Shown here in pieces: positions 1-64,000 of a stretch of 64,000 nt of DNA. Origin of the DNA: Bradyrhizobium elkanii USDA 76 (GTDB lineage: Bacteria > Pseudomonadota > Alphaproteobacteria > Rhizobiales > Xanthobacteraceae). How positions within the stretch are numbered: the first letter of the stretch is position 1; every line of letters begins with the position of its first letter. The DNA is taken from contig NZ_CP066356.1 in the NCBI RefSeq assembly GCF_023278185.1, positions 3,154,001 to 3,218,000 of the forward strand, written 5' to 3'. The notes beneath the pieces were generated by a model, which did no database searches, was not told the origin of the DNA, and saw only the letters and a program-made list of their open reading frames with translations. A program made the position numbers and the translations under genes.

Positions 1-217
1 CATGTTTCCGGGAGCGGAAAATCTCTGTGCGCGACTGCGGCGCCCCGGGAGTGTCAGCAACGGAATCGTGGAGCAGCAGGAATCGGGCGATTGCCGTCTT
101 TGGTCTAGGCTTTGCAGGCGTGAAAGCCACGATTTGTGCAAGACGATCGAAACGGCTGAGTGCCTTGCGGCCTCGAGAGCAGTTTCAGCGTTGCCGAAAT
201 CATCGAGGGATTACCAT

Positions 218-1780
218 ATGATCAACCGCAGAGACTTGATGTTAGGGGGACTGGCCGGGGCCGCGGCGTTCGGCTTCGGGCGGGTCAATCCCGACTTTCT
301 TGTGAATTCCGCCTTTGCCGCCGAGGGCAAGACACTGCGCTTTCTTGGCGCGGAAGCGCTGACCGGCAACTGGGACCCAACCACCCATACCAATCTCGGC
401 CAGCTCATCGTCGAGGGCTTCGTGTTCGGCTATCTGACGCGGGCGCCGATGCGGCCGGAGAAACCGGACGAGCTGATCTTCGAGCTGGCTGAATCGATGA
501 AGCCCATCGACACCTATAAGATGGAGGTGAAGCTCAGGAAGGGCGTCAAATTTCATGACGGGACCCCGTTCACAGCGGCCGACGTCAAGGCGACCTACGA
601 ATATGGCTGCCAACCCGATCGTCCGGCGCAGTGGTACCCCGGTCTCGTCACCGTCGACGTCGTCGACGACTACACCTGCCACATCAACACCAAGGCGCAG
701 GGCTATCCGGCGACGCTCTACTACTATCTGTCGTCCTTCCTGCCGATCATGTCGGCCAAGGACGTTGCCAACAAGGCGCAGCTCTCGGCGCGCATGAACG
801 GCACGGGCCCCTACAAATATGTCGAGCAGAAAGGCGACACCACCGTTCTCGCCGCCAATCCCGACTTCTTCCTCGGCGCAGCGAAGATCCCGGGTGTCGA
901 GTATCACTTCGTCGGTGACACCACGACGCGCACGCTGTCGCTGTTGAACGGCGAGGCCGACATCATCGAGCGGCTCGAGCAGGAGCAGGTCGAGACCATC
1001 TCGAAGGATGCCCGCTTCAGCATCCACAAGGCGGTTTCGGTCGAGAACAAATACCTGTTCTTCCGCTGCTCGAAGAAGCCGTTCGACGATCCGAGGATTC
1101 GCCTCGCCGCATGCTACTCGATCGACCGCAAGCAGGTGCTCGACGTGCTCGGCGTCTCCGGCATCTATTCCAAGGCGCACATCTCGCCGGTCAAGTTCGG
1201 CTATGCCGAGGTGGCCGACTATCCTGAATTCGATCCGGACAAGGCGCAGAAGCTGCTCGCGGAGGCCGGCTTCCCCAAAGGCCAGGGCCTGCCCGAGCTC
1301 ACCTATTACACGTCGGTCGGCTTCTATCCGAAGACGAAGGAATATGCCGAGTTGATTACCGGCATGCTCCAGGAGCAGGGGTTCAAGGTCAATCTGCAGA
1401 CGCTCGAAGTCGCGGCGTGGGGTAATTTGCTTTACGACAAGCCCGGCGGCGGTGAGGGCAACATGATCGACTGCGGCTGGTGCACCGGCTCGCCCGAGCC
1501 GGATCTCGTCCTGCGCACACACTTCCACTCCTCCTCCAAGCGCATCACCGGCATCGTCGACAAGGACATCGACGCGGTGCTGGACAAGGAGCGCAACGCC
1601 ACGACAATCGAGGAGCGCAAGAATATCCTGCAGACCGAGACGCTGCCGACCATCGCCAAGAAGGCCCCGGCGCTCGCGTTGTTCACCTCGGTCTTCATCC
1701 ATGCCTACAGCAAGAAGCTGGATGGTCTGTACATCTATCCGAACGGCATGCAGGACATGACCAAGGCAACATTGGCATGA
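218..1780 (+). CDS. ABC transporter substrate-binding protein, family 5 (peptide/opine/nickel type)
   Basis: Periplasmic solute-binding lipobox-free protein of the DppA/OppA (SBP_bac_5) family, 520 aa. The ATG at 218 is preceded by a purine-rich site (CGAGGGA) and opens a twin-arginine-like leader (R4-R5-D-L-M-L, hydrophobic Gly/Ala stretch, A-F-A-A cleavage near residue 35), so the protein is probably exported folded by Tat. The family pattern of a long two-lobe protein with a conserved 'LRKGVKFHDGTPF' segment is clear. It heads an operon with two permeases and a fused ATPase. The substrate cannot be read from sequence; the neighbouring amidase, kinases and amine-type enzymes suggest a nitrogenous compound. 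Reading frame is open further upstream to position 2 but that part looks non-coding. Confidence 0.9.
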   Translation: MINRRDLMLGGLAGAAAFGFGRVNPDFLVNSAFAAEGKTLRFLGAEALTGNWDPTTHTNLGQLIVEGFVFGYLTRAPMRPEKPDELIFELAESMKPIDTYKMEVKLRKGVKFHDGTPFTAADVKATYEYGCQPDRPAQWYPGLVTVDVVDDYTCHINTKAQGYPATLYYYLSSFLPIMSAKDVANKAQLSARMNGTGPYKYVEQKGDTTVLAANPDFFLGAAKIPGVEYHFVGDTTTRTLSLLNGEADIIERLEQEQVETISKDARFSIHKAVSVENKYLFFRCSKKPFDDPRIRLAACYSIDRKQVLDVLGVSGIYSKAHISPVKFGYAEVADYPEFDPDKAQKLLAEAGFPKGQGLPELTYYTSVGFYPKTKEYAELITGMLQEQGFKVNLQTLEVAAWGNLLYDKPGGGEGNMIDCGWCTGSPEPDLVLRTHFHSSSKRITGIVDKDIDAVLDKERNATTIEERKNILQTETLPTIAKKAPALALFTSVFIHAYSKKLDGLYIYPNGMQDMTKATLA

Positions 1781-1788
1781 TGATTGCT

Positions 1789-1816
1789 CGGCAGGCCGGG
1801 TACGCCCGGCCTGCCG
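1789..1816 (+). terminator. Intra-operon hairpin after the binding-protein gene
   Basis: A perfect 12-bp stem (CGGCAGGCCGGG / CCCGGCCTGCCG) with a 4-nt loop lies 9 bases after the stop of the binding-protein gene and 66 bases before the first permease. There is no T-run, so it is more likely an mRNA stabiliser or attenuator that keeps the binding protein more abundant than the membrane parts, as in many ABC operons. Confidence 0.65.
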
Positions 1817-1881
1817 GTTCGCGAACGCAGGCCGGACTGGTCGGGTCTGGTCCTCATGAATTGCAAGGGTAGCCCTTCTCG

Positions 1882-2862
1882 ATGTTGATCCTGGAATTCC
1901 TGGTCAAGCGGATCGCGCAGGGCATCCTGATCGTCTTCATCACGTCGTTGATCATCTTCACGCTGCTGCGCGTGGTGCCGGGCGATCCCGTGCGCCTGAT
2001 CGTCGGCGGCATGGCGCCGGCCGACGTGGTCGAGAAGGTCGCGACCAAGATGGGGCTGCGCGACCCCATCATCGTGCAATATGGTCGGTACATGCGCGGG
2101 CTGGTACAGGGCGATCTCGGGCAATCCTATTTGCGGCCGCGCAGCGGCATGATCGCGACCGGCGGGCAGTATGTTGACCCGACCAAGTCGGATATGGCGC
2201 CGGTGATCGATCTCATCCTCGAACGCCTGCCGTTCACGCTGCAACTGGGCGGCATGGCGCTCGTGTTCGCGCTGCTGCTGTCGTTTCCGATCGGCATAGC
2301 GGGCGGGCTGCACCAGCATCGCTGGCAGAATGCGTTGGCGTTCGGAATGCAGTCGCTGTTCGTCTCGATTCCGAATTTCTGGCTCGCGATCGTTCTGATC
2401 CTGTTTCTGTCGGTGAAGCTGAAGCTGCTGCCGGCGCTCGGTTACCAGGGATTTTCCTATGTCATCCTGCCGGCCTTCGTGCTCGCGGTGGAGATCGCCC
2501 CCTTCATCATCCGCACGCTGACGACCTCGCTCGGCGAGGTCATGCAAGCGCCGTTCATCGATGAGGCGCGGGTACGCGGCCTGTCTCGCCGCCGTATCGT
2601 CTATTCGCACGCCCTGCGCAACGCGGCAGTGCCGCTAGTCAACCTGCTCGGGATCCAGCTTTCGACGCTGATCGGCGGCGTTCTCGTGATCGAATACATT
2701 TTCGACTATCCTGGCCTCGGCAATCTGACCGTGGTCTCTGTCGTCGGGCGCGACTTTCCGGTCATCCAGGGCATCGCCATCACGACCAGCGCCGTCTTTG
2801 TCTTCATCAATATCATCGTGGATTTGGTCGCCTATCTGATCGATCCCCGCGTGGAGATCTGA
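1882..2862 (+). CDS. ABC transporter permease (DppB type)
   Basis: Inner-membrane permease of 326 aa in the BPD_transp_1 superfamily, DppB/OppB branch. The N-terminus (LEFLVKRIAQGILIVF) is the typical first helix of this branch, followed by 'VVPGDPVRLIVGG'. A long periplasmic loop precedes the five-helix core, and the EAA-like coupling segment is visible as 'EARVRGLSRRRIVYSHALRNA' (residues about 227-247), which docks to the ATPase. It pairs with the next gene, 2 bases downstream, to make the channel of the importer. An AAGGG motif 10-14 bases before the ATG could serve as ribosome site. Confidence 0.93.
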   Translation: MLILEFLVKRIAQGILIVFITSLIIFTLLRVVPGDPVRLIVGGMAPADVVEKVATKMGLRDPIIVQYGRYMRGLVQGDLGQSYLRPRSGMIATGGQYVDPTKSDMAPVIDLILERLPFTLQLGGMALVFALLLSFPIGIAGGLHQHRWQNALAFGMQSLFVSIPNFWLAIVLILFLSVKLKLLPALGYQGFSYVILPAFVLAVEIAPFIIRTLTTSLGEVMQAPFIDEARVRGLSRRRIVYSHALRNAAVPLVNLLGIQLSTLIGGVLVIEYIFDYPGLGNLTVVSVVGRDFPVIQGIAITTSAVFVFINIIVDLVAYLIDPRVEI

Positions 2863-2864
2863 GC

Positions 2865-3782
2865 ATGACGGCCACCACGATCATCGCCGAGGAGCCCGCC
2901 TTGCCGGCGGCCCCAATCCGTTCGGTCAACCGCCGCATCATGGCCGCCGCCTGGCGCATGCCGAGCTTCAAGATCGGCTTCTTCATCTTCATTGCGCTGG
3001 TGCTGGCCTCGGCCATCTATCCCGAGGTGTCCTCGATCAGTGCGACCAAGATGGTGGTGAAGGACAAGTTCATGTCGCCGGTCTTTCTCGGCGACAAATG
3101 GACCTGGGATCATCCGCTGGGTACGGATCAGCTCGGCCGCGACATGCTGATGCGCAGCCTGATCGGCCTGCGCTATTCGCTGCTGGTCGGCGTCGTCACG
3201 GTCGTGCTCATCTTTGTCATCGGCTGCGGCCTTGGCCTGTTCGCCGGCTTCAAGGGCAAATGGTGGGACACCGTCATCATGCGGATCACCGATGCCCAAT
3301 TGTCGATTCCGATGATCATCCTGGCGATCACCATTCTCGGCGTGTCGCGGCCGACGGTGCCGACCATCATCATCGTGCTGGCGCTGTCCGGCTGGCCGCT
3401 CTACGCGCGCGTGGCACGCAGCGCCGCGGTCACCGAGCGCGGCAAGGAATATGTCCGCGGCCTGCGCGTGCTCGGCGCCGGGGACTGGCGGATCCTGTTT
3501 CTGTTCGCCGCTCCGAACATCCTGCCGCCGATCGCATTCGTCGCCGTGCTCGACGTCGCACGCATGATGATCTTCGAAGCGATCCTCGGCTTCCTGGGGC
3601 TTGGCATCCAGCCGCCGACGCCGAGCTTCGGCAGCATCATCGCCGACTCCCGCAAATACCTGATCAATGCCTGGTGGATCGCGACCACGCCGGGCGTGTT
3701 CCTGGCTATCGCGCTTACCTCGATCAACCTGATGGGGTCGGCGCTCGAGAAGGCGCGCAACCGCATCTATGGAGGTCTCTGA
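2865..3782 (+). CDS. ABC transporter permease (DppC type)
   Basis: Second channel subunit, 305 aa, DppC/OppC branch. After a short cytoplasmic N-terminus there is one membrane helix, then the family landmark 'HPLGTDQLGRDMLMR' (about residues 83-97) and the transmembrane core. The ATPase-coupling EAA region is 'RGKEYVRGLRVLGAGDWRIL'. Starts 2 bases after the DppB-like gene and its stop is followed after one base by the ATPase start, so the three are translationally linked. The last codons carry the GGAGGT ribosome site of the ATPase gene. Confidence 0.93.
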   Translation: MTATTIIAEEPALPAAPIRSVNRRIMAAAWRMPSFKIGFFIFIALVLASAIYPEVSSISATKMVVKDKFMSPVFLGDKWTWDHPLGTDQLGRDMLMRSLIGLRYSLLVGVVTVVLIFVIGCGLGLFAGFKGKWWDTVIMRITDAQLSIPMIILAITILGVSRPTVPTIIIVLALSGWPLYARVARSAAVTERGKEYVRGLRVLGAGDWRILFLFAAPNILPPIAFVAVLDVARMMIFEAILGFLGLGIQPPTPSFGSIIADSRKYLINAWWIATTPGVFLAIALTSINLMGSALEKARNRIYGGL

Positions 3783-3783
3783 G

Positions 3784-5604
3784 ATGGATCTCTCGCTCAT
3801 TCTGGAGGTCGACGACCTCACGGTCGGTGCTTCGGCGCCGGGCGTCGCGCCGATCCTCGATCACATCTCCTTCCGCCTCAACACGTCGGAGATCTTCGGC
3901 ATCTATGGCGAAAGCGGCGCCGGCAAGACGGTGCTCAGCCGCGCATTGGCGAACTGGCTGCCGGAAAGTCTGGCGTATCGCTCCGGACGGGTCACGTTCG
4001 CCGGCCACGACATTCTCGGCGCCGGGGCGCGCGAGGTGCGGATCGGCCGCGACATCGCCTATATCGGCTCCAAGCCGCAAAGCTCGCTCGATCCGACGAT
4101 ACCGGTCGGGACCCAGATCGCGGAAAAGCTGCACAGCGTCAGGCCCGAATGGAATCCGCGCGAATGCCGCGAGCGGGTCGTGCAGCTCCTCGGCGAGGTC
4201 CGGATTCCATCGCCGAAAGAGCGCTATTGGGACTACCCGGCAAAATTTTCCGGCGGCATGATGCAGCGCGCGATGATCGTGGACGCGATCTGCGCCGAGC
4301 CCGCCGTCCTGATCGCCGACAACATTACCCAGCCGCTCGATGTCACCATCGCGGCACAGATCGTGGCGCTGCTCCACGACCTTTGCCTCCGCCACAGGAT
4401 GGCGACAATCTATCTGTCGTCTTCCTTGCCCACGCTCGGCCAGTTCGGCGACCGCACGGCCGTGCTCCATCAGGGCCGGTTCGTCGAGCAGCAGGCGTTT
4501 GCCGGCCTGCTCGCCTCGCCACAGACCGACTACACGCGCAAGGCCATTGCCAGTGTGCCGCGCATGTGGGCGACCACGGAGGGCCCGCTGGCCCGCCGCA
4601 AGGCGCATGACGAAGTGCCGCTGATGAAGGTGGAGCACGTTGTTCGGACCTATCGCGCGCGCAAGCGGGGGACGTTCAATACCTACAGCAACGTGCAGGC
4701 GGTGCGCGGCGTAACGCTCGACATCATGCCGCGCGAGAATTTCGGCATCGTCGGGGAATCCGGCTGCGGCAAGTCGACCCTCACGCGCCTGCTGGCCTGG
4801 CTGGAGGTTCCCGACAACGGCAGCATCGTCCTCAACGGCACGTCGCTCGGGACGTTGTCGCCGCGCGAGCTGATCCGCACCCGCAGCGAATTCCAGCTGC
4901 TGCTGCAGGATCCGTACAATGCGCTGCCGCCGCGCACCACCGTCGGCCGCATGATCGAGGAGAGCCTGCTGATCCGCGGCAATGTCGCCCGCGCGGACCT
5001 GCGCAGCCGGGTCATCGCAGCGATGGCCGAGGTCGGTCTTGCCGCCGAGCTCTATGACCAGCTCCCGAACACGCTCTCCACCGGCGAGCGCCAGCGCATC
5101 TCGATCGCGCGTGCCCTGATCCTCGATCCCAAGCTGCTGATCCTCGACGAAACCTTGTCCGCGCTGGATCAACGCGAGCAGTCAAGGCTGATCGACCTGT
5201 TCTCGAAGCTGCAGGAGAAGAACGACCTCACCTATGTCTTCATCTCCCATGATCTCGCAATGGTGCGCAGGGTCTGCACGCGCATTGCCGTGATGTATCT
5301 CGGTGAGATGGTCGAGATCGCCGACAACCGCGAGCTGTTCTTCGATCCCCGGCATCCCTACACCAAGGCATTGCTCTCGGCCGCCCCGACGCTGGAGGAG
5401 AAGCCGTTCAACCCGGCGGACTTCTTGCTGGAGGGCGAACCGCCGAGCCCGATCGATATCCCGGCGGGATGCAGCTTTGCCTCGCGCTGCCCGAAGGCGT
5501 TCGGCCGCTGCCGGCTGGAGACGCCGAAGCTGGTCGAACACGCGCCGGGGCGCTTCGCCGCCTGCCACCTGCTCGACGGCGAGCCGGCGCAGGCCGCGGC
5601 CTGA
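3784..5604 (+). CDS. Fused double ABC ATPase (DppD-DppF fusion) with a degenerate first site
   Basis: Energising subunit, 606 aa, with two nucleotide-binding domains in one chain and the oligopeptide-transporter C-terminal extension (Cys-containing 'CSFASRCPKAFGRC' segment). NBD1: Walker A GESGAGKT (residues 42-49), signature FSGGMMQR, but the Walker B is followed by Asn (IADNITQPLD) instead of the catalytic Glu and the switch-His is absent (YLSSSLPTLG). NBD2: GESGCGKS, degenerate signature LSTGERQR, intact LLILDET Walker B and FISHDLA switch. So one composite site should be active (NBD2 Walker motifs with the NBD1 signature) and the other degenerate. The ATG at 3784 sits 7 bases after GGAGGT; an in-frame ATG at 3769 lies inside the previous gene and lacks such a site. 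Confidence 0.93.
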   Translation: MDLSLILEVDDLTVGASAPGVAPILDHISFRLNTSEIFGIYGESGAGKTVLSRALANWLPESLAYRSGRVTFAGHDILGAGAREVRIGRDIAYIGSKPQSSLDPTIPVGTQIAEKLHSVRPEWNPRECRERVVQLLGEVRIPSPKERYWDYPAKFSGGMMQRAMIVDAICAEPAVLIADNITQPLDVTIAAQIVALLHDLCLRHRMATIYLSSSLPTLGQFGDRTAVLHQGRFVEQQAFAGLLASPQTDYTRKAIASVPRMWATTEGPLARRKAHDEVPLMKVEHVVRTYRARKRGTFNTYSNVQAVRGVTLDIMPRENFGIVGESGCGKSTLTRLLAWLEVPDNGSIVLNGTSLGTLSPRELIRTRSEFQLLLQDPYNALPPRTTVGRMIEESLLIRGNVARADLRSRVIAAMAEVGLAAELYDQLPNTLSTGERQRISIARALILDPKLLILDETLSALDQREQSRLIDLFSKLQEKNDLTYVFISHDLAMVRRVCTRIAVMYLGEMVEIADNRELFFDPRHPYTKALLSAAPTLEEKPFNPADFLLEGEPPSPIDIPAGCSFASRCPKAFGRCRLETPKLVEHAPGRFAACHLLDGEPAQAAA

Positions 5605-5608
5605 GCGC

Positions 5609-7015
5609 TCAGGGCCGTGGCTTGAACGGCCAGTCCATCGCGAACGAGCGCATGTCCTCCAGCGCCTTGGTCACCTGCAGCACGCCGAGATCGTCGAAGC
5701 GGTGCCCGGTCACTTGGACGCCGATCGGCAGATGGCGGGAATCGAATGCCATGCAGACGGTGGAGGCGGGCTGGCAGGTCTGGTTGAACATGGCGGTGAA
5801 CAGCGTGTGCGCGAGCGGCATCTCACGCGACACGCCGGGCTCCTCGGCCGGGAAATTCACCACCGGCAGCGTCGGGGCGATGACATAGTCCCAGCCCTCG
5901 AAGGCCGCGAGCAGCGCCGCCTTCATCTTGGCGATCTGGCCCAGCGCCCGGTAGAGGTCGGCGCCCGAATGTTTCGCCCCGCCAAGGCACCATGCGCGAA
6001 CGTAGGGATTGATGTCGCGTGCGGTGTCGCCATGCGGCGGCAGCGATGCATATTCGAGATAGCCGCGCACCTGGAGGAACAGATCGATCGGCGCATAGGC
6101 GTCGTCGGTGAGCGGAGAGGCGAACGGCTCGACGATCGCGCCGGCGCCCGCGAGCAGCTTGCCGGCCGCTTCGACCGCGCAGCGAACCGCCGCCTCCGCC
6201 TTCATGCCGAAGCCCATGTCGGTGAGGACGCCGATCTTCAGTCCCTTCACGTCGCGCTTCAGATGCTCGTGATAGCGCACGCCATCGGCGGGCAGGCTCC
6301 AGGTGTCGCGCTCGTCCTGCCGCGTCAGCACGGTCAGGAGGCGCGCGATATCGTCCACGCTGCGGCCCATCGGGCCTGCCATGCGCATGGTGTCGGCCGG
6401 CAAATGCGGCACACGGCCATGGGTCGGCTTCAGTCCGGCCAGTCCGCAATGGGCGGCCGGAAGGCGGACCGAGCCCGCGATATCCGTGCCGACGGAAACG
6501 TAGCCGGCGCCGGCGGCGACGGAGGCGCCTGCGCCGGCCGACGAGCCGCCGGTATTCCAGGCGAGCCCCCAGGGATTGCGGGTAACGCCGTGCAACGAGC
6601 TGATGCCCGACGCCATTAGGCCGCAATCCGGCATCGTGGTCTTGGCAAAGATCACCGCGCCGGCCTCGCGGAGCGCGATCGTCGGCGGCGAATCGTAGTT
6701 GGAGGGCGGCAGGGCACGGTTGGCGCCGATGCCGTGAAAATAGGGCCAGCCGATCATGGCGACGCTGTCCTTGACGGTCATGGGGACGCCGTCGAGCGGA
6801 CCCAGCGCCGCTCCCGCCTTCCATCGCGCTTCCGAGCCTTGCGCGCTTGCCATGGCTTGCTCCGGACGGAAGCAGAACAGCGCATTGATCGCGGGATTGA
6901 CCGCCTCGGCATGGCCGAGCACGGTTTGCAACACCTCCACCGGCGACAATGCGCGCGATGCGTAGGCCTCCGTCAGCCCCGCAAGGCTCATCCCGATCAG
7001 TTCCGCAGCAGACAT
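5609..7015 (-). CDS. Amidase-signature family hydrolase
   Basis: Cytoplasmic amide hydrolase of 468 aa. The Ser-cisSer-Lys triad is visible: Lys82 in 'GVPMTVKDS', Ser158 in 'TGGSSAGAG' and nucleophile Ser182 in 'GTDIAGSVR', with the 24-residue Ser-Ser spacing of the family. Members range from GatA-like proteins to urethanases, aryl amidases and fatty-acid amide hydrolases; no GatB/GatC neighbours are present, so tRNA amidation is unlikely. It converges with the ABC importer operon (4-base gap) and is divergent from the first kinase gene, so it probably acts on a compound taken up by that importer, releasing an amine or amino alcohol (inference). Confidence 0.9.
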   Translation of the reverse strand: MSAAELIGMSLAGLTEAYASRALSPVEVLQTVLGHAEAVNPAINALFCFRPEQAMASAQGSEARWKAGAALGPLDGVPMTVKDSVAMIGWPYFHGIGANRALPPSNYDSPPTIALREAGAVIFAKTTMPDCGLMASGISSLHGVTRNPWGLAWNTGGSSAGAGASVAAGAGYVSVGTDIAGSVRLPAAHCGLAGLKPTHGRVPHLPADTMRMAGPMGRSVDDIARLLTVLTRQDERDTWSLPADGVRYHEHLKRDVKGLKIGVLTDMGFGMKAEAAVRCAVEAAGKLLAGAGAIVEPFASPLTDDAYAPIDLFLQVRGYLEYASLPPHGDTARDINPYVRAWCLGGAKHSGADLYRALGQIAKMKAALLAAFEGWDYVIAPTLPVVNFPAEEPGVSREMPLAHTLFTAMFNQTCQPASTVCMAFDSRHLPIGVQVTGHRFDDLGVLQVTKALEDMRSFAMDWPFKPRP

Positions 7016-7166
7016 CTTGGCCTCGACAAATGGCGTTCTGGATCAGTGTCCGGATAGCGAAAGTCGCCCCTGTCGGGGTAGTGCCGCTGCCGCAACGGCA
7101 TGATTTGGTGGAGTGCGAGGCATCCCTTTTGCATCTGTCTTGATCGAATTTGTCATCAAACCCGGA

Positions 7167-7185
7167 GGCCCGCGACACGCGGGCC
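7167..7185 (+). other. Short perfect inverted repeat upstream of the kinase pair
   Basis: GGCCCGCG / CGCGGGCC with a 3-nt loop, 31 bases before the first kinase start, in the 200-base divergent region with the amidase. It could form a hairpin in the leader mRNA or bind a regulator; nothing shows which. Confidence 0.4.
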
Positions 7186-7216
7186 GAACGACACCCGCGA
7201 GAGATCAGAAGTCGTC

Positions 7217-8173
7217 ATGAGCCAATCTGGAACGCAAATCGCCACGCTCCGGAACTACATTGCCGGGCTCCCGGGATGGGGGACGGGCGATATCGTGATC
7301 GAGCCCGCCATTCCGGTCCTCGCCTCGCCAAGCTGGCGCGGGGTCGACGGCGCTCCCTGGCGCGCCACCAGGAACGGAAGCGGCGAGAGCATCTTCATCA
7401 AGAGCATGGATGTGGATGCCAAGCTCTACATCGACGTTGCCTGCGCGTTCGAGGCGGCCCGGCGCGCATCCGATCTCGGTATCGGTCCCAAGGTGCTTGC
7501 GGCGGATCCAGACGCGGGACTTCTGGTCATGGAGGATCTCAACCGTGGCTGGCGGGTCGGCACGCTGGAGCGGATGCTGGAGCCGAGGATCGTCGACGCG
7601 GTCATCGCGGCGCGGCGCCTGTTCCAGGCAGGGGCGCCTCTGCCGCGGCGCATGGGAGTCTTCGACGAGATCGAGCATTTCTACGAGGCGGCAAAGGCCG
7701 CGAAGGCGCAACTGCCCTCGGATGCGGAATGGCTGGTCAAGGAGCTGCGTTTTGCGGCCGATGCCTTCGGGAAGCTCGACATCAAGCCGGTGCCGATCCA
7801 TGGCGACGGCAATGTCTCGAACATCCTGATCAGCGACACCGGCGAGGTTCGCCTGATCGATTGGGATCGCGCCACGACGGCCGACCCGCTGGAGGACCTC
7901 GGCAGCTTCCTCGTGGAAGCCTTCGCGCAGGAGCCAGAGGCGCGCGAGGCCTTCAGCCGCAATGCCGGCGGATTCGACGAGCGCGCATTCAGCCGCGCCC
8001 GCATCTACGGTGTGGCGGATGATCTGCGCTGGGGCCTGATCGGCGCCGTGCTCGCCGCGCGGTCGGCGCGCAACACCTTTGAGTTCTACAAGTTCGCCAG
8101 CTGGCGCTTCGTGCGTTGCCGCATGACGGTCCGGGAGCCGCGCTTTGGCGAGATGCTTCGGAGGATCGCATGA
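7217..8173 (+). CDS. Small-molecule kinase, APH/choline-kinase superfamily (first of pair)
   Basis: Predicted ATP-dependent phosphotransferase of 318 aa with protein-kinase-like fold (APH family). The catalytic loop reads 'IHGDGNVSNILI' (HxDxxxxN pattern) and the metal-binding motif is 'LIDWDRA', both near the expected positions in the C-lobe. Such enzymes phosphorylate hydroxyl groups of small molecules (choline, ethanolamine, homoserine, aminoglycosides, amino alcohols). The start at 7217 opens with MSQSGTQ; the frame is open upstream but without family similarity. Its stop overlaps the start of a second kinase of identical length by ATGA, so the two are co-translated. Substrate not known; the class III PLP gene nearby suggests an amino alcohol. 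Confidence 0.85.
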   Translation: MSQSGTQIATLRNYIAGLPGWGTGDIVIEPAIPVLASPSWRGVDGAPWRATRNGSGESIFIKSMDVDAKLYIDVACAFEAARRASDLGIGPKVLAADPDAGLLVMEDLNRGWRVGTLERMLEPRIVDAVIAARRLFQAGAPLPRRMGVFDEIEHFYEAAKAAKAQLPSDAEWLVKELRFAADAFGKLDIKPVPIHGDGNVSNILISDTGEVRLIDWDRATTADPLEDLGSFLVEAFAQEPEAREAFSRNAGGFDERAFSRARIYGVADDLRWGLIGAVLAARSARNTFEFYKFASWRFVRCRMTVREPRFGEMLRRIA

Positions 8174-9126
8174 CTGTCCGCAGGAAGCTCGGCGAGGGAG
8201 CGACAGTCCACGAGCGCAATGTCGAGGCCGCGATCGCCCGCGTGCCGCAATGGCACGGCAAGGGGGCCGCCTATACCCCGCTGGTCGGCGGCCTCATGAA
8301 TCAGAACTGGCTGGTCGAGATATCCGGCGATGGACGGCGCTACTTCATCAAGGTGCCCGGCGAGGGCTCGGAGATGTTCATCGATCGCGTGACCGCCAAC
8401 GAGGCTGCGCGCAATGCCCACGCCATGGGCGTAGCGCCCGAGGTGATCTTTTTCGACGCCGCGGACGGGCTCGAGATCAGCGAGTTCCTCGAAGGCTATC
8501 GCGCCTGCACCAATGCCGATTTCGGCGATGCCGCCATCCAGGCCGACGTTCTCGACCTTTACCGCCGCCTGCACGCCGGCCCGAAGCTCGGCCAGACCAA
8601 GACCATCTTCGACATGATCGAGGAACATATCGAGCAGGGCAGGGAGCTCGGCGCGCATTTCCCGCAGGACATGCCCTGGCTGATGCATCGCTACAATCAG
8701 GCCAAGTCGGCGTTCCTGGCGTCGGGTCTCGATCTCGTGCCGTGCTTCAACGATCCGATGCCGGGCAATTTCCTGATCTCGGCGGAATCAGGCGCCCCAA
8801 AGCCGATGAAGCTGATCGACTACGAGTTCGCTTCCAACAACGAGCGTAGCTATGAGCTCGGCGTCCTGTTCGCCGAGATGTTCTTCGACGAGCATCTGAC
8901 GGAGGCCCTGATCGAGCAATATCTGGGCGAGGTGCGGCCGCAGATGGTCGCGCGCGTCATCCTCAACCGGGCGCTCGCCGACATGAAATGGGCGTCATGG
9001 GCGGTCGTGAACCGGAAGCTCAAGGACTGGGATTTCGACTATCAGAAGTACGGCGTCTGGAAATACATGCGCGCCCGTGACGTGATGTACGATCCCCGCT
9101 GGGACGGCTGGTTGCGGCTCGTCTGA
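8170..9126 (+). CDS. Choline/ethanolamine-kinase-like phosphotransferase (second of pair)
   Basis: Second APH-fold kinase, 318 aa, closer to the choline/ethanolamine kinase branch: 'CFNDPMPGNFLI' replaces the usual HxDxxxxNFL catalytic loop and is followed by 'KLIDYEFASNNERSYELG', the DYE metal motif and the helix typical of LicA/choline kinases. Note that the His of the loop is Cys-Phe here, but the catalytic Asp and the Asn are kept. The N-terminal 'YTPLVGGLMNQNWLV' is the usual nucleotide-loop strand of this branch ('GGLTN' in relatives). The ATG at 8170 overlaps the previous stop. Very different in sequence from its partner, so not a recent tandem copy; a heteromeric or two-substrate pair is possible. 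Confidence 0.87.
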   Translation: MTVRRKLGEGATVHERNVEAAIARVPQWHGKGAAYTPLVGGLMNQNWLVEISGDGRRYFIKVPGEGSEMFIDRVTANEAARNAHAMGVAPEVIFFDAADGLEISEFLEGYRACTNADFGDAAIQADVLDLYRRLHAGPKLGQTKTIFDMIEEHIEQGRELGAHFPQDMPWLMHRYNQAKSAFLASGLDLVPCFNDPMPGNFLISAESGAPKPMKLIDYEFASNNERSYELGVLFAEMFFDEHLTEALIEQYLGEVRPQMVARVILNRALADMKWASWAVVNRKLKDWDFDYQKYGVWKYMRARDVMYDPRWDGWLRLV

Positions 9127-9153
9127 GCCGCGCCGCAGGATGGTCTCCGCAAC

Positions 9154-9945
9154 CTACTGATCGAGGATCGCGAGTGCCTGCTCGAGCAGGCTGTCGTTCG
9201 CAGCCGCGATGACCCGGCCATCGGAGTCCGGCGACAGCGGCTGCCCCTGCCAGTCGCGGACGATGCCGCCGGCGCCCTCGACCACCGGAATCAGCGCCAT
9301 GAAGTCGAACGACTTGAGGGAGGTTTCGACCACGAGATCGCAGTGGCCGGACGCGAGCAGGCCATATTGGTAGCAGTCGCCGCCAAATCGCCGGAACATG
9401 GCTTTCTGGCTCAGCGCGTCGTAGCGGGCCCAGTCGCCCGGCGTGAAGAAGTCCGGCGATGACGTGTAGATCTGTGCGTCTTCCAGTCGCGTCGTGCGGC
9501 TCACTTTTGCCTGCTTGCCGTTGAAGGTGGTGCCTTGCCGGGTGCCGTACCACCGCTCCGCCAGCGCGGGCATATCGATCATGCCGGCGGAGACCGAGCC
9601 GTCTTTCTCGTCGGCGAGCGCGACGAGCGTGCCGAACAGTGGCATGCCGGAGATGAAGCTCTTCGTTCCGTCGATCGGATCGAGATACCATGTGTAGCGG
9701 TCCCCGGCAGTCGATCCCATCTCCTCGCCGAGGATGCCGTGATCGGGGAAGCGCGCGCCGATCAGTCGCCGCAGCTCCATCTCGATCGCACGATCGGCGA
9801 TGGTGACCGGCGTCAGATCCTGCTTGCGTTCGAAGTCGACGCTGGAGCGGAAGTGCGTCACGGCGATCCGTCCGGCCACGTCGGCAAGTTCGTTGAAGAA
9901 CGAAGCGAGCTCGCTTGCGGATAATCTGTCTTGAATGTCGTCCAA
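9154..9945 (-). CDS. Inositol-monophosphatase family phosphatase (HisN-like)
   Basis: Mg-dependent phosphomonoesterase of 263 aa. Motif 1 is 'ILGEEMG', motif 2 'WYLDPIDGTKSF' (Asp-Pro-Ile-Asp-Gly-Thr), and the third metal-binding motif near the C-terminus is 'KSFDFMALIPVVEGAGG' (W replaced by F). Family members hydrolyse inositol phosphate, histidinol phosphate, PAP or sugar phosphates. The frame is open much further upstream, but the family similarity starts at a TTG codon at 9945, which has GGAG 7 bases before it; I use that TTG. It is the last gene of the DeoR-AraC-phosphatase run on the minus strand and converges with the kinase pair, so it could reverse or complete kinase-dependent steps (inference). 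Confidence 0.85.
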   Translation of the reverse strand: MDDIQDRLSASELASFFNELADVAGRIAVTHFRSSVDFERKQDLTPVTIADRAIEMELRRLIGARFPDHGILGEEMGSTAGDRYTWYLDPIDGTKSFISGMPLFGTLVALADEKDGSVSAGMIDMPALAERWYGTRQGTTFNGKQAKVSRTTRLEDAQIYTSSPDFFTPGDWARYDALSQKAMFRRFGGDCYQYGLLASGHCDLVVETSLKSFDFMALIPVVEGAGGIVRDWQGQPLSPDSDGRVIAAANDSLLEQALAILDQ

Positions 9946-10012
9946 TGATCGCTCCGGGCGGGAGGCGCGCCGGCGTCGCGGGACGCTCGACGCCTTGCCT
10001 TGGGATGGGGCG

Positions 10013-11044
10013 CTACGCTGTCTCGTGGACCGGCTGCTTGTCGATCTCCCAATAGGGGGAGCCGTATCCGTTGCGCGGCGCCACCCGGGCAGCAGGGCTC
10101 TTCGGCTGCGGCGAGCGCGCGCTTGCCGCCGGCTGCGGCGCCGCCACCGGCGTCTGGCGAACGTCGCGCGGCGCCACCTTGAAGTGCCGGCTGAAGCAGC
10201 GCGAGAAATGCGACACGTTCTTGAAGCCGACCTCGTAGGCGACCTCCGAGACGGTCCGCCTTCCCTTCGGGTCGGCGACCAGGATTTCATACGCCCGCTG
10301 CAGCCGCTTGGTCTGGACGAACTGGCTGACCGTGGTCTCGTTGTCGTTGAACAGGCTGTAGAGGTAGCTGAGCGAGATGCGGCTCGAAGCCGCGATCTTC
10401 TTCGGCGACAGCGACTGGTCGCCCAGATGGCTCTCGATGAAGTCGACGATCCGGCGGCGCAGATGATATCGCGCGTTGCGTACATCGGTTGCCGCGCCGC
10501 GATCCTCTGATCCGATCGTCAGCGCGACGAAGCTGATCATTTCGGTTGCGAGCGCCTGGGGGTTCGGCGGCGGCGAGGCGACGAACAGCTCGGCCACGCT
10601 GCGGATCATGCCCGCGAGCAGGTGCGTCATCTGTTCGTTCGGCTTGAAGCGTCGGCTGATGTGATCTTCAACCGAGACCAGCCGGCCGCGCAGCTCGGCG
10701 GCCGGAATGCGCAGCATCAGGAAGCGCGCGGTCTTGTCGGACGACAATTCGTAGAAGGCGAGCTCGCTGAGCAGGACATATTCGCCGGGACGGGCGATCC
10801 CGATGCGGCTGTCCTGGCTGAATGCGACGCATCCGGTCAGGGGAAACACCAGCACATAGGCGGCATCGTGGATGCAGGCGACGCGCTCCCAGTTGCGGGC
10901 AAAGGCGTGATCCGGCCCGATCAGCTCGAGATCGAGGCGTCCTATCCGGGTCCGCCAGTCCTGCGTGAGACCGGGGCCCTTGTCGTTGCCAGCATGAAGG
11001 CCGGTGTGGTCCTCGCAGGAAGCAACAGATGTCAGGCGTGCCAT
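10013..11044 (-). CDS. AraC-family transcriptional regulator
   Basis: DNA-binding activator/repressor of 343 aa. The N-terminal half resembles the AraC-binding-like beta domain (family AraC_binding_2, as in FeaR-type regulators) and the C-terminal part carries two helix-turn-helix units, 'SPKKIAASSRISLSYLYSLF' and 'TVSEVAYEVGFKNVSHFSRCF', the second followed by 'FKVAPRDVR'. A Pro/Ala-rich tail of about 40 residues follows. Start chosen at the ATG 11044, 13 bases after the stop of the DeoR gene, so the two regulators are probably one transcript. It likely controls the divergent PLP-enzyme operon or the kinase genes. Confidence 0.9.
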   Translation of the reverse strand: MARLTSVASCEDHTGLHAGNDKGPGLTQDWRTRIGRLDLELIGPDHAFARNWERVACIHDAAYVLVFPLTGCVAFSQDSRIGIARPGEYVLLSELAFYELSSDKTARFLMLRIPAAELRGRLVSVEDHISRRFKPNEQMTHLLAGMIRSVAELFVASPPPNPQALATEMISFVALTIGSEDRGAATDVRNARYHLRRRIVDFIESHLGDQSLSPKKIAASSRISLSYLYSLFNDNETTVSQFVQTKRLQRAYEILVADPKGRRTVSEVAYEVGFKNVSHFSRCFSRHFKVAPRDVRQTPVAAPQPAASARSPQPKSPAARVAPRNGYGSPYWEIDKQPVHETA

Positions 11045-11057
11045 GGCTGGGCCTTTC

Positions 11058-11879
11058 TCAGGGTTGCGCAACAATGATCTCCGTTCCGGCCGCACGGAGA
11101 GCGGTTGCCAGGGCTCCCTCTGGTTGCCGATCGGTAACCAGACGATCGATATCGGTCCAATGTGCGAAGACGGTGAGCGCACGCTGGTCGAACTTGCTGT
11201 GATCGGCCACCAGGATGGCCTCCGCGGCGCGCTTGGCCATCGCGCCATAGATGGCGCCGGCCTCGTCGTCGGCATCGTTCGCACCGCGCGCGCTGATGCC
11301 GGTCGCGCTCACGATGGCGCGGTTGGCCTCATAGCTGTTGATGTTCGCGATCGTCTGCGTGCCGAACACATAGCCTTCGTTGGGGTGATAGCGGCCGGGA
11401 CAGCAGAGCACGCGGATCGACGGATTGACGGCCAGCGCGGCCGCGATCGCGTAATCATGGGTGATCACGGTGATATCGTGCGCGCGCGAAGCCAGCCGTC
11501 TTGCGATGTGAAACGTGGTAGCGCCGGCGCCGAGCATCAGCACCTCGTTCGGCAGGATGAGGTCGGCGATTACCGCGGCCATCGCCTCGCGCTCGGCGAT
11601 CATGATCGCCTTGCGATCGGTCAGCGCCGGCTCGAGTGCGAAGGGACGGGACGCCCCGCCATAGGTGCGGTTGATAAGCTTCTGCTCCTGAAGCTCCATC
11701 AGATCGCGCCGAATGGTCTCGCCGGAGACGCCGAGCACGGCGGCGAGCTCGGAAGCCCGCAGCGTCGGCGCGGCGGTGAGTTGCGAGATGATGTGCTTGT
11801 GGCGCGCGAGCTTCGAGAGGCGGTCGCCGTCGGCCTTTCGTGGCCGCTTGTCGGCCGCAGCAGGGGCGTCATCAGTCAT
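11058..11879 (-). CDS. DeoR-family transcriptional repressor
   Basis: Repressor of 273 aa with the N-terminal DeoR winged helix ('RASELAAVLGVSGETIRRDLMELQEQKLINRTYGGA', recognition helix around residues 45-70) and the C-terminal DeoRC sensor domain that binds phosphorylated small molecules ('LGAGATTFHIARRL', 'ADHSKFDQRA' near the end, typical of the fold). DeoR sensors usually respond to sugar phosphates or related phospho-intermediates, which fits a pathway that contains kinases and a phosphatase. It is transcribed away from the class III PLP operon, and a perfect palindrome lies in between. Confidence 0.92.
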   Translation of the reverse strand: MTDDAPAAADKRPRKADGDRLSKLARHKHIISQLTAAPTLRASELAAVLGVSGETIRRDLMELQEQKLINRTYGGASRPFALEPALTDRKAIMIAEREAMAAVIADLILPNEVLMLGAGATTFHIARRLASRAHDITVITHDYAIAAALAVNPSIRVLCCPGRYHPNEGYVFGTQTIANINSYEANRAIVSATGISARGANDADDEAGAIYGAMAKRAAEAILVADHSKFDQRALTVFAHWTDIDRLVTDRQPEGALATALRAAGTEIIVAQP

Positions 11880-12042
11880 TCCGCTGTCTCTCCGGCTGCA
11901 AACCTCTCCAGCGTCCGCCTCATGATCGTTCCCCAAGCGATGTTGTGAGTCCACACCAATTATGTGGCATATTCCCCATTTTTTGGGCGCCGCGCTGCCT
12001 ATGCTCTTCGCAAAGGGATCGCGACGATCGCATAAGACACTG

Positions 12043-12061
12043 AAACATATGGAATATGTTT
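12043..12061. promoter_or_regulatory. Candidate operator palindrome in the DeoR/PLP-operon divergent region
   Basis: AAACATAT-GGA-ATATGTTT, perfect 8-bp arms, lies in the 352-base region between the divergent DeoR gene and the class III PLP gene. The region is clearly more AT-rich than its surroundings. A half-related element, CATATTCC at 11968-11975, is the reverse complement of GGAATATG at 12051-12058, so two similar sites may be present about 80 bases apart. A DeoR or AraC operator is the obvious reading; which of the two binds is not decidable. Confidence 0.6.
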
Positions 12062-12231
12062 TGGAAATGCGGAGCGCATGCCTGACGTTCTGATGTCTTG
12101 TGCCTGCAATCCGTTTTTCAATTGTGGGAATTCGCACATGGATCCAAGGTCGTAGCGGAACGGCTGGGGCATGATCGCTGCAGGGGACGGCTTTGGTCCG
12201 CGCAGGCCGCGGGCCAAAGGGAAGGCGGGCG

Positions 12232-13575
12232 ATGCAGCAGGAAAAAGAGATTCTGGCGTTGAACGCCTTCGATCAGGACCGGGTGTCGTCAATCGACCCG
12301 GCGCTCCGCGAGGCGGTGCAACGGCGCCTGCGTTCCTTCGGAAAGGCCTCGGTCTTGTTCTATCAGGAGCCGATCCGGATGGTGCGCGCTGAAGGCGTCT
12401 ACATGGTCGACGTCGATGGCCGGCGCTATCTCGACCTCTACAACAACGTGCCGTCGGTCGGGCATTCGCATCCGCGCGTCGTCGAAGCGATCAGCCGTCA
12501 GGCCAGCCTGCTCAGCACGCACACACGCTATCTCAACGACGTCGTCGATGGCTATGCCGAGCGTCTCCTCGCGACGTTTCCGCGCGGGATCGATCATCTG
12601 GTTCTGACTTGCACCGGCAGCGAGGCGAATGACCTGGCGCTGCGGGTTGCGAAAGTGGCGACCGGGCGGACGGGCTTCATCGTCACGGAGACCGCCTACC
12701 ACGGCAACAGCACAGCCGTGACCGATGTCTCGCCGTCCTCGCGTCCCGGTCAGCCGCTGCCGCCCCACGTGCGCGCCGTTCCTGCACCCGAGATGTATCG
12801 CAATCCGGTCGGCGATCCCGGCCAGCGCTTCGCTGAGAGCGTTGCCGCAGCGATCACCGATCTTGAGCGAAGCGGCTTCGGCTTTGCTGCGCTGCTGGTG
12901 GACACGATCTTTTCGAGCGATGGCATCTATGCCGACCCTGCCGGCTTCCTGGCCCCCACCGTGAAGCTCGTGCACGAACGTCAGGGACTGTTCATCGCCG
13001 ACGAGGTGCAGCCCGGCTTCGGACGAACCGGGGCGGCGATGTGGGGCTTCGCGCGCCATGGCGTCGTCCCCGACATTGTCACGATGGGCAAGCCCATGGG
13101 CAACGGCTTTCCGATGGGAGGCGTCGCCATGCGCGCCGCGCTGCTCGATGGCTTTGCCGCGGAAGTGAAGTACTTCAACACTTTCGGCGGCAACCCGGTG
13201 GCCGCGGCCGCAGGCCTTGCCGTGCTCGACGTCATCGAGGACGAGGGCTTGATGCAGAATGCGGGCGAGGTCGGCCGTCACCTGATGGATGGATTGCGCG
13301 AGATCGGCAATCGCCACATGACCATCGGGGACGTTCGTGGTGCCGGCCTGTTCATCGGGCTCGAACTGGTGCGCGACCGCGACAGCAAGGAGCCCGCGCC
13401 GGAGCTCGCGAGCCTGCTGATCAACCGCCTGCGCCGGCGCGGCATCCTGATCGGTGCTGCCGGTCCGTTCGGCAGCACGCTCAAGATTCGTCCGCCGCTG
13501 TGCTTCGGCAAGGACCACGCCGACATGTTCATCACTGCCTGCGATGAGGAGTTGCGCGCGATCGCCGCGTCGTGA
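12232..13575 (+). CDS. Class III PLP enzyme (aminotransferase or amino-alcohol-phosphate phospho-lyase)
   Basis: PLP-dependent fold-type I enzyme of 447 aa. The cofactor Lys is K287 in 'DIVTMGKPMGNGFP', the Asp pairing with the pyridine N is in 'FIADEVQPGFGRTG', and 'TGSEANDLALR' binds phosphate. The GKPMGNG context is characteristic of the AGXT2/ethanolamine-phosphate phospho-lyase branch rather than of GABA or ornithine aminotransferases. Two readings: an omega-aminotransferase, or a lyase splitting O-phospho-amino-alcohols to aldehyde, ammonia and phosphate; the upstream kinases favour the second (inference). Start ATG 12232 follows AAAGGGAAGG; an upstream in-frame TTG at 12193 has no such site. 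First gene of a six-gene operon. Confidence 0.88.
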   Translation: MQQEKEILALNAFDQDRVSSIDPALREAVQRRLRSFGKASVLFYQEPIRMVRAEGVYMVDVDGRRYLDLYNNVPSVGHSHPRVVEAISRQASLLSTHTRYLNDVVDGYAERLLATFPRGIDHLVLTCTGSEANDLALRVAKVATGRTGFIVTETAYHGNSTAVTDVSPSSRPGQPLPPHVRAVPAPEMYRNPVGDPGQRFAESVAAAITDLERSGFGFAALLVDTIFSSDGIYADPAGFLAPTVKLVHERQGLFIADEVQPGFGRTGAAMWGFARHGVVPDIVTMGKPMGNGFPMGGVAMRAALLDGFAAEVKYFNTFGGNPVAAAAGLAVLDVIEDEGLMQNAGEVGRHLMDGLREIGNRHMTIGDVRGAGLFIGLELVRDRDSKEPAPELASLLINRLRRRGILIGAAGPFGSTLKIRPPLCFGKDHADMFITACDEELRAIAAS

Positions 13576-13625
13576 CGCGATCGCCGATAGCCCGCGATGA
13601 CACAGAAGCCGAAGATTTGAAGATC

Positions 13626-14993
13626 ATGGATGCAAGAAGCGTACGAACTACCGCCGAGGCGAAGGCCCTTGTCGAGGAGCGGGGCCTCTCCCACGTCAAG
13701 CTCGGCATCGTCGATCTCGACGGCGTCATTCGCGGAAAATATCTCGCGCGCGACAAATTCGTCGGTGCGCTTGAGGCGGGCTTTAGCTTCTGCGACATCG
13801 TGTTCGGCTGGGACTCCAACGACCAGATGTACGACAATGGTGCGTTCACCGGCTGGCATACGGCCTTTCCCGACGCGATCGCGCGCATCGATCCTTCGAC
13901 CTGCCGCGATGTGCCGACGGAAGAGAACATGCTGTTCTTCCTCGGCGAGTTCGAGGGCGCCGCGGCCGGGCTGTGTCCGCGCCGGCTGCTGCGCCGCGTC
14001 ATCGATCGCGCCGAAGCCATGGGGTTCTCGCCGTCCGTGGCCGCGGAGTTCGAGTTCTTCGTATTCGACGAGACACCGCACAGCGTGCGCGAGAAGGGCT
14101 TTCGCGGCCTGAAGAATCTCACGCCGGGCTGGTTCGGCTATTCCATGCTGCGTGCCTCCGTCGAGTCCGAATTTCATCGCTCGCTGCTCAAGCTCTGCAA
14201 CGAAATGGACATGCCGGTCGAAGGCCTGCACACCGAGACCGGACCCGGCGTGCTGGAGGCCGCGATCCAATACACCGATGCGCTCGCCGCTGCCGACCGC
14301 GCCGTGCTGTTCAAGACCTTCTCCAAGGTCTGGGCCGAGCGTCAGGGCAAGATGCTCACCTTCATGGCCAAGTGGTCGAACACCTATCCCGGGCAATCCG
14401 GGCATCTGCATCTGTCGCTGCGCGACCGGGACGGCAAGCCGGTCTTTCACCAGGGCGGCAGACCCGGCGACATGTCCGACATCATGCGCTGGTTCGTCGG
14501 CGGCCAGCAGGCGCTGCTGCCGGAGCTGCTTGCGATGGTTGCCTCGACCGTGAACAGCTACTCGCGTCTGATCCCTGGCTTCTGGGCGCCGACCGACGCG
14601 ACCTGGGGAATCGAGAACCGGACCTGTGCGTTGCGCGTCATTCCCGGCAAGCCGTCGAGCCAGCGCGTCGAGTACCGCGTCGCCGCCGCCGACATCAATC
14701 CGTATCTCGCGATCGCGGCTGCGCTCGGATCGGGCCTCTGGGGAATCCAGCACCGGATCGAACCGGACGAGCCGATCACCGGCAATGCCTATGAGCGCAT
14801 GCATCCGCCCGAGCGCGCGTTTCCGCGAACACTATCGGAAGCGGCCGACCGGCTGGTCGCCTCGCAGGCGGCGCGCAACCTGTTCGGCGACGTCTTCGTC
14901 GATCACTACGCGATGACGCGGCAGTGGGAGGAGCGCGAGTTCCGCAAGGCCATCACCGACTGGGAGCTCGCACGCTACTTCGAGATCATCTGA
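13626..14993 (+). CDS. Glutamine-synthetase-like gamma-glutamyl ligase
   Basis: ATP-dependent ligase of the GS fold, 455 aa. The N-terminal 'VKLGIVDLDGVIRGKY' is the beta-grasp, and catalytic-domain landmarks follow in order: 'AEFEFFVFDE', 'TETGPGVLEAAI', 'LTFMAKWSN', 'SGHLHLSL' (replacing GSGMHVH), 'NSYSRLIPGFWAP', 'WGIENRTCALRV' and 'EYRVAAADINPYLAIAAA'. The adenylylation loop of housekeeping GlnA is not recognisable and the length fits PuuA/GlnA4/IpuC-type enzymes that gamma-glutamylate amines or amino alcohols instead of ammonia. Start at ATG 13626; a GTG at 13572 overlapping the previous stop (GTGA) would add 18 residues and cannot be excluded. Confidence 0.88.
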   Translation: MDARSVRTTAEAKALVEERGLSHVKLGIVDLDGVIRGKYLARDKFVGALEAGFSFCDIVFGWDSNDQMYDNGAFTGWHTAFPDAIARIDPSTCRDVPTEENMLFFLGEFEGAAAGLCPRRLLRRVIDRAEAMGFSPSVAAEFEFFVFDETPHSVREKGFRGLKNLTPGWFGYSMLRASVESEFHRSLLKLCNEMDMPVEGLHTETGPGVLEAAIQYTDALAAADRAVLFKTFSKVWAERQGKMLTFMAKWSNTYPGQSGHLHLSLRDRDGKPVFHQGGRPGDMSDIMRWFVGGQQALLPELLAMVASTVNSYSRLIPGFWAPTDATWGIENRTCALRVIPGKPSSQRVEYRVAAADINPYLAIAAALGSGLWGIQHRIEPDEPITGNAYERMHPPERAFPRTLSEAADRLVASQAARNLFGDVFVDHYAMTRQWEEREFRKAITDWELARYFEII

Positions 14994-15026
14994 GACCGAT
15001 CCTGCCTCGAAAACGAGTGACATCAC

Positions 15027-16412
15027 GTGAACGATATCGTCTGCATTTCTCCGGTCGACGGCAGCGAGGTTGCCCGGCGGCCCGTCGCAACGGGTGCCGA
15101 GGTCGCAGCGGCTCTCGCGCAAGCGCGGAAAGCGCAGCAGGAATGGTCAAGGGTGCCGCTCGCCGAGCGCAAGGCCATGATGCTCGCCTTCCTGCACGAG
15201 ATGCGGGCGCAGAACGACGAGGTCGTTCCGGAGCTCGCGATGCAGATGGGCCGGCCGGTGCGCTATGGCGGCGAACTGCGCAGCCTGGAGGAGCGCGTCC
15301 GCGCACTGGTCGAGCTCAGCGATGAGGCGCTGGCGCCGATCGTGCCGGCCGAGCGTCCCGGCTTCCGCCGCATGATCAAGCGCGTCCCTGCCGGCATCGT
15401 GCTGGTGATCGCGCCCTGGAACTATCCCTATCTCACGGCGGCCAACACCATCGTGCCGGCGCTGCTGGCCGGCAATGCCGTGATCCTGAAGCATGCCGCA
15501 CAGACCCTGCTGGTCGGCGAGCGCTTCCAGGCGGCACTGGATCGGGTCGGCCTGCCCAAGGGCTTGTTCAGGACGCTCACGCTCGACCATGGCGTGACCA
15601 GGGAGTTGATCTCATCGCGCTCGGTCGACCACGTGAACTTCACCGGCTCGGTCGCCGGCGGCCGGGCGGTCGAACGGGCGGCGGCCGGGACGTTCATCAG
15701 CCTTGGGCTGGAACTCGGCGGCAAGGATCCGGCCTATGTGCGGCCGGACGCCGATTTCGATTTCGCGGTCGAGCAACTCGTGGACGGCGCCTTCTACAAT
15801 TCCGGCCAGTGCTGCTGCGGCATCGAGCGGATTTACGTGCATGAGCGGATCTATGGCTCCTTTGTCGACGCCTTTGCCGACCTGACCGCGCGCTACCGGC
15901 TCGGCAATCCGCTGTCGCAGGACACGACGCTCGGCCCGATGGCGGCGACACGCTTTGCCGATGCCGTCCGCGCCCATATCGGCGAGGCCGTGGCAAAAGG
16001 CGCGCGGCCTCTGATTGATCCGGCCCGGTTCCCGGCGGACAAGATCGGTACGGCCTATCTGATGCCTCAGGTCCTGGTCGGCGTCGATCACGCCATGCAG
16101 GTGATGATGGAGGAGAGTTTCGGGCCCGTGGTCGGCCTCATGAAGGTCTCCTCCGATCAGGAGGCGATTGGCCTGATGAACGACAGCCCGTATGGCCTGA
16201 CCGCATCGGTCTGGACCGAGGACGCCGCCGCAGCCGAACGCATCGGTGACGGCATCGCAACGGGCACCATGTTCATGAACCGCTGCGATTATGTCGATCC
16301 CGCTTTGGCATGGACCGGCGTCAAGGACACCGGACGTGGTGCCGGCATGTCGCGCCTCGGCTTCGAGGCGCTGACGCGACCCAAATCATTCCACCTTCGC
16401 ATCGAGCATTGA
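15027..16412 (+). CDS. NAD(P)-dependent aldehyde dehydrogenase
   Basis: Aldehyde dehydrogenase superfamily member, 461 aa, oxidising an aldehyde to the acid. The cofactor-site segment 'IAPWNYPYL' and the glycine-rich 'FTGSVAGGRAVE' are present; general base E229 lies in 'GLELGGKDP' and nucleophile C263 in 'NSGQCCCGIER'. In the presumed pathway it would act after the iron alcohol dehydrogenase on a gamma-glutamyl aldehyde, or on the free aldehyde released by the PLP lyase (inference). GTG start at 15027. It is 33 bases behind the ligase gene and 9 bases ahead of the next dehydrogenase. Confidence 0.93.
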   Translation: MNDIVCISPVDGSEVARRPVATGAEVAAALAQARKAQQEWSRVPLAERKAMMLAFLHEMRAQNDEVVPELAMQMGRPVRYGGELRSLEERVRALVELSDEALAPIVPAERPGFRRMIKRVPAGIVLVIAPWNYPYLTAANTIVPALLAGNAVILKHAAQTLLVGERFQAALDRVGLPKGLFRTLTLDHGVTRELISSRSVDHVNFTGSVAGGRAVERAAAGTFISLGLELGGKDPAYVRPDADFDFAVEQLVDGAFYNSGQCCCGIERIYVHERIYGSFVDAFADLTARYRLGNPLSQDTTLGPMAATRFADAVRAHIGEAVAKGARPLIDPARFPADKIGTAYLMPQVLVGVDHAMQVMMEESFGPVVGLMKVSSDQEAIGLMNDSPYGLTASVWTEDAAAAERIGDGIATGTMFMNRCDYVDPALAWTGVKDTGRGAGMSRLGFEALTRPKSFHLRIEH

Positions 16413-16421
16413 GAGCAGCGC

Positions 16422-17594
16422 ATGGACGTTCAGATCACCGGCGGCTGGAATTTTCCGACGCGCGTCGTCACCGGCGCGGGCCGCATTGCCGAGCTTCCCG
16501 AGGCGTGCAGGACCAACGGCCTCACCAGGCCATTGCTGGTCACCGATCACGGTCTCGCCAAGACCGATCTCATCGCCGGCATCGTCGACCGCGTGCGCGA
16601 GGCGGGCATTCCGCTCGCCGTATTTTCCGACGTGAAGACCAATCCGACCGAAACCAACCTGACGGCCGGCGTCGAAGCCTTCAAGGCCGGCGGTCATGAT
16701 GGCGTGATTGCCGTGGGTGGAGGTTCGGCGCTGGACGTCGGAAAATGCGTGGCGTTCATGGTGGCGCAGTCGCGGCCGGTCTGGGATTTCGAGGACGTCG
16801 GCGATTGGTGGACGCGCGCCAACACCAAGGGCATCGCGCCGATCATTGCGGTGCCGACGACGGCAGGCACGGGGTCCGAGGTCGGCCGCGCTGGCGTGAT
16901 CACTCGTGAGGATACCCATGAGAAGAAGATCATTTTCCATCCCATGATGATGCCCAGGATCGCAATCGAGGATCCCGAGCTCGCGGTCGGTCTCTCGCCG
17001 TTTCTCACCATGGCAACCGGCATGGATGCGCTGTCGCACTGCTTCGAGGCCTACTGCGTCAAGGCATTTCACCCGCTTGCCGACGGCATCGCGCTGGAGG
17101 GGATGAAGATCGTCGACAGCTATCTGCCGCGCGCGGTCGAGAACGGTCGCGACCTCGAAGCGCGCGCCTACATGTTCGCTGCGGCCTCGATGGGAGCCAC
17201 CGCGTTCCAGAAGGGGTTGGGCGCGATCCACTCGATATCCCATCCGGTCGGCGCCCGATACGATACTCATCACGGGCTGACCAATGGTGTGGTCTTCCCT
17301 TATGTCCTGGTCTGCAACAAGGCTGCGATCGCCGACAAGATTCCGCACATTGCCCGCGCGCTCAACCTGCCGGGCCAAGACTTCGATGCCGTGCTGTCCT
17401 GGCTGTTGGCCTTCCGCAAGAAGCTCGGCGTGCCGCATACGCTCGCCGAGATCGGGGTGAAGGAGACCGATGCCGGAACGATCGCGGCCGATGCCGCCAA
17501 GGATCCGACGGCGGGTGCCAATCCGCGGCCGTTGACCGAGTCCGAGTTCAAGCAGCTGACGCTGGCCGCCATTCGAGGCGATCTTGGAAGCTGA
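16422..17594 (+). CDS. Iron-containing alcohol dehydrogenase
   Basis: Group III (Fe-ADH) dehydrogenase of 390 aa. NAD-binding motif 'VGGGSALDVGK', 'PTTAGTGSEVGR', and metal ligands in 'MDALSHCFEAYC', and 'AIHSISHPVGARYDTHHG' (His residues). Relatives oxidise primary alcohols, 1,3-propanediol, 4-hydroxybutyrate or methylated amino alcohols. Adjacent to an aldehyde dehydrogenase it can make a two-step alcohol-to-acid oxidation; with a gamma-glutamyl ligase upstream, the substrate could be a gamma-glutamyl amino alcohol (inference). Three bases separate it from the next start. Confidence 0.93.
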   Translation: MDVQITGGWNFPTRVVTGAGRIAELPEACRTNGLTRPLLVTDHGLAKTDLIAGIVDRVREAGIPLAVFSDVKTNPTETNLTAGVEAFKAGGHDGVIAVGGGSALDVGKCVAFMVAQSRPVWDFEDVGDWWTRANTKGIAPIIAVPTTAGTGSEVGRAGVITREDTHEKKIIFHPMMMPRIAIEDPELAVGLSPFLTMATGMDALSHCFEAYCVKAFHPLADGIALEGMKIVDSYLPRAVENGRDLEARAYMFAAASMGATAFQKGLGAIHSISHPVGARYDTHHGLTNGVVFPYVLVCNKAAIADKIPHIARALNLPGQDFDAVLSWLLAFRKKLGVPHTLAEIGVKETDAGTIAADAAKDPTAGANPRPLTESEFKQLTLAAIRGDLGS

Positions 17595-17597
17595 GCC

Positions 17598-18428
17598 GTG
17601 CTGAGGCTGCTCGTTCTCGAGGGCAACACGCTGGCCGGCCGGCGACGGATCGCCGAGACGGCGGGCGCAATGCCTGCGGAGAGCTATGCGGCGGTCCTGC
17701 GGTCGCTTGCACCTCGCGTCGTCGTCGACATCGCGACCCCGGCGGACGCGAGCTTCGCGCTGCCGCAACCGCTCGAAGCTTACCACGGCATCGCGATCAC
17801 GGGATCGGCCCTCAACATCTACCAGCGGGAGGTCGAAGCGCTGCGGCAGATCGACCTCGTGCGCGAGATCTTCGTTCGCGGCGTGCCAATGTTCGGCTCG
17901 TGCTGGGGCTTGCAGCTCGCGACGGTCGCGGCGGGCGGCGAGGTCGGTCTCAACCCGGCGGGACGCGAGGTCGGATTCGCGCGAAGGATCATGCTGACGG
18001 CCGAAGGCCGCGCTCATCCCATGCATGCTGGTCGTGCGGCGGTTTTCGACGCGCCGGCCATCCACAGCGATATGGTCACCCGCCTTCCGCAGTCCGCAAC
18101 CGTCACCGCCTGGAATACCATGTGCGAGGTTCAGGCGGCGGAGATCCGTTTCGGTCGCGGGCTATTCTGGGGCGTGCAGTATCATCCCGAATATCGCCTG
18201 CACGATGTCGTCGCCGTCATCCGGCGCTACGGACAGCTCCTGGTTGACGAGGGTTTCTTTGCCGATCTGGACGCGCTCGCGCGTTATGCCGCTGACCTCT
18301 CGGCGCTCGACGCGGACGAACGGCGTGGCGATCTCGCCTGGAAATTGGCACTTCACCGCGACATTCTGAGCCATGATTGCCGGCAGACCGAGCTGAGGAA
18401 CTGGATCGCATCGCTGGAGCAGACATGA
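17598..18428 (+). CDS. Class I glutamine-amidotransferase-like protein (candidate gamma-glutamyl hydrolase)
   Basis: GATase1 fold, 276 aa. Nucleophile C102 in 'MFGSCWGLQLA' and the His/Glu pair H196-E198 in 'GVQYHPEYR' make a complete triad. No synthase domain is attached and there is no GuaA neighbour, so stand-alone hydrolysis is likely, as in PuuD (gamma-glutamyl-GABA hydrolase) or IpuF (gamma-glutamyl-alaninol hydrolase). In this operon it would remove glutamate after the oxidation steps. GTG start at 17598; the stop overlaps the next ATG as ATGA. The C-terminal 70 residues are an extension beyond the minimal domain. Confidence 0.88.
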   Translation: MLRLLVLEGNTLAGRRRIAETAGAMPAESYAAVLRSLAPRVVVDIATPADASFALPQPLEAYHGIAITGSALNIYQREVEALRQIDLVREIFVRGVPMFGSCWGLQLATVAAGGEVGLNPAGREVGFARRIMLTAEGRAHPMHAGRAAVFDAPAIHSDMVTRLPQSATVTAWNTMCEVQAAEIRFGRGLFWGVQYHPEYRLHDVVAVIRRYGQLLVDEGFFADLDALARYAADLSALDADERRGDLAWKLALHRDILSHDCRQTELRNWIASLEQT

Positions 18429-19651
18429 CCGCATTGCATGACCTCATCGCGCGCTTTGCCAGGATCGGTGCGACCGACGACGGTGGCGTGTGTCGGCTGG
18501 CTGGAACGGCGCGCGACAAGGAGGCGAGGGACCTCTTCCTGCACGAGATCGCCGATCGCGGCCTTGTTCCGAGGATCGATGCGATCGGCAATCTGTTTGG
18601 CGTGGCGATGCTGGCGCCGGCGTCCACGGACGTCGTCATGACCGGCTCGCACCTCGATTCCCAGCCGACAGGAGGACGATATGACGGGGTCTTCGGCGTG
18701 CTCGCCGGGATCCTCGCGGTCGAGGCCGTCAGGGAGCGTTGCCGTGCCAATCCCGGCGCCGCGCGACGCAACCTCGCCGTCGTGAACTGGACCAATGAGG
18801 AGGGTGCCCGCTTCCAGCCCAGCCTGACCGGCAGCTCGGTTTTCGCCGGCGCCCTGAGCCTGAAGGATGCATATGCGTGCAGCGACGCAGAGGGCGTCAC
18901 CCTGGGCGAGGCGCTGTCCGCGATCGGCTATTGCGGGACGACGCCGCTCGAACACAATCCGGTGGGCTATGTCGAGTTGCATGTGGAGCAGGGCGATCGC
19001 CTGGAGCAGGCGGCTGGCGACATTGCCGCAGTGTCCGGCGCGTGGATGACGCGCAAGATATCGGTGATGTTCGAAGGCGACTACTCGCACACCGGACCGA
19101 TGCCGATGGCGCTCCGCCGCGACGCCCTGCGCGCAGCGGCCCGGGCGATCGAGGCGCTGTACCAAGAGGTCGCGAGCGAGACTGCGGGCGCCCATGCCTC
19201 CGCGGCGCGCATCAGCGTTCATCCCAACTCGCCGAATGTCGTGGCGGGCCGTGTTCGGGTCTGGTTCGAGATCCGGCATGAGGCCGAAGCCGTGGTCTCG
19301 GCGATCAGCGACCGCTTTCTGAAGCGAATCGAGCGTGAGTCGGGCGAGATTGGCGTTGGTCTCTCGATCGCTGCCGACGAGAGGCGAGCTGGGACCGTGC
19401 TTGATCCGGGCGGCGTGGCACTGGTTCTTTCTGCCGCCGCGGATCTCGGTTTCAAGGCCATGACGTTCAAGACCATCACCGGCCACGACGCGCTGGCGAT
19501 CCAGAAATCTGTTCCGTCCTCGCTGATCTTCGTTCCGAGCCAGGGCGGGCTCAGCCACAATCCGCGCGAGTTCACGGCGCCCGCGGCCCTCGACAAGGGC
19601 TACGCCGTGCTGACCGAGGTGCTGTGGAGAATGGTTACCGCGAAGGCGTGA
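18425..19651 (+). CDS. M20-family Zn-dependent amidohydrolase (N-carbamoyl amino acid hydrolase / allantoate amidohydrolase type)
   Basis: Di-metal hydrolase, 408 aa, HyuC/AllC/beta-ureidopropionase branch. Metal ligands and catalytic residues are seen in 'TGSHLDSQPTGGRYDGVFG', 'NWTNEEGARFQ' and 'ELHVEQG'; the dimerisation (lid) domain starts near residue 210. Typical substrates are N-carbamoyl or N-formyl amino acids and ureides. Its role here could be to cleave an amide or ureido intermediate, for example a final deprotection step (inference). Start ATG 18425 overlaps the previous stop; the upstream open frame lies inside the amidotransferase gene. Last gene of the operon. Confidence 0.9.
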   Translation: MTALHDLIARFARIGATDDGGVCRLAGTARDKEARDLFLHEIADRGLVPRIDAIGNLFGVAMLAPASTDVVMTGSHLDSQPTGGRYDGVFGVLAGILAVEAVRERCRANPGAARRNLAVVNWTNEEGARFQPSLTGSSVFAGALSLKDAYACSDAEGVTLGEALSAIGYCGTTPLEHNPVGYVELHVEQGDRLEQAAGDIAAVSGAWMTRKISVMFEGDYSHTGPMPMALRRDALRAAARAIEALYQEVASETAGAHASAARISVHPNSPNVVAGRVRVWFEIRHEAEAVVSAISDRFLKRIERESGEIGVGLSIAADERRAGTVLDPGGVALVLSAAADLGFKAMTFKTITGHDALAIQKSVPSSLIFVPSQGGLSHNPREFTAPAALDKGYAVLTEVLWRMVTAKA

Positions 19652-19954
19652 GGCGTTTCGGGTGCGATGATCCCATAGGCGACGAAGGGACACCACCCGT
19701 CCGGCGGGACTCGAATCTGCAACCAGACCGTATGAGCGACGATCGCGTTCGAAGCTCGTCTGCCGCAGTAGACCGTTAGCTGATTTCCGCTTCTGGCCGT
19801 GGTCGTGGAGAAACTCGTGAGCATGCCGCGAGAAGTCAGGGCAATGCGTCTTTCTTCAGAAGCTGCCCGCGGGCCTCATCCCCCTTCTCGACGCTGAGGC
19901 CCATCGCGTGAAGGATCACGTCGACTTTCGAGAACTGGACGTCGCTGGCTCGCA
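19652..19954. other. Gene-free stretch after the amidohydrolase
   Basis: About 300 bases without a recognisable gene, RNA or repeat. Short frames on both strands lack similarity and ribosome sites. It borders the degraded dctA piece, so it may be decayed coding DNA. Confidence 0.5.
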
Positions 19955-20070
19955 GAGAAGCCGAAGACTAAAGCCATGGGCGAACGCGTCGATAACGGTG
20001 TTGGGGATGATGTTGAGCAGGAATTCGGCGATGGTCTGCTCTTTGGCTTTGCCGGCGTAGACTGCAACGG
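19955..20070 (-). pseudogene. Fragment of a DctA-type C4-dicarboxylate symporter
   Basis: Read on the minus strand, about 38 codons translate to 'YAGKAKEQTIAEFLLNIIPN' followed by 'TVIDAFAHG', matching the external-loop and following helix of cation:dicarboxylate symporters (DctA, about 440 aa). Frame and similarity are lost on both sides. It is therefore a relic, not a gene; its presence next to the tRNA-Lys fragment marks this stretch as rearranged. Similarity is from memory of the family and was not searched. Confidence 0.6.
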
Positions 20071-20126
20071 CCGGCCACGGCGATGCCGCAGAAGAAGCCA
20101 CAGCCGCGGCGGGCGGATAACGATAG

Positions 20127-20381
20127 TCATCCCTTAATGATGAGGCGCCCCAGGAACGCATTGCAGGCCCGCTCGGCTTCAGCGAACGAACTGAAGGGAG
20201 ACCCGGATACGTGAGCCGCTGGCATATTCAGAAAGTCGGGGCGATATGATGCAACAAAGCCCGGCTCTCCATGCAATCCAGGTCCACTCCGGCTCTCGTT
20301 GCTGATGACGAATGAATAGTCGTCGCTGCTAGCGATCCATATCTCCAGTTCAGTATCGACTCGGCGGAAGTGCAGGGCCAT
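20127..20381 (-). CDS. Hypothetical protein, 84 aa
   Basis: Small acidic protein with no domain I recognise. The ATG at 20381 has GGAGGG 5 bases upstream and is preferred over an in-frame ATG at 20420. The C-terminal 'FSSFAEAERACNAFLGRL' looks like an amphipathic helix. It follows the next hypothetical gene (on the same strand) closely and probably shares its transcript. Lower GC than the neighbouring catabolic genes. Confidence 0.6.
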   Translation of the reverse strand: MALHFRRVDTELEIWIASSDDYSFVISNESRSGPGLHGEPGFVASYRPDFLNMPAAHVSGSPFSSFAEAERACNAFLGRLIIKG

Positions 20382-20431
20382 TTCACCCTCCACAAACTTT
20401 GGTCCTCCGTGATCATCCACAAGGGACCGCT

Positions 20432-20629
20432 TTAGCCTGCTTTTGTGCGGTTGGCCGCTTCTGCCTCCCGCGCCAGCCGTTCGGCCTTTAGGCGCTCTCG
20501 ATTATCATGGACCGCTTTTTGCGCTTTGGCGTAATCCGTCATAGCATCCTTCGGCCTGACAGTTTTGAATGCCTTGTTTGCTTCGCGTTCCGCAGCCGTC
20601 GGCGTCCGTCGGTCTCGCTCTTTAATCAT
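20432..20629 (-). CDS. Hypothetical small, highly charged protein, 65 aa
   Basis: Very basic/acidic helical protein rich in Lys, Arg, Ala and Glu ('DYAKAQKAVHDNRERLKAER'), probably a single long helix or coiled coil. A strong ribosome site, GGGAGGT, lies 6 bases before the ATG. Comparable small proteins are common in Bradyrhizobium genomes (recollection), function unknown. First gene of a two-gene unit with the 84-aa protein. Confidence 0.68.
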   Translation of the reverse strand: MIKERDRRTPTAAEREANKAFKTVRPKDAMTDYAKAQKAVHDNRERLKAERLAREAEAANRTKAG

Positions 20630-20733
20630 TGTTGACCTCCCATTTGGGCCGACTAATCAACGCGCCTTGTCCGGGCATGGCAAAAAGATCGCTTCAATTG
20701 AATAGCCGTTGATTTTGCTAACAAATCATACGC

Positions 20734-20778
20734 CTCTTAATCAGCGGGTCCAAGGTTCGAGCCCTGGTGCGCCCACCA
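20734..20778 (+). other. 3' portion of a tRNA-Lys gene (probable attachment-site remnant)
   Basis: The 45 bases start exactly at the anticodon loop (CTCTTAA, anticodon CUU) and run through the 3' anticodon strand (TCAGC), variable loop, T arm (GGTTCGAGCC) and acceptor strand to a genomic CCA. The 5' half (acceptor, D arm, 5' anticodon strand) is absent: the bases before position 34 do not pair. Site-specific integrases commonly use anticodon-loop-to-3'-end segments as att sites, leaving such partial copies at the far end of an island. One T-stem mismatch suggests decay. Confidence 0.75.
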
Positions 20779-21545
20779 AGCTTTCATAGCTTAGGTTGGC
20801 CCTCGTAACGGTCATCCCGGCCCGCGGTCACTTCTGTTCCGACAGCCGCTATTGGCTGCGTCCTCACGCCGCTTCCTGATCCCCGCACTTAGGCTTGCGC
20901 ATGTCCGCTATCGCGCGCGGAATTTCGATCGCCGTTCGGCAGCGGTCTGCATTTGACGAAGTTCACCATGACGGATCCGCGCTCACTGCGCTGACAGGCG
21001 TTGGGGTGAAGGTGCGGGCTGAACGCGGGGCGCCCTGCGGCGACGGCGGTTGACAGCGGAGGGCGCCCACTTTAATCACCTGACTAATTAATCAATTAAT
21101 TAAAGCTCAAAACCCTAGGGAAAGAATCCGCCTGATGCTGGCCGGCCGAAGACATCCGAAGCTGCTTGCCCCGCGCGGTCGCGGCTTCACCCGGCTGGAA
21201 AACCAGGTGTTCGTGCATTCCGTGCGCAGCGGCGTCGAGGGGGCTGAAAATGACCTTGGCGAGCGGGCCGCACGCTTTGCCGAGCGCAGCGTCGGTGTGA
21301 TCACCGCGGGCGGACCGAACGCCGGAGCGACCGGCCATCGCGTCAGACCGTCGATCCCGGAACAAGCTGTGCAGCACCGCTGCAATCGCCCACCGCGCCG
21401 CGGACCCCTGCCGCCAAATCCCGCACATCAGTTCGCGCCGGCGAGCATTGCGCGCCCGGCCGTGGTGTCGCGGATCGGGGGCTGCCACCCGAAGCAGAGT
21501 GGGCTTCGTTCACCCGTATGGAAAATGAGGAGTGAGGCGTAAACG
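20779..21545. other. Gene-poor region with an AT-rich palindrome
   Basis: No gene I can support in about 770 bases. Frames on both strands between 21096 and 21542 lack family similarity and are mutually antisense. A perfect inverted repeat TAATTAAT-CA-ATTAATTA lies at 21085-21102 in a locally very AT-rich patch, unusual for this genome, and could be an operator or a recombination scar. The stretch lies between the tRNA-Lys fragment and the truncated IclR gene. Confidence 0.5.
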
Positions 21546-21953
21546 ATGGGACGTCGATCTGAGGTACTGATGGCGCAAGAGACCGCCGGCACGGACAACC
21601 GGCGCGTGATCCAGGTGGTGTCGCGCGCATTCGACATCGTGCGTTGCTTCGAAGGTCGAAGCATACGCCTGGGAAATCGCGAAATCGCCGATCGCTGTGG
21701 TCTTCCCCGATCGACGGTATCGCGTCTCACCTTGACGCTTACCCAGATCGGCCAGCTGATCTATCTGCCGCAAGAGCAGAAATATGCTCTCGGTCCCCAC
21801 GCCGCCGCAGCCGGCGCGCCGTTGTTTGCGCAGGGTTGCGATAAGCCTGTCTGCGCCGACGAGCAGCAGCTCCGGCAGGTGCCGCGCTTCGGGTACTTCG
21901 AAGATCAGCGCAACTCGATTGCCGAGCCGCTTGCGGTGACGCCACACCGTTGA
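21546..21953 (+). pseudogene. Truncated IclR-family regulator
   Basis: The N-terminal winged helix is intact ('VVSRAFDIVRCFEG', 'NREIADRCGLPRSTVSRLTL', 'YLPQEQKYALG'), but the family resemblance ends near residue 85, where the effector domain should begin; the remaining 50 residues are unrelated and the frame stops at 135 aa instead of about 260. A frameshift or deletion is likely. A second possible start is ATG 21570. A free DNA-binding domain could still be made. It precedes the thiolase gene by 72 bases and was probably its regulator. Confidence 0.7.
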
Positions 21954-22025
21954 TGCCTCGCGGAAACGGTTGGGACCATCGGCACGAGCGCAAGCTAACG
22001 AAACATCCGAAGCAAAGGGAAACGC

Positions 22026-23276
22026 ATGTCTGAAGCATACATCATTGACGCCGTTCGCACGCCGCGGGGCATCGGCAAGCCGGGCAAGGGGGCGCTGTCG
22101 CACCTGCATCCGCAGCACCTGGCCGCGACGGTGCTCGGCGCGCTCAAGGAGCGCAACAAGCTCGACACGTCGACCGTCGATGACATCATCTGGTCGACAT
22201 CGACCCAGGAAGGCAAGCAGGGCGGCGATCTCGGACGCATGTCGGCGCTCGCGGCGGGCTACGATATCAACGCCAGCGGCACGACGCTGGATCGTTTCTG
22301 CGGCGGCGGTATCACGTCGGTGAACCTTGCGGCAGCGTCAGTGATGTCGGGGATGGAGGATTGCGTCATCGCCGGCGGCACCGAGATGATGAGCTATCAA
22401 CAGACCCTCGCAGCCGAGCGCTCCAAGGCCGGGCAGCCGGCGCGGATGATGGGTTCGGGCAATCCGGCGCTTGACGAGATTCACCCGCAGTCGCACCAGG
22501 GCGTGTGCGGCGACGCCATCGCGACGCGCGAGGGGATCAGCCGCGAGGCCTGCGATGCCCTGGCGCTGACGAGCCAGCAGCGCGCCAAGCGGGCCATCGA
22601 TGAAGGGCGTTTCGCCAAGTCGGTGATCCCCGTCCTCAACGACGACGGCAGCGTTGCCCTCAATCGCGAGGAATTCCCGCGCCCGGAAACCACTGCCGAA
22701 GGACTGGCTTCGCTGAAGCCGAGCTTCGAGCAGCTTGCCGATTTCGATCTCGGCAACGGCACGACGTTCAAGAAGCAGATCCAGCGCCGCTATCCGGACC
22801 TCGAGTGGAAGGGCGTGCATCATGCCGGCAACAGCTCGGGCGTGGTGGACGGGGCTGCCGCAGTTCTGATCACCTCGAAGGCATATGCCGAGAAGCACGG
22901 CCTCAAGCCGCGCGGCCGCATCGTGGCCTATGCCAACCAGGGTGACGACCCGACGCTGATGCTTAACGCCCCGGTTCCAGCGGCCAAGAAGGTTCTTGCC
23001 AAGGCCGGCCTGACCAAGAACGACATCGACGTCTGGGAGATCAACGAGGCCTTCGCGGTCGTCGCCGAGAAATTCATCCGCGATCTCGAGCTCGATCGCG
23101 AGAAGGTCAACATCAATGGCGGCTCGATCGCGCTCGGCCACCCGATCGGCGCGACCGGATCGATCTTGATCGGCACGGCGCTCGACGAACTCGAGCGCAG
23201 CGGCGGACGCTATGGCCTGGTCACCATGTGTGCCGCCGGCGGCATGGCACCGGCCATCATCATCGAACGCATCTGA
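22026..23276 (+). CDS. Acetyl-CoA C-acyltransferase (thiolase)
   Basis: Thiolase of 416 aa, catalysing cleavage of 3-ketoacyl-CoA or the reverse condensation. Nucleophile C92 ('LDRFCGGGITSVN'), 'GHPIGATGSILIG' with the catalytic His, and 'CAAGGMAPAI' with the second Cys are present, as is 'EINEAFAVVAEKF'. AAGGGA lies 8 bases before the ATG. First gene of a beta-oxidation-like set with an SDR, a crotonase (both damaged) and an acyl-CoA dehydrogenase, so the original pathway degraded an acyl-CoA. Confidence 0.93.
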   Translation: MSEAYIIDAVRTPRGIGKPGKGALSHLHPQHLAATVLGALKERNKLDTSTVDDIIWSTSTQEGKQGGDLGRMSALAAGYDINASGTTLDRFCGGGITSVNLAAASVMSGMEDCVIAGGTEMMSYQQTLAAERSKAGQPARMMGSGNPALDEIHPQSHQGVCGDAIATREGISREACDALALTSQQRAKRAIDEGRFAKSVIPVLNDDGSVALNREEFPRPETTAEGLASLKPSFEQLADFDLGNGTTFKKQIQRRYPDLEWKGVHHAGNSSGVVDGAAAVLITSKAYAEKHGLKPRGRIVAYANQGDDPTLMLNAPVPAAKKVLAKAGLTKNDIDVWEINEAFAVVAEKFIRDLELDREKVNINGGSIALGHPIGATGSILIGTALDELERSGGRYGLVTMCAAGGMAPAIIIERI

Positions 23277-23294
23277 TCGCGAAAGGATATTGCC

Positions 23295-23940
<646 letters not shown>

Positions 23941-24366
23941 TGCGACATGATCGTCGCCAACCGCAACGCCAAGTTCGGGATTCCCGAGGTGAAGCGCGGG
24001 CTGGCCGCTGCGGCCGGCGGCCTGATCCGCATGCCGCGCCAGATGCCGTTCCGCGTGGCGATGGAGTTCGCGTTGACGGGCGAGTTCTTCGGCGCTGAGC
24101 GTGCCTACCAGCTCGGCATCATCAATCGTGTGACCGACGGCCCGGCGCTCGATGCCGCGCTCGAGCTTGCGGCCGCGATCGGCGCCAACGGCCCGCTCGC
24201 CGTGAAGGCATCCAAGCAGGTGATCGTCGAATCCCGGCTCTGGCCGGAAGATGAGATGTGGAAGAGGCAGCAGGAGATCGTCGGTCCTGTCTTCGTATCC
24301 GAGGATGCCCGCGAGGGCGCGGCTGCCTTTGCAGAAAAACGCCCACCGAACTGGAAGGGCAAGTAG
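23941..24366 (+). pseudogene. Enoyl-CoA hydratase/isomerase (crotonase), N-terminally deleted
   Basis: From 23941 the sequence reads in a new frame as 'CDMIVANRNAKFGIPEVKRG', then 'AYQLGIINRVTDG' and a normal crotonase C-terminus ending 'RPPNWKGK'. The N-terminal half with the first oxyanion-hole segment is gone. The junction with the SDR gene is abrupt, which indicates one deletion that removed the end of one gene and the start of the other. An ATG at 23947 could start a 139-aa fragment, unlikely to be active. Confidence 0.8.
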
Positions 24367-24387
24367 GGCATCGCCTGTTTTGATGAC

Positions 24388-24434
24388 GGAGCGTCGGTTT
24401 TGATTGCAGCAGAACCGGCGCTCCAAACTTTTTA
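24388..24434 (+). terminator. Rho-independent terminator after the crotonase remnant
   Basis: Stem GGAGCGTCGGTT / AACCGGCGCTCC (12 pairs with one G-U in RNA), loop of 13, followed by AAACTTTTT. It separates the thiolase unit from the acyl-CoA dehydrogenase gene. Confidence 0.7.
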
Positions 24435-24488
24435 CCGGTGCCTCGCCGCACGCCGGCGGGCTTCCAAGAGAGCGCTATTGGGTGATTG

Positions 24489-25649
24489 ATGCGCAGCTTT
24501 ACCGAAGACCAGGTCATCTTCCGCGACTCCTACCGCAAGTTTCTCGCCAGCGAGATTGCGCCCCATATGGAGGAATGGCGGGAGGCCGGCATCGTCGACC
24601 GCAGCGCGTTCAAGAAGGCCGGTGACCTCGGCTTCCTGATGATCTGGCCCGAGGAAAAATATGGCGGAATGGGCGACGAGGACTTCCGCTACGAGCAGAT
24701 CATCATCGAGGAGACTGCGCGCTCGGGCTGCAAGGGCTGGTACAACACGCTGCACAGCCGCTTGGTCGGTCCTTATTTCAAGCGCTTCGGCACCGAGGAG
24801 CAGCGCGACCGATTCCTGCCGAAATGCGTCAGCGGCGAGACCATCCTGGCGATCGCGATGACCGAGCCCGGCGCGGGCTCGGACCTCGCTGGCATGCGGA
24901 CGACGGCGGAAGACAAGGGCGATCATTTCCTGCTCAATGGCTCGAAGACCTATATTTCAAACGGCATCAATTCCGACGTGGTGATCGTGGCGGCAAAGCT
25001 CGCGGGCGCCGAGAAGAAGCATGCCATGGTGCTCCTGATCGTCGAGCGCGGCATGGAAGGTTTTGCGCGCGGCCGCAATCTCAAGAAGATGGGCATGCCG
25101 GCACAGGACACTGCCGAACTGTTCTTCAACAATGTGAAGGTGCCCAAGGCCAACGTGCTGGGAGAACCCGGCAGGGGCTTCTACTATCTGATGGAAGGCC
25201 TTGCCGAGGAGCGGTTGATCTCTGCGGTCGGATCGATCGCCAACGGCCGCAAGGCGTTCGACATCACGCGCGCTTACGTGATGGACCGCAAACTGTTCGG
25301 CCGGCCGCTCGCCGAACAGCAGAACACCCAGTTCCGCATGGCGGAGATGGATGCCGAAATCGATCTCGTGCAGGTCTATGTCGATCACTGCGTGGCCGAG
25401 CACAATGCCGGACGCCTGACCAGCAACATGGGCGCGAAGGCCAAGATGATGTCGTCGGAGGTCGAGTGGAAGATGCTCGATCTTGGCGTCCAGTTGCACG
25501 GCGGCGCAGGTTACATGGATGAATATCCGATCAGTCGGATGTTTACCGACGCGCGCGTCAATCGAATCCTCGCTGGAAGCTCCGAGGTGATGCGGCTGAT
25601 TATCGGCCGCGATGTCTTCTCGGAGCACTACAAGAGCATTCTGGACTAG
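24489..25649 (+). CDS. Acyl-CoA dehydrogenase
   Basis: FAD-dependent dehydrogenase of 386 aa introducing a 2,3 double bond into an acyl-CoA and passing electrons to ETF. Family signatures: 'AMTEPGAGSDLAGMRTTA', 'ISNGINSD', and the C-terminal 'QLHGGAGYMDEYPISRMFTD' with 'RILAGSSEVMRLIIGR'. The length is normal and it appears intact, unlike the two genes upstream. ATG at 24489 chosen; a TTG directly before it (24486) is the alternative. A terminator lies upstream, so it has its own promoter. Confidence 0.93.
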   Translation: MRSFTEDQVIFRDSYRKFLASEIAPHMEEWREAGIVDRSAFKKAGDLGFLMIWPEEKYGGMGDEDFRYEQIIIEETARSGCKGWYNTLHSRLVGPYFKRFGTEEQRDRFLPKCVSGETILAIAMTEPGAGSDLAGMRTTAEDKGDHFLLNGSKTYISNGINSDVVIVAAKLAGAEKKHAMVLLIVERGMEGFARGRNLKKMGMPAQDTAELFFNNVKVPKANVLGEPGRGFYYLMEGLAEERLISAVGSIANGRKAFDITRAYVMDRKLFGRPLAEQQNTQFRMAEMDAEIDLVQVYVDHCVAEHNAGRLTSNMGAKAKMMSSEVEWKMLDLGVQLHGGAGYMDEYPISRMFTDARVNRILAGSSEVMRLIIGRDVFSEHYKSILD

Positions 25650-25686
25650 CCGGTCACCACGACCGCCTAGCTGCCTCCGCTCCGCG

Positions 25687-26364
25687 TCAGCCGCGGGCCT
25701 GCCGCAGTGGCTCGCGCGCATGCTCCTTCGAGCGCAGCAATGCATCGACGAAGATCGGCTCCCAGGAGCGGATGTGCGTGCGGAGCAGGGCGGTCAGCGC
25801 CTCGGTCTCGCCGGCGAGCGCGAGCTCGATCAACCGGTAATGCTCGGGCACTGACGCTTGCTGCCGCTCGTGGCCGGCGCGGGAACTGATGCCGTACAGC
25901 CGCATCTTGTCGCGCAGGCCCATCACCGTGTCGGTCAGCAGGTCGTTGCCGGCGGCCGCGATGAACTCGCGATGATAGTTGCGGTCGGCTTCCAGATAGA
26001 GCTGGACGTCGTCGGTCTCGACGGCCTTGGCGATCTGGTCGGCCCAGCCGCGCACGACTGCCAGATCCTTTGGCGGGTTGGCGGCGACCAGCACGGCGGC
26101 GTGCAGCTCGAGCACCTCGCGCATGTCGAACAGGTTGCGCAACTCGGTCAGCGTCGGCTCGACCACCTTGAAGCCGCGGTTGCGCATCGGCTCGACCAGG
26201 CCGCCGCGGCTGAGCTCGAGCAGTGCTTCGCGCACCGGCGTCGAGGAGACGCCGAGGCTCGCCGCGAGAGACGGCACCGAATACATCGTGCCCGGAAGGC
26301 TCTGCCCGGAAATGATCTCGGCCCGCACCCGCTGCAGCACCTGTTCTCGCAAATTCTGGTCCAT
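25687..26364 (-). CDS. GntR-family regulator (FadR/FCD type)
   Basis: Regulator of 225 aa. N-terminal winged helix: 'SLPGTMYSVPSLAASLGVSSTPVREALLELSRGGLVEP', then the all-helical FCD ligand domain with metal-binding pattern residues in 'EADRNYHREFIAAAGN' and 'EHYRLIELALAG'. FCD regulators bind small carboxylates or acyl compounds. It is divergent from the molybdopterin oxidoreductase and converges with the acyl-CoA dehydrogenase, so it probably governs the former, through the inverted repeat in between. Confidence 0.92.
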   Translation of the reverse strand: MDQNLREQVLQRVRAEIISGQSLPGTMYSVPSLAASLGVSSTPVREALLELSRGGLVEPMRNRGFKVVEPTLTELRNLFDMREVLELHAAVLVAANPPKDLAVVRGWADQIAKAVETDDVQLYLEADRNYHREFIAAAGNDLLTDTVMGLRDKMRLYGISSRAGHERQQASVPEHYRLIELALAGETEALTALLRTHIRSWEPIFVDALLRSKEHAREPLRQARG

Positions 26365-26451
26365 GGGTGGTCGTCGCCGCCTCTCGCTGGGAACTTCGAT
26401 TCGTCCCTGATTATTACTTAGCCTTGACGCCGCCGGTAGCGTATGACGTAA

Positions 26452-26482
26452 ATGTGTAACGCACTACAAAAATGCGTCACAT
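26452..26482. promoter_or_regulatory. Candidate GntR operator
   Basis: Imperfect inverted repeat ATGTGtaACGCA ... TGCGTCACAT in the 144-base divergent region, ending 26 bases before the GTG start of the oxidoreductase. Arms are 10-bp complementary apart from a 2-base insertion. Its overlap with an alternative ATG (26452) argues that the GTG at 26509 is the true start. Confidence 0.5.
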
Positions 26483-26508
26483 GGGCTAACGGAATAGGTG
26501 AAACGGCG

Positions 26509-29500
26509 GTGAAAGAGCGGCTACCCGGCTATTGCACGCTTTGTCGCTCGCGCTGCGGTGCCGTCACCGTGGTCGAGGACGGGCGCCTTGTCGGCGTAGA
26601 GGTATTGAATAACCACCCGACCGGCGGCGCGCTTTGTGCCAAGGGCAGGGCGGCGCCCGAAATCGTCGCCAGCCCGCGCCGGCTGACCGTTCCGCTGAAG
26701 CGGACCCAGCCGCGCGGCGCCGCCGATCCGGGCTGGGTCGAGGTGTCCTGGGACGAGGCGTTGACCGAGATCGCCGCTCGGCTCGGTACGATCCGCGCCG
26801 AGAGCGGCGCCGAGGCGGTGGCGTTCGGCGTCACCACGCCGAGCGGCACGCCGATGGTCGACAGTTTCGAGTGGGTCGAGCGTTTCATCCGTGGCTTCGG
26901 CAGCCCGAACCTGATCTATGCGGTCGAGATCTGCGGCTGGCACAAGGACTATGCGCACGCGCTGACCTTCGGCCGCGGCATCGGCTTTCCCGATTACGAC
27001 AATGCCGATGCGATTATCCTGTGGGGCCACAATCCGGCGCGCACCTGGCTCGCCCAGGCAACGCGGATCGCCGATGCGCGGCGGCGCGGCGCCAAGGTCG
27101 TGGTGGTCGATCCCAAGCCGAACGGCTCGGGGCAGCAGGCCGATCTGTGGCTGCGCATTCGCCCGGGCGCCGATGGTGCGCTCGCGATGGGGGCGATCCG
27201 TCACCTCATCGCAACCGGCAGCTTCGATGCGGATTTCGTCAACGCATGGACCAATGGATCGCTGCTGGTCGATCGTGCGACGGGACGCTTCCTGCGCGCC
27301 GACGCGTTGTGGCCGGATGGCGCGTCGGAGGCTTTCGTTCGTCTCGATGCGTCGGGCGCGCCGGTACCTTGCGACACCCGCTACGCGCCGGAGAGCTGTG
27401 GCCAGCTGCGCGGCGCGCTGCAGGTCCGCACACGCGACGGCCGGATGATAGCGGCGGCAACTGCGTTCGAACTGCTTGTCGAGCGAGCCGCGCCTTACAC
27501 GCCGGCGCACGTCGCGGAGCTGACCTGGCTTCCTGTCGAGGACGTCGACGCGTTCAACACGCTTCTCGCTCGACGGCCACGGCTCGCCTATCATTCCTGG
27601 ACCGGCGTCGGCCAGCACACCAACGCGACCGCGATCGAGCGCACGATTGCAACGTTGTATGCGCTGACCGGCGCTTGCGACCGGCCCGGCGGCAATCGCT
27701 GGCCGGTGCCGCCGCCGACCCGTGCTCTCAACGACTACAACATCCTGTCGCCGGAGCAGCAGGCAAAGGCGCTGGGCATTACTGAGCTGCCGCTCGGCCC
27801 GCCGGCCAAGGGCTGGATCACGGCGCGCGACTTCAGCCGGGCCGTGCTCGACGGCGAGCCCTACCGGGTGCGCGCGCTGGTCGCCTTCGGCACCAACTTC
27901 GTCGTCTCGCAGGGCCATTCCGAGCGCAACCGCGCCGCGCTGAACGCGCTGGAATTCCAGGTTCATATCGACATGTTCATGAACCCGACCGCGGAGAGCG
28001 CCGATTTCGTGCTGCCCGCCAGCACGCCGTGGGAGCGCGATGCGCTCAAGATCGGATTCGAGATCACGCAGCAGGCCGTCGAGACCGTGCAGTTTCGCCC
28101 GCGCATGGTCGAGCCGGTCGGTGAGGTGAAGGCGGACTATGAGATCGCTGCCGCGCTCGCGCTCAAGCTCGGCATGGACGAGCTGTTCTTCGGCGGCGAC
28201 ATCACGGCCGGGTGGAACTATCAGCTCGCACCGCTCGGCATCGATGTCGAGGATCTCCGCGCGCATCCCGAGGGTCGTCGGTTCCCGCAGGCCTTCCGCG
28301 ACGAAAAATACGCCGTGGCGCGCGAGGACCGAACAGTCGCCGGATTTGCGACGCCGACGCGCCGCGTCGAGCTTTATTCCGAGCTGATGCTGGGACACGG
28401 GTATGATCCCTTGCCCGACCACGTCGAGCCGGTCGGCAGCCCGCTCACGGCAGCGCCGGACGCACGCTTTCCGCTCGCGCTTTCCACCGCCAAGAGCGGC
28501 TGGTTCGTTCACTCCTCCTATCGGCACGTCGCCTCGCTGCGGCGCAAGTCGCCCGATCCGGCCGTCGAGATCAGTCCGCAACTCGCCGAGAGGCGCGGCC
28601 TTGCCGAAGGCGACTGGGCCGTGGTGGAGACGCATGGCGGTGCCGTGCGCTTGAAGGTGCGCCTCAATGCGGCGCTCGACGATCGGGTCGTCGTCGCCGA
28701 ATTCGGCTGGTGGGAAGAATGTCCGCCGCTCGGCCGCGAGCGTTCCGCGACGGCAGGCATCCACACCCGCAACATCAACGCCGTGCTGCACGACGATGCA
28801 CGCGATCCGGTCAGCGGCTCCGTCCCGCTGCGCGCGATTGTCTGCGATATCAGGCGCGACGGAATTGCCAGTCGTGGCCTGTGGAGCGGTCAGCGGCGGT
28901 TCACGGTCGGCGCGCGCCGCGCCGAGGCGGATAATGTCGTCGCGCTCAAGCTGCTGCCACGTGACGGCGGTCCGCTGCCCGACTTCCTGCCGGGCCAGCA
29001 CGTCATGGTCTCGCTGCCCGGCGCGGCGGAGGCTCGGGCCTATTCGCTGACCGGATCGGCTGATCTGCCGCATGCGCTGTCGATCGCGGTGAAGGGACGT
29101 TTCTTCAATGAGGCGCCGGGTGGCGACGCGGCGTTCTTCATGCCGGATCGTCTGCATCGCCTGGCCGTCGGCGACGAGGTTGTGCTGGAGCCGCCGGGCG
29201 GCATCTTCACGCCGCCATTGAAGGGGGCGCGGCCGCTGATTTTCCTCGCCGCCGGCATCGGCATCACGCCGTTCATCAGCCATCTCGAAACGCTGCAACG
29301 GATTGCGCCACAGGATCGCGTTGGCGAAATCCTGCTGCTGCATGGCTGCCGCAGCAGCCGGGAGCATCCGTTTGCCGAGCGGCTTGCACAGTTGGACGCC
29401 GGTATTCCAAGGCTGAAGCGCGTGACATTCTATTCCGCGCCGTTCGCGCAGGACCCGATCGACTCGCATTCGTTGCGCAAGGGGAGGGTTGATCTCGGAC

Positions 29501-29910
29501 AGGTCAAGCCGCTGTTGGCGCGCCGGCCGCTGGTCTACATCTGCGGCTCGCCGGAATTCGTTGCGGCGCAGATCGAGGCCGTGACGGCGCTCGGCGTGCC
29601 GCGCTTCGACATTTTCGCTGAAAGCTTCGTGTCGCCGCCGTCGGTGCCGAGCAACCTTGCGCCGCGCACCATCCGGCTTGCGGGCAGCAAGCAGAGCTTT
29701 TCCTGGAAACCCGAGCAGGGGACGCTGCTTGATGCGGCGAGTGCGGCGGGTGTCGCGCTGCCGAGCGGCTGCCGTGTCGGGCAATGCGAAAGCTGTGCGG
29801 TTCAGGTCGTCGATGGGGAGTTCACCCATCTCGGCCCTGTCGATGGCAGCGAGGGACAGTGCCTCGCCTGCCAGGCCGTGCCGCTGACCGATCTCACGCT
29901 CGCGCTTTGA
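26509..29910 (+). CDS. Molybdopterin oxidoreductase fused to flavin/2Fe-2S reductase
   Basis: A 1133-aa self-contained redox enzyme. Order: N-terminal 4Fe-4S site C9-x2-C12-x3-C16...C43; bis-MGD catalytic domain of the DMSO-reductase superfamily with a likely Mo-ligand Cys in 'AVEICGWHKD'; molydopterin-binding barrel (to about residue 800); then ferredoxin-reductase-type FAD domain ('ARAYSLTGS'), NAD domain ('AAGIGITPFISHLE') and a C-terminal plant-type 2Fe-2S domain 'CRVGQCESCAVQ...CLAC'. The reductase part is like phthalate-dioxygenase reductase, so NAD(P)H could feed the Mo site directly. No export signal. Substrate unknown; nitrate-type reduction, hydroxylation and dehydroxylation are all possible. 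GTG 26509 is preferred; ATG 26452 is the alternative. Confidence 0.9.
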   Translation: MKERLPGYCTLCRSRCGAVTVVEDGRLVGVEVLNNHPTGGALCAKGRAAPEIVASPRRLTVPLKRTQPRGAADPGWVEVSWDEALTEIAARLGTIRAESGAEAVAFGVTTPSGTPMVDSFEWVERFIRGFGSPNLIYAVEICGWHKDYAHALTFGRGIGFPDYDNADAIILWGHNPARTWLAQATRIADARRRGAKVVVVDPKPNGSGQQADLWLRIRPGADGALAMGAIRHLIATGSFDADFVNAWTNGSLLVDRATGRFLRADALWPDGASEAFVRLDASGAPVPCDTRYAPESCGQLRGALQVRTRDGRMIAAATAFELLVERAAPYTPAHVAELTWLPVEDVDAFNTLLARRPRLAYHSWTGVGQHTNATAIERTIATLYALTGACDRPGGNRWPVPPPTRALNDYNILSPEQQAKALGITELPLGPPAKGWITARDFSRAVLDGEPYRVRALVAFGTNFVVSQGHSERNRAALNALEFQVHIDMFMNPTAESADFVLPASTPWERDALKIGFEITQQAVETVQFRPRMVEPVGEVKADYEIAAALALKLGMDELFFGGDITAGWNYQLAPLGIDVEDLRAHPEGRRFPQAFRDEKYAVAREDRTVAGFATPTRRVELYSELMLGHGYDPLPDHVEPVGSPLTAAPDARFPLALSTAKSGWFVHSSYRHVASLRRKSPDPAVEISPQLAERRGLAEGDWAVVETHGGAVRLKVRLNAALDDRVVVAEFGWWEECPPLGRERSATAGIHTRNINAVLHDDARDPVSGSVPLRAIVCDIRRDGIASRGLWSGQRRFTVGARRAEADNVVALKLLPRDGGPLPDFLPGQHVMVSLPGAAEARAYSLTGSADLPHALSIAVKGRFFNEAPGGDAAFFMPDRLHRLAVGDEVVLEPPGGIFTPPLKGARPLIFLAAGIGITPFISHLETLQRIAPQDRVGEILLLHGCRSSREHPFAERLAQLDAGIPRLKRVTFYSAPFAQDPIDSHSLRKGRVDLGQVKPLLARRPLVYICGSPEFVAAQIEAVTALGVPRFDIFAESFVSPPSVPSNLAPRTIRLAGSKQSFSWKPEQGTLLDAASAAGVALPSGCRVGQCESCAVQVVDGEFTHLGPVDGSEGQCLACQAVPLTDLTLAL

Positions 29911-29963
29911 TGACCAAACACGATTGAAGGCTGTAACCGCATTACCGGAAGGGGATCAGATTG

Positions 29964-31418
29964 ATGACGAATGCAACGCACGATCAAACCGTGGGCTTAC
30001 GAAAACCTGTCGCGGACAACATCATCGCGCGATTTTCGCAAGCCCTGGTGGCGTTTGCGGAGCGCTGGTTCCCGGATGCCTACGTCTTCGTCCTGATCGC
30101 GGTGATTGCGGTCGCAATTGGCGCGATCCTGCATGGCGGTTCGCCGCTTGCCGTCAGCCGCGCGTTCGGTGACGGGTTCTGGAACCTGATTCCCTTCACG
30201 ATGCAGATGGCGCTGGTCGCGATCGGCGGCTATGTCGTGGCGATGTCGCCGCCGATGGCGGCCGTGCTGGCGCGGCTCGCCAGCGTGCCGAAGACCGGGC
30301 GCGGCGCCGTGGTCTTTGTCGGCGTGCTCAGCATCTTTCTGTCGCTGCTGAACTGGGGCCTGAGCCTGATCTTCTCGGGTCTTCTGGTGCGGGAGATCGC
30401 ACGGCGTACCGACATCAGGCTCGACTACCGGGCGGCCGGTGCCGCCGGCTATCTCGGGCTCGGTTGCGGCTTCACCCTCGGCATCACGTCATCAGCCGCG
30501 CAGCTGCAGGCCAATGCCGGCAGCATTCCGGCATCGCTTCTGCCGATCACCGGCGTGATCGGTTTCTCGGAAACCATCCTGACCTGGCAGAACATGGTCA
30601 CCGTCGTGATGGTGACCGTGGTCTCTGCTGCGATCTGCTATTTCACGACGCCTGCGCCCGAACAGGCGAAGACGGCGGAAGACCTCGGCGTTGCGCTTGG
30701 CGATGATCGCATCGAGGCCAGGAAGCCGGCGCGTCCGGGCGACTGGCTGGAGTTCAGCCCGCTGCTGACGATCCTGATCGCCGTGCTTGCCGCCGGCTGG
30801 TTGTGGCAGACGTTCCAGTCGGGCAATCCGCTGATCACGTTGTCGGGCCTCAACACCTATAATTTCGTCTTCCTCATCCTCGGCATCGTGCTGCACTGGC
30901 GTCCGCGCAGCCTCATCGAGTCGTTCTCGAAGGCGATGCCGAGTGTCTCCGGCGTGCTGTTGCAGTTTCCGTTCTACGCCGGCATTGCGCAGATCCTGAC
31001 CAAGGTCCCGAACGGCAGCGGCACGACGCTGTCGGACACGATCGCACACTGGTTCGTCGGCGCCTCCAGCAATTCCACCGTGTTCTCGTTCCTGGTCGGA
31101 ATCTATTCGGCGCTGCTCGGCTTCTTCGTGCCGTCGGCCGGCGGCAAGTGGATCATCGAGGCGCCCTACATCATGAAGGCGGCCAACGACATCGGCGCGC
31201 ATCTCGGCTGGACGGTGATGGTCTACAACATCGCCGAGACGCTGCCGAACTTCATCAACCCGTTCTGGATGCTGCCGCTGCTCGGCATCCTCGGCCTGAA
31301 GTCGAAGGATCTGATCGGCTACACCTCGGTGCAGTTCTTCATCCACTTTCCGATCGTGATGCTGCTGGCGGCGATCCTGATGGCAACCTTCACCTATCAT
31401 CCGCCGATCCTGCCTTGA
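29964..31418 (+). CDS. AtoE-like short-chain fatty acid transporter family protein
   Basis: Integral membrane protein of 484 aa with about 12 hydrophobic segments, matching the AtoE/short-chain fatty acid transporter family: 'ADNIIARFSQALVAFAERWFPD' start, 'GDGFWNLIPFTMQMALV', 'LNWGLSLIFSGLL', 'GITSSAAQLQANAGS'. E. coli AtoE is linked to short-chain fatty acid use. GGAAGGGG lies 9 bases before the ATG (a TTG codon just upstream at 29961 is possible). 53 bases downstream of the molybdoenzyme gene, so the two are probably co-expressed and the transporter may import its substrate or remove its product. Confidence 0.9.
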   Translation: MTNATHDQTVGLRKPVADNIIARFSQALVAFAERWFPDAYVFVLIAVIAVAIGAILHGGSPLAVSRAFGDGFWNLIPFTMQMALVAIGGYVVAMSPPMAAVLARLASVPKTGRGAVVFVGVLSIFLSLLNWGLSLIFSGLLVREIARRTDIRLDYRAAGAAGYLGLGCGFTLGITSSAAQLQANAGSIPASLLPITGVIGFSETILTWQNMVTVVMVTVVSAAICYFTTPAPEQAKTAEDLGVALGDDRIEARKPARPGDWLEFSPLLTILIAVLAAGWLWQTFQSGNPLITLSGLNTYNFVFLILGIVLHWRPRSLIESFSKAMPSVSGVLLQFPFYAGIAQILTKVPNGSGTTLSDTIAHWFVGASSNSTVFSFLVGIYSALLGFFVPSAGGKWIIEAPYIMKAANDIGAHLGWTVMVYNIAETLPNFINPFWMLPLLGILGLKSKDLIGYTSVQFFIHFPIVMLLAAILMATFTYHPPILP

Positions 31419-31426
31419 GCGACCAT

Positions 31427-31457
31427 GGCCGGGCACCGGGACGCACGGTGCCCGGCC
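31427..31457 (+). terminator. Terminator hairpin after the transporter gene
   Basis: Perfect 12-bp stem GGCCGGGCACCG / CGGTGCCCGGCC with a 7-nt loop, 8 bases after the stop codon. No long T-run follows. It ends the molybdoenzyme-transporter unit. The next 325 bases (31458-31782) show no gene I can support. Confidence 0.7.
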
Positions 31458-31782
31458 AAGTCAGCGCTCGACGACCGTCATTACCAAAACTGTGCTGTTT
31501 TTCCGCCGGCCGCGAACGAGCCATCGCGCCGGACAGTCATCTTTGGACAGTCATTTCATTGACCGCCGCGCGGTTTGGCTGGATATTGATGCGCGATATC
31601 CGTGTTGTCCAAGGTCACCGCAATGAGACATGACCACTGCAGCTTGATGTGCGACATGCGACGCCGCATGCAGCATCGCTGTGTCTCGGCGGCGACCGGC
31701 GTCTGTTGTTGTTGATCGCTTCGACAAGTCCAAAGCATCCGACAATCAGACAGGAGCGCCGTCATTCGGCGATTGAGCACGC

Positions 31783-32004
31783 ATGTCCCAAGCCCAAATG
31801 CCCCAAGCCTATGTCATCGAAGTATCGGATCGCACCGCCGGCATCGTCGTCAGCGATAGCCGTGGCTTCTGCTTCTTCTCCTCCGACCGCGCCTTTGACG
31901 GCCTCGACGGGGGCTATTTCGGCTCCGCGCGCGCCGCGGAGCGTGCGGTGAGGGCGCACTTGCAGCAGCGCCGCGAGGTCGGGGGCCGTGCGACGCGCGG
32001 TTGA
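31783..32004 (+). CDS. Hypothetical protein, 73 aa
   Basis: Small soluble protein: 'AYVIEVSDRTAGIVVSDSRG' followed by 'FCFFSSDRAFDGLDGGYFGS' and an Arg-rich tail. The N-terminal part has regular alternating hydrophobicity of a small beta sheet and the 'ARAAERAVRAHL' stretch a helix. No domain recognised; ribosome site weak. It converges on the formyltransferase gene. Probably real because of typical codon use and plausible fold pattern, but no function can be given. Confidence 0.6.
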   Translation: MSQAQMPQAYVIEVSDRTAGIVVSDSRGFCFFSSDRAFDGLDGGYFGSARAAERAVRAHLQQRREVGGRATRG

Positions 32005-32013
32005 GGCGGTTTC

Positions 32014-32736
32014 TCAGGAGGCTGCGGCGAGCGGCGGCGAGACCACCTGCGGCGCCTCGGGCGCCTGCGCGGCAGTCGTTGCCAGCTGGAAGCGGATGCC
32101 GTGCAACGAGCAGGTCAGCGGGATGCCGCGAAAGTCGTCATGGAAGGCGCGGATCCGGCGCGCCAGCTCGCCGGCGCTGATGCCGGCGGGAAGCTCGCAC
32201 ATCTCGCGGTACATCTGCCGCGTGCTCTTGATTCCGCACCAGGCGATCTCCAATTCCGCCAGCGGCGTGGGATCGCAGGCGAGATCGCGCGACATCCGCC
32301 AGAACAGATGGGCAAGCCGCACATAGGCGATCTGTTCGAGCCCGCGTACGCTGATCCTGTCGGGAATGATGAAGGACTCGACCCCGACGATCGGGCCGGA
32401 ATCGACGCGCGCCGCCATCGCATGGGCCGTCGCGCCGAAGGTGCGGGCACCGTCATAGAGCGCGAAATGCGCTGGCGCCCAGCCGGGATATTGCGGCGGG
32501 CCGGGATGGAAATTGTAGGCGCCATGGCCGAGTGCCGCCAGAATGTGCTCCGGCACGATGACGCTGGTGGTGAAGGCCAACAGCCGGGCCTCGCGCAAGA
32601 CCTCCGGCCCGATCGCGGCGAGCTCGTCGGCCGTTACCACGCAGCGGAACGACAGCGCCGGATTGTGCGCCTTCAGCAGTTCGGTGAGCGCGAATTGCTG
32701 GTTGGCGACGCCGGTGAGAAGGATGATTGTCTTCAT
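32014..32736 (-). CDS. Formyltransferase-fold protein (sugar or amine N-formyltransferase type)
   Basis: Folate-dependent formyltransferase fold, 240 aa. The catalytic triad is visible: N75 and H77 in 'GAYNFHPGPPQYPGWAP', and D112 in 'AARVDSGPIVG'. It lacks the C-terminal tRNA-binding domain of Fmt, so it probably formylates a small amine such as an amino sugar nucleotide. Start: ATG 32736 with GGAAGG 11 bases upstream; the ATG at 32778, overlapping the upstream stop (ATGA), is an alternative adding 14 residues. Third gene of a minus-strand run with a glycosyltransferase-like and a HAD protein, next to the flagellar cluster, suggesting surface or filament glycan modification (inference). Confidence 0.82.
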   Translation of the reverse strand: MKTIILLTGVANQQFALTELLKAHNPALSFRCVVTADELAAIGPEVLREARLLAFTTSVIVPEHILAALGHGAYNFHPGPPQYPGWAPAHFALYDGARTFGATAHAMAARVDSGPIVGVESFIIPDRISVRGLEQIAYVRLAHLFWRMSRDLACDPTPLAELEIAWCGIKSTRQMYREMCELPAGISAGELARRIRAFHDDFRGIPLTCSLHGIRFQLATTAAQAPEAPQVVSPPLAAAS

Positions 32737-32777
32737 GATGTCGATGTCCTTCCCTTGCTCTGTCTTCCCCGCGTTCA

Positions 32778-34136
32778 TCAGCCGCGCTGCCCGGCCATCA
32801 CGACGACGCTGCCGGCATCGCGGGACTGGCCCACGGTGCGGAACAGGTCGGCCGGCAATGTCTGCCACGGCGCGATCTCGATGATGCGGTTGTTCGCGCT
32901 TCTCGCGGCCGATTTCGCCGCGCGGATATCGTCCTGCCAGGGGCAGAGTGCGAGCTCGAGCCGGCCGAATCCGCCGCAATCGGCCGCGAACGCGCCGGTG
33001 ACCGCCTCGATGCCGGCAGCCATTTCGCGCGCGTCGCTGGTCGCTATATCGCGCATGATCACGGTGATCGCCTCATTCGAGGCCGCCTGCGACCGGATCA
33101 CGATCATGGCGTCACGGCCGCCGCTGCGGCTGGCGCGCCGCGCGGCCCGCATCGCGATGCCGAATTCGGCGTCCGGTCCAAGATCGCTGCCGTCGGTGGG
33201 CAGGTTGTGAACGACCGTGGTGTGGCGGGGCGTGCCGGCGTCTTCGGCCGGGGCGTGGTACGAGCGCGGCAGCCAGACCGTGTCGAGCGCCATCTGCGAC
33301 GATGTCAGGCTCCAGGCCTGGTCGAGCAAATAGCCTTCCCAGACCGCGGGATAGGCGCTCGCGATGTGGTGCCAGTTGCGCAGCACCGTTTCGGCGGCAG
33401 GCGAGCGGCCGAGATAGAGGGTGCGCGCCGACATTTCCCACCGGTTCCATTTGTGGAGCGCGACGTCGCAATCAAGGTATGACGGCAGCAGTGGCGGCTC
33501 GCTGAGGACTGCGTCGGCCTCGATGAAGAGCAGCGGCTCGCGGTGCTGCTCCCACATCCGCAGCATGAAGCCGGATTTATCGGCTGCGCGCATGTGCTCG
33601 CCGTCTGCGGTGTCGATCGGTGCGATATCGCAGGCGATCCGGAATTCGGCCAGCTTGTCGCGGAGGGCGCGGGCGCGATCGTCGCCGCAAGCGCGGGGGT
33701 AGCAGGAGACCACGCGCAGCGATGCCTCGGACCTCGAGCCTTGCTCGGGCGCGATCGGGCGCCAATTGAGGCCGCCCCACCACATCTCATGCGGGCCATC
33801 GAAGCTCGGCCCGATCGTTCCGAAGTCGGTCAGCTTGGATTTCAGGAAGTCGAAGGCGGGATTCTCGCCGAAGGGGACGACGACCGCGCAGTCGGCGCGA
33901 AGCGACCGGTAAAGCATCTCGGCGGCGGGGCCGCTCGGCGGCTCGACGAGGATGATGACGCCATGGTCCCTCGCCGGCACCGAGCCGGCCTGATGGACGA
34001 CCGCGGGTCCGAGCCGCTCCGACAGCCATGCGAGCCGTCGGCGCTGCGCCGCGCTCATCCGGATGCCGTTCGCCGCCAGCAATTGGTCGAAGTTCGTCTG
34101 CAAGCCGTCCGCTTGCGCCGTGTCAGCCGAAATCAT
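32778..34136 (-). CDS. Glycosyltransferase-like hypothetical protein
   Basis: 452 aa, no secretion signal. The middle of the protein resembles nucleotide-sugar transferases of the GT-A fold: 'HREPLLFIEADAVLSEPP' with an acidic E-A-D in the place of the DxD metal motif, then 'SYLDCDVALHKWNRWEMSARTLYLG' and 'WEGYLLDQAWSL', which recall the acceptor part of such enzymes. The C-terminal 100 residues are of unknown type. Family assignment is by eye and tentative. Lies 58 bases downstream of the HAD gene and just before the formyltransferase. Confidence 0.65.
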   Translation of the reverse strand: MISADTAQADGLQTNFDQLLAANGIRMSAAQRRRLAWLSERLGPAVVHQAGSVPARDHGVIILVEPPSGPAAEMLYRSLRADCAVVVPFGENPAFDFLKSKLTDFGTIGPSFDGPHEMWWGGLNWRPIAPEQGSRSEASLRVVSCYPRACGDDRARALRDKLAEFRIACDIAPIDTADGEHMRAADKSGFMLRMWEQHREPLLFIEADAVLSEPPLLPSYLDCDVALHKWNRWEMSARTLYLGRSPAAETVLRNWHHIASAYPAVWEGYLLDQAWSLTSSQMALDTVWLPRSYHAPAEDAGTPRHTTVVHNLPTDGSDLGPDAEFGIAMRAARRASRSGGRDAMIVIRSQAASNEAITVIMRDIATSDAREMAAGIEAVTGAFAADCGGFGRLELALCPWQDDIRAAKSAARSANNRIIEIAPWQTLPADLFRTVGQSRDAGSVVVMAGQRG

Positions 34137-34194
34137 GCCCGCACTACCCCTCGTTAACCTTCTACGTGCGGGGCGGCCGGATCAGGCGGACAAA

Positions 34195-36708
34195 TCATCT
34201 GTCGTTGTTCGTTGCCGGCATGCCTTTGGCGCTGCGCCAGGTCAGTGTGGCCGAGGGGGCACCGTTGCCGTCGCAGTCCGCGACCGCAAGGATGCGGTCA
34301 TGGTCGAGGGTGGTCAGCGCGACCGTGTAGAGGGCGACGTCGTCTTCGAAGCCGTCGACCGGCATCAGCAGCATGCCGTCGTCACTGCTAGCGCGGAAGT
34401 GACGGCCGCGCCGTTCGAGGCCGGCATCGATGAGCCGTGCCGCGGCGATCGCTGTCACGTTCGAACTCTCGGCGGCCTTCGCGGCGCTCTCGCCGTATTG
34501 GACCGTGATGCCGTGGAGCATCCCGTCGCGGGTGAGCTTGGCCAGCGGCAGCGCGATGGTCGCGATTGCCATCCGGCGCGACAGCGGTATCCGCAGGCGG
34601 AGGTCGCCGAGCCCGGTATGATAGACGCTGACCGCCTCCAGCGACGCCTGGCCATTCCGGTCGAACAGACCGACCTGCAGCGTCCCGCACAGTGCTTCGC
34701 CGAACACATTCGCGGGCAGGCGATTGGCGCCGAACAGCGTATAGAGATAGGCGTGCGACGGCGAGAGGGCGGCAAAGCTGCCCGCCAGCCACATCGGGGG
34801 CGCCGGAGCCGTGCAGGCGCTCATGAGGCCGCGGGCGATGATGCAATCATTGACGAAGTCGGCATCGAGCAACGGCGCCAGCGCCTGGGTGCCGAGATTG
34901 ACGTCATGCTTGATGCCGCCGAGCAACGCGAGCTCATCGTCGTCCGGCAGCAGCAGGAGGCGTCCGAGCACGGCGGCGGCCCAGCGCGCCGCGACCGCGG
35001 GATCGGCATCGGGCTGCAATCCGTAGCGTGGTGCCAGCTCGCGGGTGCGCGAAACATAGGCCAGCGTTCCGGATTGCACCTCGGCCGCCAGCGCCAGCTG
35101 GGCGGCCGGGCGCTGATCACCCTCGCGCAACACGTCACCGTCGCGATAATCCCGCGCGGATCCTTCCCTGGAGCAGCACAGCTGCTCCAGCAAGGCGACG
35201 TTGCGGATCAGCATGCGCTTGACGTGCGGCGTGACGACGTGATCCGAGATCAGGCCCTCCGCGGTGTCGTCATCGGCGATGTCGTCGAAGGCATCGTCAA
35301 GCGTCAGCAGATAGGTGCCGTGCAGGCGGATGCGGATGCCCTCGCGATCGAAAATTCGTCGCAGCGATTTCTGCACGCTTGCGGAATAGCCGAGATCGAC
35401 CAGGATCAGATCGGTGCAGTCGTCGAAATCCCGGATATGCGCGCGAAGGTAGGTGAACAGACGCGCCCGGACGCCGGCAGCGATATCGGTGATTTCGCGC
35501 GGGTCCATCAGATCGGGCAGGGCGTCGGCGAGTTCGCGGCCGCTCGCAATGCCGTCGGGATACTGCGCGAAGAACTTCATCACGGCGGGCGGCCGCACCT
35601 TGACGATGTCGACAAAGGTCGTCGCGTCGATCATGACGACCCGGCTCAGCAGCTCACAGAGCGGTTCGAGGGTGTCCGCGGATCCGACCAGGCTGACGCG
35701 ACGATTGATCTCGATATAGGCGCCGGTCTCGCCGTGGTTTGCCTGCCAGACCCGATACGGCAGCAGGCCGTCGCGGCCGAGGAATCCGATCGCAACGCGT
35801 GCGCCATTGCGAGCAAGCGCCGCGCGCCGGGCGGCAATGAATGCATCGAACGCCGCCATCATCGGGCCGAGCACGGTCAGGCCGAGGTTGAAAGCGGGAG
35901 AATGCTCCGCGCTCTTCGTCGTCACCGCGCGCCGCAGCGTGCGGGCGCCGCAATCGAGCCGCGACGGCTGATCGGGGCACAGCAATTCGAAGATCGATGT
36001 CTCGCGCTGAAATTTGGAAGCCAGCGCCGCGCCGGCCTGCGGGTAGTAGCGCGGGCGGATGCCGTGACGGCGCGCGCCGTTGACATCGGCGGTGTGGTTG
36101 TCGCCGACATGGAACGAGCTTGCCGCGTCGATGCCTTGCTCGGCGAGATAGGCCTCAAACAGCGCTTCGCTCTTGCTGCTGCCGTGATCGCAGGACGCAT
36201 AGAGGAAATCCCAGCTCAGCCCGGGACTGCAGGAACGCAGCAACTGCGCGAGCTGGTCGGTGCTCCAGTAAGTGTCGGAAACGAAGCCGACGCGAAAACC
36301 GCCGCGCTTCATGTCCAGATATTGCTCGAGCATTTCGGGATTGACGCGGCACAGCTCGAGTTCGCTTTCGAACTCGATCTGCGCGAGATCCTGCAATGCA
36401 TTGCGGCCCAGGCCGAACAGCCTGAATGGAAAGTATTTGTAGATGTCGGCGATGCGCACTTCGGTGGAGCCGCACCGCTCCTGCGATACCTTGCGCGCCC
36501 GCGCCTCCGCCTGGATTCGATGCTGAACGAAACTGGCGGACATGTTCGGAAATTTTTCAGCAATGCAGGAACGCTGAAAAACCCTTTCAAATACGCCATC
36601 CGGCGTCGTGCAGGCGCGCAACAGAAATGTATCGAAAACATCGAATGAACATGCAGAAACATTCTGCGCTCGACGCGTCGCGTCGACCGTCATGATCGTC
36701 ATGCGCAA
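34195..36708 (-). CDS. Large HAD-like protein, possible glycan-modification enzyme
   Basis: 837 aa. The N-terminal ~240 residues are a HAD-superfamily phosphatase domain: motif I 'SFDVFDTFLLR' (D23 and D26 region), motif II 'GFVSDTYWS', the Lys in 'SKSEALF' and motif III/IV 'HVGDNHTADVNGARRHG'. The remaining ~600 residues have no domain I can name; a Rossmann-like pattern ('VAIGFLGRDGLLPYRVW', 'DLILVDLGYSASVQKSLR') recurs. Similar large HAD proteins occur in polysaccharide and flagellin-glycosylation loci (family knowledge, not searched). Start at 36708 (MRMTIM); the second Met is possible. Promoter must lie in the 500-base region shared with the sigma-factor gene. Confidence 0.72.
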   Translation of the reverse strand: MRMTIMTVDATRRAQNVSACSFDVFDTFLLRACTTPDGVFERVFQRSCIAEKFPNMSASFVQHRIQAEARARKVSQERCGSTEVRIADIYKYFPFRLFGLGRNALQDLAQIEFESELELCRVNPEMLEQYLDMKRGGFRVGFVSDTYWSTDQLAQLLRSCSPGLSWDFLYASCDHGSSKSEALFEAYLAEQGIDAASSFHVGDNHTADVNGARRHGIRPRYYPQAGAALASKFQRETSIFELLCPDQPSRLDCGARTLRRAVTTKSAEHSPAFNLGLTVLGPMMAAFDAFIAARRAALARNGARVAIGFLGRDGLLPYRVWQANHGETGAYIEINRRVSLVGSADTLEPLCELLSRVVMIDATTFVDIVKVRPPAVMKFFAQYPDGIASGRELADALPDLMDPREITDIAAGVRARLFTYLRAHIRDFDDCTDLILVDLGYSASVQKSLRRIFDREGIRIRLHGTYLLTLDDAFDDIADDDTAEGLISDHVVTPHVKRMLIRNVALLEQLCCSREGSARDYRDGDVLREGDQRPAAQLALAAEVQSGTLAYVSRTRELAPRYGLQPDADPAVAARWAAAVLGRLLLLPDDDELALLGGIKHDVNLGTQALAPLLDADFVNDCIIARGLMSACTAPAPPMWLAGSFAALSPSHAYLYTLFGANRLPANVFGEALCGTLQVGLFDRNGQASLEAVSVYHTGLGDLRLRIPLSRRMAIATIALPLAKLTRDGMLHGITVQYGESAAKAAESSNVTAIAAARLIDAGLERRGRHFRASSDDGMLLMPVDGFEDDVALYTVALTTLDHDRILAVADCDGNGAPSATLTWRSAKGMPATNNDR

Positions 36709-37211
36709 AATTCCCGCCAGTCCTCATGCGTTGAACGCGCGCATGAGACAAATCAGGCGCGACAGTTCAAAAAAGTTGATGCGGGATTCGAAAACGCGCG
36801 CTTCGCGACTGACAGATTCAAAAAATCCGATAACGTCGAAACAGTGATTCGGAAAAGATTGCCTAGTCGCAATCGTCGAATGCAAGATGGCGACCAACGG
36901 CGATGAATCACTCGCATGCTCCGCGCATGCATGTGTTCGCGTGGCGTTAGTTGGTGTGACAACAGCGTTTTTCCGACGCGACGATCTCTTCCGCGGACAT
37001 GCGAGGCGATGCCGAACGACTGCTCCAAACTCCGTCGAATTTTTCCCTGCGCCTCTGCGCAGCGGCAGCTTTTGCCGGGCGGTCGGCAAAATCATCCAGC
37101 TAAGCATTTGAAAAATAACGAAAAAAGTTCGCCTGGTTTGCGAGGCCTCTCCGTTCAACGCTCAGAAGCCGCATGGAATGTGTGCCAGCGGCGTTGGTTG
37201 GAGAGCGGCGG
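36709..37211. promoter_or_regulatory. Long AT-rich divergent region between HAD and sigma-factor genes
   Basis: About 500 bases with lower GC than the flanks and no supportable gene. Near 36765-36835 there are repeated short A-rich words (GTTCAAAAAA, GATTCAAAAAA, GATTCG). It must carry the promoters for both divergent units. I could not match sigma-54, sigma-28 or FixK consensus with confidence. Confidence 0.5.
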
Positions 37212-37913
37212 ATGAGTTACGCGCTTGATATGAGGGCACCGGCCGAGGTGGAGGCCACGCCGGCCGCGGTTGCGCCGGCCGAAGCGGCTGCTCCGTGGAG
37301 CAACGTCCCCACCGTTGCCGATGCGGGCCCGCTCGACACCGTCGAGATCCACGACGAAGACAAGGAATTGCTCGACCGCCTCGCCGCCGGCGACGAGACG
37401 GCGTTTCGTGCTCTGGTCGAACGTCATATCGATCGCGCCTACGCGATCGCGCTGCGCATCGTCGGCAACGCCGCCGATGCCGAAGACGTCGTGCAGGACA
37501 CGATGCTGAAGGTGTGGACGCATCGCGGCCGCTGGCAGCATGGCCGCGCCAAGTTCTCGACCTGGCTCTATCGCGTCGTCAGCAACCGCTGCATCGATCT
37601 GCGCCGCAAGCCGCGCACCGAGAATGTCGACGTCGTGCCCGAGGTCGCCGACACCCAGCTCGACGCCTCCGCCGTGATCGAGCGCAACGAGATCGGCAAT
37701 CTGCTGGAGGTCGCGATGCAGCGGCTGCCCGAGCAGCAGCGCGTCGCGGTGATCCTGTCCTATCACGAGAACATGAGCAACGGCGAGATCGCCGAGGTCA
37801 TGGACACGACCGTGGCCGCGGTGGAGTCGCTGTTGAAGCGAGGACGGCAGCAGCTGCGCGAGATGCTGAAGCGGCACGAGCGCGACCTGCGCGGCGCGTT
37901 TACCGACTGCTAA
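37212..37913 (+). CDS. ECF-type RNA polymerase sigma factor
   Basis: 233 aa sigma factor with a 55-residue Ala/Pro-rich N-terminal extension, then region 2 ('IVGNAADAEDVVQDTMLKVW') and 'FSTWLYRVVSNRCIDLRR', and region 4 ('LPEQQRVAVILSYHENMSNG' with helix-turn-helix 'EIAEVMDTTVAAVESLLKRG'). ATG 37212 has GGAGAG upstream; an earlier in-frame Met at 37173 lacks one. It lies directly upstream of flagellin, so it may drive the filament genes. A membrane protein resembling ECF-linked anti-sigmas is encoded at 41244. Confidence 0.92.
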   Translation: MSYALDMRAPAEVEATPAAVAPAEAAAPWSNVPTVADAGPLDTVEIHDEDKELLDRLAAGDETAFRALVERHIDRAYAIALRIVGNAADAEDVVQDTMLKVWTHRGRWQHGRAKFSTWLYRVVSNRCIDLRRKPRTENVDVVPEVADTQLDASAVIERNEIGNLLEVAMQRLPEQQRVAVILSYHENMSNGEIAEVMDTTVAAVESLLKRGRQQLREMLKRHERDLRGAFTDC

Positions 37914-38053
37914 CCATAAATTCCGGCTTCTGAAGATTTTGCGCCTGACCACCGGCGGCCGATCCGTTTGATCGGGCGGACGGGGGCTGGATCCGCGTCA
38001 CCTCTCTTTTTCACGATGCGGCATGCCATGCCCCATCAGCACAGGAGCTACTC

Positions 38054-38878
38054 ATGCCGGCAATCTCCACCAACACCGCCGCGAACTCCGCGGTCCGCTA
38101 CCTCAACATCAACTCGCAGCAGGAAACCAGCGCGCTGTCGAAGCTGTCGAGCGGCTCGCGCATCACCTCGGCTTCCGACGACGCGGCCGGCCTTGCGATC
38201 TCGACCCGCATCTCTTCCGACATCACGACGCTGCAGCAGGCCGCCACCAACGCGGCGCAGGCGACCTCGATCCTGCAGACCGCCGATGGCGGCGCCTCCA
38301 ACATCTCGGACATCCTGGCCCGCATGAAGTCGCTGGCTTCCGAGTCCGCCTCGGGCACCGTGGCGGATTCCAGCCGCGCCTACATCAACTCGGAATTCAC
38401 GCAGCTCAAGGGCGAAATCGACTCGATCGCCAGCGGGACCCGCTACAGCAGCCAGAGCTTGCTCGATGGTTCGAGCGTGTTCTCGTCGGGCGTCTCGGTG
38501 CTGGTCGGATCGACCTCGGCCGACACCATCACGATCACGCTGACGAGCCTCACGGCCTCTTCGCTGTCCGTGACGTCGCTCGACGTGTCCAGCCTGTCGA
38601 GCGCCACCAGCGCGATGTCGGCTCTCGACACCGCGATTGACAAGGTGTCGTCCGCACGCGCCGAGATCGGTGCTCAGGAATCCCGCTTCAACTTCAGCGC
38701 TGACTCGATCTCGACCCAGACCCAGAACCTGCAATCGGCGAACTCGGCGATCAAGGACGTCGATATCGCCTCCGAGCAGGCGACGCTGTCCTCGGCGGAG
38801 GTGAAGACGCAGGCCGCTGTTTCGGCGGAAACCGCGGCGAACCAGATGCCGCAGTACCTGCTGAAGCTGCTCGGCTAA
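38054..38878 (+). CDS. fliC: Flagellin
   Basis: Filament subunit, 274 aa, short version with only the D0/D1 coiled-coil domains and a small middle. N-terminal D0/D1: 'NTAANSAVRYLNINSQQETS', 'LSSGSRITSASDDAAGLAIS'; C-terminal D1/D0: 'ARAEIGAQESRFNFSADSI', then 'KDVDIASEQATLSSAEVKTQ' and 'LLKLLG'. Secreted by the flagellar type III apparatus, no cleaved signal. A strong hairpin terminator follows, so flagellin can be transcribed alone in large amounts. The gene order sigma factor - flagellin - fliD - fliS is compact. Confidence 0.95.
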   Translation: MPAISTNTAANSAVRYLNINSQQETSALSKLSSGSRITSASDDAAGLAISTRISSDITTLQQAATNAAQATSILQTADGGASNISDILARMKSLASESASGTVADSSRAYINSEFTQLKGEIDSIASGTRYSSQSLLDGSSVFSSGVSVLVGSTSADTITITLTSLTASSLSVTSLDVSSLSSATSAMSALDTAIDKVSSARAEIGAQESRFNFSADSISTQTQNLQSANSAIKDVDIASEQATLSSAEVKTQAAVSAETAANQMPQYLLKLLG

Positions 38879-38890
38879 TTCGAAAGACCG

Positions 38891-38917
38891 GTCGGGCCGG
38901 CATGATGCCGGCCCGAC
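38891..38917 (+). terminator. Terminator after flagellin
   Basis: Perfect 12-bp stem GTCGGGCCGGCA / TGCCGGCCCGAC with a 3-nt loop, 12 bases after the flagellin stop, followed by TCCTAT. Confidence 0.8.
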
Positions 38918-38941
38918 TCCTATCGCGGCGGAAGTGTCGAC

Positions 38942-40639
38942 ATGACGGTTAGCAGCGCCACCTCGAGCACAGCAGGCACCACGTCGACCAGTTCTGCCAG
39001 TACGGTGACAACGACCGGCACGACCAATTCGACCAGCATCGATTGGGATGCCCTGATCGAGGCCGAGGTCAATGCCAAGCTCGCAGCGGCGACCTCGATC
39101 ACCACGACGATCACCGCGAACCAGGCCAAGATCACCGCCTATCAATCGCTGCAGACCGAGCTTTCGACGCTGGCAAGCGGGTTGTCGTCGCTCAGCACCT
39201 CGATCATCAATTCGATTGCCACCAACGCGTTCGCCACGCGGGCGGCGACTATCTCGTCCACCGGTGACGTCAGCGCCTCGTCGGCGCTGAACATGAGCGT
39301 CAACAGCGGCTCGGCGACCGGCGATCACACGCTCCAGATCACCCAGCTGGCGACCGCGCAGAAGGTGATCGGCTCTTCGCAGTCGAGCAGTTCGACCGCG
39401 CTGGGCCTCTCCGGCACTTTTTCGCTCGGCCTGTCCGGCGGCACCAGCACGGCGATCTCGATCACCAGCGGCATGTCGATGCAGGATGTCGTCGACACCA
39501 TCAACGCCCAGACCTCGACCACCAATGTCCAGGCCTCGATCGTCCAGGTGTCGAGCGGGTCCTATGAGATGGTGCTGACAGGGACGCAGGACGCCGCTGA
39601 CATCACCTATTCGTCGACGTCGGGCGATGACATCCTGAACAGGCTCGGCGTCACCGACACGTCCGGAGCGTTCACCGACGTGCTGCAGAAGTCGCAGTCC
39701 GCGGAATTCACCCTCGACGGCATCGCGCTCACGCGTAACACCAACGACGTTTCCGACGTCCTGTCCGGCGTCACTTTCGACCTGCTGCAGCCGACGCCGA
39801 GCGGCACCAGCCTGAACATCAGCATCGAGACCGACACCAGCCAGATCACGTCCGCGCTGCAGACCTTCGTCACCAACTACAACGCATTTCGCGACCAGGT
39901 GATCGCGCAGTCGGCGCAGAATTCCGACGGGACGGCCGCGTCAAGCGCGGTGCTGTTCGGCGACAGCACGATGCGCGATATCATGACCCAGCTGCAGCAG
40001 GTGCTCAGCGGGACGGTCGGCGGCATGACGATGGCCGATCTCGGCCTGTCCTTCAACGAGAACAACGAGCTCCAGCTCGATACCGGCACGCTGTCGACGG
40101 TGTTGACGCAGAATCTCGCCGGCGTCACCCAGCTGCTGTCGGCGCAGACCACCACTTCGTCCAGCCAGCTCAGCGTGGTCAATACCGGCACATCGCCGCA
40201 ATCCTTCACGCTCGACCTCACGGTGGACTCCACCGGTACGCTGACCGGAGCCTCGGTCGGCGGCGACAGCTCCGGCTTTTCGGTGGTCGGCAACACGATC
40301 ATCGGCAATTCGGGCACGATCTACGCCGGGATGGCCTTTACTTATACGGGCTCGACCTCGCAGTCGATCACGGTGACATCGTCGTCCGGTTTGGCGACGC
40401 AACTCTACCAGCTCGCGCATAGCAGTTCCGGCACCAGCGGTCAGCTGCAGACGTTGATCACGAATCTGCAGTCGCGCGACACCGACCTGCAGTCCCAGGT
40501 CAGCGACATTCAGAGCAATGCGGCCACATTCAAGGCTCAGCTGCAGGTTCAATACGCCAACTACCAGGCGGCCATCGAAAGCGCGAACAACACGCTGGGC
40601 TACCTGAAAGCACTCCTAGACGCATCATCGAGTAACTAA
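38942..40639 (+). CDS. fliD: Flagellar hook-associated protein 2 (filament cap)
   Basis: 565 aa cap protein that folds arriving flagellin at the filament tip. FliD_N appears after a Ser/Thr-rich leader ('IDWDALIEAEVNAKLAAATS' and 'LQTELSTLASGLSSL'), 'SATGDHTLQITQLATAQKV' is typical of the region after it, and the C-terminal FliD_C coiled coil ends 'YANYQAAIESANNTLGYLKALL'. The protein is remarkably Ser/Thr-rich, like other axial proteins here. Its stop codon overlaps the fliS start by one base. Confidence 0.93.
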   Translation: MTVSSATSSTAGTTSTSSASTVTTTGTTNSTSIDWDALIEAEVNAKLAAATSITTTITANQAKITAYQSLQTELSTLASGLSSLSTSIINSIATNAFATRAATISSTGDVSASSALNMSVNSGSATGDHTLQITQLATAQKVIGSSQSSSSTALGLSGTFSLGLSGGTSTAISITSGMSMQDVVDTINAQTSTTNVQASIVQVSSGSYEMVLTGTQDAADITYSSTSGDDILNRLGVTDTSGAFTDVLQKSQSAEFTLDGIALTRNTNDVSDVLSGVTFDLLQPTPSGTSLNISIETDTSQITSALQTFVTNYNAFRDQVIAQSAQNSDGTAASSAVLFGDSTMRDIMTQLQQVLSGTVGGMTMADLGLSFNENNELQLDTGTLSTVLTQNLAGVTQLLSAQTTTSSSQLSVVNTGTSPQSFTLDLTVDSTGTLTGASVGGDSSGFSVVGNTIIGNSGTIYAGMAFTYTGSTSQSITVTSSSGLATQLYQLAHSSSGTSGQLQTLITNLQSRDTDLQSQVSDIQSNAATFKAQLQVQYANYQAAIESANNTLGYLKALLDASSSN

Positions 40640-41082
40640 TGACCCAGAACGCGACCGCCTACCACGCCAACAATGCCTATCGATCCGCCGCGGTGGCGGT
40701 GCCGCCGCTGAAGGCGGTGGTGATGCTGTGCGACGGTGCGATCACGCTGTTGCAGAAGGCGCTGGAAGCGCACGAGGCGAAGCGCTTCGAGGAAGGGCAC
40801 ATCTATCTGACGCGGGCGACCGCGATCCTGCGCGGGCTGAGCCACAATCTCGATTTCACCCGCGGCGGCGCGATGGCCGATCGTCTCTACCGCACCTATA
40901 ACGCCCTGATCATGGCGTGCCTGCGCTCTTATGGCCGGCCGCAGGCCAGGGAGAATTTTCGGCGCATCATCGCGAGCCTGGCGGAATTGCGCGACGCCTG
41001 GAAGTTCGTCGAGGCGACCGCCGGCAAGGCCGCCAAGGCGAGGGCACTCGACAAGACGCTCGAATCAGCCGCGGGCCGCTGA
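40639..41082 (+). CDS. fliS: Flagellin export chaperone FliS
   Basis: 147 aa helical chaperone that binds the C-terminus of flagellin in the cytosol. Starts 'AYHANNAYRSAAVAVPPLKA', with 'VVMLCDGAITLLQKALEA' and 'AILRGLSHNLDFTRGGAMAD' matching the family helices. The overlap with fliD (TAATG) indicates coupling. Pairing of fliD and fliS points to a flagellar system distinct from the classic Rhizobium lateral type, which lacks FliD (family knowledge). Confidence 0.9.
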   Translation: MTQNATAYHANNAYRSAAVAVPPLKAVVMLCDGAITLLQKALEAHEAKRFEEGHIYLTRATAILRGLSHNLDFTRGGAMADRLYRTYNALIMACLRSYGRPQARENFRRIIASLAELRDAWKFVEATAGKAAKARALDKTLESAAGR

Positions 41083-41206
41083 GCCCCGAGAGGCAGCGAA
41101 TCACCCGCCGAGGGCGTTTCGCCGGTGTAGCTGAGACCCTGGGTGGGCGCCTGGTTGGGGAAAAAATAGCCGCCCGGCGAGCACCATGCTGGACCTGACG
41201 CGACAG

Positions 41207-41228
41207 CGGCGGAAATTGATTTCCGCCG
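41207..41228 (+). terminator. Hairpin between fliS and the membrane-protein gene
   Basis: CGGCGGAAAT / ATTTCCGCCG, 10-bp perfect stem, 2-nt loop; could terminate the fliD-fliS transcript. No T-run. Confidence 0.5.
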
Positions 41229-41243
41229 TCCCGCGAATGCTTT

Positions 41244-41693
41244 ATGACAGCCTTGGCGACGAGGCTGGATTCTGCGCGCGCGATGGATGTTGCGACATTC
41301 GAAGACCTGATCGACCGGCTGGGGGAGGATCTGTCCCGCTGGCCCGATGATCAGCGTGTTGCCGCCGTCCAGCTCCTTGCATCCTCGGCTGAGGCGCGGA
41401 CGCTCTACGAGGAGGCGAGCGCGGTACGCCGCGCACTCGCGGCGCCACCGGTTCGCGCACCCAAGGGCCTTGCCGACCGCATCGTGACCGCAGCGGCGAA
41501 ATTGCCACAGAAGCCCGCTTCGGGGCCGGCCCCGGCTGACGATCAGCCGAACGATGCACAAGCACCGGGCCGATCCGCACAGCAAGGCAAGGTGCTGCCG
41601 GCGCTGCTGCTGGCCCTCTGCCTGTTGCCCGCATTGACACCGCCGGCATTGATGCTCGGCGAGCCGGATCTGCCGATCAGCCTCTCGCTCTAA
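41244..41693 (+). CDS. Membrane protein, possible anti-sigma factor
   Basis: 149 aa. Soluble N-terminal part 'DVATFEDLIDRLGEDLSRWP' then 'LLASSAEARTLYEEASAVRRAL', a Pro/Gln-rich linker, and one C-terminal membrane helix ('VLPALLLALCLLPALTPPALML'). Proteins with this N-terminal pattern are often found beside ECF sigma factors in alphaproteobacteria (recollection), which suggests it restrains the sigma factor encoded at 37212, with flagellin, fliD and fliS in between. No zinc-binding HxxxCxxC motif is present. ATG 41244 is used; an internal ATG at 41283 is equally plausible. Confidence 0.65.
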   Translation: MTALATRLDSARAMDVATFEDLIDRLGEDLSRWPDDQRVAAVQLLASSAEARTLYEEASAVRRALAAPPVRAPKGLADRIVTAAAKLPQKPASGPAPADDQPNDAQAPGRSAQQGKVLPALLLALCLLPALTPPALMLGEPDLPISLSL

Positions 41694-41930
41694 AACGCTC
41701 CGCATTGCCGTTGCGGCTGTTCGCGTGTTTTCGCGGCGAGATGCTTGCGCACGCCTGCGAGCCATGAGCCCGCAACGGACACGGCAAATTCTGCCGCTTC
41801 ATCACGTGATTCCGGGCGGATGAATCCGCGCCTGAAATCGGCGCGTCATCCGTTTTATCTGCGAACGACATCACGACCCCAATGTCCCACCGCGTTCCGT
41901 CGCGCATCCCGCGGCGAAGAGAGCCTTGTC

Positions 41931-42590
41931 ATGACCGTTTCCTCGGCAACCTCTGCTGCAACCTCCGCCATGTCGAGCTCGTCGTCGAGCGCGTCGATGG
42001 GGATGAGCTCGACCGATTTCCTCAACCTTCTCGTCAGCGAGTTGCAAAACCAGGATCCGCTGAACGCCACCAGCACGACCGACTTCATCAACCAGCTCAC
42101 CTCCTACGCCAACTTCACCGAGCAGCAGTCGACCAACGCCAGCATGACGTCGCTGGCGAGCTCGTTCTCGAGCCTCGTGACGCTCAACTCGGTCAACTAT
42201 ATCGGCCACACCGTCGAGGCGAAGACGAACACGGCGGAGCTGACCAATGGCTCGGCGACGTTCGGCTACTCGCTCACCTCGGCCGCGTCGAACGTCGCGA
42301 TCACGATCCAGGATTCCTCGGGCAACACGGTGTGGAGCGGCAAGGGGACCGGAAACGCCGGTTCCAACACCTTCACCTGGAACGGCCAGACCTCCGACGG
42401 CACCCAGCTCAAGGACGGCGGCCAGTACACGATTCAGGTGACCGCGACCGACTCCGCCGGAAACTCGCTGCTCAGCTACACCACGATGACGGGAACGGTG
42501 ACTGGCATCGATGCCTCCGGCTCGACGCCCTCGCTGCTCGTGAACGGCGTTCCCGTCAGCGCCGCCAACATCATCGGCGTCACGTCCTGA
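41931..42590 (+). CDS. flgD: Flagellar hook-capping protein
   Basis: 219 aa scaffold for hook assembly, exported and discarded. The conserved N-terminal export/capping region 'SSTDFLNLLVSELQNQDPLN' and 'TDFINQLTSYANFTEQQSTN' is clear, followed by a Tudor/FNIII-like pair of domains ('TVWSGKGTGNAGSNTFTWNG', 'DGGQYTIQVTATDSAGN'). ATG 41931 begins a Ser-rich leader; the open frame extends 62 codons upstream without family similarity. Nineteen bases before flgE. The 237 bases between this gene and the membrane protein hold no gene and presumably its promoter. Confidence 0.93.
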   Translation: MTVSSATSAATSAMSSSSSSASMGMSSTDFLNLLVSELQNQDPLNATSTTDFINQLTSYANFTEQQSTNASMTSLASSFSSLVTLNSVNYIGHTVEAKTNTAELTNGSATFGYSLTSAASNVAITIQDSSGNTVWSGKGTGNAGSNTFTWNGQTSDGTQLKDGGQYTIQVTATDSAGNSLLSYTTMTGTVTGIDASGSTPSLLVNGVPVSAANIIGVTS

Positions 42591-42609
42591 TTGGTACCGG
42601 AGTTTTATC

Positions 42610-43881
42610 ATGAGTCTCACGGGTGCTCTTTCCTCGGCGATCTCGGCGCTCAATGCGCAGAGCCAGTCGCTGGCAATGATTTCCGACAACATTTCCAACG
42701 CCGACACCACGGGCTACAAGACCACGTCGGCGATGTTCCAGGATCTGGTGACTGCGTCGAACAGCGCCACCTCATACACGTCCGGCGGCGTCACGGTGTC
42801 CGGCCGCGCCAACATCACCCAGCAGGGATTGCTGTCCGCGACCACCAACGCCACCGACGTCGCGATCCAGGGCAGCGGCTTTTTCGTCACCACCAACGCG
42901 ACGTCCGGCGGCACCACCTCCTATACGCGCAACGGCGCGTTCACCACCGACAATCTGGGCTACCTCGTCAACAACGGCAACTACCTCGAGGGCTGGCGCA
43001 CCGACGCTGACGGCAACATCATCGGCAATGCCTCCCCCGCGAGCCTCGGGCCGATCAACACGCAGGTGGCGTCCACCAGCGGCAGCGCCACCACCAAGAC
43101 CACGGTCGCGGCGAACCTGCCGGCCGATGCCGCCGTCGGTGCGACCTTCAATAGCTCGATGACGGTCTACGATTCGCTGGGCACGGCGAGTACGATCCAG
43201 ATCGATTGGGAAAAGACCGGTGACAACACCTGGAAAGCCAGCTTCGAGCAGCCCAAGCTCGCATCGGACTCCACGACGGCCAGCGCCGGCGCGATCACCG
43301 ATACGGTGGCGATCACCTTCAATAGCGATGGTTCACTCAAATCGACGGTGCCGAGCCCGCCGACCATCGCGGTGACCGGTTGGACAGATGGCGCGGCCGA
43401 CAGCTCCATTACGCTCAATCTCGGTACGGCCGGCAAGACCGATGGCCTCACGCAGTATTCGTCAGGCGAGACCACGCCGGCCGTCGATCTCACGAGCATC
43501 ACGTCGGACGGTCTGCCCTATGGCAAGCTGAGCAGCATTTCGATCGGCAAGGGAGGTGTGGTCGACGCCACCTACTCCAACGGGCAGACCATTGCGATCT
43601 ACAAGATTGCGGTCGCGACCTTCAGCGATCCCAACGGATTGAGCGCGGCCAGCGACGGCATGTACTCCGCGACGGCCGCCTCCGGCAACGCCACGCTGCA
43701 GACCTCGGGCACCAACGGCGCCGGCACGATCTACGGCAGCGAACTGGAGTCGAGCACCACCGACACCAGCGGCCAGTTCTCCAACATGATCTCGGCGCAG
43801 CAGGCCTACTCGGCGGCGTCGCAGGTGATCACCACCGTCGACAAGATGTTCGATACGCTGATCTCGGCGGTGTCGCGATGA
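42610..43881 (+). CDS. flgE: Flagellar hook protein
   Basis: 423 aa hook subunit. N-terminal axial motif 'LSSAISALNAQSQSLAMISD' then 'NISNADTTGYKTTSAMFQDL', the FlgE insert domain in the middle ('NSSMTVYDSLGTASTIQIDW'), and C-terminal axial helix 'FSNMISAQQAYSAASQVITT' with 'DKMFDTLISAVSR'. Completes the flgD-flgE pair. Its stop overlaps the next ATG (ATGA). Confidence 0.95.
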   Translation: MSLTGALSSAISALNAQSQSLAMISDNISNADTTGYKTTSAMFQDLVTASNSATSYTSGGVTVSGRANITQQGLLSATTNATDVAIQGSGFFVTTNATSGGTTSYTRNGAFTTDNLGYLVNNGNYLEGWRTDADGNIIGNASPASLGPINTQVASTSGSATTKTTVAANLPADAAVGATFNSSMTVYDSLGTASTIQIDWEKTGDNTWKASFEQPKLASDSTTASAGAITDTVAITFNSDGSLKSTVPSPPTIAVTGWTDGAADSSITLNLGTAGKTDGLTQYSSGETTPAVDLTSITSDGLPYGKLSSISIGKGGVVDATYSNGQTIAIYKIAVATFSDPNGLSAASDGMYSATAASGNATLQTSGTNGAGTIYGSELESSTTDTSGQFSNMISAQQAYSAASQVITTVDKMFDTLISAVSR

Positions 43882-44132
43882 TGACCCAGAAGCGGAATGA
43901 CCGCTTGCTGGTCAGGCTTCAGCGGCTGCAGGCGAGGGCCGCCTCGGTCCGGCCGAACGACCGGACGCAGCTCCGAGCGTTGCTCGACGATGTCGGAACC
44001 TTGCGGGACCAGCTGATGCGCGAATGCGCGCGGCTCGACCATGAACTCAACCGGGCCGCGGTCCGGGTAACGGCAATCACCGCGTATGGGCGCAGTGCAC
44101 AATCGGTTCGCGCCCTGCGTCGCGGACACTAG
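43878..44132 (+). CDS. Small coiled-coil protein in flagellar operon, 84 aa
   Basis: Strongly basic, helical protein ('RLLVRLQRLQARAASVRPND', 'LLDDVGTLRDQLMRECARLD'). The ATG overlaps the hook-protein stop, and a second ATG follows at 43881. No family recognised. Position between flgE and an FlgN-like chaperone suggests a chaperone or assembly factor. Present in the ORF only as the tail of a longer frame that is antisense/out of frame with flgE. Confidence 0.62.
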   Translation: MMTQKRNDRLLVRLQRLQARAASVRPNDRTQLRALLDDVGTLRDQLMRECARLDHELNRAAVRVTAITAYGRSAQSVRALRRGH

Positions 44133-44151
44133 CTTGAACGGGAGCGATGGC

Positions 44152-44607
44152 ATGACACCGGAACGCAACATCAAGATCAATCCCGCGGGCAATGACCAGC
44201 GCGCAAGGTCGTTGATCGCGCTGATCGACAACCTGATCGCGATCGTGAACGAGGAGAATGTCGAGCTCGCCAAGGGCTTGCTGGCCTCGCGGCTGAAGCA
44301 GGTCGACGAGAAGCACCGCCTTGCCACCCTGTTCGAGCAATGTGTGGCGGAGGCGGTCGGCAAGACGGCAAATCTCAACGTCCAGGACCGCGTGCTGCGC
44401 GAGCAGCTGATGGACCGGATCCTGAAGCTGCGCATGGCGATGGACGAGAACGTGATGCGCCTGCGCGCGGCGATCGATGCCAGCAATCGCAGGATCGAGG
44501 CGATCATGCAGGCGATTCGCGAGCAGATCGCCAACGTATCGCCTTATGGCGCCGGCGGTCGTCGCGTTACGCCCGCAATGTCCTATGGCACCAATGTGCG
44601 GGCTTGA
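44152..44607 (+). CDS. FlgN-like chaperone for hook-filament junction proteins
   Basis: 151 aa all-helical protein ('LIALIDNLIAIVNEENVELA', 'AMDENVMRLRAAIDASNRRI', 'EAIMQAIREQIANVSPYGAG'). Size, long antiparallel helices, and the C-terminal 'YGAGG' piece, plus position just before flgK and flgL, fit FlgN, the export chaperone of FlgK/FlgL. GGGAGC lies 7 bases before the ATG; earlier Met codons in the frame lie inside the small gene upstream. Assignment rests on context and helix pattern. Confidence 0.7.
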   Translation: MTPERNIKINPAGNDQRARSLIALIDNLIAIVNEENVELAKGLLASRLKQVDEKHRLATLFEQCVAEAVGKTANLNVQDRVLREQLMDRILKLRMAMDENVMRLRAAIDASNRRIEAIMQAIREQIANVSPYGAGGRRVTPAMSYGTNVRA

Positions 44608-44634
44608 TCGGGCCGCCGCCGAAGGGAGTAGGCC

Positions 44635-46410
44635 GTGTCGTCGCTCGATATTGCACGAAGCATCGCATTCAGCGGGCTGTCAGCCACGCAGGTGCAGATC
44701 AGCGTGGCCTCGGCCAATATCTCCAATGCCGACACCAAGGGCTATACCGAGAAGACCGCCAACCAGAGCAGCAGCGTCACTTCCGGTGTCGGTACCGGCG
44801 TCACGATCACGGGGATCAGCAGCGCGGTCGACAAGCTGCTCCTGAAGTCGCTGGTCGGGGCCAACTCCGATCTCGGTGCCGCCGACACCACCAACAGCTT
44901 TCTGACCGAGCTCCAGCAGCTTTATGGCAGCACGTCGAGCTCGGACAGCTCGACGACGGGCACCTCGCTGGCCAACACGATCGCGGCATTCGAGTCGGCG
45001 TTGTCGTCGCTGGCGAGCACGCCGAGCAGTGCGTCGCTGCAATCGAACGCCGTCAGCGCGCTTGCGGCGGTGACGACGCAGCTGCAGCAGACCTCGAGCG
45101 GCATCCAGACGCTGCGCTCCAATGCGGACCAGGACATCGCGTCGTCGGTTACCGACATCAATTCCGACCTGCAGCAGATCTCCGACCTCAACAAGCAGAT
45201 CAAGCAGCAGGCGGCAGCCGGGCAGTCGACGGCCGATCTGGAGGACCAGCGCAACAGCGCGCTGCAGGATCTCGCGTCGATGATGAATGTGAGCTACTTC
45301 ACCACATCGACCGGCGATTTGCAGGTCTATACCGGATCGGGGCAGGCGCTGGTCGATAGCACGGCGCATCCGCTGAGCTACACGGCGCTACCCAGCGTCA
45401 CGGCGTCCACGACGTATAGCGCGGGATCGTCAAGCGGGTTCAGCGGTATCACCGTCAACGGGGTCGATATCACCTCGCAGATCTCCTCGGGCAAGGTCAG
45501 CGCACTGATCACGCTGCGCGACCAGACGCTGCCAGCGGCGCAGTCGCAACTCGACGAGCTTGCCCGGCAACTGACCGCGACCGTCAACGCGGTATCGAAC
45601 CAAGGCACGTCGGTGCCGCCGCCGGCGAGCCTGACCGGAACCGGCACCGTGAGCAGTACGACGCCGTTCTCGGCGACCGGCACGGTACGCATCGCGGTTG
45701 CCGACAAGAGCGGCAACCTGGTGTCGTACCAAGACCTCGATCTGTCATCTTACGCCACGGTCGGTGATCTCGCCGCTGCGATCAACGGTATCTCGGGGCT
45801 GTCAGCTTCGGTCGATGCCAACGGACACTTGTCGATCTCGGCGACCACATCCGGCAACGGCGTTGCGATCAACGAGATGACGAGCTCGGTCGGCAGTTCT
45901 GGTGACGGTTTTTCGGATTACTTCGGGTTCAACGACCTGATCACCGGAACCGGCGCGTCCGACATCGCCGTTCGCAGCGACATTCTGAACGGGACGGCGG
46001 CGCTGCCGACGGCGACGCTCGATGCGTCGTCGACGCTGACAGCCGGAAACTCGGTGCTGTCGCCGGGCTCGGCGACGGTGGTGAACGCGCTCTCGAGCGC
46101 GCTGACGGGGTCGACCGATTTCGGCATGGCCGGCGGTCTCGGCGCGACCACCTGTTCTTTCACGGACTACGCGGCCGCCATCGTCGCCAACGTCGCCGGC
46201 AAGGCGACCCAGGCGTCGGCGGCCTATACCGCCAAGCAGACGGCGCAGTCGACCTATGCGAATTCGCTGTCGTCGCAGTCCGGCGTCAACATTGACCAGG
46301 AGAGCGCAAATCTGAGTGCGTTGCAGAACAAATACGCTGCCGCCTCCCAGATCATTACGGCCATCAACGCCATGTTCTCGGCGCTGATGACCGCGATGAG
46401 CGCAAGCTGA
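44635..46410 (+). CDS. flgK: Flagellar hook-associated protein 1
   Basis: 591 aa hook-filament junction protein. N-terminus 'IARSIAFSGLSATQVQISVA' and 'SANISNADTKGYTEKTANQS' is the axial motif; the middle contains the D1 coiled coils ('DLQQISDLNKQIKQQAAAGQ', 'DLEDQRNSALQDLASMM'), and the C-terminus ends 'QSGVNIDQESANLSALQNKY' with 'ASQIITAINAMFSALMTAM'. GTG start at 44635 after AAGGGAG. Followed after 16 bases by flgL. Confidence 0.95.
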   Translation: MSSLDIARSIAFSGLSATQVQISVASANISNADTKGYTEKTANQSSSVTSGVGTGVTITGISSAVDKLLLKSLVGANSDLGAADTTNSFLTELQQLYGSTSSSDSSTTGTSLANTIAAFESALSSLASTPSSASLQSNAVSALAAVTTQLQQTSSGIQTLRSNADQDIASSVTDINSDLQQISDLNKQIKQQAAAGQSTADLEDQRNSALQDLASMMNVSYFTTSTGDLQVYTGSGQALVDSTAHPLSYTALPSVTASTTYSAGSSSGFSGITVNGVDITSQISSGKVSALITLRDQTLPAAQSQLDELARQLTATVNAVSNQGTSVPPPASLTGTGTVSSTTPFSATGTVRIAVADKSGNLVSYQDLDLSSYATVGDLAAAINGISGLSASVDANGHLSISATTSGNGVAINEMTSSVGSSGDGFSDYFGFNDLITGTGASDIAVRSDILNGTAALPTATLDASSTLTAGNSVLSPGSATVVNALSSALTGSTDFGMAGGLGATTCSFTDYAAAIVANVAGKATQASAAYTAKQTAQSTYANSLSSQSGVNIDQESANLSALQNKYAAASQIITAINAMFSALMTAMSAS

Positions 46411-46426
46411 ACCCGAGGCCGTCGTC

Positions 46427-47335
46427 ATGATGATGCGTGTTGCCACCTTCGCGCAGTCGGACCAGATGATATCGAGCGCGCTGCGGGTGCAGGCGGTGAT
46501 GGCCAACGAGCAGGTGCAGGAGTCCTCCGGGCTGCAATCCGAGGATTTCGGCGGCTACGGTTCCGGCGCCGGGCGCGTCATCAATCTGCAGGTCTCGGTG
46601 ACGCGTGCGCAGTCCTATATCGACGCCAGCCAACTCGCCGACAACAAGGTGCAGGTGATGTATTCGGCGGTCGGCTCGGTGACCGACATCATCACGCAGC
46701 TGCGGACCCAGCTCAGCGCGGCCACCACCGGCAGCAGCACGGCGACGGCATCGGTGATCAACTATGCCCAGCAGGCCATGGCGCAGATGCAGGGGCTGCT
46801 CGACACCCAGTATGACGGCGAATATGTCTTCAGCGGCGCCCGCACCGACACTGCGCCGGCGGACCTGTCGAGCTTTGGGACGGGCACCGGATCGCTGACG
46901 ACATCAGACACCAGCTACTACAAGGGCGACAGCGAGATCGCGTCCGTGCGTGTGTCGGACAGCCAGTCGATCTCCTACGGCATCACCGCCGACAATCCGG
47001 CGTTCGAGCAGGTGATGCGGCTCTTGAAATTCGTCGGCAACAGCTCGAATTTGTCGTCGAGCGATGTCTCGCAGGCCCTCGACCTCGCCAGCGATGCGCT
47101 GGATGCCACCTCCACCGTGCAGGCAAAGCTGTCAACCGCGGCGTCGCAGATCGAGACCGCCAGCACGAACCAGAGCGATTATCAGAATTTTGCGAAAACG
47201 CTGTCGACGGACCTCACCAGCGTCGACGTCGCGGCCGTGACGGCGCAGCTTTCGACCTATCAGGCGCAGCTGACGGCGTCCTATTCGGCGATCTCCAAGA
47301 TCCAGAGCATGAATCTGGCGAGCTATTTGCGATAG
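46427..47335 (+). CDS. flgL: Flagellar hook-associated protein 3
   Basis: 302 aa second junction protein, flagellin-like at both ends. The N-terminal region around 'VMANEQVQESSGLQSEDFGG' is a divergent version of the usual flagellin-like start, 'AQMQGLLDTQYDGEYVFSGA' is the diagnostic FlgL segment, and the C-terminal helices end 'YSAISKIQSMNLASYLR'. End of the flagellar run; it converges on the MxaJ-like gene with a 12-base gap and no visible terminator. Confidence 0.93.
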   Translation: MMMRVATFAQSDQMISSALRVQAVMANEQVQESSGLQSEDFGGYGSGAGRVINLQVSVTRAQSYIDASQLADNKVQVMYSAVGSVTDIITQLRTQLSAATTGSSTATASVINYAQQAMAQMQGLLDTQYDGEYVFSGARTDTAPADLSSFGTGTGSLTTSDTSYYKGDSEIASVRVSDSQSISYGITADNPAFEQVMRLLKFVGNSSNLSSSDVSQALDLASDALDATSTVQAKLSTAASQIETASTNQSDYQNFAKTLSTDLTSVDVAAVTAQLSTYQAQLTASYSAISKIQSMNLASYLR

Positions 47336-47347
47336 CTATCGCCAGTA

Positions 47348-48286
47348 TCACCGGTTCAGGATTTTCAGCCAGACATCGCCGAGGATGATCGGCTCGCGCG
47401 GCGGAAGCCAGGTGAGGCCGGCGGCCTTGCCGAGCTCCGCGATGGTGCCCTTGGCCTGCAGATCGGTGAGAGCCTTGTTGACGGATTCCAGCAGCGCCTT
47501 GTCGGTTTCGAGCGCAACGTAGCCGCGGTTGGCGCCGATCGGATAATAGTAGCCCGAGGCCGTGATCCTGGTGTCGGGATGTTCAGCGCGGTAGGCGTCG
47601 AAGCGGCGCAGGTCGAGCAGCGTGGCGTCGAATTCGCCGCGTTCCAGTTCGCCCAACAGATCGCTGCGCCCCGGAACGAGGTGCGTGATGTCGTCGATCA
47701 GCTTTCCCTTATCGAAGGTCATCAGGATGGCATCGCCCAGCGTGCCGCTTTCGATCGTCAGGCGAAGCCCGGCGAGATCGCCGATATCGGTGATCTTGCG
47801 CTCCTTGATCTTGTCCTTGGCCTTGGGACCGAGGACGACGGTCATCGGCGAATAGATGTAGGGCTGGCTTGGCGCCAGCACCCCGATCGGGATCCGCCGG
47901 CGGCGATCCTCGCGGGTGGCGCCGTCGAAGTCCGGCAGCTTGGCCGTCGTGACGCCGGGCGCCTTCAGCGAGTCCATGGTGAGGGCGTAGCCGCCGACCA
48001 GCGAGCAGCGCCCGTCCGACAGCAGCGCGTTGGCTTCGAGCGCGGGGCTCGAATCTTCGTCGAGCTTGCTCTCGAACCACTGGATCCTGAGCGGCCGTCC
48101 GAGCCGCTCGGCAATCGCCTGCGCGAGCGCGACGTCGAAGCCGGCATCGGGCTTGCCGCGATGATGCGCCGACAGCGGCGGCAGATCCTCGTCGAGGCAT
48201 ACCTTGAGCGGGTCGTCGGCGGCGTGCGCTGCCGCCGGCATGGCAAGAAGCAGGGCCGTCGCGGCGCCCGCAAGCAGGGCCCTCAT
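47348..48286 (-). CDS. MxaJ/XoxJ-like periplasmic binding protein linked to quinoprotein dehydrogenase
   Basis: 312 aa, family-3 solute-binding fold. A Sec signal ('MRALLAGAATALLLAMPAAA', cleavage near AHA-A) is followed by 'KVCLDEDLPPLS', the first strand typical of MoxJ-type proteins. In methylotrophs MxaJ/XoxJ is encoded after the PQQ dehydrogenase and cytochrome and helps maturation or activation of the dehydrogenase rather than transport (XoxJ role from literature memory). Order here is dehydrogenase, cytochrome, this gene; ATGA overlap with the cytochrome stop. Confidence 0.85.
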   Translation of the reverse strand: MRALLAGAATALLLAMPAAAHAADDPLKVCLDEDLPPLSAHHRGKPDAGFDVALAQAIAERLGRPLRIQWFESKLDEDSSPALEANALLSDGRCSLVGGYALTMDSLKAPGVTTAKLPDFDGATREDRRRRIPIGVLAPSQPYIYSPMTVVLGPKAKDKIKERKITDIGDLAGLRLTIESGTLGDAILMTFDKGKLIDDITHLVPGRSDLLGELERGEFDATLLDLRRFDAYRAEHPDTRITASGYYYPIGANRGYVALETDKALLESVNKALTDLQAKGTIAELGKAAGLTWLPPREPIILGDVWLKILNR

Positions 48287-48633
48287 GGGGTCCTCCGGCT
48301 CGACACGAAGGCCCAGACGTCGGCGATCTCCTGCTCGTTCAGGATGTCGACCCAGGGCGGCATCTTGCCGTTCTTGCCTTGCTTCACGGTGGTCACGAAG
48401 CGGGTCTTGTCGTCGGGAAACGCGCGCAAGTCCGGCGTGATGGTGCCGGAATTGACCATGTTGGGCCCATGGCAATGCGAGCAGTTCTTGGCGTAGGTGA
48501 CCTTGCCCTGGTCGGCCTGACCCTGAAGGTCGATTGCGGTGGTTTGCTGTGCGGCGGCCGGGATCAACATGATCAAGGCCGTCGCGACGGCGGCGAAGAT
48601 CGCCGCCGTCAACAGGGTTACTCGTTCAGTCAC
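48283..48633 (-). CDS. Class I cytochrome c, electron acceptor of the PQQ dehydrogenase
   Basis: 116 aa periplasmic monohaem cytochrome. Signal peptide (hydrophobic to about residue 28), haem site C51-S-H-C54-H55, and axial M91 in 'NGKMPPWV'. Small size and position between the PQQ dehydrogenase and the MxaJ-like gene match the XoxG/MxaG role of taking electrons from PQQH2. GTG start at 48633 with GGAG 5 bases upstream; the frame extends further up inside the dehydrogenase gene. Thirteen bases separate it from the dehydrogenase stop. Confidence 0.88.
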   Translation of the reverse strand: MTERVTLLTAAIFAAVATALIMLIPAAAQQTTAIDLQGQADQGKVTYAKNCSHCHGPNMVNSGTITPDLRAFPDDKTRFVTTVKQGKNGKMPPWVDILNEQEIADVWAFVSSRRTP

Positions 48634-48646
48634 GTGTGCTCCGCGC

Positions 48647-50311
48647 TCAGTTCTTGACCGCGAAAACCCACAGCGAGCCGCCGGGTGGGACCTTGGCAAG
48701 CCGCTCGTCGCCCGAGAACAGCGAATAGACGCCGCCATAGCCCGAGGTGACGGCGACATACTGCACGCCGTCCTGCTGCCAGGTGACGGGTTGTCCCTCG
48801 ATGCCCGAGCCGGTCTGGAACTGCCAGAGCTTCTTGCCGGTATCGGCATCGAACGCCTCGAATTCGCCGGTCAGCTGACCGGAGAACACCACGCCGCCGC
48901 CGGTGGAGAGCACGCCGGAGAAGCGCGGAATGTCGCTCGGCGCTTCCCACTTCGCCTTGCCGGTCATCGGATCGATCGCCTTCAGGTGGCCGCGCGGTCC
49001 GGTGCCCCATTCCCAGGGATCGGTGAGATCCATGCCGAGATACCATTCGCCCTGCTTGAACGTCACCGGCTCGGCCTTGTACTTGCCGCCGAAGGCGAGC
49101 GTGTTGGCGTAGGCGAGGCCGGTCTGCGGATTGAACGACATCGGCTCCCAGTTCTTGCCGCCGAGGATCGACGGGTAGACCGTGACCTTCTTGCCTTCAC
49201 GCGCATCCTTGGTGATGTCGGTCTCGATCGGCCGTCCGGTCTTCATGTCGATGCCGGTGGCCCAGTTGACGTTCACATAAGGATTGGCCGCGAGCAGCTT
49301 TCCGTTGGTGCGATCGAGCACGTAGAAGAAGCCGTTGCGGTTGGCGTCCATCAGCACCTTGGTTGGTTTGCCCTCGACGTTCATGTCGGCGAGCACCATC
49401 TCGGCCACCGAGTCGTAGTCGAACGGATTGTTCGGCGAGAACTGGTAGTGCCACTTGATCTTGCCGGTCTTCGGATCTAGCGCCAGCACCGAGCAGGTGT
49501 AGAGGTTGTCGCCGGGGCGCACCGCCGAATTGAACGGTCCGGGATTGCCGATGCCCCAATACACCGTGTTCAGTTCGGGATCGTAGGAGCCGGTGATCCA
49601 GGTCGATCCGCCGCCGAGCTTCCAGGTGTCGCCCTTCCAGGTGTCGCCACCAGGTTCGTCCGGGGTCGGGATCGAGTAGGTCCGCCAGAGCTTTTTGCCG
49701 GTTGCCGGATCCCAGCCATCGATGAAGCCGCGGGTGCCGAATTCGGCGCCCGAGATGCCGGTGATCACGACGCCGTCGGCGACCAGCGGGGCCACCGTCA
49801 TCGAGTAGCCTTCCTTGATGTCCGCAGCCTTCTGGCGCCACAGCTCCTTGCCGGTCTTGGCATCGAGCGCGATCACGTTGGCGTCGAGCGTGGTGCGGAA
49901 CACCTTGCCGTCATACAGCGCGGCACCGCGATTGATGATGCCGCAGCAAACGATACGCGGCGTCTCGGCGGGATACTCGACCTTGGTCTTCCAGATCTGC
50001 TTGCCGGATTTGGCGTCGATCGCGATCGTGGCGTTGTGCGTGGTGACGTAAATGACACCCTGGTAGACGAGCGGCTGCGATTCCTCGCTGCGGTCGTCGT
50101 TCAAACTGTAATTCCAGACCGGCACCAGATTTTTGACGGTGTCCTTGTTGATCTGGTTCAGCGTCGAGAAGCGCTGAAGATTGTAACCCATGCCGTAATT
50201 GAGAACGTTCGAAGTATCAGTCGCCCCCTTGACCAACTGCTCGTTGGTCTGGGCGCTTGCACCATACGATGCAAGAATCACGAGGCTTGCGGCCAGCGCA
50301 ATGCGTCTCAT
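48647..50311 (-). CDS. Lanthanide-type PQQ-dependent alcohol dehydrogenase (XoxF/ExaF-like)
   Basis: 554 aa, eight-bladed quinoprotein, Sec signal ending 'SYGASAQ'. PQQ/metal site residues: vicinal disulfide C122-C123, metal ligands E190 ('SGAEFG') and N256 ('GIGNPGPF'), catalytic D298 and the additional D300 in 'NPFDYDSV'. Asp at the +2 position is the accepted marker for lanthanide instead of calcium binding (MxaF has Ala, calcium ethanol dehydrogenases Ser/Thr). The chain is shorter than classic XoxF (about 600) and lacks its long insert, so an ExaF/PedH-like substrate range (ethanol and others) is possible. GGGAGGA ribosome site; 225-base upstream region with no other gene. Confidence 0.92.
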   Translation of the reverse strand: MRRIALAASLVILASYGASAQTNEQLVKGATDTSNVLNYGMGYNLQRFSTLNQINKDTVKNLVPVWNYSLNDDRSEESQPLVYQGVIYVTTHNATIAIDAKSGKQIWKTKVEYPAETPRIVCCGIINRGAALYDGKVFRTTLDANVIALDAKTGKELWRQKAADIKEGYSMTVAPLVADGVVITGISGAEFGTRGFIDGWDPATGKKLWRTYSIPTPDEPGGDTWKGDTWKLGGGSTWITGSYDPELNTVYWGIGNPGPFNSAVRPGDNLYTCSVLALDPKTGKIKWHYQFSPNNPFDYDSVAEMVLADMNVEGKPTKVLMDANRNGFFYVLDRTNGKLLAANPYVNVNWATGIDMKTGRPIETDITKDAREGKKVTVYPSILGGKNWEPMSFNPQTGLAYANTLAFGGKYKAEPVTFKQGEWYLGMDLTDPWEWGTGPRGHLKAIDPMTGKAKWEAPSDIPRFSGVLSTGGGVVFSGQLTGEFEAFDADTGKKLWQFQTGSGIEGQPVTWQQDGVQYVAVTSGYGGVYSLFSGDERLAKVPPGGSLWVFAVKN

Positions 50312-50536
50312 CCTATCCTCCCAATGAAACCTTTTTTCTGCACGCCTATTCCTGACGTTGCGGACGGAACCATCCGCCTGAAACCAAAACGGGTCAATAC
50401 GAAAACGTGAACGAGCGCCCGCTAACCGCGCGAGGCCGGTCGATAGCGTCAGGTTTTTGGCAAACGGTCCGTGGCTTACCGTCGCGTGGAATACGCTACA
50501 CCAGCGCAGCCCGCCGTTATGCCGCAGCGCGAACGG

Positions 50537-50782
50537 TCAGCTGGACGGCGTAGGGGGACAGACACTCGGCCGCGGTTTCGCGCCCCGCTTGTCCGGCGGC
50601 ACATTGCAATTATCGATACGCTGCTCGTCGGTCCATTTGCGGCCGAGCCGCTCCTTGCCGGTGAGCACGCGCTGCTGGACCGCCTCCGCCGATGGGGCAG
50701 GGTGCCGGGTCTGCGCGGACGCAGGCGCGATCAGACCGAGCACGACCAGACAGCCCAACGCACTCCTGCAAATGTCGCTCAT
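50537..50782 (-). CDS. Small secreted protein, 81 aa
   Basis: Sec signal ('ALGCLVVLGLIAPASAQ') followed by a 55-residue polar domain 'LTGKERLGRKWTDEQRIDNC' and a Pro/Lys-rich end with two Cys residues (possible disulfide). ATG 50782 has GAGGTGA upstream. No family recognised. It is upstream of the dehydrogenase on the same strand, and divergent from lanM; participation in the lanthanide system is only positional. Confidence 0.68.
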   Translation of the reverse strand: MSDICRSALGCLVVLGLIAPASAQTRHPAPSAEAVQQRVLTGKERLGRKWTDEQRIDNCNVPPDKRGAKPRPSVCPPTPSS

Positions 50783-50972
50783 GGCTCACCTCGATCATCC
50801 TGGTGCGATACGTCGGAGCTCCACAGGTGACCGGTCGGGAGGTCCCTTTCCACCCGAAAGCCGACGAGGGCTCACTGGTTGCGCCAGCTGTCAAAGATTC
50901 GCCGAGGCTGTTATGATGCGCCTTTCATGGCGCGCTTCGCCCCGTCGCCGGAGCGGCACGCAAGGGAGATGA

Positions 50973-51374
50973 ATGATGATTTCGCGCCGATCGCTTGCTC
51001 TGACTTTGGCCATGGCCGTCCTGTCGGCGCCCGCCCTGGCGGCATCCGGCCGCAAGGGCGCGCTGAAGATGCTCGATCCTGACAATGACGGTACGGTCGA
51101 TCTCGCCGAAGCCAAGAAGGCTGCCGCCAATCTGTTCGCGAAGCTCGATCCCGACCATGACGGCACGCTCGACGCGCGCGAATTGCGCGGACGGCTGACC
51201 GCGAAAGAACTGGCCGCCGCCGATCCGGATCACGACGGCACCCTGACGCTCGACGAATACCTTGCGGTCGTCGAGCAGCGCTTCAAGGCCGCCGATCCCG
51301 ACAATGACGGAACGCTGGATGCGAAAGAGTTGAAGTCGCGTGCCGGCCGGGCCCTGCTGCGCCTGCTCAAATAG
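50973..51374 (+). CDS. lanM: Lanmodulin homologue (periplasmic lanthanide-binding EF-hand protein)
   Basis: 133 aa with a signal peptide ending near 'APALAAS' (residue 24). Four EF-hand loops of 12 residues: 35-46, 59-70, 84-95 and 108-119, each beginning Asp-Pro-Asp-x-Asp-Gly-Thr. Proline at loop position 2 in all hands, acidic residue at 9 in three (Thr in loop 3) and only 12-13 residues between loops are the hallmarks of lanmodulin from Methylobacterium (Methylorubrum), where ordinary EF pairs are spaced about 24. The precursor length is also that of lanmodulin. AAGGGAGA precedes two adjacent ATG codons (50973 and 50976). It sits 661 bases from the lanthanide-type dehydrogenase. Confidence 0.9.
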   Translation: MMISRRSLALTLAMAVLSAPALAASGRKGALKMLDPDNDGTVDLAEAKKAAANLFAKLDPDHDGTLDARELRGRLTAKELAAADPDHDGTLTLDEYLAVVEQRFKAADPDNDGTLDAKELKSRAGRALLRLLK

Positions 51375-51708
51375 GTTGCCAGCCGGCGAACTTTGCCGGG
51401 CGGATTGCCGTATATTGACGCAGGATTCCGCGCATAACAAAAAAAGCTGCGATTTCGCTCTTGGGCAAGACGCGGCTGGATGAATCGGGTCTCCTTACCC
51501 GCGCGTCGCCGCCCGGCAGCCGGAAAATGCCCGACAGATCAGTGTCGGAGTTCCCAATGCCGGGCAGATGTCAGCGAGCCGTCGTCCGCTTCGGCATGTC
51601 CAGCAGCGAAGTCGGGTCCTTACCCGGCCGGCTTGCGCCCTGGAAAAGGCAGCCCTAGCTTGCCGCGCGGCGCGAGGCTTGCGCCAACTTATGACTTGGG
51701 AGAAGGAA
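51375..51708 (+). ncRNA. Candidate structured leader of pqqA
   Basis: The 334 bases between lanM and pqqA contain no reading frame of merit but several nested helices: hairpin A at 51486-51501 (CGGGT/ACCCG), a long-range helix 51511-51518 with 51558-51565 (GCCCGGCA/TGCCGGGC) enclosing hairpin 51531-51548 (CCGACA/TGTCGG), hairpin B at 51613-51626 with the same CGGGT/ACCCG stem as A, and a GGCGC/GCGCC hairpin at 51669-51685 just before the ribosome site (GGGAGAAGGAA). I know no named RNA family that fits. A leader or riboswitch-like element is a hypothesis. Confidence 0.4.
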
Positions 51709-51789
51709 ATGGCCTGGAAAACACCGAAGATCGTTGAAGTGCCGGTGGGCATGGAAATCAACATGTACGCCTGCGCAGCGCGCAAGTAA
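51709..51789 (+). CDS. pqqA: PQQ precursor peptide PqqA
   Basis: 26-residue peptide, the ribosomal precursor of PQQ. The Glu and Tyr that are joined by PqqE are in 'GMEINMYACAARK' (E16 and Y20, spacing Glu-x3-Tyr) after the family's 'PKIVEVPVG'. Ribosome site GGGAGAAGGAA ends right before the ATG. No pqqB-E genes follow: a hairpin terminator comes next and then an outer-membrane protein, so this is an orphan copy and the biosynthetic genes must lie outside the window. Confidence 0.92.
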   Translation: MAWKTPKIVEVPVGMEINMYACAARK

Positions 51790-51813
51790 TCTTAAGACAA
51801 GTAACGCGAGACA

Positions 51814-51856
51814 GCCTGCCCGGTTCGTGCAGCGCGCTGCATCGAGCCGGGCAGGC
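51814..51856 (+). terminator. Terminator after pqqA
   Basis: GCCTGCCCGG / CCGGGCAGGC, perfect 10-bp stem; the 23-nt loop contains a second palindrome TGCAGC-GC-GCTGCA. Starts 24 bases after the pqqA stop. Confidence 0.72.
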
Positions 51857-52015
51857 GTCTCTTGTGGAAAGTGTCTTTCGCGGGCCCTGATGCGGCCGCT
51901 CGGACAGCTTCCCTCATACCCTTCCCACAAGACCTTGGGGCCGACACCACCTGCGCGATTGGCGGGCCTTGCTGCTTTGTCCTACAGTGTGGCCGGAGGC
52001 GGTGGTGCGGGGACG

Positions 52016-52900
52016 ATGAATCCAAAGATCAGGACCGGGCGCTGGATAGGGATGCTGTGCGCGTCGATTGCCGGCATCGCGGCGGTGCTGCCGCCTCGCG
52101 CCTATGCCGAGGACTTTGATACCGAGCACATTTTCGGCTTCATGATCGGCTCCGACGTGGGCAATGTCGGCGAGCGTGAATTCCAGAGCCAGACCACCGG
52201 GCGCTTCGCCAAGGACGGCGGCCGGTATCGCACGCTCAATCAGGAAATGGAGCTCGAGCTCGTGCCCGCGCCGAATTTTCGCGTCGAGCTCGGAACGTCA
52301 TTCAGCGCATACGACATCGGCCGCGTTCCCGGTCTTGACGATCGGCGCCAGCTGTCGTGGCAGAGCGTCTCGGTCGATTTCCGCTATCGCTTTCTGAACC
52401 GCGAGGCGGCGCCCTTTGGCATGACGGTCGCACTGGAGACGCGTGCCGATCGCGTCGACGAGACGACGGCCGCCGCCGTCCGTAGCTATGGCACCGAACT
52501 CACGGTCGCGTTCGACCGCGAGGTGATCCCGAATTTTCTCATCGCGGCCCTTAACCTGAGCTATGAGCCGGAATGGACGCGCACGCCGCGCACCGGCGCT
52601 GCGGATCAGGATGCAACCATCGGTGCCGCATTCGGCCTGATGGCCAGGGTGAAGCCGGATATCCTGATCGGCGGCGAAGCGCGCTATTTCAGGAAGTATG
52701 AGGGAATCGGCCTGGATGAATTGTCAGGGCAGGCGCTGTTCATCGGGCCCACCGCCTATTTCCAGCTCTCCGAACGTTCACGGCTGACCGCGACCTGGAG
52801 CGTCCAGGCCTGGGGGCAGCGGGCCGGGAGCAACGCTGCCCTCGATCTGGTCAATTTCGAGCGCCATCAGGCGCGGCTGGTGTACGGTTTGAACTTCTAG
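52016..52900 (+). CDS. Outer-membrane beta-barrel protein
   Basis: 294 aa with a signal peptide ('LCASIAGIAAVLPPRAYAED') and repeated amphipathic strands with aromatic ends; the last residue is Phe ('RHQARLVYGLNF'), the signature of barrels inserted by the BAM complex. No porin loop 3 is obvious. Location between pqqA and the transporter genes suggests a pore for alcohols, metal or chelate (inference), but the protein could be unrelated. ATG 52016 is chosen because the signal peptide begins there, although the frame is open further up. Confidence 0.75.
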   Translation: MNPKIRTGRWIGMLCASIAGIAAVLPPRAYAEDFDTEHIFGFMIGSDVGNVGEREFQSQTTGRFAKDGGRYRTLNQEMELELVPAPNFRVELGTSFSAYDIGRVPGLDDRRQLSWQSVSVDFRYRFLNREAAPFGMTVALETRADRVDETTAAAVRSYGTELTVAFDREVIPNFLIAALNLSYEPEWTRTPRTGAADQDATIGAAFGLMARVKPDILIGGEARYFRKYEGIGLDELSGQALFIGPTAYFQLSERSRLTATWSVQAWGQRAGSNAALDLVNFERHQARLVYGLNF

Positions 52901-53017
52901 CGCGTGAAGCCTCTGGGGCCGGGTTCCGCAACTTTTCACGGGGCTGTGAAACCCGGACTTGGCTGATTACGTATTTCGTCGTGTTATCTATTGCATGAGC
53001 ACGCTTGGGGATCGCGC

Positions 53018-53254
53018 ATGAACCCGATTGATCTGATCGTCACTGTATGTGCCGTGCTGTCGCCCGCCACCTGCGAGGAGCAGCATCTGGTGTTCAACTG
53101 GAACGGCTCGCTACAGCAATGCGTCATGGCCGCGCCGCCTTACATCGCGCAATGGGTCGGCGAACATCCGAAATGGACCGCGGTGCGCTGGCGTTGTGAA
53201 TATCCGCACAGCAACGATCGGGCCGGCGCGGGCGGCGAGCCGCCGGCGGGTTAG
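53018..53254 (+). CDS. Hypothetical small protein, 78 aa
   Basis: Begins 'MNPIDLIVTVCAVLSPATCE' and continues 'EQHLVFNWNGSLQQCVMAAP' with three Cys and several Trp. The N-terminal hydrophobic stretch could be a signal or an anchor. I recall similar short proteins in alphaproteobacteria but no function. ATG 53018; a TTG at 52991 is an alternative. Confidence 0.6.
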   Translation: MNPIDLIVTVCAVLSPATCEEQHLVFNWNGSLQQCVMAAPPYIAQWVGEHPKWTAVRWRCEYPHSNDRAGAGGEPPAG

Positions 53255-53259
53255 CCTTC

Positions 53260-53613
53260 CTATTTGTTGCAGTCCTTCAGGTCCTTGTCGGATACCGAAA
53301 ACACGGCGTCGGCCTTGATCTCGATGTCGCGAACGAAGCACTGCCTGGCGCCGCTGTAGCCGACCTTGGCGTCGTAGCGACCGGGTTCGACGCCGGTGAT
53401 GCGCAGCCGCTCGTCGTGGTCGACTTCCTTGTCCTTGTCGTTGAGCGTCTGGTTGGGGCCCCACGCGTTCTTGCCTGCCGGCGACAACTCAAAGCTCGAA
53501 ATCGTGGCGCTGGTCAGATTCCACAGCCGAATGCCTTTGCCCTTGCTTTGGGCGAGCACTGTCGCCGGCAGCACAAGCAACGCAACACCAACAGCGATCA
53601 ACGCGCGCGACAT
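53260..53613 (-). CDS. Hypothetical secreted protein, 117 aa
   Basis: Clear Sec signal ('MSRALIAVGVALLVLPATVL', cleavage near AQ) and a compact beta-rich domain ('LWNLTSATISSFELSPAG', 'LRITGVEPGRYDAKVGYSG', 'CFVRDIEIKADAVFSV'). Similar Trp-Asn-Leu-Thr starts occur in small periplasmic proteins whose role is unknown. It lies immediately downstream of the ABC ATPase gene cluster, with 40 bases between; it may be the last gene of that unit or separate. Confidence 0.68.
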   Translation of the reverse strand: MSRALIAVGVALLVLPATVLAQSKGKGIRLWNLTSATISSFELSPAGKNAWGPNQTLNDKDKEVDHDERLRITGVEPGRYDAKVGYSGARQCFVRDIEIKADAVFSVSDKDLKDCNK

Positions 53614-53653
53614 CCAGCCTCTCCCTTATGTTTCGTCCAAGGATGACGGCGTC

Positions 53654-54364
53654 TCACATATTTGCAAGGTCCAACTGTGAGAGTTGCCGCTTGATTTCGT
53701 CGATCTCGGGCTCGCTGCGCGTCGCGCGCGGTGCGGCGATGGTCTCGACGTGGAGGATTCGGGCCGGCCGCGGCGACAGGAAGAACAGGCGATCGCCGAG
53801 GCGGACCGCGTCGTCGAGATCGTGGGTGACGAGCAGGGTCATCATTTTCCGGCTGGCCACCAGCGTCGCGACCTGGTCGCGCAGCCGCCCCGCGAGTGCA
53901 TTGTCGAGCGAGGCCAGCGGCTCATCGAGAATCAGGAAATCGGGCTCGATGGCGAAGGCGCGGGCCAGCGCGACCCGGCGGGCGAGGCCGAGCGACAGCT
54001 CCGCGGGAAAATGGTTGCGGTGCGCGCCCAGTTCGAGCACCTCGAACAGCGCAGAGAGCGTGCTGTCGCCGACATGCGGCGCGGCCAGCCGCACATTCTC
54101 CTCGACCGTGCGCCAGGGCAACAGCCGCGGCTCCTGGAAGACCATGCCAAGGCGCATGCCCGGCGATCGCGTGACACGGCCCTGGTAGTTGGCGTCGAGC
54201 CCGGCGAGGATCCGGAGCAGGGTGCTCTTGCCGCAGCCTGACGGGCCGAACAGCACGCCGACCTCGCCGGCGTTCAAGGTGAAGGTGACGTTGTCGAGCA
54301 CGTCGTGCCGCTTCCCGGCCGCGCTCTCAAAACTCTTGCCGGTGATATTGACCTCAAGCTGCAC
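53654..54364 (-). CDS. ABC transporter ATPase (nitrate/sulfonate/taurine type)
   Basis: 236 aa ATPase. Walker A 'GPSGCGKSTLLRIL', Q-loop 'MVFQEPRLLPW', signature degenerate as 'LSLGLARR' instead of LSGGQ, Walker B 'FLILDEPLASLD', switch 'LVTHDLDDAVRL'. Subfamily features match SsuB/TauB/NrtD. It overlaps the permease gene by 11 bases and, with the binding protein, makes a full importer. The nonstandard signature also occurs in some family members. Confidence 0.9.
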   Translation of the reverse strand: MQLEVNITGKSFESAAGKRHDVLDNVTFTLNAGEVGVLFGPSGCGKSTLLRILAGLDANYQGRVTRSPGMRLGMVFQEPRLLPWRTVEENVRLAAPHVGDSTLSALFEVLELGAHRNHFPAELSLGLARRVALARAFAIEPDFLILDEPLASLDNALAGRLRDQVATLVASRKMMTLLVTHDLDDAVRLGDRLFFLSPRPARILHVETIAAPRATRSEPEIDEIKRQLSQLDLANM

Positions 54365-55091
54365 GGAGCCGCCACCGCGTTAGCCTGGTTTCAAACGGCT
54401 GCACCAGCAGGGTTTCGATGACGAGCACGACACCCGCAAAGCTCAGCGAATAGGCGAGCAGCAAGGGGATGTCGAACAGCTGGAAGGCGACGCCGATCTC
54501 GAAGCCGACGCCGTTCGGCCGGCCGAGATATTCAGCGACCAGCACGATCTTCCAGACCAGCGAGAGCCCGGAGCGCGCAGCGGCCGCGATGTAGGGCGCA
54601 AGCTGCGGCAGGATCACATCACGGAAGGCGCGGCCGCGCGGAAAAGAAAACGCCGCCGCCATTTCGTCGAGCGCAGGGTCGAGCGCGCGGGCGCCCTCGC
54701 GCAGGGTGACGACGGCGGTCGGCAGCTTGTTGATGGCGATGGCTGCGATTGCCGCGACCTCGGTCAGCCCGGCCCAGATGTAAGCGAGCACGATGACGAC
54801 GAGCGCGGGCAAATTGAGCAGCAGGATCAGCCAGGGATCGCCAAGGCGATTGGCAAGCGAGACACGGCCCATCAAATAGCCGATCGCCGAGCCGAGCGCC
54901 ATGGCAAGGGTGAAGGCCAGCGCGACGCGCGCCAACGTCGCGCCGAGATTGACGAACAGCGCGCCCGATCGGGCTTCGGCGACGAGCACCGACAGCACTG
55001 CAGGCGGCGCCGGCAGCTTCGCATCGCCGATCAGCAGCGAGGCAATCCACCAGGTCGCGATGAACAGCGCGAATGAGAGGAGACGCAGCAC
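54354..55091 (-). CDS. ABC transporter permease (nitrate/sulfonate/taurine type)
   Basis: 245 aa, six membrane segments of the SsuC/TauC/NrtB family; the coupling loop is 'EMAAAFSFPRGRAFRDVILP'. Overlaps the ATPase gene downstream, and starts 2 bases after the stop of the binding-protein gene, so the order binding protein - permease - ATPase is a single operon. Confidence 0.9.
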   Translation of the reverse strand: MLRLLSFALFIATWWIASLLIGDAKLPAPPAVLSVLVAEARSGALFVNLGATLARVALAFTLAMALGSAIGYLMGRVSLANRLGDPWLILLLNLPALVVIVLAYIWAGLTEVAAIAAIAINKLPTAVVTLREGARALDPALDEMAAAFSFPRGRAFRDVILPQLAPYIAAAARSGLSLVWKIVLVAEYLGRPNGVGFEIGVAFQLFDIPLLLAYSLSFAGVVLVIETLLVQPFETRLTRWRLRAA

Positions 55092-55093
55092 CG

Positions 55094-56074
55094 CTAGTCT
55101 CCCGGGATCGCTTGGTAGAAGGTGCCGGGATCGAGTTCGGTTGCCGTGCCGACCAGGTCGCGGCCGCCGAGCTGCGCCAACACGCGGTAGAGCACGCGGG
55201 CATCCGCCTCCTCTTCGGCGATCGGACGGCGCGGAATGCCTTCGCGATAGCGCTCACGATAGGCATGCAGGGTTGCGGCATCCTGCGCGCCGGTGAGCGA
55301 CGCGATCGCGTCCCATTCGGCATCCGAGGTCGCCAGAATCTCTTTCGCGGCGCGCGTCACGGCGATGAAGCGGGCCACCAGATCCTTGTTGGCGTTGGCC
55401 CAGGCTTCGTCGAACACGTAGCCGATCATGGCGATGCGGCCCTTGCTGCCGAGCTTTTGCAGGATCTCCTCCATCCCGGCGAGCCGGCGAAAGCCCTTGG
55501 CTTCGAGCGCGGCGCAGAAATTCCAGTAGTTGAGCGTCGCATCCATCTCGCCGCCGAGCGTCTTGGCGGCCAGCAGCGGCGGTGCGCCATAGACGATGGT
55601 CGCCTGCGACTTCAGGTCGACGCCGTCCTGCTTCGATGCGGCCTGCAGCAGCAGCCAGTTCTTGTCGATCGCGCCGCCGGCAATGGCAAGCTTGCGCCCC
55701 TTGAGGTCCGCGAGCGTCTTGACCGGCGAGGAGGCCGGGACCATCACGGCGCCCAGCGCGCTCGAATAGGGATAGAATTGCAGCTTGGCGCCGAGCGACC
55801 GCTCGCGCGACACCCAGGGCCAGTCCGATACCATCACGTCGGCCGTGCCGGCGCGCAGCGCGATCTTGCCGGCCTCGGGGCTGGCCAGCTCGACGACGTC
55901 GATCGACAGATTGGCCTTCTTGTCGAGACCATGGGAGCGAATGACGGCCAGTTCCCAGGCCAGCGTTCCGGTCTTCTGCGCTGCAACGCGGATGGTCTGC
56001 GCGTAGCACGAGGTGCCGAACTGCATGACCGCCAGAACTGCCGCAGCCAACACCGTGCGTACAGAGATGATCAT
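55094..56074 (-). CDS. ABC transporter substrate-binding protein (SsuA/TauA/NMT1 type)
   Basis: 326 aa periplasmic protein with signal peptide ('VLAAAVLAVMQFGTSCYAQ') and the SsuA/NMT1 fold: 'IRVAAQKTGTLAWELAVIRS', 'LASPEAGKIALRAGTADVMV', 'VKTLADLKGRKLAIAGGA'. Substrates of the family include sulfonates, nitrate, taurine and pyrimidine precursors. The insertion of the transporter between PQQ/lanthanide genes suggests a chelate or redox-related solute (inference only). Start ATG 56074; a GTG at 56089 adds five residues but its ribosome site is too close. Confidence 0.85.
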   Translation of the reverse strand: MIISVRTVLAAAVLAVMQFGTSCYAQTIRVAAQKTGTLAWELAVIRSHGLDKKANLSIDVVELASPEAGKIALRAGTADVMVSDWPWVSRERSLGAKLQFYPYSSALGAVMVPASSPVKTLADLKGRKLAIAGGAIDKNWLLLQAASKQDGVDLKSQATIVYGAPPLLAAKTLGGEMDATLNYWNFCAALEAKGFRRLAGMEEILQKLGSKGRIAMIGYVFDEAWANANKDLVARFIAVTRAAKEILATSDAEWDAIASLTGAQDAATLHAYRERYREGIPRRPIAEEEADARVLYRVLAQLGGRDLVGTATELDPGTFYQAIPGD

Positions 56075-56160
56075 CGCTTCTTGAGCCACTTCCCCGAATG
56101 TTTTCTTTTCTGATCAACATCCATAGCATAGCTTGCGGAAAGAGAAGAGGAAGCAGGACC

Positions 56161-56517
56161 ATGGCAGGAGCTGGCATGCTACGACCGATTGTCGCCATCC
56201 TGGTGCTCGCCGGGACGGCCGTCAGCGTGCGGGCCCAGGAGATCAACGACTATCCGACCTCGGCGCGGGCGGAGTATGTGTTCGGCTGCATGAAGGCCAA
56301 TGGCGAATCCCGGCAGTCAATCGAGCAATGTTCCTGCTCGATCGACGTCGTCGCCTCGATCATCCCCTATGATCGCTACGTCACCGCCGAGACCGTGCTG
56401 AGCATGGCGCAGGTGCGTGGCAATCTGGGTGGCCAGTTCCGCTCGTCCGAGCAGGCGGCGACCGCGCTCAATGACCTCAGGCGCGCCCAGGCCGAAGCCG
56501 AAGTCAGGTGCTTCTAG
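56161..56517 (+). CDS. Hypothetical secreted protein with Cys pairs, 118 aa
   Basis: Signal peptide ('LRPIVAILVLAGTAVSVRAQ') and a small helical domain with four Cys ('FGCMKANGES', 'IEQCSCSIDVVASIIPY', final 'EVRCF'). I recall similar short proteins in PQQ/XoxF neighbourhoods but cannot name a family. Possible starts are ATG 56161 and 56176. It faces the SoxYZ-like gene across a bidirectional terminator. Confidence 0.68.
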   Translation: MAGAGMLRPIVAILVLAGTAVSVRAQEINDYPTSARAEYVFGCMKANGESRQSIEQCSCSIDVVASIIPYDRYVTAETVLSMAQVRGNLGGQFRSSEQAATALNDLRRAQAEAEVRCF

Positions 56518-56580
56518 AGGGTTTTCGAGCGAAGTGGCCCCCGGGTTCGCGTGCAGAAAACGCGTCAAGGCAAAAATCCA

Positions 56581-56613
56581 GAGCCCCGTTCCGCATGAAG
56601 CGGAACGGGGCTC
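56581..56613. terminator. Bidirectional terminator between convergent genes
   Basis: GAGCCCCGTTCCGC / GCGGAACGGGGCTC: perfect 14-bp stem, 5-nt loop, between the convergent stops at 56517 and 56643. Confidence 0.85.
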
Positions 56614-56642
56614 CAGCTCTGATCGTGAGAATCGCCGGCGCG

Positions 56643-57467
56643 TCAGGTGCCGGGATTCTCGACCTTCCATTCGTGCTCGAAGATGTGCCCTTCGGTGTCC
56701 TTGGCTTCGGCACGGAAGCGCTTGGCGCCATTCGAGACGTAGGTGAAACGGATATTGGGGTCCTCGGAAATCGAGATTCCGCCCTCCATCGCCAGCACCG
56801 GACTGTCGTCCTGCCAGATGTGCAGCTCGTTGACGAAGAAGGCCGGGATATAGAGCTGCGTGACCTGGTCCATCTGCAGGCCTGAATTATTCGGATGCCC
56901 GATCATGATCTGGGCTTGCCGCGTGCTGGTCGCAGGTCCCTGTTCGGACTTGGTGAATTCCCGGTAGCGCATCTGGCCGAGGCGGTTCTTGGCTTCCTCG
57001 ACGTTTTTGCCGGCCGGCGCCGAGCAGCCGCCGGAGGCTTTGACATAGACCTTGCTCACATAGAGCTTTCCGTCGCTGAGCTCCGCGACGGCGTGCACAT
57101 TGGTGTAGTTGTTGACGCGGACGCGGGTCGAGATCTCGGTGACGTTGGCGGCCGGCCCCAGCGTGAATTTCGCGGCCATCGGCGCGGGATTCTCGTCGAT
57201 CACAAGCGTGATCGCAACGACGCGGCGGCTGTCGCTCGGCTGCAGCTTGGTGCGCAGCGTGACCGGCACGATCGCGGCGTCTTCCGCGCGCATCGGCATC
57301 TCGATGCCGATGACATCATTTCCGTCATTCATCGGACGGTTGCTGAAGATGTCCTGGACGAGACCGGGCCAGGGATCATAAGCCTCCGCCGCAGGCGCAG
57401 CCGGTGTGCCCAGCGCGATCGTGAGCAGGCTTGCGATACAAAGCAGGCGGGCGCGATGTCCGGTCAT
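56643..57467 (-). CDS. Quinoprotein dehydrogenase-associated SoxYZ-like carrier protein
   Basis: 274 aa secreted fusion of SoxY-like and SoxZ-like domains. After a signal peptide (to about residue 27) comes the SoxY-like domain with the carrier Cys in 'KASGGCSAPAG' (C148, counterpart of the GGCGG swinging arm) and then a SoxZ-like immunoglobulin-type domain starting 'QIMIGHPNNSGLQMD'. A family of exactly this architecture is defined by association with quinoprotein dehydrogenases. It is followed downstream of the MBL gene in the same direction and may carry a sulfur-bound intermediate or electrons. Confidence 0.88.
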   Translation of the reverse strand: MTGHRARLLCIASLLTIALGTPAAPAAEAYDPWPGLVQDIFSNRPMNDGNDVIGIEMPMRAEDAAIVPVTLRTKLQPSDSRRVVAITLVIDENPAPMAAKFTLGPAANVTEISTRVRVNNYTNVHAVAELSDGKLYVSKVYVKASGGCSAPAGKNVEEAKNRLGQMRYREFTKSEQGPATSTRQAQIMIGHPNNSGLQMDQVTQLYIPAFFVNELHIWQDDSPVLAMEGGISISEDPNIRFTYVSNGAKRFRAEAKDTEGHIFEHEWKVENPGT

Positions 57468-57510
57468 GGTCGCGAAATCCTATACAGCCGCGTCACTATA
57501 GGACGAACAG

Positions 57511-58437
57511 CTATTCCCATTCAATTTCCGAGAATGCTGCAGTTGCGTTGCGGGCGTTGTAATCGTCGAACAATTGCCAGCGCGGCCGCTCGGCGGCTGC
57601 GGCGTGCTCCGCCGCGGCCGTGATCGGCTTGCCGCTTGCGACCAGTGCGCGCACGTCCGCGGCCAGCACCCCGAGATAACGGCGTTCATCGGCAAGCGCT
57701 GCCGGCCACGCGCTCACGGGGCCGTGACCGGGAACCACGCGCTCGGCGGAGATCGCAGCGAGCGCGTCGAGCGCGCGCAGCCAGCCCCTGAGGCTGCCGT
57801 CGACCACGGGAATATGGATGAGAAACACCATATCGCCGGCGAACAGAGTCCTGGTTTGCTCGTCGAGGACCGTGAGGTCGTTGTCGCTATGGGCGGGCGG
57901 CCACGCTTTCAGGGTGAGGGTCCGTCCGCCGAGCTCGAGCTTCAGCGTGTCCGCGACCAGCACGGTCGGGGGGACGATCTTCACCTCGTCGATCAACTCG
58001 TCGCCCATGGTCCGGCGAAACCCGTCGAGGTAGAATTGTCCGCGTGCGGCCAGCGCGCGTGGCAGCGACTTGTGGCCGACGAAGCTGGTCCCGTCGCCGA
58101 CGAAAGCCGCATTGCCGAAGCTGTGATCCGGATGCGCGTGGGTGTTGATCACGTAGCGGATCGGCTTGTCGGTATGGCTGCGGACCGCGGCGAGCAGCTG
58201 TCGTCCTTCGCGGACGCTGCCGCCGGTGTCGATGACGGCGACGGCGCTGTCGCCGATCACGAATCCCACATTGGCGATGGCGCCTTCGTTCTCGCGCGTC
58301 ATCAACGCGGTGACCCCGGTGTGAACGAATATTCCGGGAGCGACTTCGCTTACAGGCAATTCCACCTCTTGCGCCCGCGCTATGGTCGGCGCCCAAAGCA
58401 TCAGGAGCAGCGCAAGCACCGAACCGCCATGAGCCAT
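57511..58437 (-). CDS. Quinoprotein-relay metallo-beta-lactamase-fold hydrolase
   Basis: 308 aa secreted MBL-fold protein. Signal peptide '[19 protein letters not shown]'; metal motif H-x-H-x-D-H in '[12 protein letters not shown]', then 'LWAGGHAF'-type antisense aside, the sense strand shows '[19 protein letters not shown]' and '[11 protein letters not shown]' with the later His ligands. Its partner is the SoxYZ-like carrier 43 bases downstream. SoxH-related MBL proteins are known neighbours of PQQ dehydrogenase systems and may hydrolyse a carrier-bound thioester (inference). Confidence 0.87.
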
Positions 58438-58604
58438 GTTTCCGCCTCAGTTACTCGGGGACGCGCGATCGATGTCGTGGCGTTCCAGTTTGCGCTGCAG
58501 CAAGCAACGCGGCGTGGTCGCGAACATCATTCCTGTTGCACGTCATGGTGCGCCGGGCAATTGCTGGATGGCGGCGATCGATCCGATCAAGAGGAGACCG
58601 CGTA

Positions 58605-59486
58605 ATGAGAATTGTCGGATGCCGTCCTGTTCTGCTCGCGCTTGTCGGCTTCATCGCCTGTCTGGCCGGTCGCGACACTGCGCGCGCGCAGGTCAATGAT
58701 CAGGGCGAACTTTCCATCGAACTCATCGATGCCCGCGTGCTGCGTATCTGTGCCGATCCCCGCAACCTGCCGTTCTCGAACGACAAGGGCGAGGGGTTTG
58801 AGAACAAGATCGGCGAACTGCTGGCCGGGAAACTGCAAAAGAAGCTCGACTACATGTTCTTTCCGCAGGCGACCGGCTTCGTGCGGATGACGCTCGGCGC
58901 GCATCGCTGCGACGTGATCATGGGCTTTCCGCAAGGCGATGACCTCGCGCAGGGCACCAATCCCTATTACCGCACAGCCTATGCGATCGTCGCCAAGCCG
59001 GGCAGTGGGCTCGATGAGGTCACGACGCTCGAGGACGAGCGGCTGAAGGGCAAGCATATCGGCATCGTGGCGGGAACGCCGCCCGCGACCAACATGGCCA
59101 TCAACGGCCTGATGACCAATGCGAAGCCTTATCCGCTGATGATCGATACGCGCTACGATTCATCGGCCGAGGCGATGATGAACGATCTCGCCAAGGGTGA
59201 GATCGACGCCGGCATCCTGTGGGGGCCGATGGCGGGCTTTTACGCCAAGAAGGCCAACCCGCCGCTGCACATCACGCCGCTGGTCAAGGAGACCACGGGA
59301 CCGAAGCTGGTCTATCGCATCGGTATGGGTGTGCGGGCATCCGACCAGAACTGGAAGCGCCAGCTCAATCGCCTGATCCAGGAGAACCAGCCCGAGATCA
59401 ACAAGATCCTGCTCGACTACGGCGTCCCGCTGCTCGACGAGAACGACCGTCCAATCGGGCCGGAGACCGCGACCAAATCACCATGA
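58605..59486 (+). CDS. Quinoprotein dehydrogenase-associated periplasmic binding protein (MoxJ-2 type)
   Basis: 293 aa, family-3 binding fold with signal peptide. 'LRICADPRNLPFSNDKGEGF' is the characteristic first strand of the second MoxJ-related family that accompanies PQQ alcohol dehydrogenases. GAGGAG ribosome site 8 bases before the ATG. It differs strongly from the MxaJ-like protein at 47348. In Methylorubrum a related binding protein (LutA) belongs to the lanthanide-uptake system (literature memory), a plausible counterpart. Its 3' end contains a 14-bp tandem duplication that also supplies the start region of the next gene. Confidence 0.85.
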   Translation: MRIVGCRPVLLALVGFIACLAGRDTARAQVNDQGELSIELIDARVLRICADPRNLPFSNDKGEGFENKIGELLAGKLQKKLDYMFFPQATGFVRMTLGAHRCDVIMGFPQGDDLAQGTNPYYRTAYAIVAKPGSGLDEVTTLEDERLKGKHIGIVAGTPPATNMAINGLMTNAKPYPLMIDTRYDSSAEAMMNDLAKGEIDAGILWGPMAGFYAKKANPPLHITPLVKETTGPKLVYRIGMGVRASDQNWKRQLNRLIQENQPEINKILLDYGVPLLDENDRPIGPETATKSP

Positions 59487-59498
59487 CCAAATCACCAT
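59471..59498 (+). repeat. 14-bp tandem duplication across a gene junction
   Basis: GACCAAATCACCAT occurs twice in direct succession. The first copy holds the stop of the binding-protein gene (TGA 59484-59486 uses its last T), the second leads into the ATG of the next gene at 59497. With one copy, stop and start would have overlapped as ATGA; duplication separated them by 10 bases. Confidence 0.85.
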
Positions 59499-60051
59499 GA
59501 TCAGGCTCGCGGCCGTGCTTGCGGTGATGTTCGTCGCCGCTTCGTCTGTCCGCGCGCAGGACCCACCCGCAGAGCCGGAGGGCTATCGCACCGAGGACTA
59601 CCGCGCGCCGGTGCCGGTGACGCTTGCCGGCGCACGGGTGCTCACGACCGCGGAAGCGGAAGCGATCTGGCGCGACAAGTCCGCCGGCTTCGTCGACGTG
59701 CTGCCGCGCGCGCCGAAGCCAAACCTGCCCGCCGGCACGGTGTGGCGCGAACGGCCGCACCTCAACATTCCCGGCAGCATCTGGCTGCCCGACACCGGCT
59801 ACGGCAAGCTCGCTGCGCCCACGGAGGATTATCTGCGACGCGGGCTCGTCCGCGCCTCAGGCGGCGAGGCGACCAGATTGCTCGTGATCTACTGCCAGGA
59901 GAATTGCTGGATGTCGTGGAACGCCGCCAAGCGCGTGCTGTCCTACGGCTACCGCAACGTGGCCTGGTATCCGGAGGGAACCGACGGCTGGGAGCGTGCC
60001 AAATTGCCGCTGGCGGATGCCGAGCCCGAGCCGCGCGAGGGAGAGCAATGA
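59497..60051 (+). CDS. PQQ-associated CXXXCW-motif protein (rhodanese-like)
   Basis: 184 aa secreted protein (signal to about residue 21) of the PQQ-linked family with the motif C133-Q-E-N-C137-W138, followed by 'MSWNAAKRVLSYGYRNVAWY' and 'PEGTDGWERA'. The fold resembles rhodanese, and the two Cys could form a redox or metal site. The family is defined by co-occurrence with an ABC system for PQQ-metabolised alcohols. Likely co-transcribed with the binding protein upstream. Confidence 0.9.
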   Translation: MIRLAAVLAVMFVAASSVRAQDPPAEPEGYRTEDYRAPVPVTLAGARVLTTAEAEAIWRDKSAGFVDVLPRAPKPNLPAGTVWRERPHLNIPGSIWLPDTGYGKLAAPTEDYLRRGLVRASGGEATRLLVIYCQENCWMSWNAAKRVLSYGYRNVAWYPEGTDGWERAKLPLADAEPEPREGEQ

Positions 60052-60078
60052 GCCCGCCCCCAACGCGCCACCCGAGCG

Positions 60079-60375
60079 TTACTTCTGCTTGTCGAGCTTG
60101 TTGATGGTCTTGCCGCCGTCGCTGTCCGTTGTGGTGAACGAGACCTTATCACCGGCGTGGAAGGCCTCCAGCGATTGTCCCTTGGGTACCTTGTATTCCT
60201 GAATCGAGCCGCCGGACGCGCCCACCGTGCCGCTTTGCGTCTGCTGGATCGAGATGGTTCCACTCAGTCGGTCAATCTTGGTGACCATTCCCGACATGGA
60301 TTGCTGGGCCAAAGCCGCTGAGGTGACCAGGCTCGCGGCGGCAAGGCTGGTCATGACGATCTTGGCTGCTTTCAT
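60079..60375 (-). CDS. Small periplasmic OB-fold protein (CusF-like)
   Basis: 98 aa with signal peptide ('IVMTSLAAASLVTSAALAQ') and a five-strand pattern 'MSGMVTKIDRLSGTISIQQT' ... 'YKVPKGQSLEAFHAGDKVSF' ... 'TINKLDKQK' as in CusF/DUF1344-like proteins. The copper ligands of CusF (His, two Met, Trp) are not evident, so a different or no metal. GGAGG lies 3-8 bases before the ATG. It lies between two PQQ-linked units, opposite to the CXXXCW gene. Confidence 0.72.
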   Translation of the reverse strand: MKAAKIVMTSLAAASLVTSAALAQQSMSGMVTKIDRLSGTISIQQTQSGTVGASGGSIQEYKVPKGQSLEAFHAGDKVSFTTTDSDGGKTINKLDKQK

Positions 60376-60517
60376 GGAGGTCTCCCAACTTCAGATATAG
60401 TTGGAGACAACGAGCGGGCAACGCAGTTTGTTCCGGATCGGCGTGGCCCAACAGATTGTTACCCAACAGACCGTCAAGGCGGCGCGTTAACGATCCCGGG
60501 GCGATCGGTCGCAGGCC

Positions 60518-61135
60518 TCAATCGAGCTCCTGCTGGATGGTCCGGCCGAGCGCGAACAGGCGCTGATCGATGGCGGTCGGCACCTCGCAGACGAATTTCA
60601 CCACGCGCCCGCGGTCCTCGAAAATGCGGGTCTCCCAGACCAGTTGGTTGCCGAGCTCGTCGACCTTGGCCTGGTCCGGCGGTGTCGCGTCCTGCAGCGC
60701 TTGCAGCTTGAGCGTGTCGTCGCGGATCTTCTCCGCGGCCTCGCGCTGCTTGCGCATCACGCGCTCGAGCCCGTTCATCACCGAGGCGCGCTGTCCGTTT
60801 AGCGTATCGAACAGGCCCGCGAACAGCAGCTTTCCCGCATTGGCCTTGTCGGCCGCGGCAGCTGACAGGAATTCGGTGATCTCCTTCTGCGCCTCCTCCA
60901 GCGGGACGCGGCGCGCCGCGAGCTTGATCGCGAGTGCGCTGACTTTCGCGTCGTCCTTCCACTTGGTCTCGGCGTCGCCGAGCGGCGGCCCGGCCCAGAC
61001 CGCGGCGAGCGAGATCTCGGGCACCTTGGCCTGTTGGCAGGGCCAGTCCGGATAGCGCGGGTCGGCAGCTGATGCGACCTGGTTCGACAGAACCATCGCG
61101 AGCAGCGCGCCCAGCCCTGTTCGCCAGCCTGTCAT
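60518..61135 (-). CDS. Secreted helical protein in the PQQ/lanthanide ABC operon, 205 aa
   Basis: Signal peptide ('LGALLAMVLSNQVASAAD'), a short conserved piece 'PDWPCQQAKVPEISLAAVWA', then long helices with coiled-coil character ('GLERVMRKQREAAEKIRDDT') and two Cys. ATG 61135 overlaps the permease stop (ATGA), so it is the last gene of the ABC-2 operon. I recognise no catalytic motif; a periplasmic accessory of the transporter is likely. Confidence 0.75.
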   Translation of the reverse strand: MTGWRTGLGALLAMVLSNQVASAADPRYPDWPCQQAKVPEISLAAVWAGPPLGDAETKWKDDAKVSALAIKLAARRVPLEEAQKEITEFLSAAAADKANAGKLLFAGLFDTLNGQRASVMNGLERVMRKQREAAEKIRDDTLKLQALQDATPPDQAKVDELGNQLVWETRIFEDRGRVVKFVCEVPTAIDQRLFALGRTIQQELD

Positions 61136-61980
61136 GCCTCGCCTCCGCCGGGTCCGCGGCGCACCAGGCCGCGCGATGGATCGTAAGCCAGGATCGCGCC
61201 GATCATGAAGACGACCGTGCAGCCGCCGACCACCGCGAGCGAAATCCAGTTCATCTTGCCATACAGCGCAAACCGGATCAGCTCCACCGCATGCGTGAAC
61301 GGATTGCACTGGCAGATATAATACAGCATCGGGCTGCCTTCCTGCACGCGCCACAGCGGGTAGAGGGCCGACGATGCGAAGAACATCGGGAAGATCACAA
61401 AGTTCATCACGCCAGCGAAATTTTCCAGCTGCTTGATGCTGGCCGAGATCAGCATGCCGAGCGCGCCGAGCATAAGGCCCGACAGCACCAGCGCCGGAAG
61501 CACGGTGAGGTAGCCGATCGTCGGCGGCGCGATGTCCCAGAACCATGCGATGACAAGGAAGGCATAGACCTGCAGCAGCGACACGGCCGTGCCCGCGAGC
61601 AGCTTGCAGAACAGGAGATAGCCGCGTGGCAGCGGGCTGACCAGCAGCGTGCGCATGTTGCCCATCTCGCGGTCGTAGACCATCGACAGCGAGGATTGCA
61701 TGCCGTTGAAGAGCTGGATCATCGCCATCAGCCCGGGCGCGATGTAGACCTCGTAGAGGATGTAGGTCTCGTAGGGCGGGATGATCGAGATGCCGAGCAC
61801 CTGCCGGAAGCCGGCCGCGAAGATGAACAGCCAGACCAGCGGCCTGACCAGCGCCGACACGAAGCGCTCGCGCTGATGCAGGAAGCGCAGCGCCTCGCGC
61901 CACACGATGCCGTTCAGGCAGACGATGTATTCCGACAGCGAGAAGCCGCTTCGCTCAGCCGTAACCGTCGTGCTGGTCAT
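61132..61980 (-). CDS. ABC-2 type permease of a PQQ/alcohol- or lanthanide-linked transporter
   Basis: 282 aa with six hydrophobic segments and the ABC-2 pattern ('PLVWLFIFAAGFRQVLGISI', 'MVYDREMGNMRTLLVSPLPR', 'YYICQCNPFTHAVELIRFAL'). ABC-2 proteins are usually exporters. This branch (PedC-like) is defined by PQQ-dependent alcohol oxidation; the related LutF of Methylorubrum is needed for lanthanide uptake (memory). Overlaps by ATGA both the ATPase before it and the helical protein after it. Confidence 0.87.
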   Translation of the reverse strand: MTSTTVTAERSGFSLSEYIVCLNGIVWREALRFLHQRERFVSALVRPLVWLFIFAAGFRQVLGISIIPPYETYILYEVYIAPGLMAMIQLFNGMQSSLSMVYDREMGNMRTLLVSPLPRGYLLFCKLLAGTAVSLLQVYAFLVIAWFWDIAPPTIGYLTVLPALVLSGLMLGALGMLISASIKQLENFAGVMNFVIFPMFFASSALYPLWRVQEGSPMLYYICQCNPFTHAVELIRFALYGKMNWISLAVVGGCTVVFMIGAILAYDPSRGLVRRGPGGGEA

Positions 61981-62798
61981 GACGGCGGTCTCCCCGCGAG
62001 TGTTGCCGTTCCGGTCAGCCGCATGAACGCGGTGTTGACGTCCTGGGCGCCTGCGTCCGCGATCACGCGCGACACCGGGCCGTGCGCCAGCATTCGGCCC
62101 TGATGCAGCACGACGAGGTCGTCGTTTGGCATGATTTCGTCGAACAGATGCGTCGCCCAGAGCACGCCGATGCCCTGTTCGGTGACGAGCTGCCGGACAT
62201 GGTCGAGGATGTCGGCGCGCGCCTTGACGTCGAGCCCGACCGTGGCCTCGTCGAGCAGCAGCAGCCGGGGCCGGTGCAGTAGCGCGCGGGCGATCTCAAG
62301 CCTTCGCATCTGGCCGCCCGAGAGATCGCGCACCTTGCTGGCGGCGCGGTCGGCAAGCCCGATGCGGCCAAGCACCTCGGCACTGCGCAGCCGCGCCTCG
62401 CGCCGCGAGATGCCGTGCAGCGCGGCGTGATACAGCAGGTTCTGCGTCAGCGAGAGGTCGAGGTCGAGCGTTCGCGGCTGGAACACGACGCCCATCAGCC
62501 GCAGCGCTTCACCAGGCGTCCGGCTGATGTCGTGGCCAAAGATCTTGATCTGGCCGTTCTGGATGCCGAACAGCCGCGTCACCAGCGAGAACAGCGTGCT
62601 CTTGCCGGCGCCATTGAGGCCCAGCAGCGCGGTGAAGCTCGCAGGCTGAACCGTGAAACTGACATCGATCAGGGCGCGGCGCGGGCCGTAGCTATGGCTG
62701 ACATTGCCGATCGACAGCGCCGGTTGCACGGCCGCGGCTGTTCCAGGGCCTGCATCCGGCGAGGGCTGGCTCGCGATATGGGCGTCGGTTGCGGTCAT
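61977..62798 (-). CDS. ABC transporter ATPase of the PQQ/lanthanide-linked system
   Basis: 273 aa. Walker A 'LLGLNGAGKSTLFSL', Q-loop 'MGVVFQPRTLDLD', signature 'LSGGQMRRLEIARA', Walker B 'LLLLDEATVGLD', switch 'LWATHLFDEI'. The RTLDLDLS segment is typical of the PQQ-associated branch. ATG 62798 overlaps the beta-propeller stop (ATGA). Functions with the permease 61132-61980. Confidence 0.92.
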   Translation of the reverse strand: MTATDAHIASQPSPDAGPGTAAAVQPALSIGNVSHSYGPRRALIDVSFTVQPASFTALLGLNGAGKSTLFSLVTRLFGIQNGQIKIFGHDISRTPGEALRLMGVVFQPRTLDLDLSLTQNLLYHAALHGISRREARLRSAEVLGRIGLADRAASKVRDLSGGQMRRLEIARALLHRPRLLLLDEATVGLDVKARADILDHVRQLVTEQGIGVLWATHLFDEIMPNDDLVVLHQGRMLAHGPVSRVIADAGAQDVNTAFMRLTGTATLAGRPPS

Positions 62799-63763
62799 GG
62801 CTGCGCGATCGTGATCCCCCAGGGCAGTTCGCCGACCTGAATGGTCTTGATCACCTTCTGGGATGCAACGTCGATCACCGAGACGTCGTTCGAGACGCCG
62901 TTGGTGACCAGCAAATATTTTTCGTCCGGGGTGAAATCCATGTGCCAGACCCGCTGGCCGACCAGGAGATATTTGAGGACCTTGTGGGTCACACCGTCGA
63001 CGACCGCGACGCGGTTGGCGGGGCCGAGCGCAATGAATGCAGTCTTGCCGTCCTTGGTCATGCCGATGCCGACGGGCTGGATCGCCTCGTTGCGCAGGCC
63101 CGGAATTTCGAAGGTGATCTTGCCGGTCACCTCGCGCTTGACCGGATCGACGATCGACACCGTGCCGCCGATCTCGGAGGAGACCCACAGTTCGGAGCCG
63201 TCGCGCTTGAACTGGGCGAAGCGCGGCCGCGAATCGACCAGCACATTGGCGACGATCTGGCGCGTCGACGTGTCGATGAAATGCGCCATGTTGGTCGTCT
63301 CGGACGTGTTGATCAGGATCTTGCCGTCCGGGCTGATCGTCATCCCCTCGGGTTCGACGCCGACCTGGATGTCGCCGATCCGGGCGCGCTTTTCGAGATC
63401 GATCACGGTCACGGTGTTGTCGTTCTCGTTGGCGACATACATGGTCTTGCCGGCGGCATCCTGGGTGAACAATTCAGGATCGGGACCGGAGGGCAGGGTG
63501 TCGACGATCTCCTGGGTCTTGGTGTCGATCACCTGGATCGTGTCGTCGTCGCCGACCGCGACCATCACGAATTTGCCGTCGCGCGAGAACTCGATGCCGC
63601 GCGGCCGCTGGCCGACCTTGATGGTTTTGGTCACCGTCCAGCTGTTGGTGTCGATCACCGTGACGGTGTTGCCCTTCTCGTTGGAGACGTAGGCAACGAA
63701 GGCGGACGCCGGTGCCGCGGCAAGCCAAACGAGCATCCCGGTCAACAGACAGCGGCGCCACAT
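62795..63763 (-). CDS. YVTN beta-propeller protein of the PQQ/lanthanide ABC operon
   Basis: 322 aa secreted seven-bladed propeller: signal 'CLLTGMLVWLAAAPASAF' then repeats such as 'YVSNEKGNTVTVIDTNSWTV', 'YVANENDNTVTVIDLEKRAR' and 'LVTNGVSNDVSVIDVASQKV'. The family is the PQQ-catabolism-associated propeller (LutD counterpart in Methylorubrum, by memory). GAGGGAG lies 9 bases before the ATG at 63763; the ATG at 63772 is directly adjacent to this site and so less likely. Overlaps the ATPase start. Confidence 0.88.
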   Translation of the reverse strand: MWRRCLLTGMLVWLAAAPASAFVAYVSNEKGNTVTVIDTNSWTVTKTIKVGQRPRGIEFSRDGKFVMVAVGDDDTIQVIDTKTQEIVDTLPSGPDPELFTQDAAGKTMYVANENDNTVTVIDLEKRARIGDIQVGVEPEGMTISPDGKILINTSETTNMAHFIDTSTRQIVANVLVDSRPRFAQFKRDGSELWVSSEIGGTVSIVDPVKREVTGKITFEIPGLRNEAIQPVGIGMTKDGKTAFIALGPANRVAVVDGVTHKVLKYLLVGQRVWHMDFTPDEKYLLVTNGVSNDVSVIDVASQKVIKTIQVGELPWGITIAQP

Positions 63764-63777
63764 GCGTTTCATCTCCC

Positions 63778-64000
63778 TCACTGCAGCTTGCACTTCGTTT
63801 CAGGCCGGTCAACTCCGAGCGTGTCGAGTTCGGAGACCTGATGCAGGAAACCTTCCTGCGGCGAGACCGAGACCACCATACGACCATCGGCCAGCAGGAT
63901 CGGCTGGCGGAGCTGCAGATTCCAGTCTCGCAGGGTCAAGCGCGTGCCCTTGAAAGCGGCAATCGAGAAATCCTTGCCCTTGAGGAAGGCGATGACCTTC
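63778..64000 (-). CDS. Partial: ABC substrate-binding protein of the PQQ alcohol dehydrogenase system (C-terminus)
   Basis: Only the last 73 codons are in the window; the start lies beyond 64000. The translated end reads 'FKGTRLTLRDWNLQLRQPIL' then 'MVVSVSPQEGFLHQVSELDT' and 'DRPETKCKLQ', which matches the C-terminus of the binding-protein family that accompanies PQQ alcohol dehydrogenase ABC systems. Stop TGA at 63778-63780, 14 bases before the propeller ATG, so it is the gene upstream in the same operon. Confidence 0.82.
   Translation of the reverse strand, partial: KVIAFLKGKDFSIAAFKGTRLTLRDWNLQLRQPILLADGRMVVSVSPQEGFLHQVSELDTLGVDRPETKCKLQ

Follow-up and report, generated by a model that had tools for sequence, protein, structure and literature searches.

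A predicted lanmodulin beside a PedH-like PQQ dehydrogenase in Bradyrhizobium elkanii, and its natural variants across the genus

Lanmodulins (LanMs) are used in the separation and sensing of rare earths, and few of them have a measured selectivity. According to the accessible portions of the papers cited here, the hallmarks of the family are four EF hands, a spacing of 12–13 residues and a proline at position 2 (Pro-2) of at least one loop (PMC10232371). In Mex-LanM, the protein of Methylorubrum extorquens, loop 4 starts with asparagine and shows an affinity that is only micromolar; Asp-9 is involved in hydrogen bonding to the bound solvent (PMC10232371). The engineered replacement N108D raised the stoichiometry for Gd from about 2.2 to 3.8 (PMC11561317). 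Methylobacterium aquaticum 22A grew on methanol without a defect when lanM was deleted, and the same outcome is cited in that work for M. extorquens PA1 (PMC9260416). Regarding Bradyrhizobium, homologues of lutA, B, E, F and G have been reported (PMC12628762), in a paper where a search of the main text found neither 'LanM' nor 'lanmod'. Moreover, 15 LanM sequences on plasmids of the genus are already in print, with no binding data for them in the accessible portions of the source (PMC12482762), so that the occurrence of LanM in Bradyrhizobium is not new. No measurement on any Bradyrhizobium LanM was found in the accessible literature, the search lying mostly outside subscription journals.

The stretch analysed in this work (the window) comprises 64,000 nucleotides of the genome of B. 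elkanii USDA 76. It contains a lanM gene (50973..51374, + strand) for a precursor of 133 residues, or 132 if the second in-frame ATG at 50976, which directly follows the first one, is used. Given this second ATG and the length of 130–132 residues of many relatives (81 of the 120 listed, out of 5112 found), the true precursor may start one codon later and have 132 residues. A signal peptide, as claimed in an earlier note on this DNA, is visible by eye in residues 1–24 (50973..51044, +), reading MISRRSLALTLAMAVLSAPALA-A with S-R-R-S-L near the N-terminus, and gives this protein of less than 200 residues the look of an exported one. The four EF-hand loops are DPDNDGTVDLAE (EF1, 51075..51110, +, from residue 35), DPDHDGTLDARE (EF2, 51147..51182, +, from residue 59), DPDHDGTLTLDE (EF3, 51222..51257, +, from residue 84, with Thr at position 9) and DPDNDGTLDAKE (EF4, 51294..51329, +, from residue 108, with Asp at position 1 where Mex-LanM has Asn). 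Asp-Pro-Asp-x-Asp-Gly-Thr opens each of them, so Pro-2 is present in all four, and the loop positions give spacers of 12, 13 and 12 residues. The letters that the note had read (the four openings, the separation of 12–13 residues and the 133-residue length) were all correct when checked. A sigma-70-like promoter candidate at 50888-50917 (one found, 0.3 expected) was discarded, being unconserved among 61 aligned starts that include the one of the window. Rfam gave no match within 46000-64000.

Both a curated family model and the comparison with the PDB identify the product of 50973-51374 as a lanmodulin, as had been proposed from the letters alone. With the NCBIfam LanM equivalog NF053806.1 (cut-off 135) the protein reaches 194 bits over residues 4–133, and the E-value of 9.6e-58 means that the reading frame is not a chance one. 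The best 60 of 141 matched PDB sequences are headed by lanmodulins (Mex-LanM, 6mi5, 118.9 bits and 8fns, 118.2; Hans-LanM, 8dq2, 85.1; the Ancylobacter protein, 9pi2, 79.9), and the next ones are HeliScrew4 (35.7 bits), centrin, which is the best natural match outside the lanmodulins (28.8), and calmodulin (26.5 at best). The three published hallmarks are all present. That the gene encodes an ordinary EF-hand protein for calcium, with no more than a likeness to lanmodulin, is an extremely improbable reading of these data: some close relatives are titled 'calcium-binding protein' or 'EF-hand domain-containing protein' in their source databases, and generic EF-hand Pfam models also match the protein, but the equivalog score far exceeds its cut-off, the 12–13 residue spacing goes together with Pro-2 in all loops, and within the same best 60 of 141 matches lanmodulins reach 79.9–118.9 bits while calmodulins stay at or below 26.5. 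A tree, which the earlier note had asked for, was built with 101 rows: the window, 51 of 80 named loci (the best 80 of at least 180 relatives, 75 of them titled Bradyrhizobium), 29 loci from the search in the order, three references and 17 other EF-hand proteins, which are the below-cut-off matches of the search in the class. The LanM of the window falls in a clade of 61 rows with support 99 that holds all 51 named-locus rows and nine order rows. It was not placed with the other EF-hand proteins, but the branch parting these 17 from the LanMs is weak, a point in favour of the calcium reading; with its support of 38 and the long branches at this deeper split, the tree by itself would not settle the matter.

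Taking the protein as a lanmodulin, its way out of the cytoplasm offers another alternative, suggested by the S-R-R motif: LanM could be loaded with metal in the cytoplasm and exported in a folded state by the Tat pathway, which would make export metal-gated. Of the 80 named loci (best 80 of at least 180), 64 do show S/T/N-R-R-x-[FLVIM] close to the N-terminus. Yet in eight of these 80 the arginine pair is broken within otherwise similar starts (MISCRS, MISPRS, MISARS, MISSRS, MMSRHS, MISRSF), which strict Tat export should not tolerate, eight more lack such a start (one of them, L042, with a doubtful start call), and the hydrophobic cores, judged by eye, look suited to the Sec pathway. Tat-dependent, metal-gated export was consequently put aside as very unlikely.

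The lanM gene of the window belongs to an island of genes associated with lanthanides and alcohol oxidation. On one side, all on the minus strand, lie a periplasmic solute-binding protein of family 3 (47348..48475, PF00497, start uncertain), a c-type cytochrome ORF (48283..48849, PF13442) whose true start is probably internal because its 5' end overlaps the dehydrogenase gene, the PQQ dehydrogenase itself (48647..50311) and, between the latter and lanM, a small exported-looking protein of 81 residues (50537..50782) with relatives in 29 of the 80 named loci (best 80 of at least 180). On the 3' side of lanM there is an exported-looking protein (52016..52900, +, start set by eye) with relatives in at least 54 of the same 80 (best of at least 180); the longer ORF at 51734-52897 had no Pfam match. 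It is followed by an exported-looking protein of 117 residues (53260..53613, −), without Pfam or NCBIfam match, and by an ABC transporter made of ATPase, permease and NMT1-type binding protein (53654..56089, −). Further on we find a quinoprotein relay system zinc metallohydrolase 2 (57511..58437, −, TIGR04559), a MoxJ_2-type binding protein (TIGR03871) with a CXXCW protein (TIGR03865) (58536..60051, +), and a lanthanide-uptake-like block with a LutG-like protein, a LutF-like permease, a LutE-like ATPase and a beta-propeller protein (TIGR03866) (60518..63793, −). The 3' part of a LutA-like periplasmic binding protein of 393 residues, named by position, closes the window and runs past its end (63778..64000, −). 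The Lut names were inferred from the gene order in two f42 stretches and not from the AM1 sequence. The XoxF of this genome maps about 20 kb away, outside the window (G000:C1:3224684-3226489), so that the ABC transporter, the quinoprotein accessory genes and the Lut-like genes lie between it and the dehydrogenase next to lanM; the ORFs after XoxF were named by eye as a c-type cytochrome, a glutathione-linked formaldehyde dehydrogenase and a formaldehyde-activating-type protein. At the DNA level, the locus is 95.6% identical to B. pachyrhizi PAC 48 over 15,556 aligned bases and 95.8% over another 4,765.

The neighbouring dehydrogenase, divergent from lanM, has 554 residues and passes TIGR03075. 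Its Glu190, Asn256, Asp298 and Asp300 align with the metal-ligand positions of the XoxF of the same genome, and the lanthanide-type Asp-x-Asp motif is D298-Y-D300. The best PDB matches are quinoprotein ethanol dehydrogenases: 6zcv (458.7 bits), which we take to be PedH, 6zcw (449.0) and 1flg (432.4), presumably a calcium enzyme, with Asp-Phe-Ser at the position of the motif. The best match named XoxF (6dam) reaches 371.9 bits, and only 225 of 554 aligned residues are identical to the XoxF of the genome. With this low identity and the higher scores of the ethanol dehydrogenases, orthology with XoxF was rejected, and the enzyme is best predicted as PedH/ExaF-like with all four lanthanide-ligand residues. 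The lanthanide-type PQQ dehydrogenase announced in the earlier note thus keeps its ligands, with the correction that it would be PedH/ExaF-like rather than XoxF.

The genome of 9.5 Mb in two contigs contains this single LanM plus one weak match to another EF-hand protein. Of the 265 genomes of the genus (this one counted), 217 have a match at E ≤ 0.001 and 200 exceed the LanM cut-off, which is also passed by 25 of 149 genomes sampled in the family, 29 of 397 in the order and three of 385 in the class, samples that include the own genome and some others of the genus. The Thr at position 9 of loop 3, presented in the note as a variant, is certainly there but not peculiar, since 79 of the 80 named loci carry it and a single one has Asp. 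In these same best 80 of at least 180 relatives, loop 4 opens with Asn in 57, with Asp in 22 and with Pro in one; the second residue of loop 1 is Thr in 55 cases, Pro in 23 cases and Ser in two; and Asp-Pro starts all four loops in 16, L042 among them. In L042 (10001-10393, B. altum), the LanM shows a short deletion within its first EF-hand loop. Another 29 loci of the genus, biased in that they are the best matches of the search in the 265 genomes, have Thr-9 in loop 3 in all cases and Asp-1 in loop 4 in 21. The 29 order-search loci, some from the same genus, are more diverse at loop 3 position 9, with Asp in 16, Thr in 11, and Asn and Glu in one each. Asp-1 in loop 4 is the letter that separates this sub-clade from Mex-LanM.

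The neighbourhood was compared at 45% identity and half coverage, in counts that are lower bounds because contig ends cut some loci. Among the 80 named loci (best 80 of at least 180), the PQQ dehydrogenase lies near lanM in at least 65, each of the three ABC genes in at least 69 and a SoxH-type gene in at least 63. The dehydrogenase is absent from the stretch in L070, L103, L105, L106, L110 and L112, some of which are short contigs, leaving out L054 as a contig-end case. Outside the genus, the same Lut-like block accompanies lanM in two of the five f42 stretches, where the PedH-like enzyme is absent; in the tree, seven of the nine f42 rows join Mex-LanM at a fork with support 85. Five of the seven LanM stretches from outside the genus (three f42 stretches and one each of G494 (f2) and G394 (f1)) have no lanthanide-related neighbour among the genes of the window, and the lanM neighbourhood is not general. 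Some particular loci deserve mention. A second lanM is found elsewhere in B. tropiciagri SZCCT0338 (L080) and B. mercantei (L089), where the nearby PQQ dehydrogenase is a different one that shares about 40% identity with that of the window, and the start of this LanM lacks the arginine pair. A Bradyrhizobium-type lanM locus was also found under the title 'Frankia sp. RB7' (L057), with a LanM identical in the tree to that of a genome of the genus; this assembly is probably mislabelled or contaminated.

To compare LanM with the two dehydrogenases, 29 LanM-less genomes were taken from the 65 under the cut-off, all of them at least 98% complete and with weak matches or none; the remaining ones were 28 not among the matches listed, seven below 98% completeness and G126, with an intermediate match. 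The LanM-plus set holds the first 29 by handle number with completeness of at least 98%, skipping G019 (96%) and not counting the own genome. XoxF occurs in 25 of the 29 LanM-less and in all 29 LanM-plus genomes (Fisher p 0.11), figures matched by the 117-residue protein at 53260-53613. With a distribution that coincides with that of XoxF over the 58 genomes (54 have both, four have neither), this protein is a candidate part of the XoxF system. The PedH-like gene is found in seven of 29 versus 28 of 29 (Fisher p 1e-8). In an rpoB tree of the 58 genomes plus the own one, LanM changes five times. The five independent pairs gave for the PedH-like gene averages of 1.7 with LanM, 0.3 against and 3.1 without difference, and for XoxF 1.7, 0.0 and 3.3, with a median p of 0.5 in both cases.

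These numbers bear on whether LanM in Bradyrhizobium serves mainly the adjacent PedH-like dehydrogenase rather than XoxF, a reading that we regard as possible but on the doubtful side. The contrast of 28/29 with 7/29, while XoxF gives 29/29 and 25/29, speaks for it, as does the presence of the gene near lanM in at least 65 of the named loci (best 80 of at least 180). However, the count comes mostly from one LanM-less clade of 22 XoxF-bearing genomes, four of them with the PedH-like gene; XoxF does no worse in the independent pairs, and neighbouring genes can be lost together. Once relatedness is counted, the association of LanM with the PedH-like gene is mostly that of one clade and no better than that of XoxF, and the co-occurrence was rejected as evidence of function despite its Fisher p. 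Moreover, G028 and G050 keep the PedH-like gene while their syntenic place lacks an intact LanM, and six named loci (L068, L077, L078, L081, L085 and L087) hold XoxF and no PedH-like orthologue in the stretch. G028, which keeps XoxF and the PedH-like gene, bears at that place a decayed lanM remnant (L178, 3697-3918, −; E 8e-7); no remnant was found at the syntenic place of G050. On the other side, XoxF persists in 25 of 29 LanM-less genomes (the clade of 22 plus G028, G050 and G066), and LanM is consequently not needed for keeping XoxF. Such retention, together with the deletions without a methanol growth defect, leaves the shuttle role weakly supported, and the role that fits LanM best is an accessory one, that of buffering or shuttling lanthanide in the periplasm.

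Altogether, we consider it highly likely that this gene encodes an exported lanmodulin that folds on lanthanides over calcium and buffers or shuttles them in the periplasm for the enzymes and the importer of the island. Judging from characterised relatives, on which metal binding, folding, location and buffering role are all modelled, the protein would be exported to the periplasm and be probably disordered without metal, and the uptake of lanthanide(III) by its EF-hand loops, in preference to calcium, would lead to folding. It would most likely buffer or shuttle periplasmic lanthanides for a set that includes the PedH-like dehydrogenase, Lut-like uptake and quinoprotein accessory genes, with XoxF and formaldehyde-oxidation-like genes some 20 kb off. 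A bolder version, in which the LanM of this sub-clade is a natural four-site protein, through the Asp-1 of loop 4 that N108D mimics, whose near-universal Thr-9 alters solvent in loop 3 and selectivity, and whose job is tied to the PedH-like enzyme and not to methanol growth with XoxF, seems rather unlikely as a whole. In conclusion, this is an ordinary lanmodulin in a genus where the family is widespread, with two positions worth measuring, and it is useful above all as a natural test set. The genus suits the question of the cellular role of LanM, with the protein in 200 of 265 genomes and an XoxF-bearing clade of 22 without it, and this branch is a natural test of two single positions, the first of loop 4 and the ninth of loop 3, in a scaffold like that of Mex-LanM.

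Among the described relatives, the plasmid LanMs of Bradyrhizobium (PMC12482762) share genus and family with the protein of the window, whose gene lies on contig C1, of 9,115,474 bases. Our plasmid collection gave two lanM matches, in Methylobacterium and Methylorubrum, and none in Bradyrhizobium, so the plasmid copies of that source, as far as accessible, were not reproduced. The LanM of M. aquaticum 22A, with 134 residues, has likewise four EF hands and a signal peptide, but in its first two loops position 2 is occupied by Thr and Lys (PMC9260416, accessible text) instead of the Pro that the protein of the window has in all four. Hans-LanM (Hansschlegelia quercus, 8dq2) and the Ancylobacter LanM (9pi2) belong to the same family with the same spacing (47/103 and 46/101 aligned residues identical), and carry Asn-1 and Glu-9 in loops 1–3 and the Arg100 equivalent, which the LanM of the window does not have. 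With the position of Arg100 counted from Glu91 of the printed chain, this residue and Glu-9 of loop 3 of Hans-LanM correspond to Glu101 and Thr92, and Asp-1 is found instead of Asn-1. With Asn-1, Glu-9 and the Arg100 equivalent absent, a Hans-type dimer would not be expected, and the differing oligomerisation evoked in the earlier note is not predicted; a monomer like Mex-LanM would be.

Mex-LanM (6mi5, 8fns) is identical to the protein of the window at 61 of 102 aligned positions, and shares with it the spacing of 12–13 residues, four loops of DPDxDGT type (the fourth beginning with Asn in Mex-LanM) and a Glu at the position of Arg100 of Hans-LanM. Their genomic settings differ, since the lanM of AM1 lies in the lut cluster, according to the accessible text of PMC7391723 and PMC9260416, and the one of the window beside a PedH-like dehydrogenase. 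Both proteins also differ in two metal-site letters, Asp-9 of loop 3 and Asn-1 of loop 4 in Mex-LanM being replaced by Thr-9 and Asp-1. Considering the role of Asp-9 in Mex-LanM, Thr-9 should alter the hydrogen bond with bound solvent in loop 3, in a direction that is not predictable. As for loop 4, the micromolar site of Mex-LanM with Asn-1 and the effect of N108D make a stronger fourth metal site in the protein with Asp-1 a fair inference, not a result. The engineered N108D, in the accessible portions of PMC11561317, likewise opens loop 4 with Asp, a residue that in the lanmodulin of B. elkanii is natural and comes combined with Thr-9 in loop 3.
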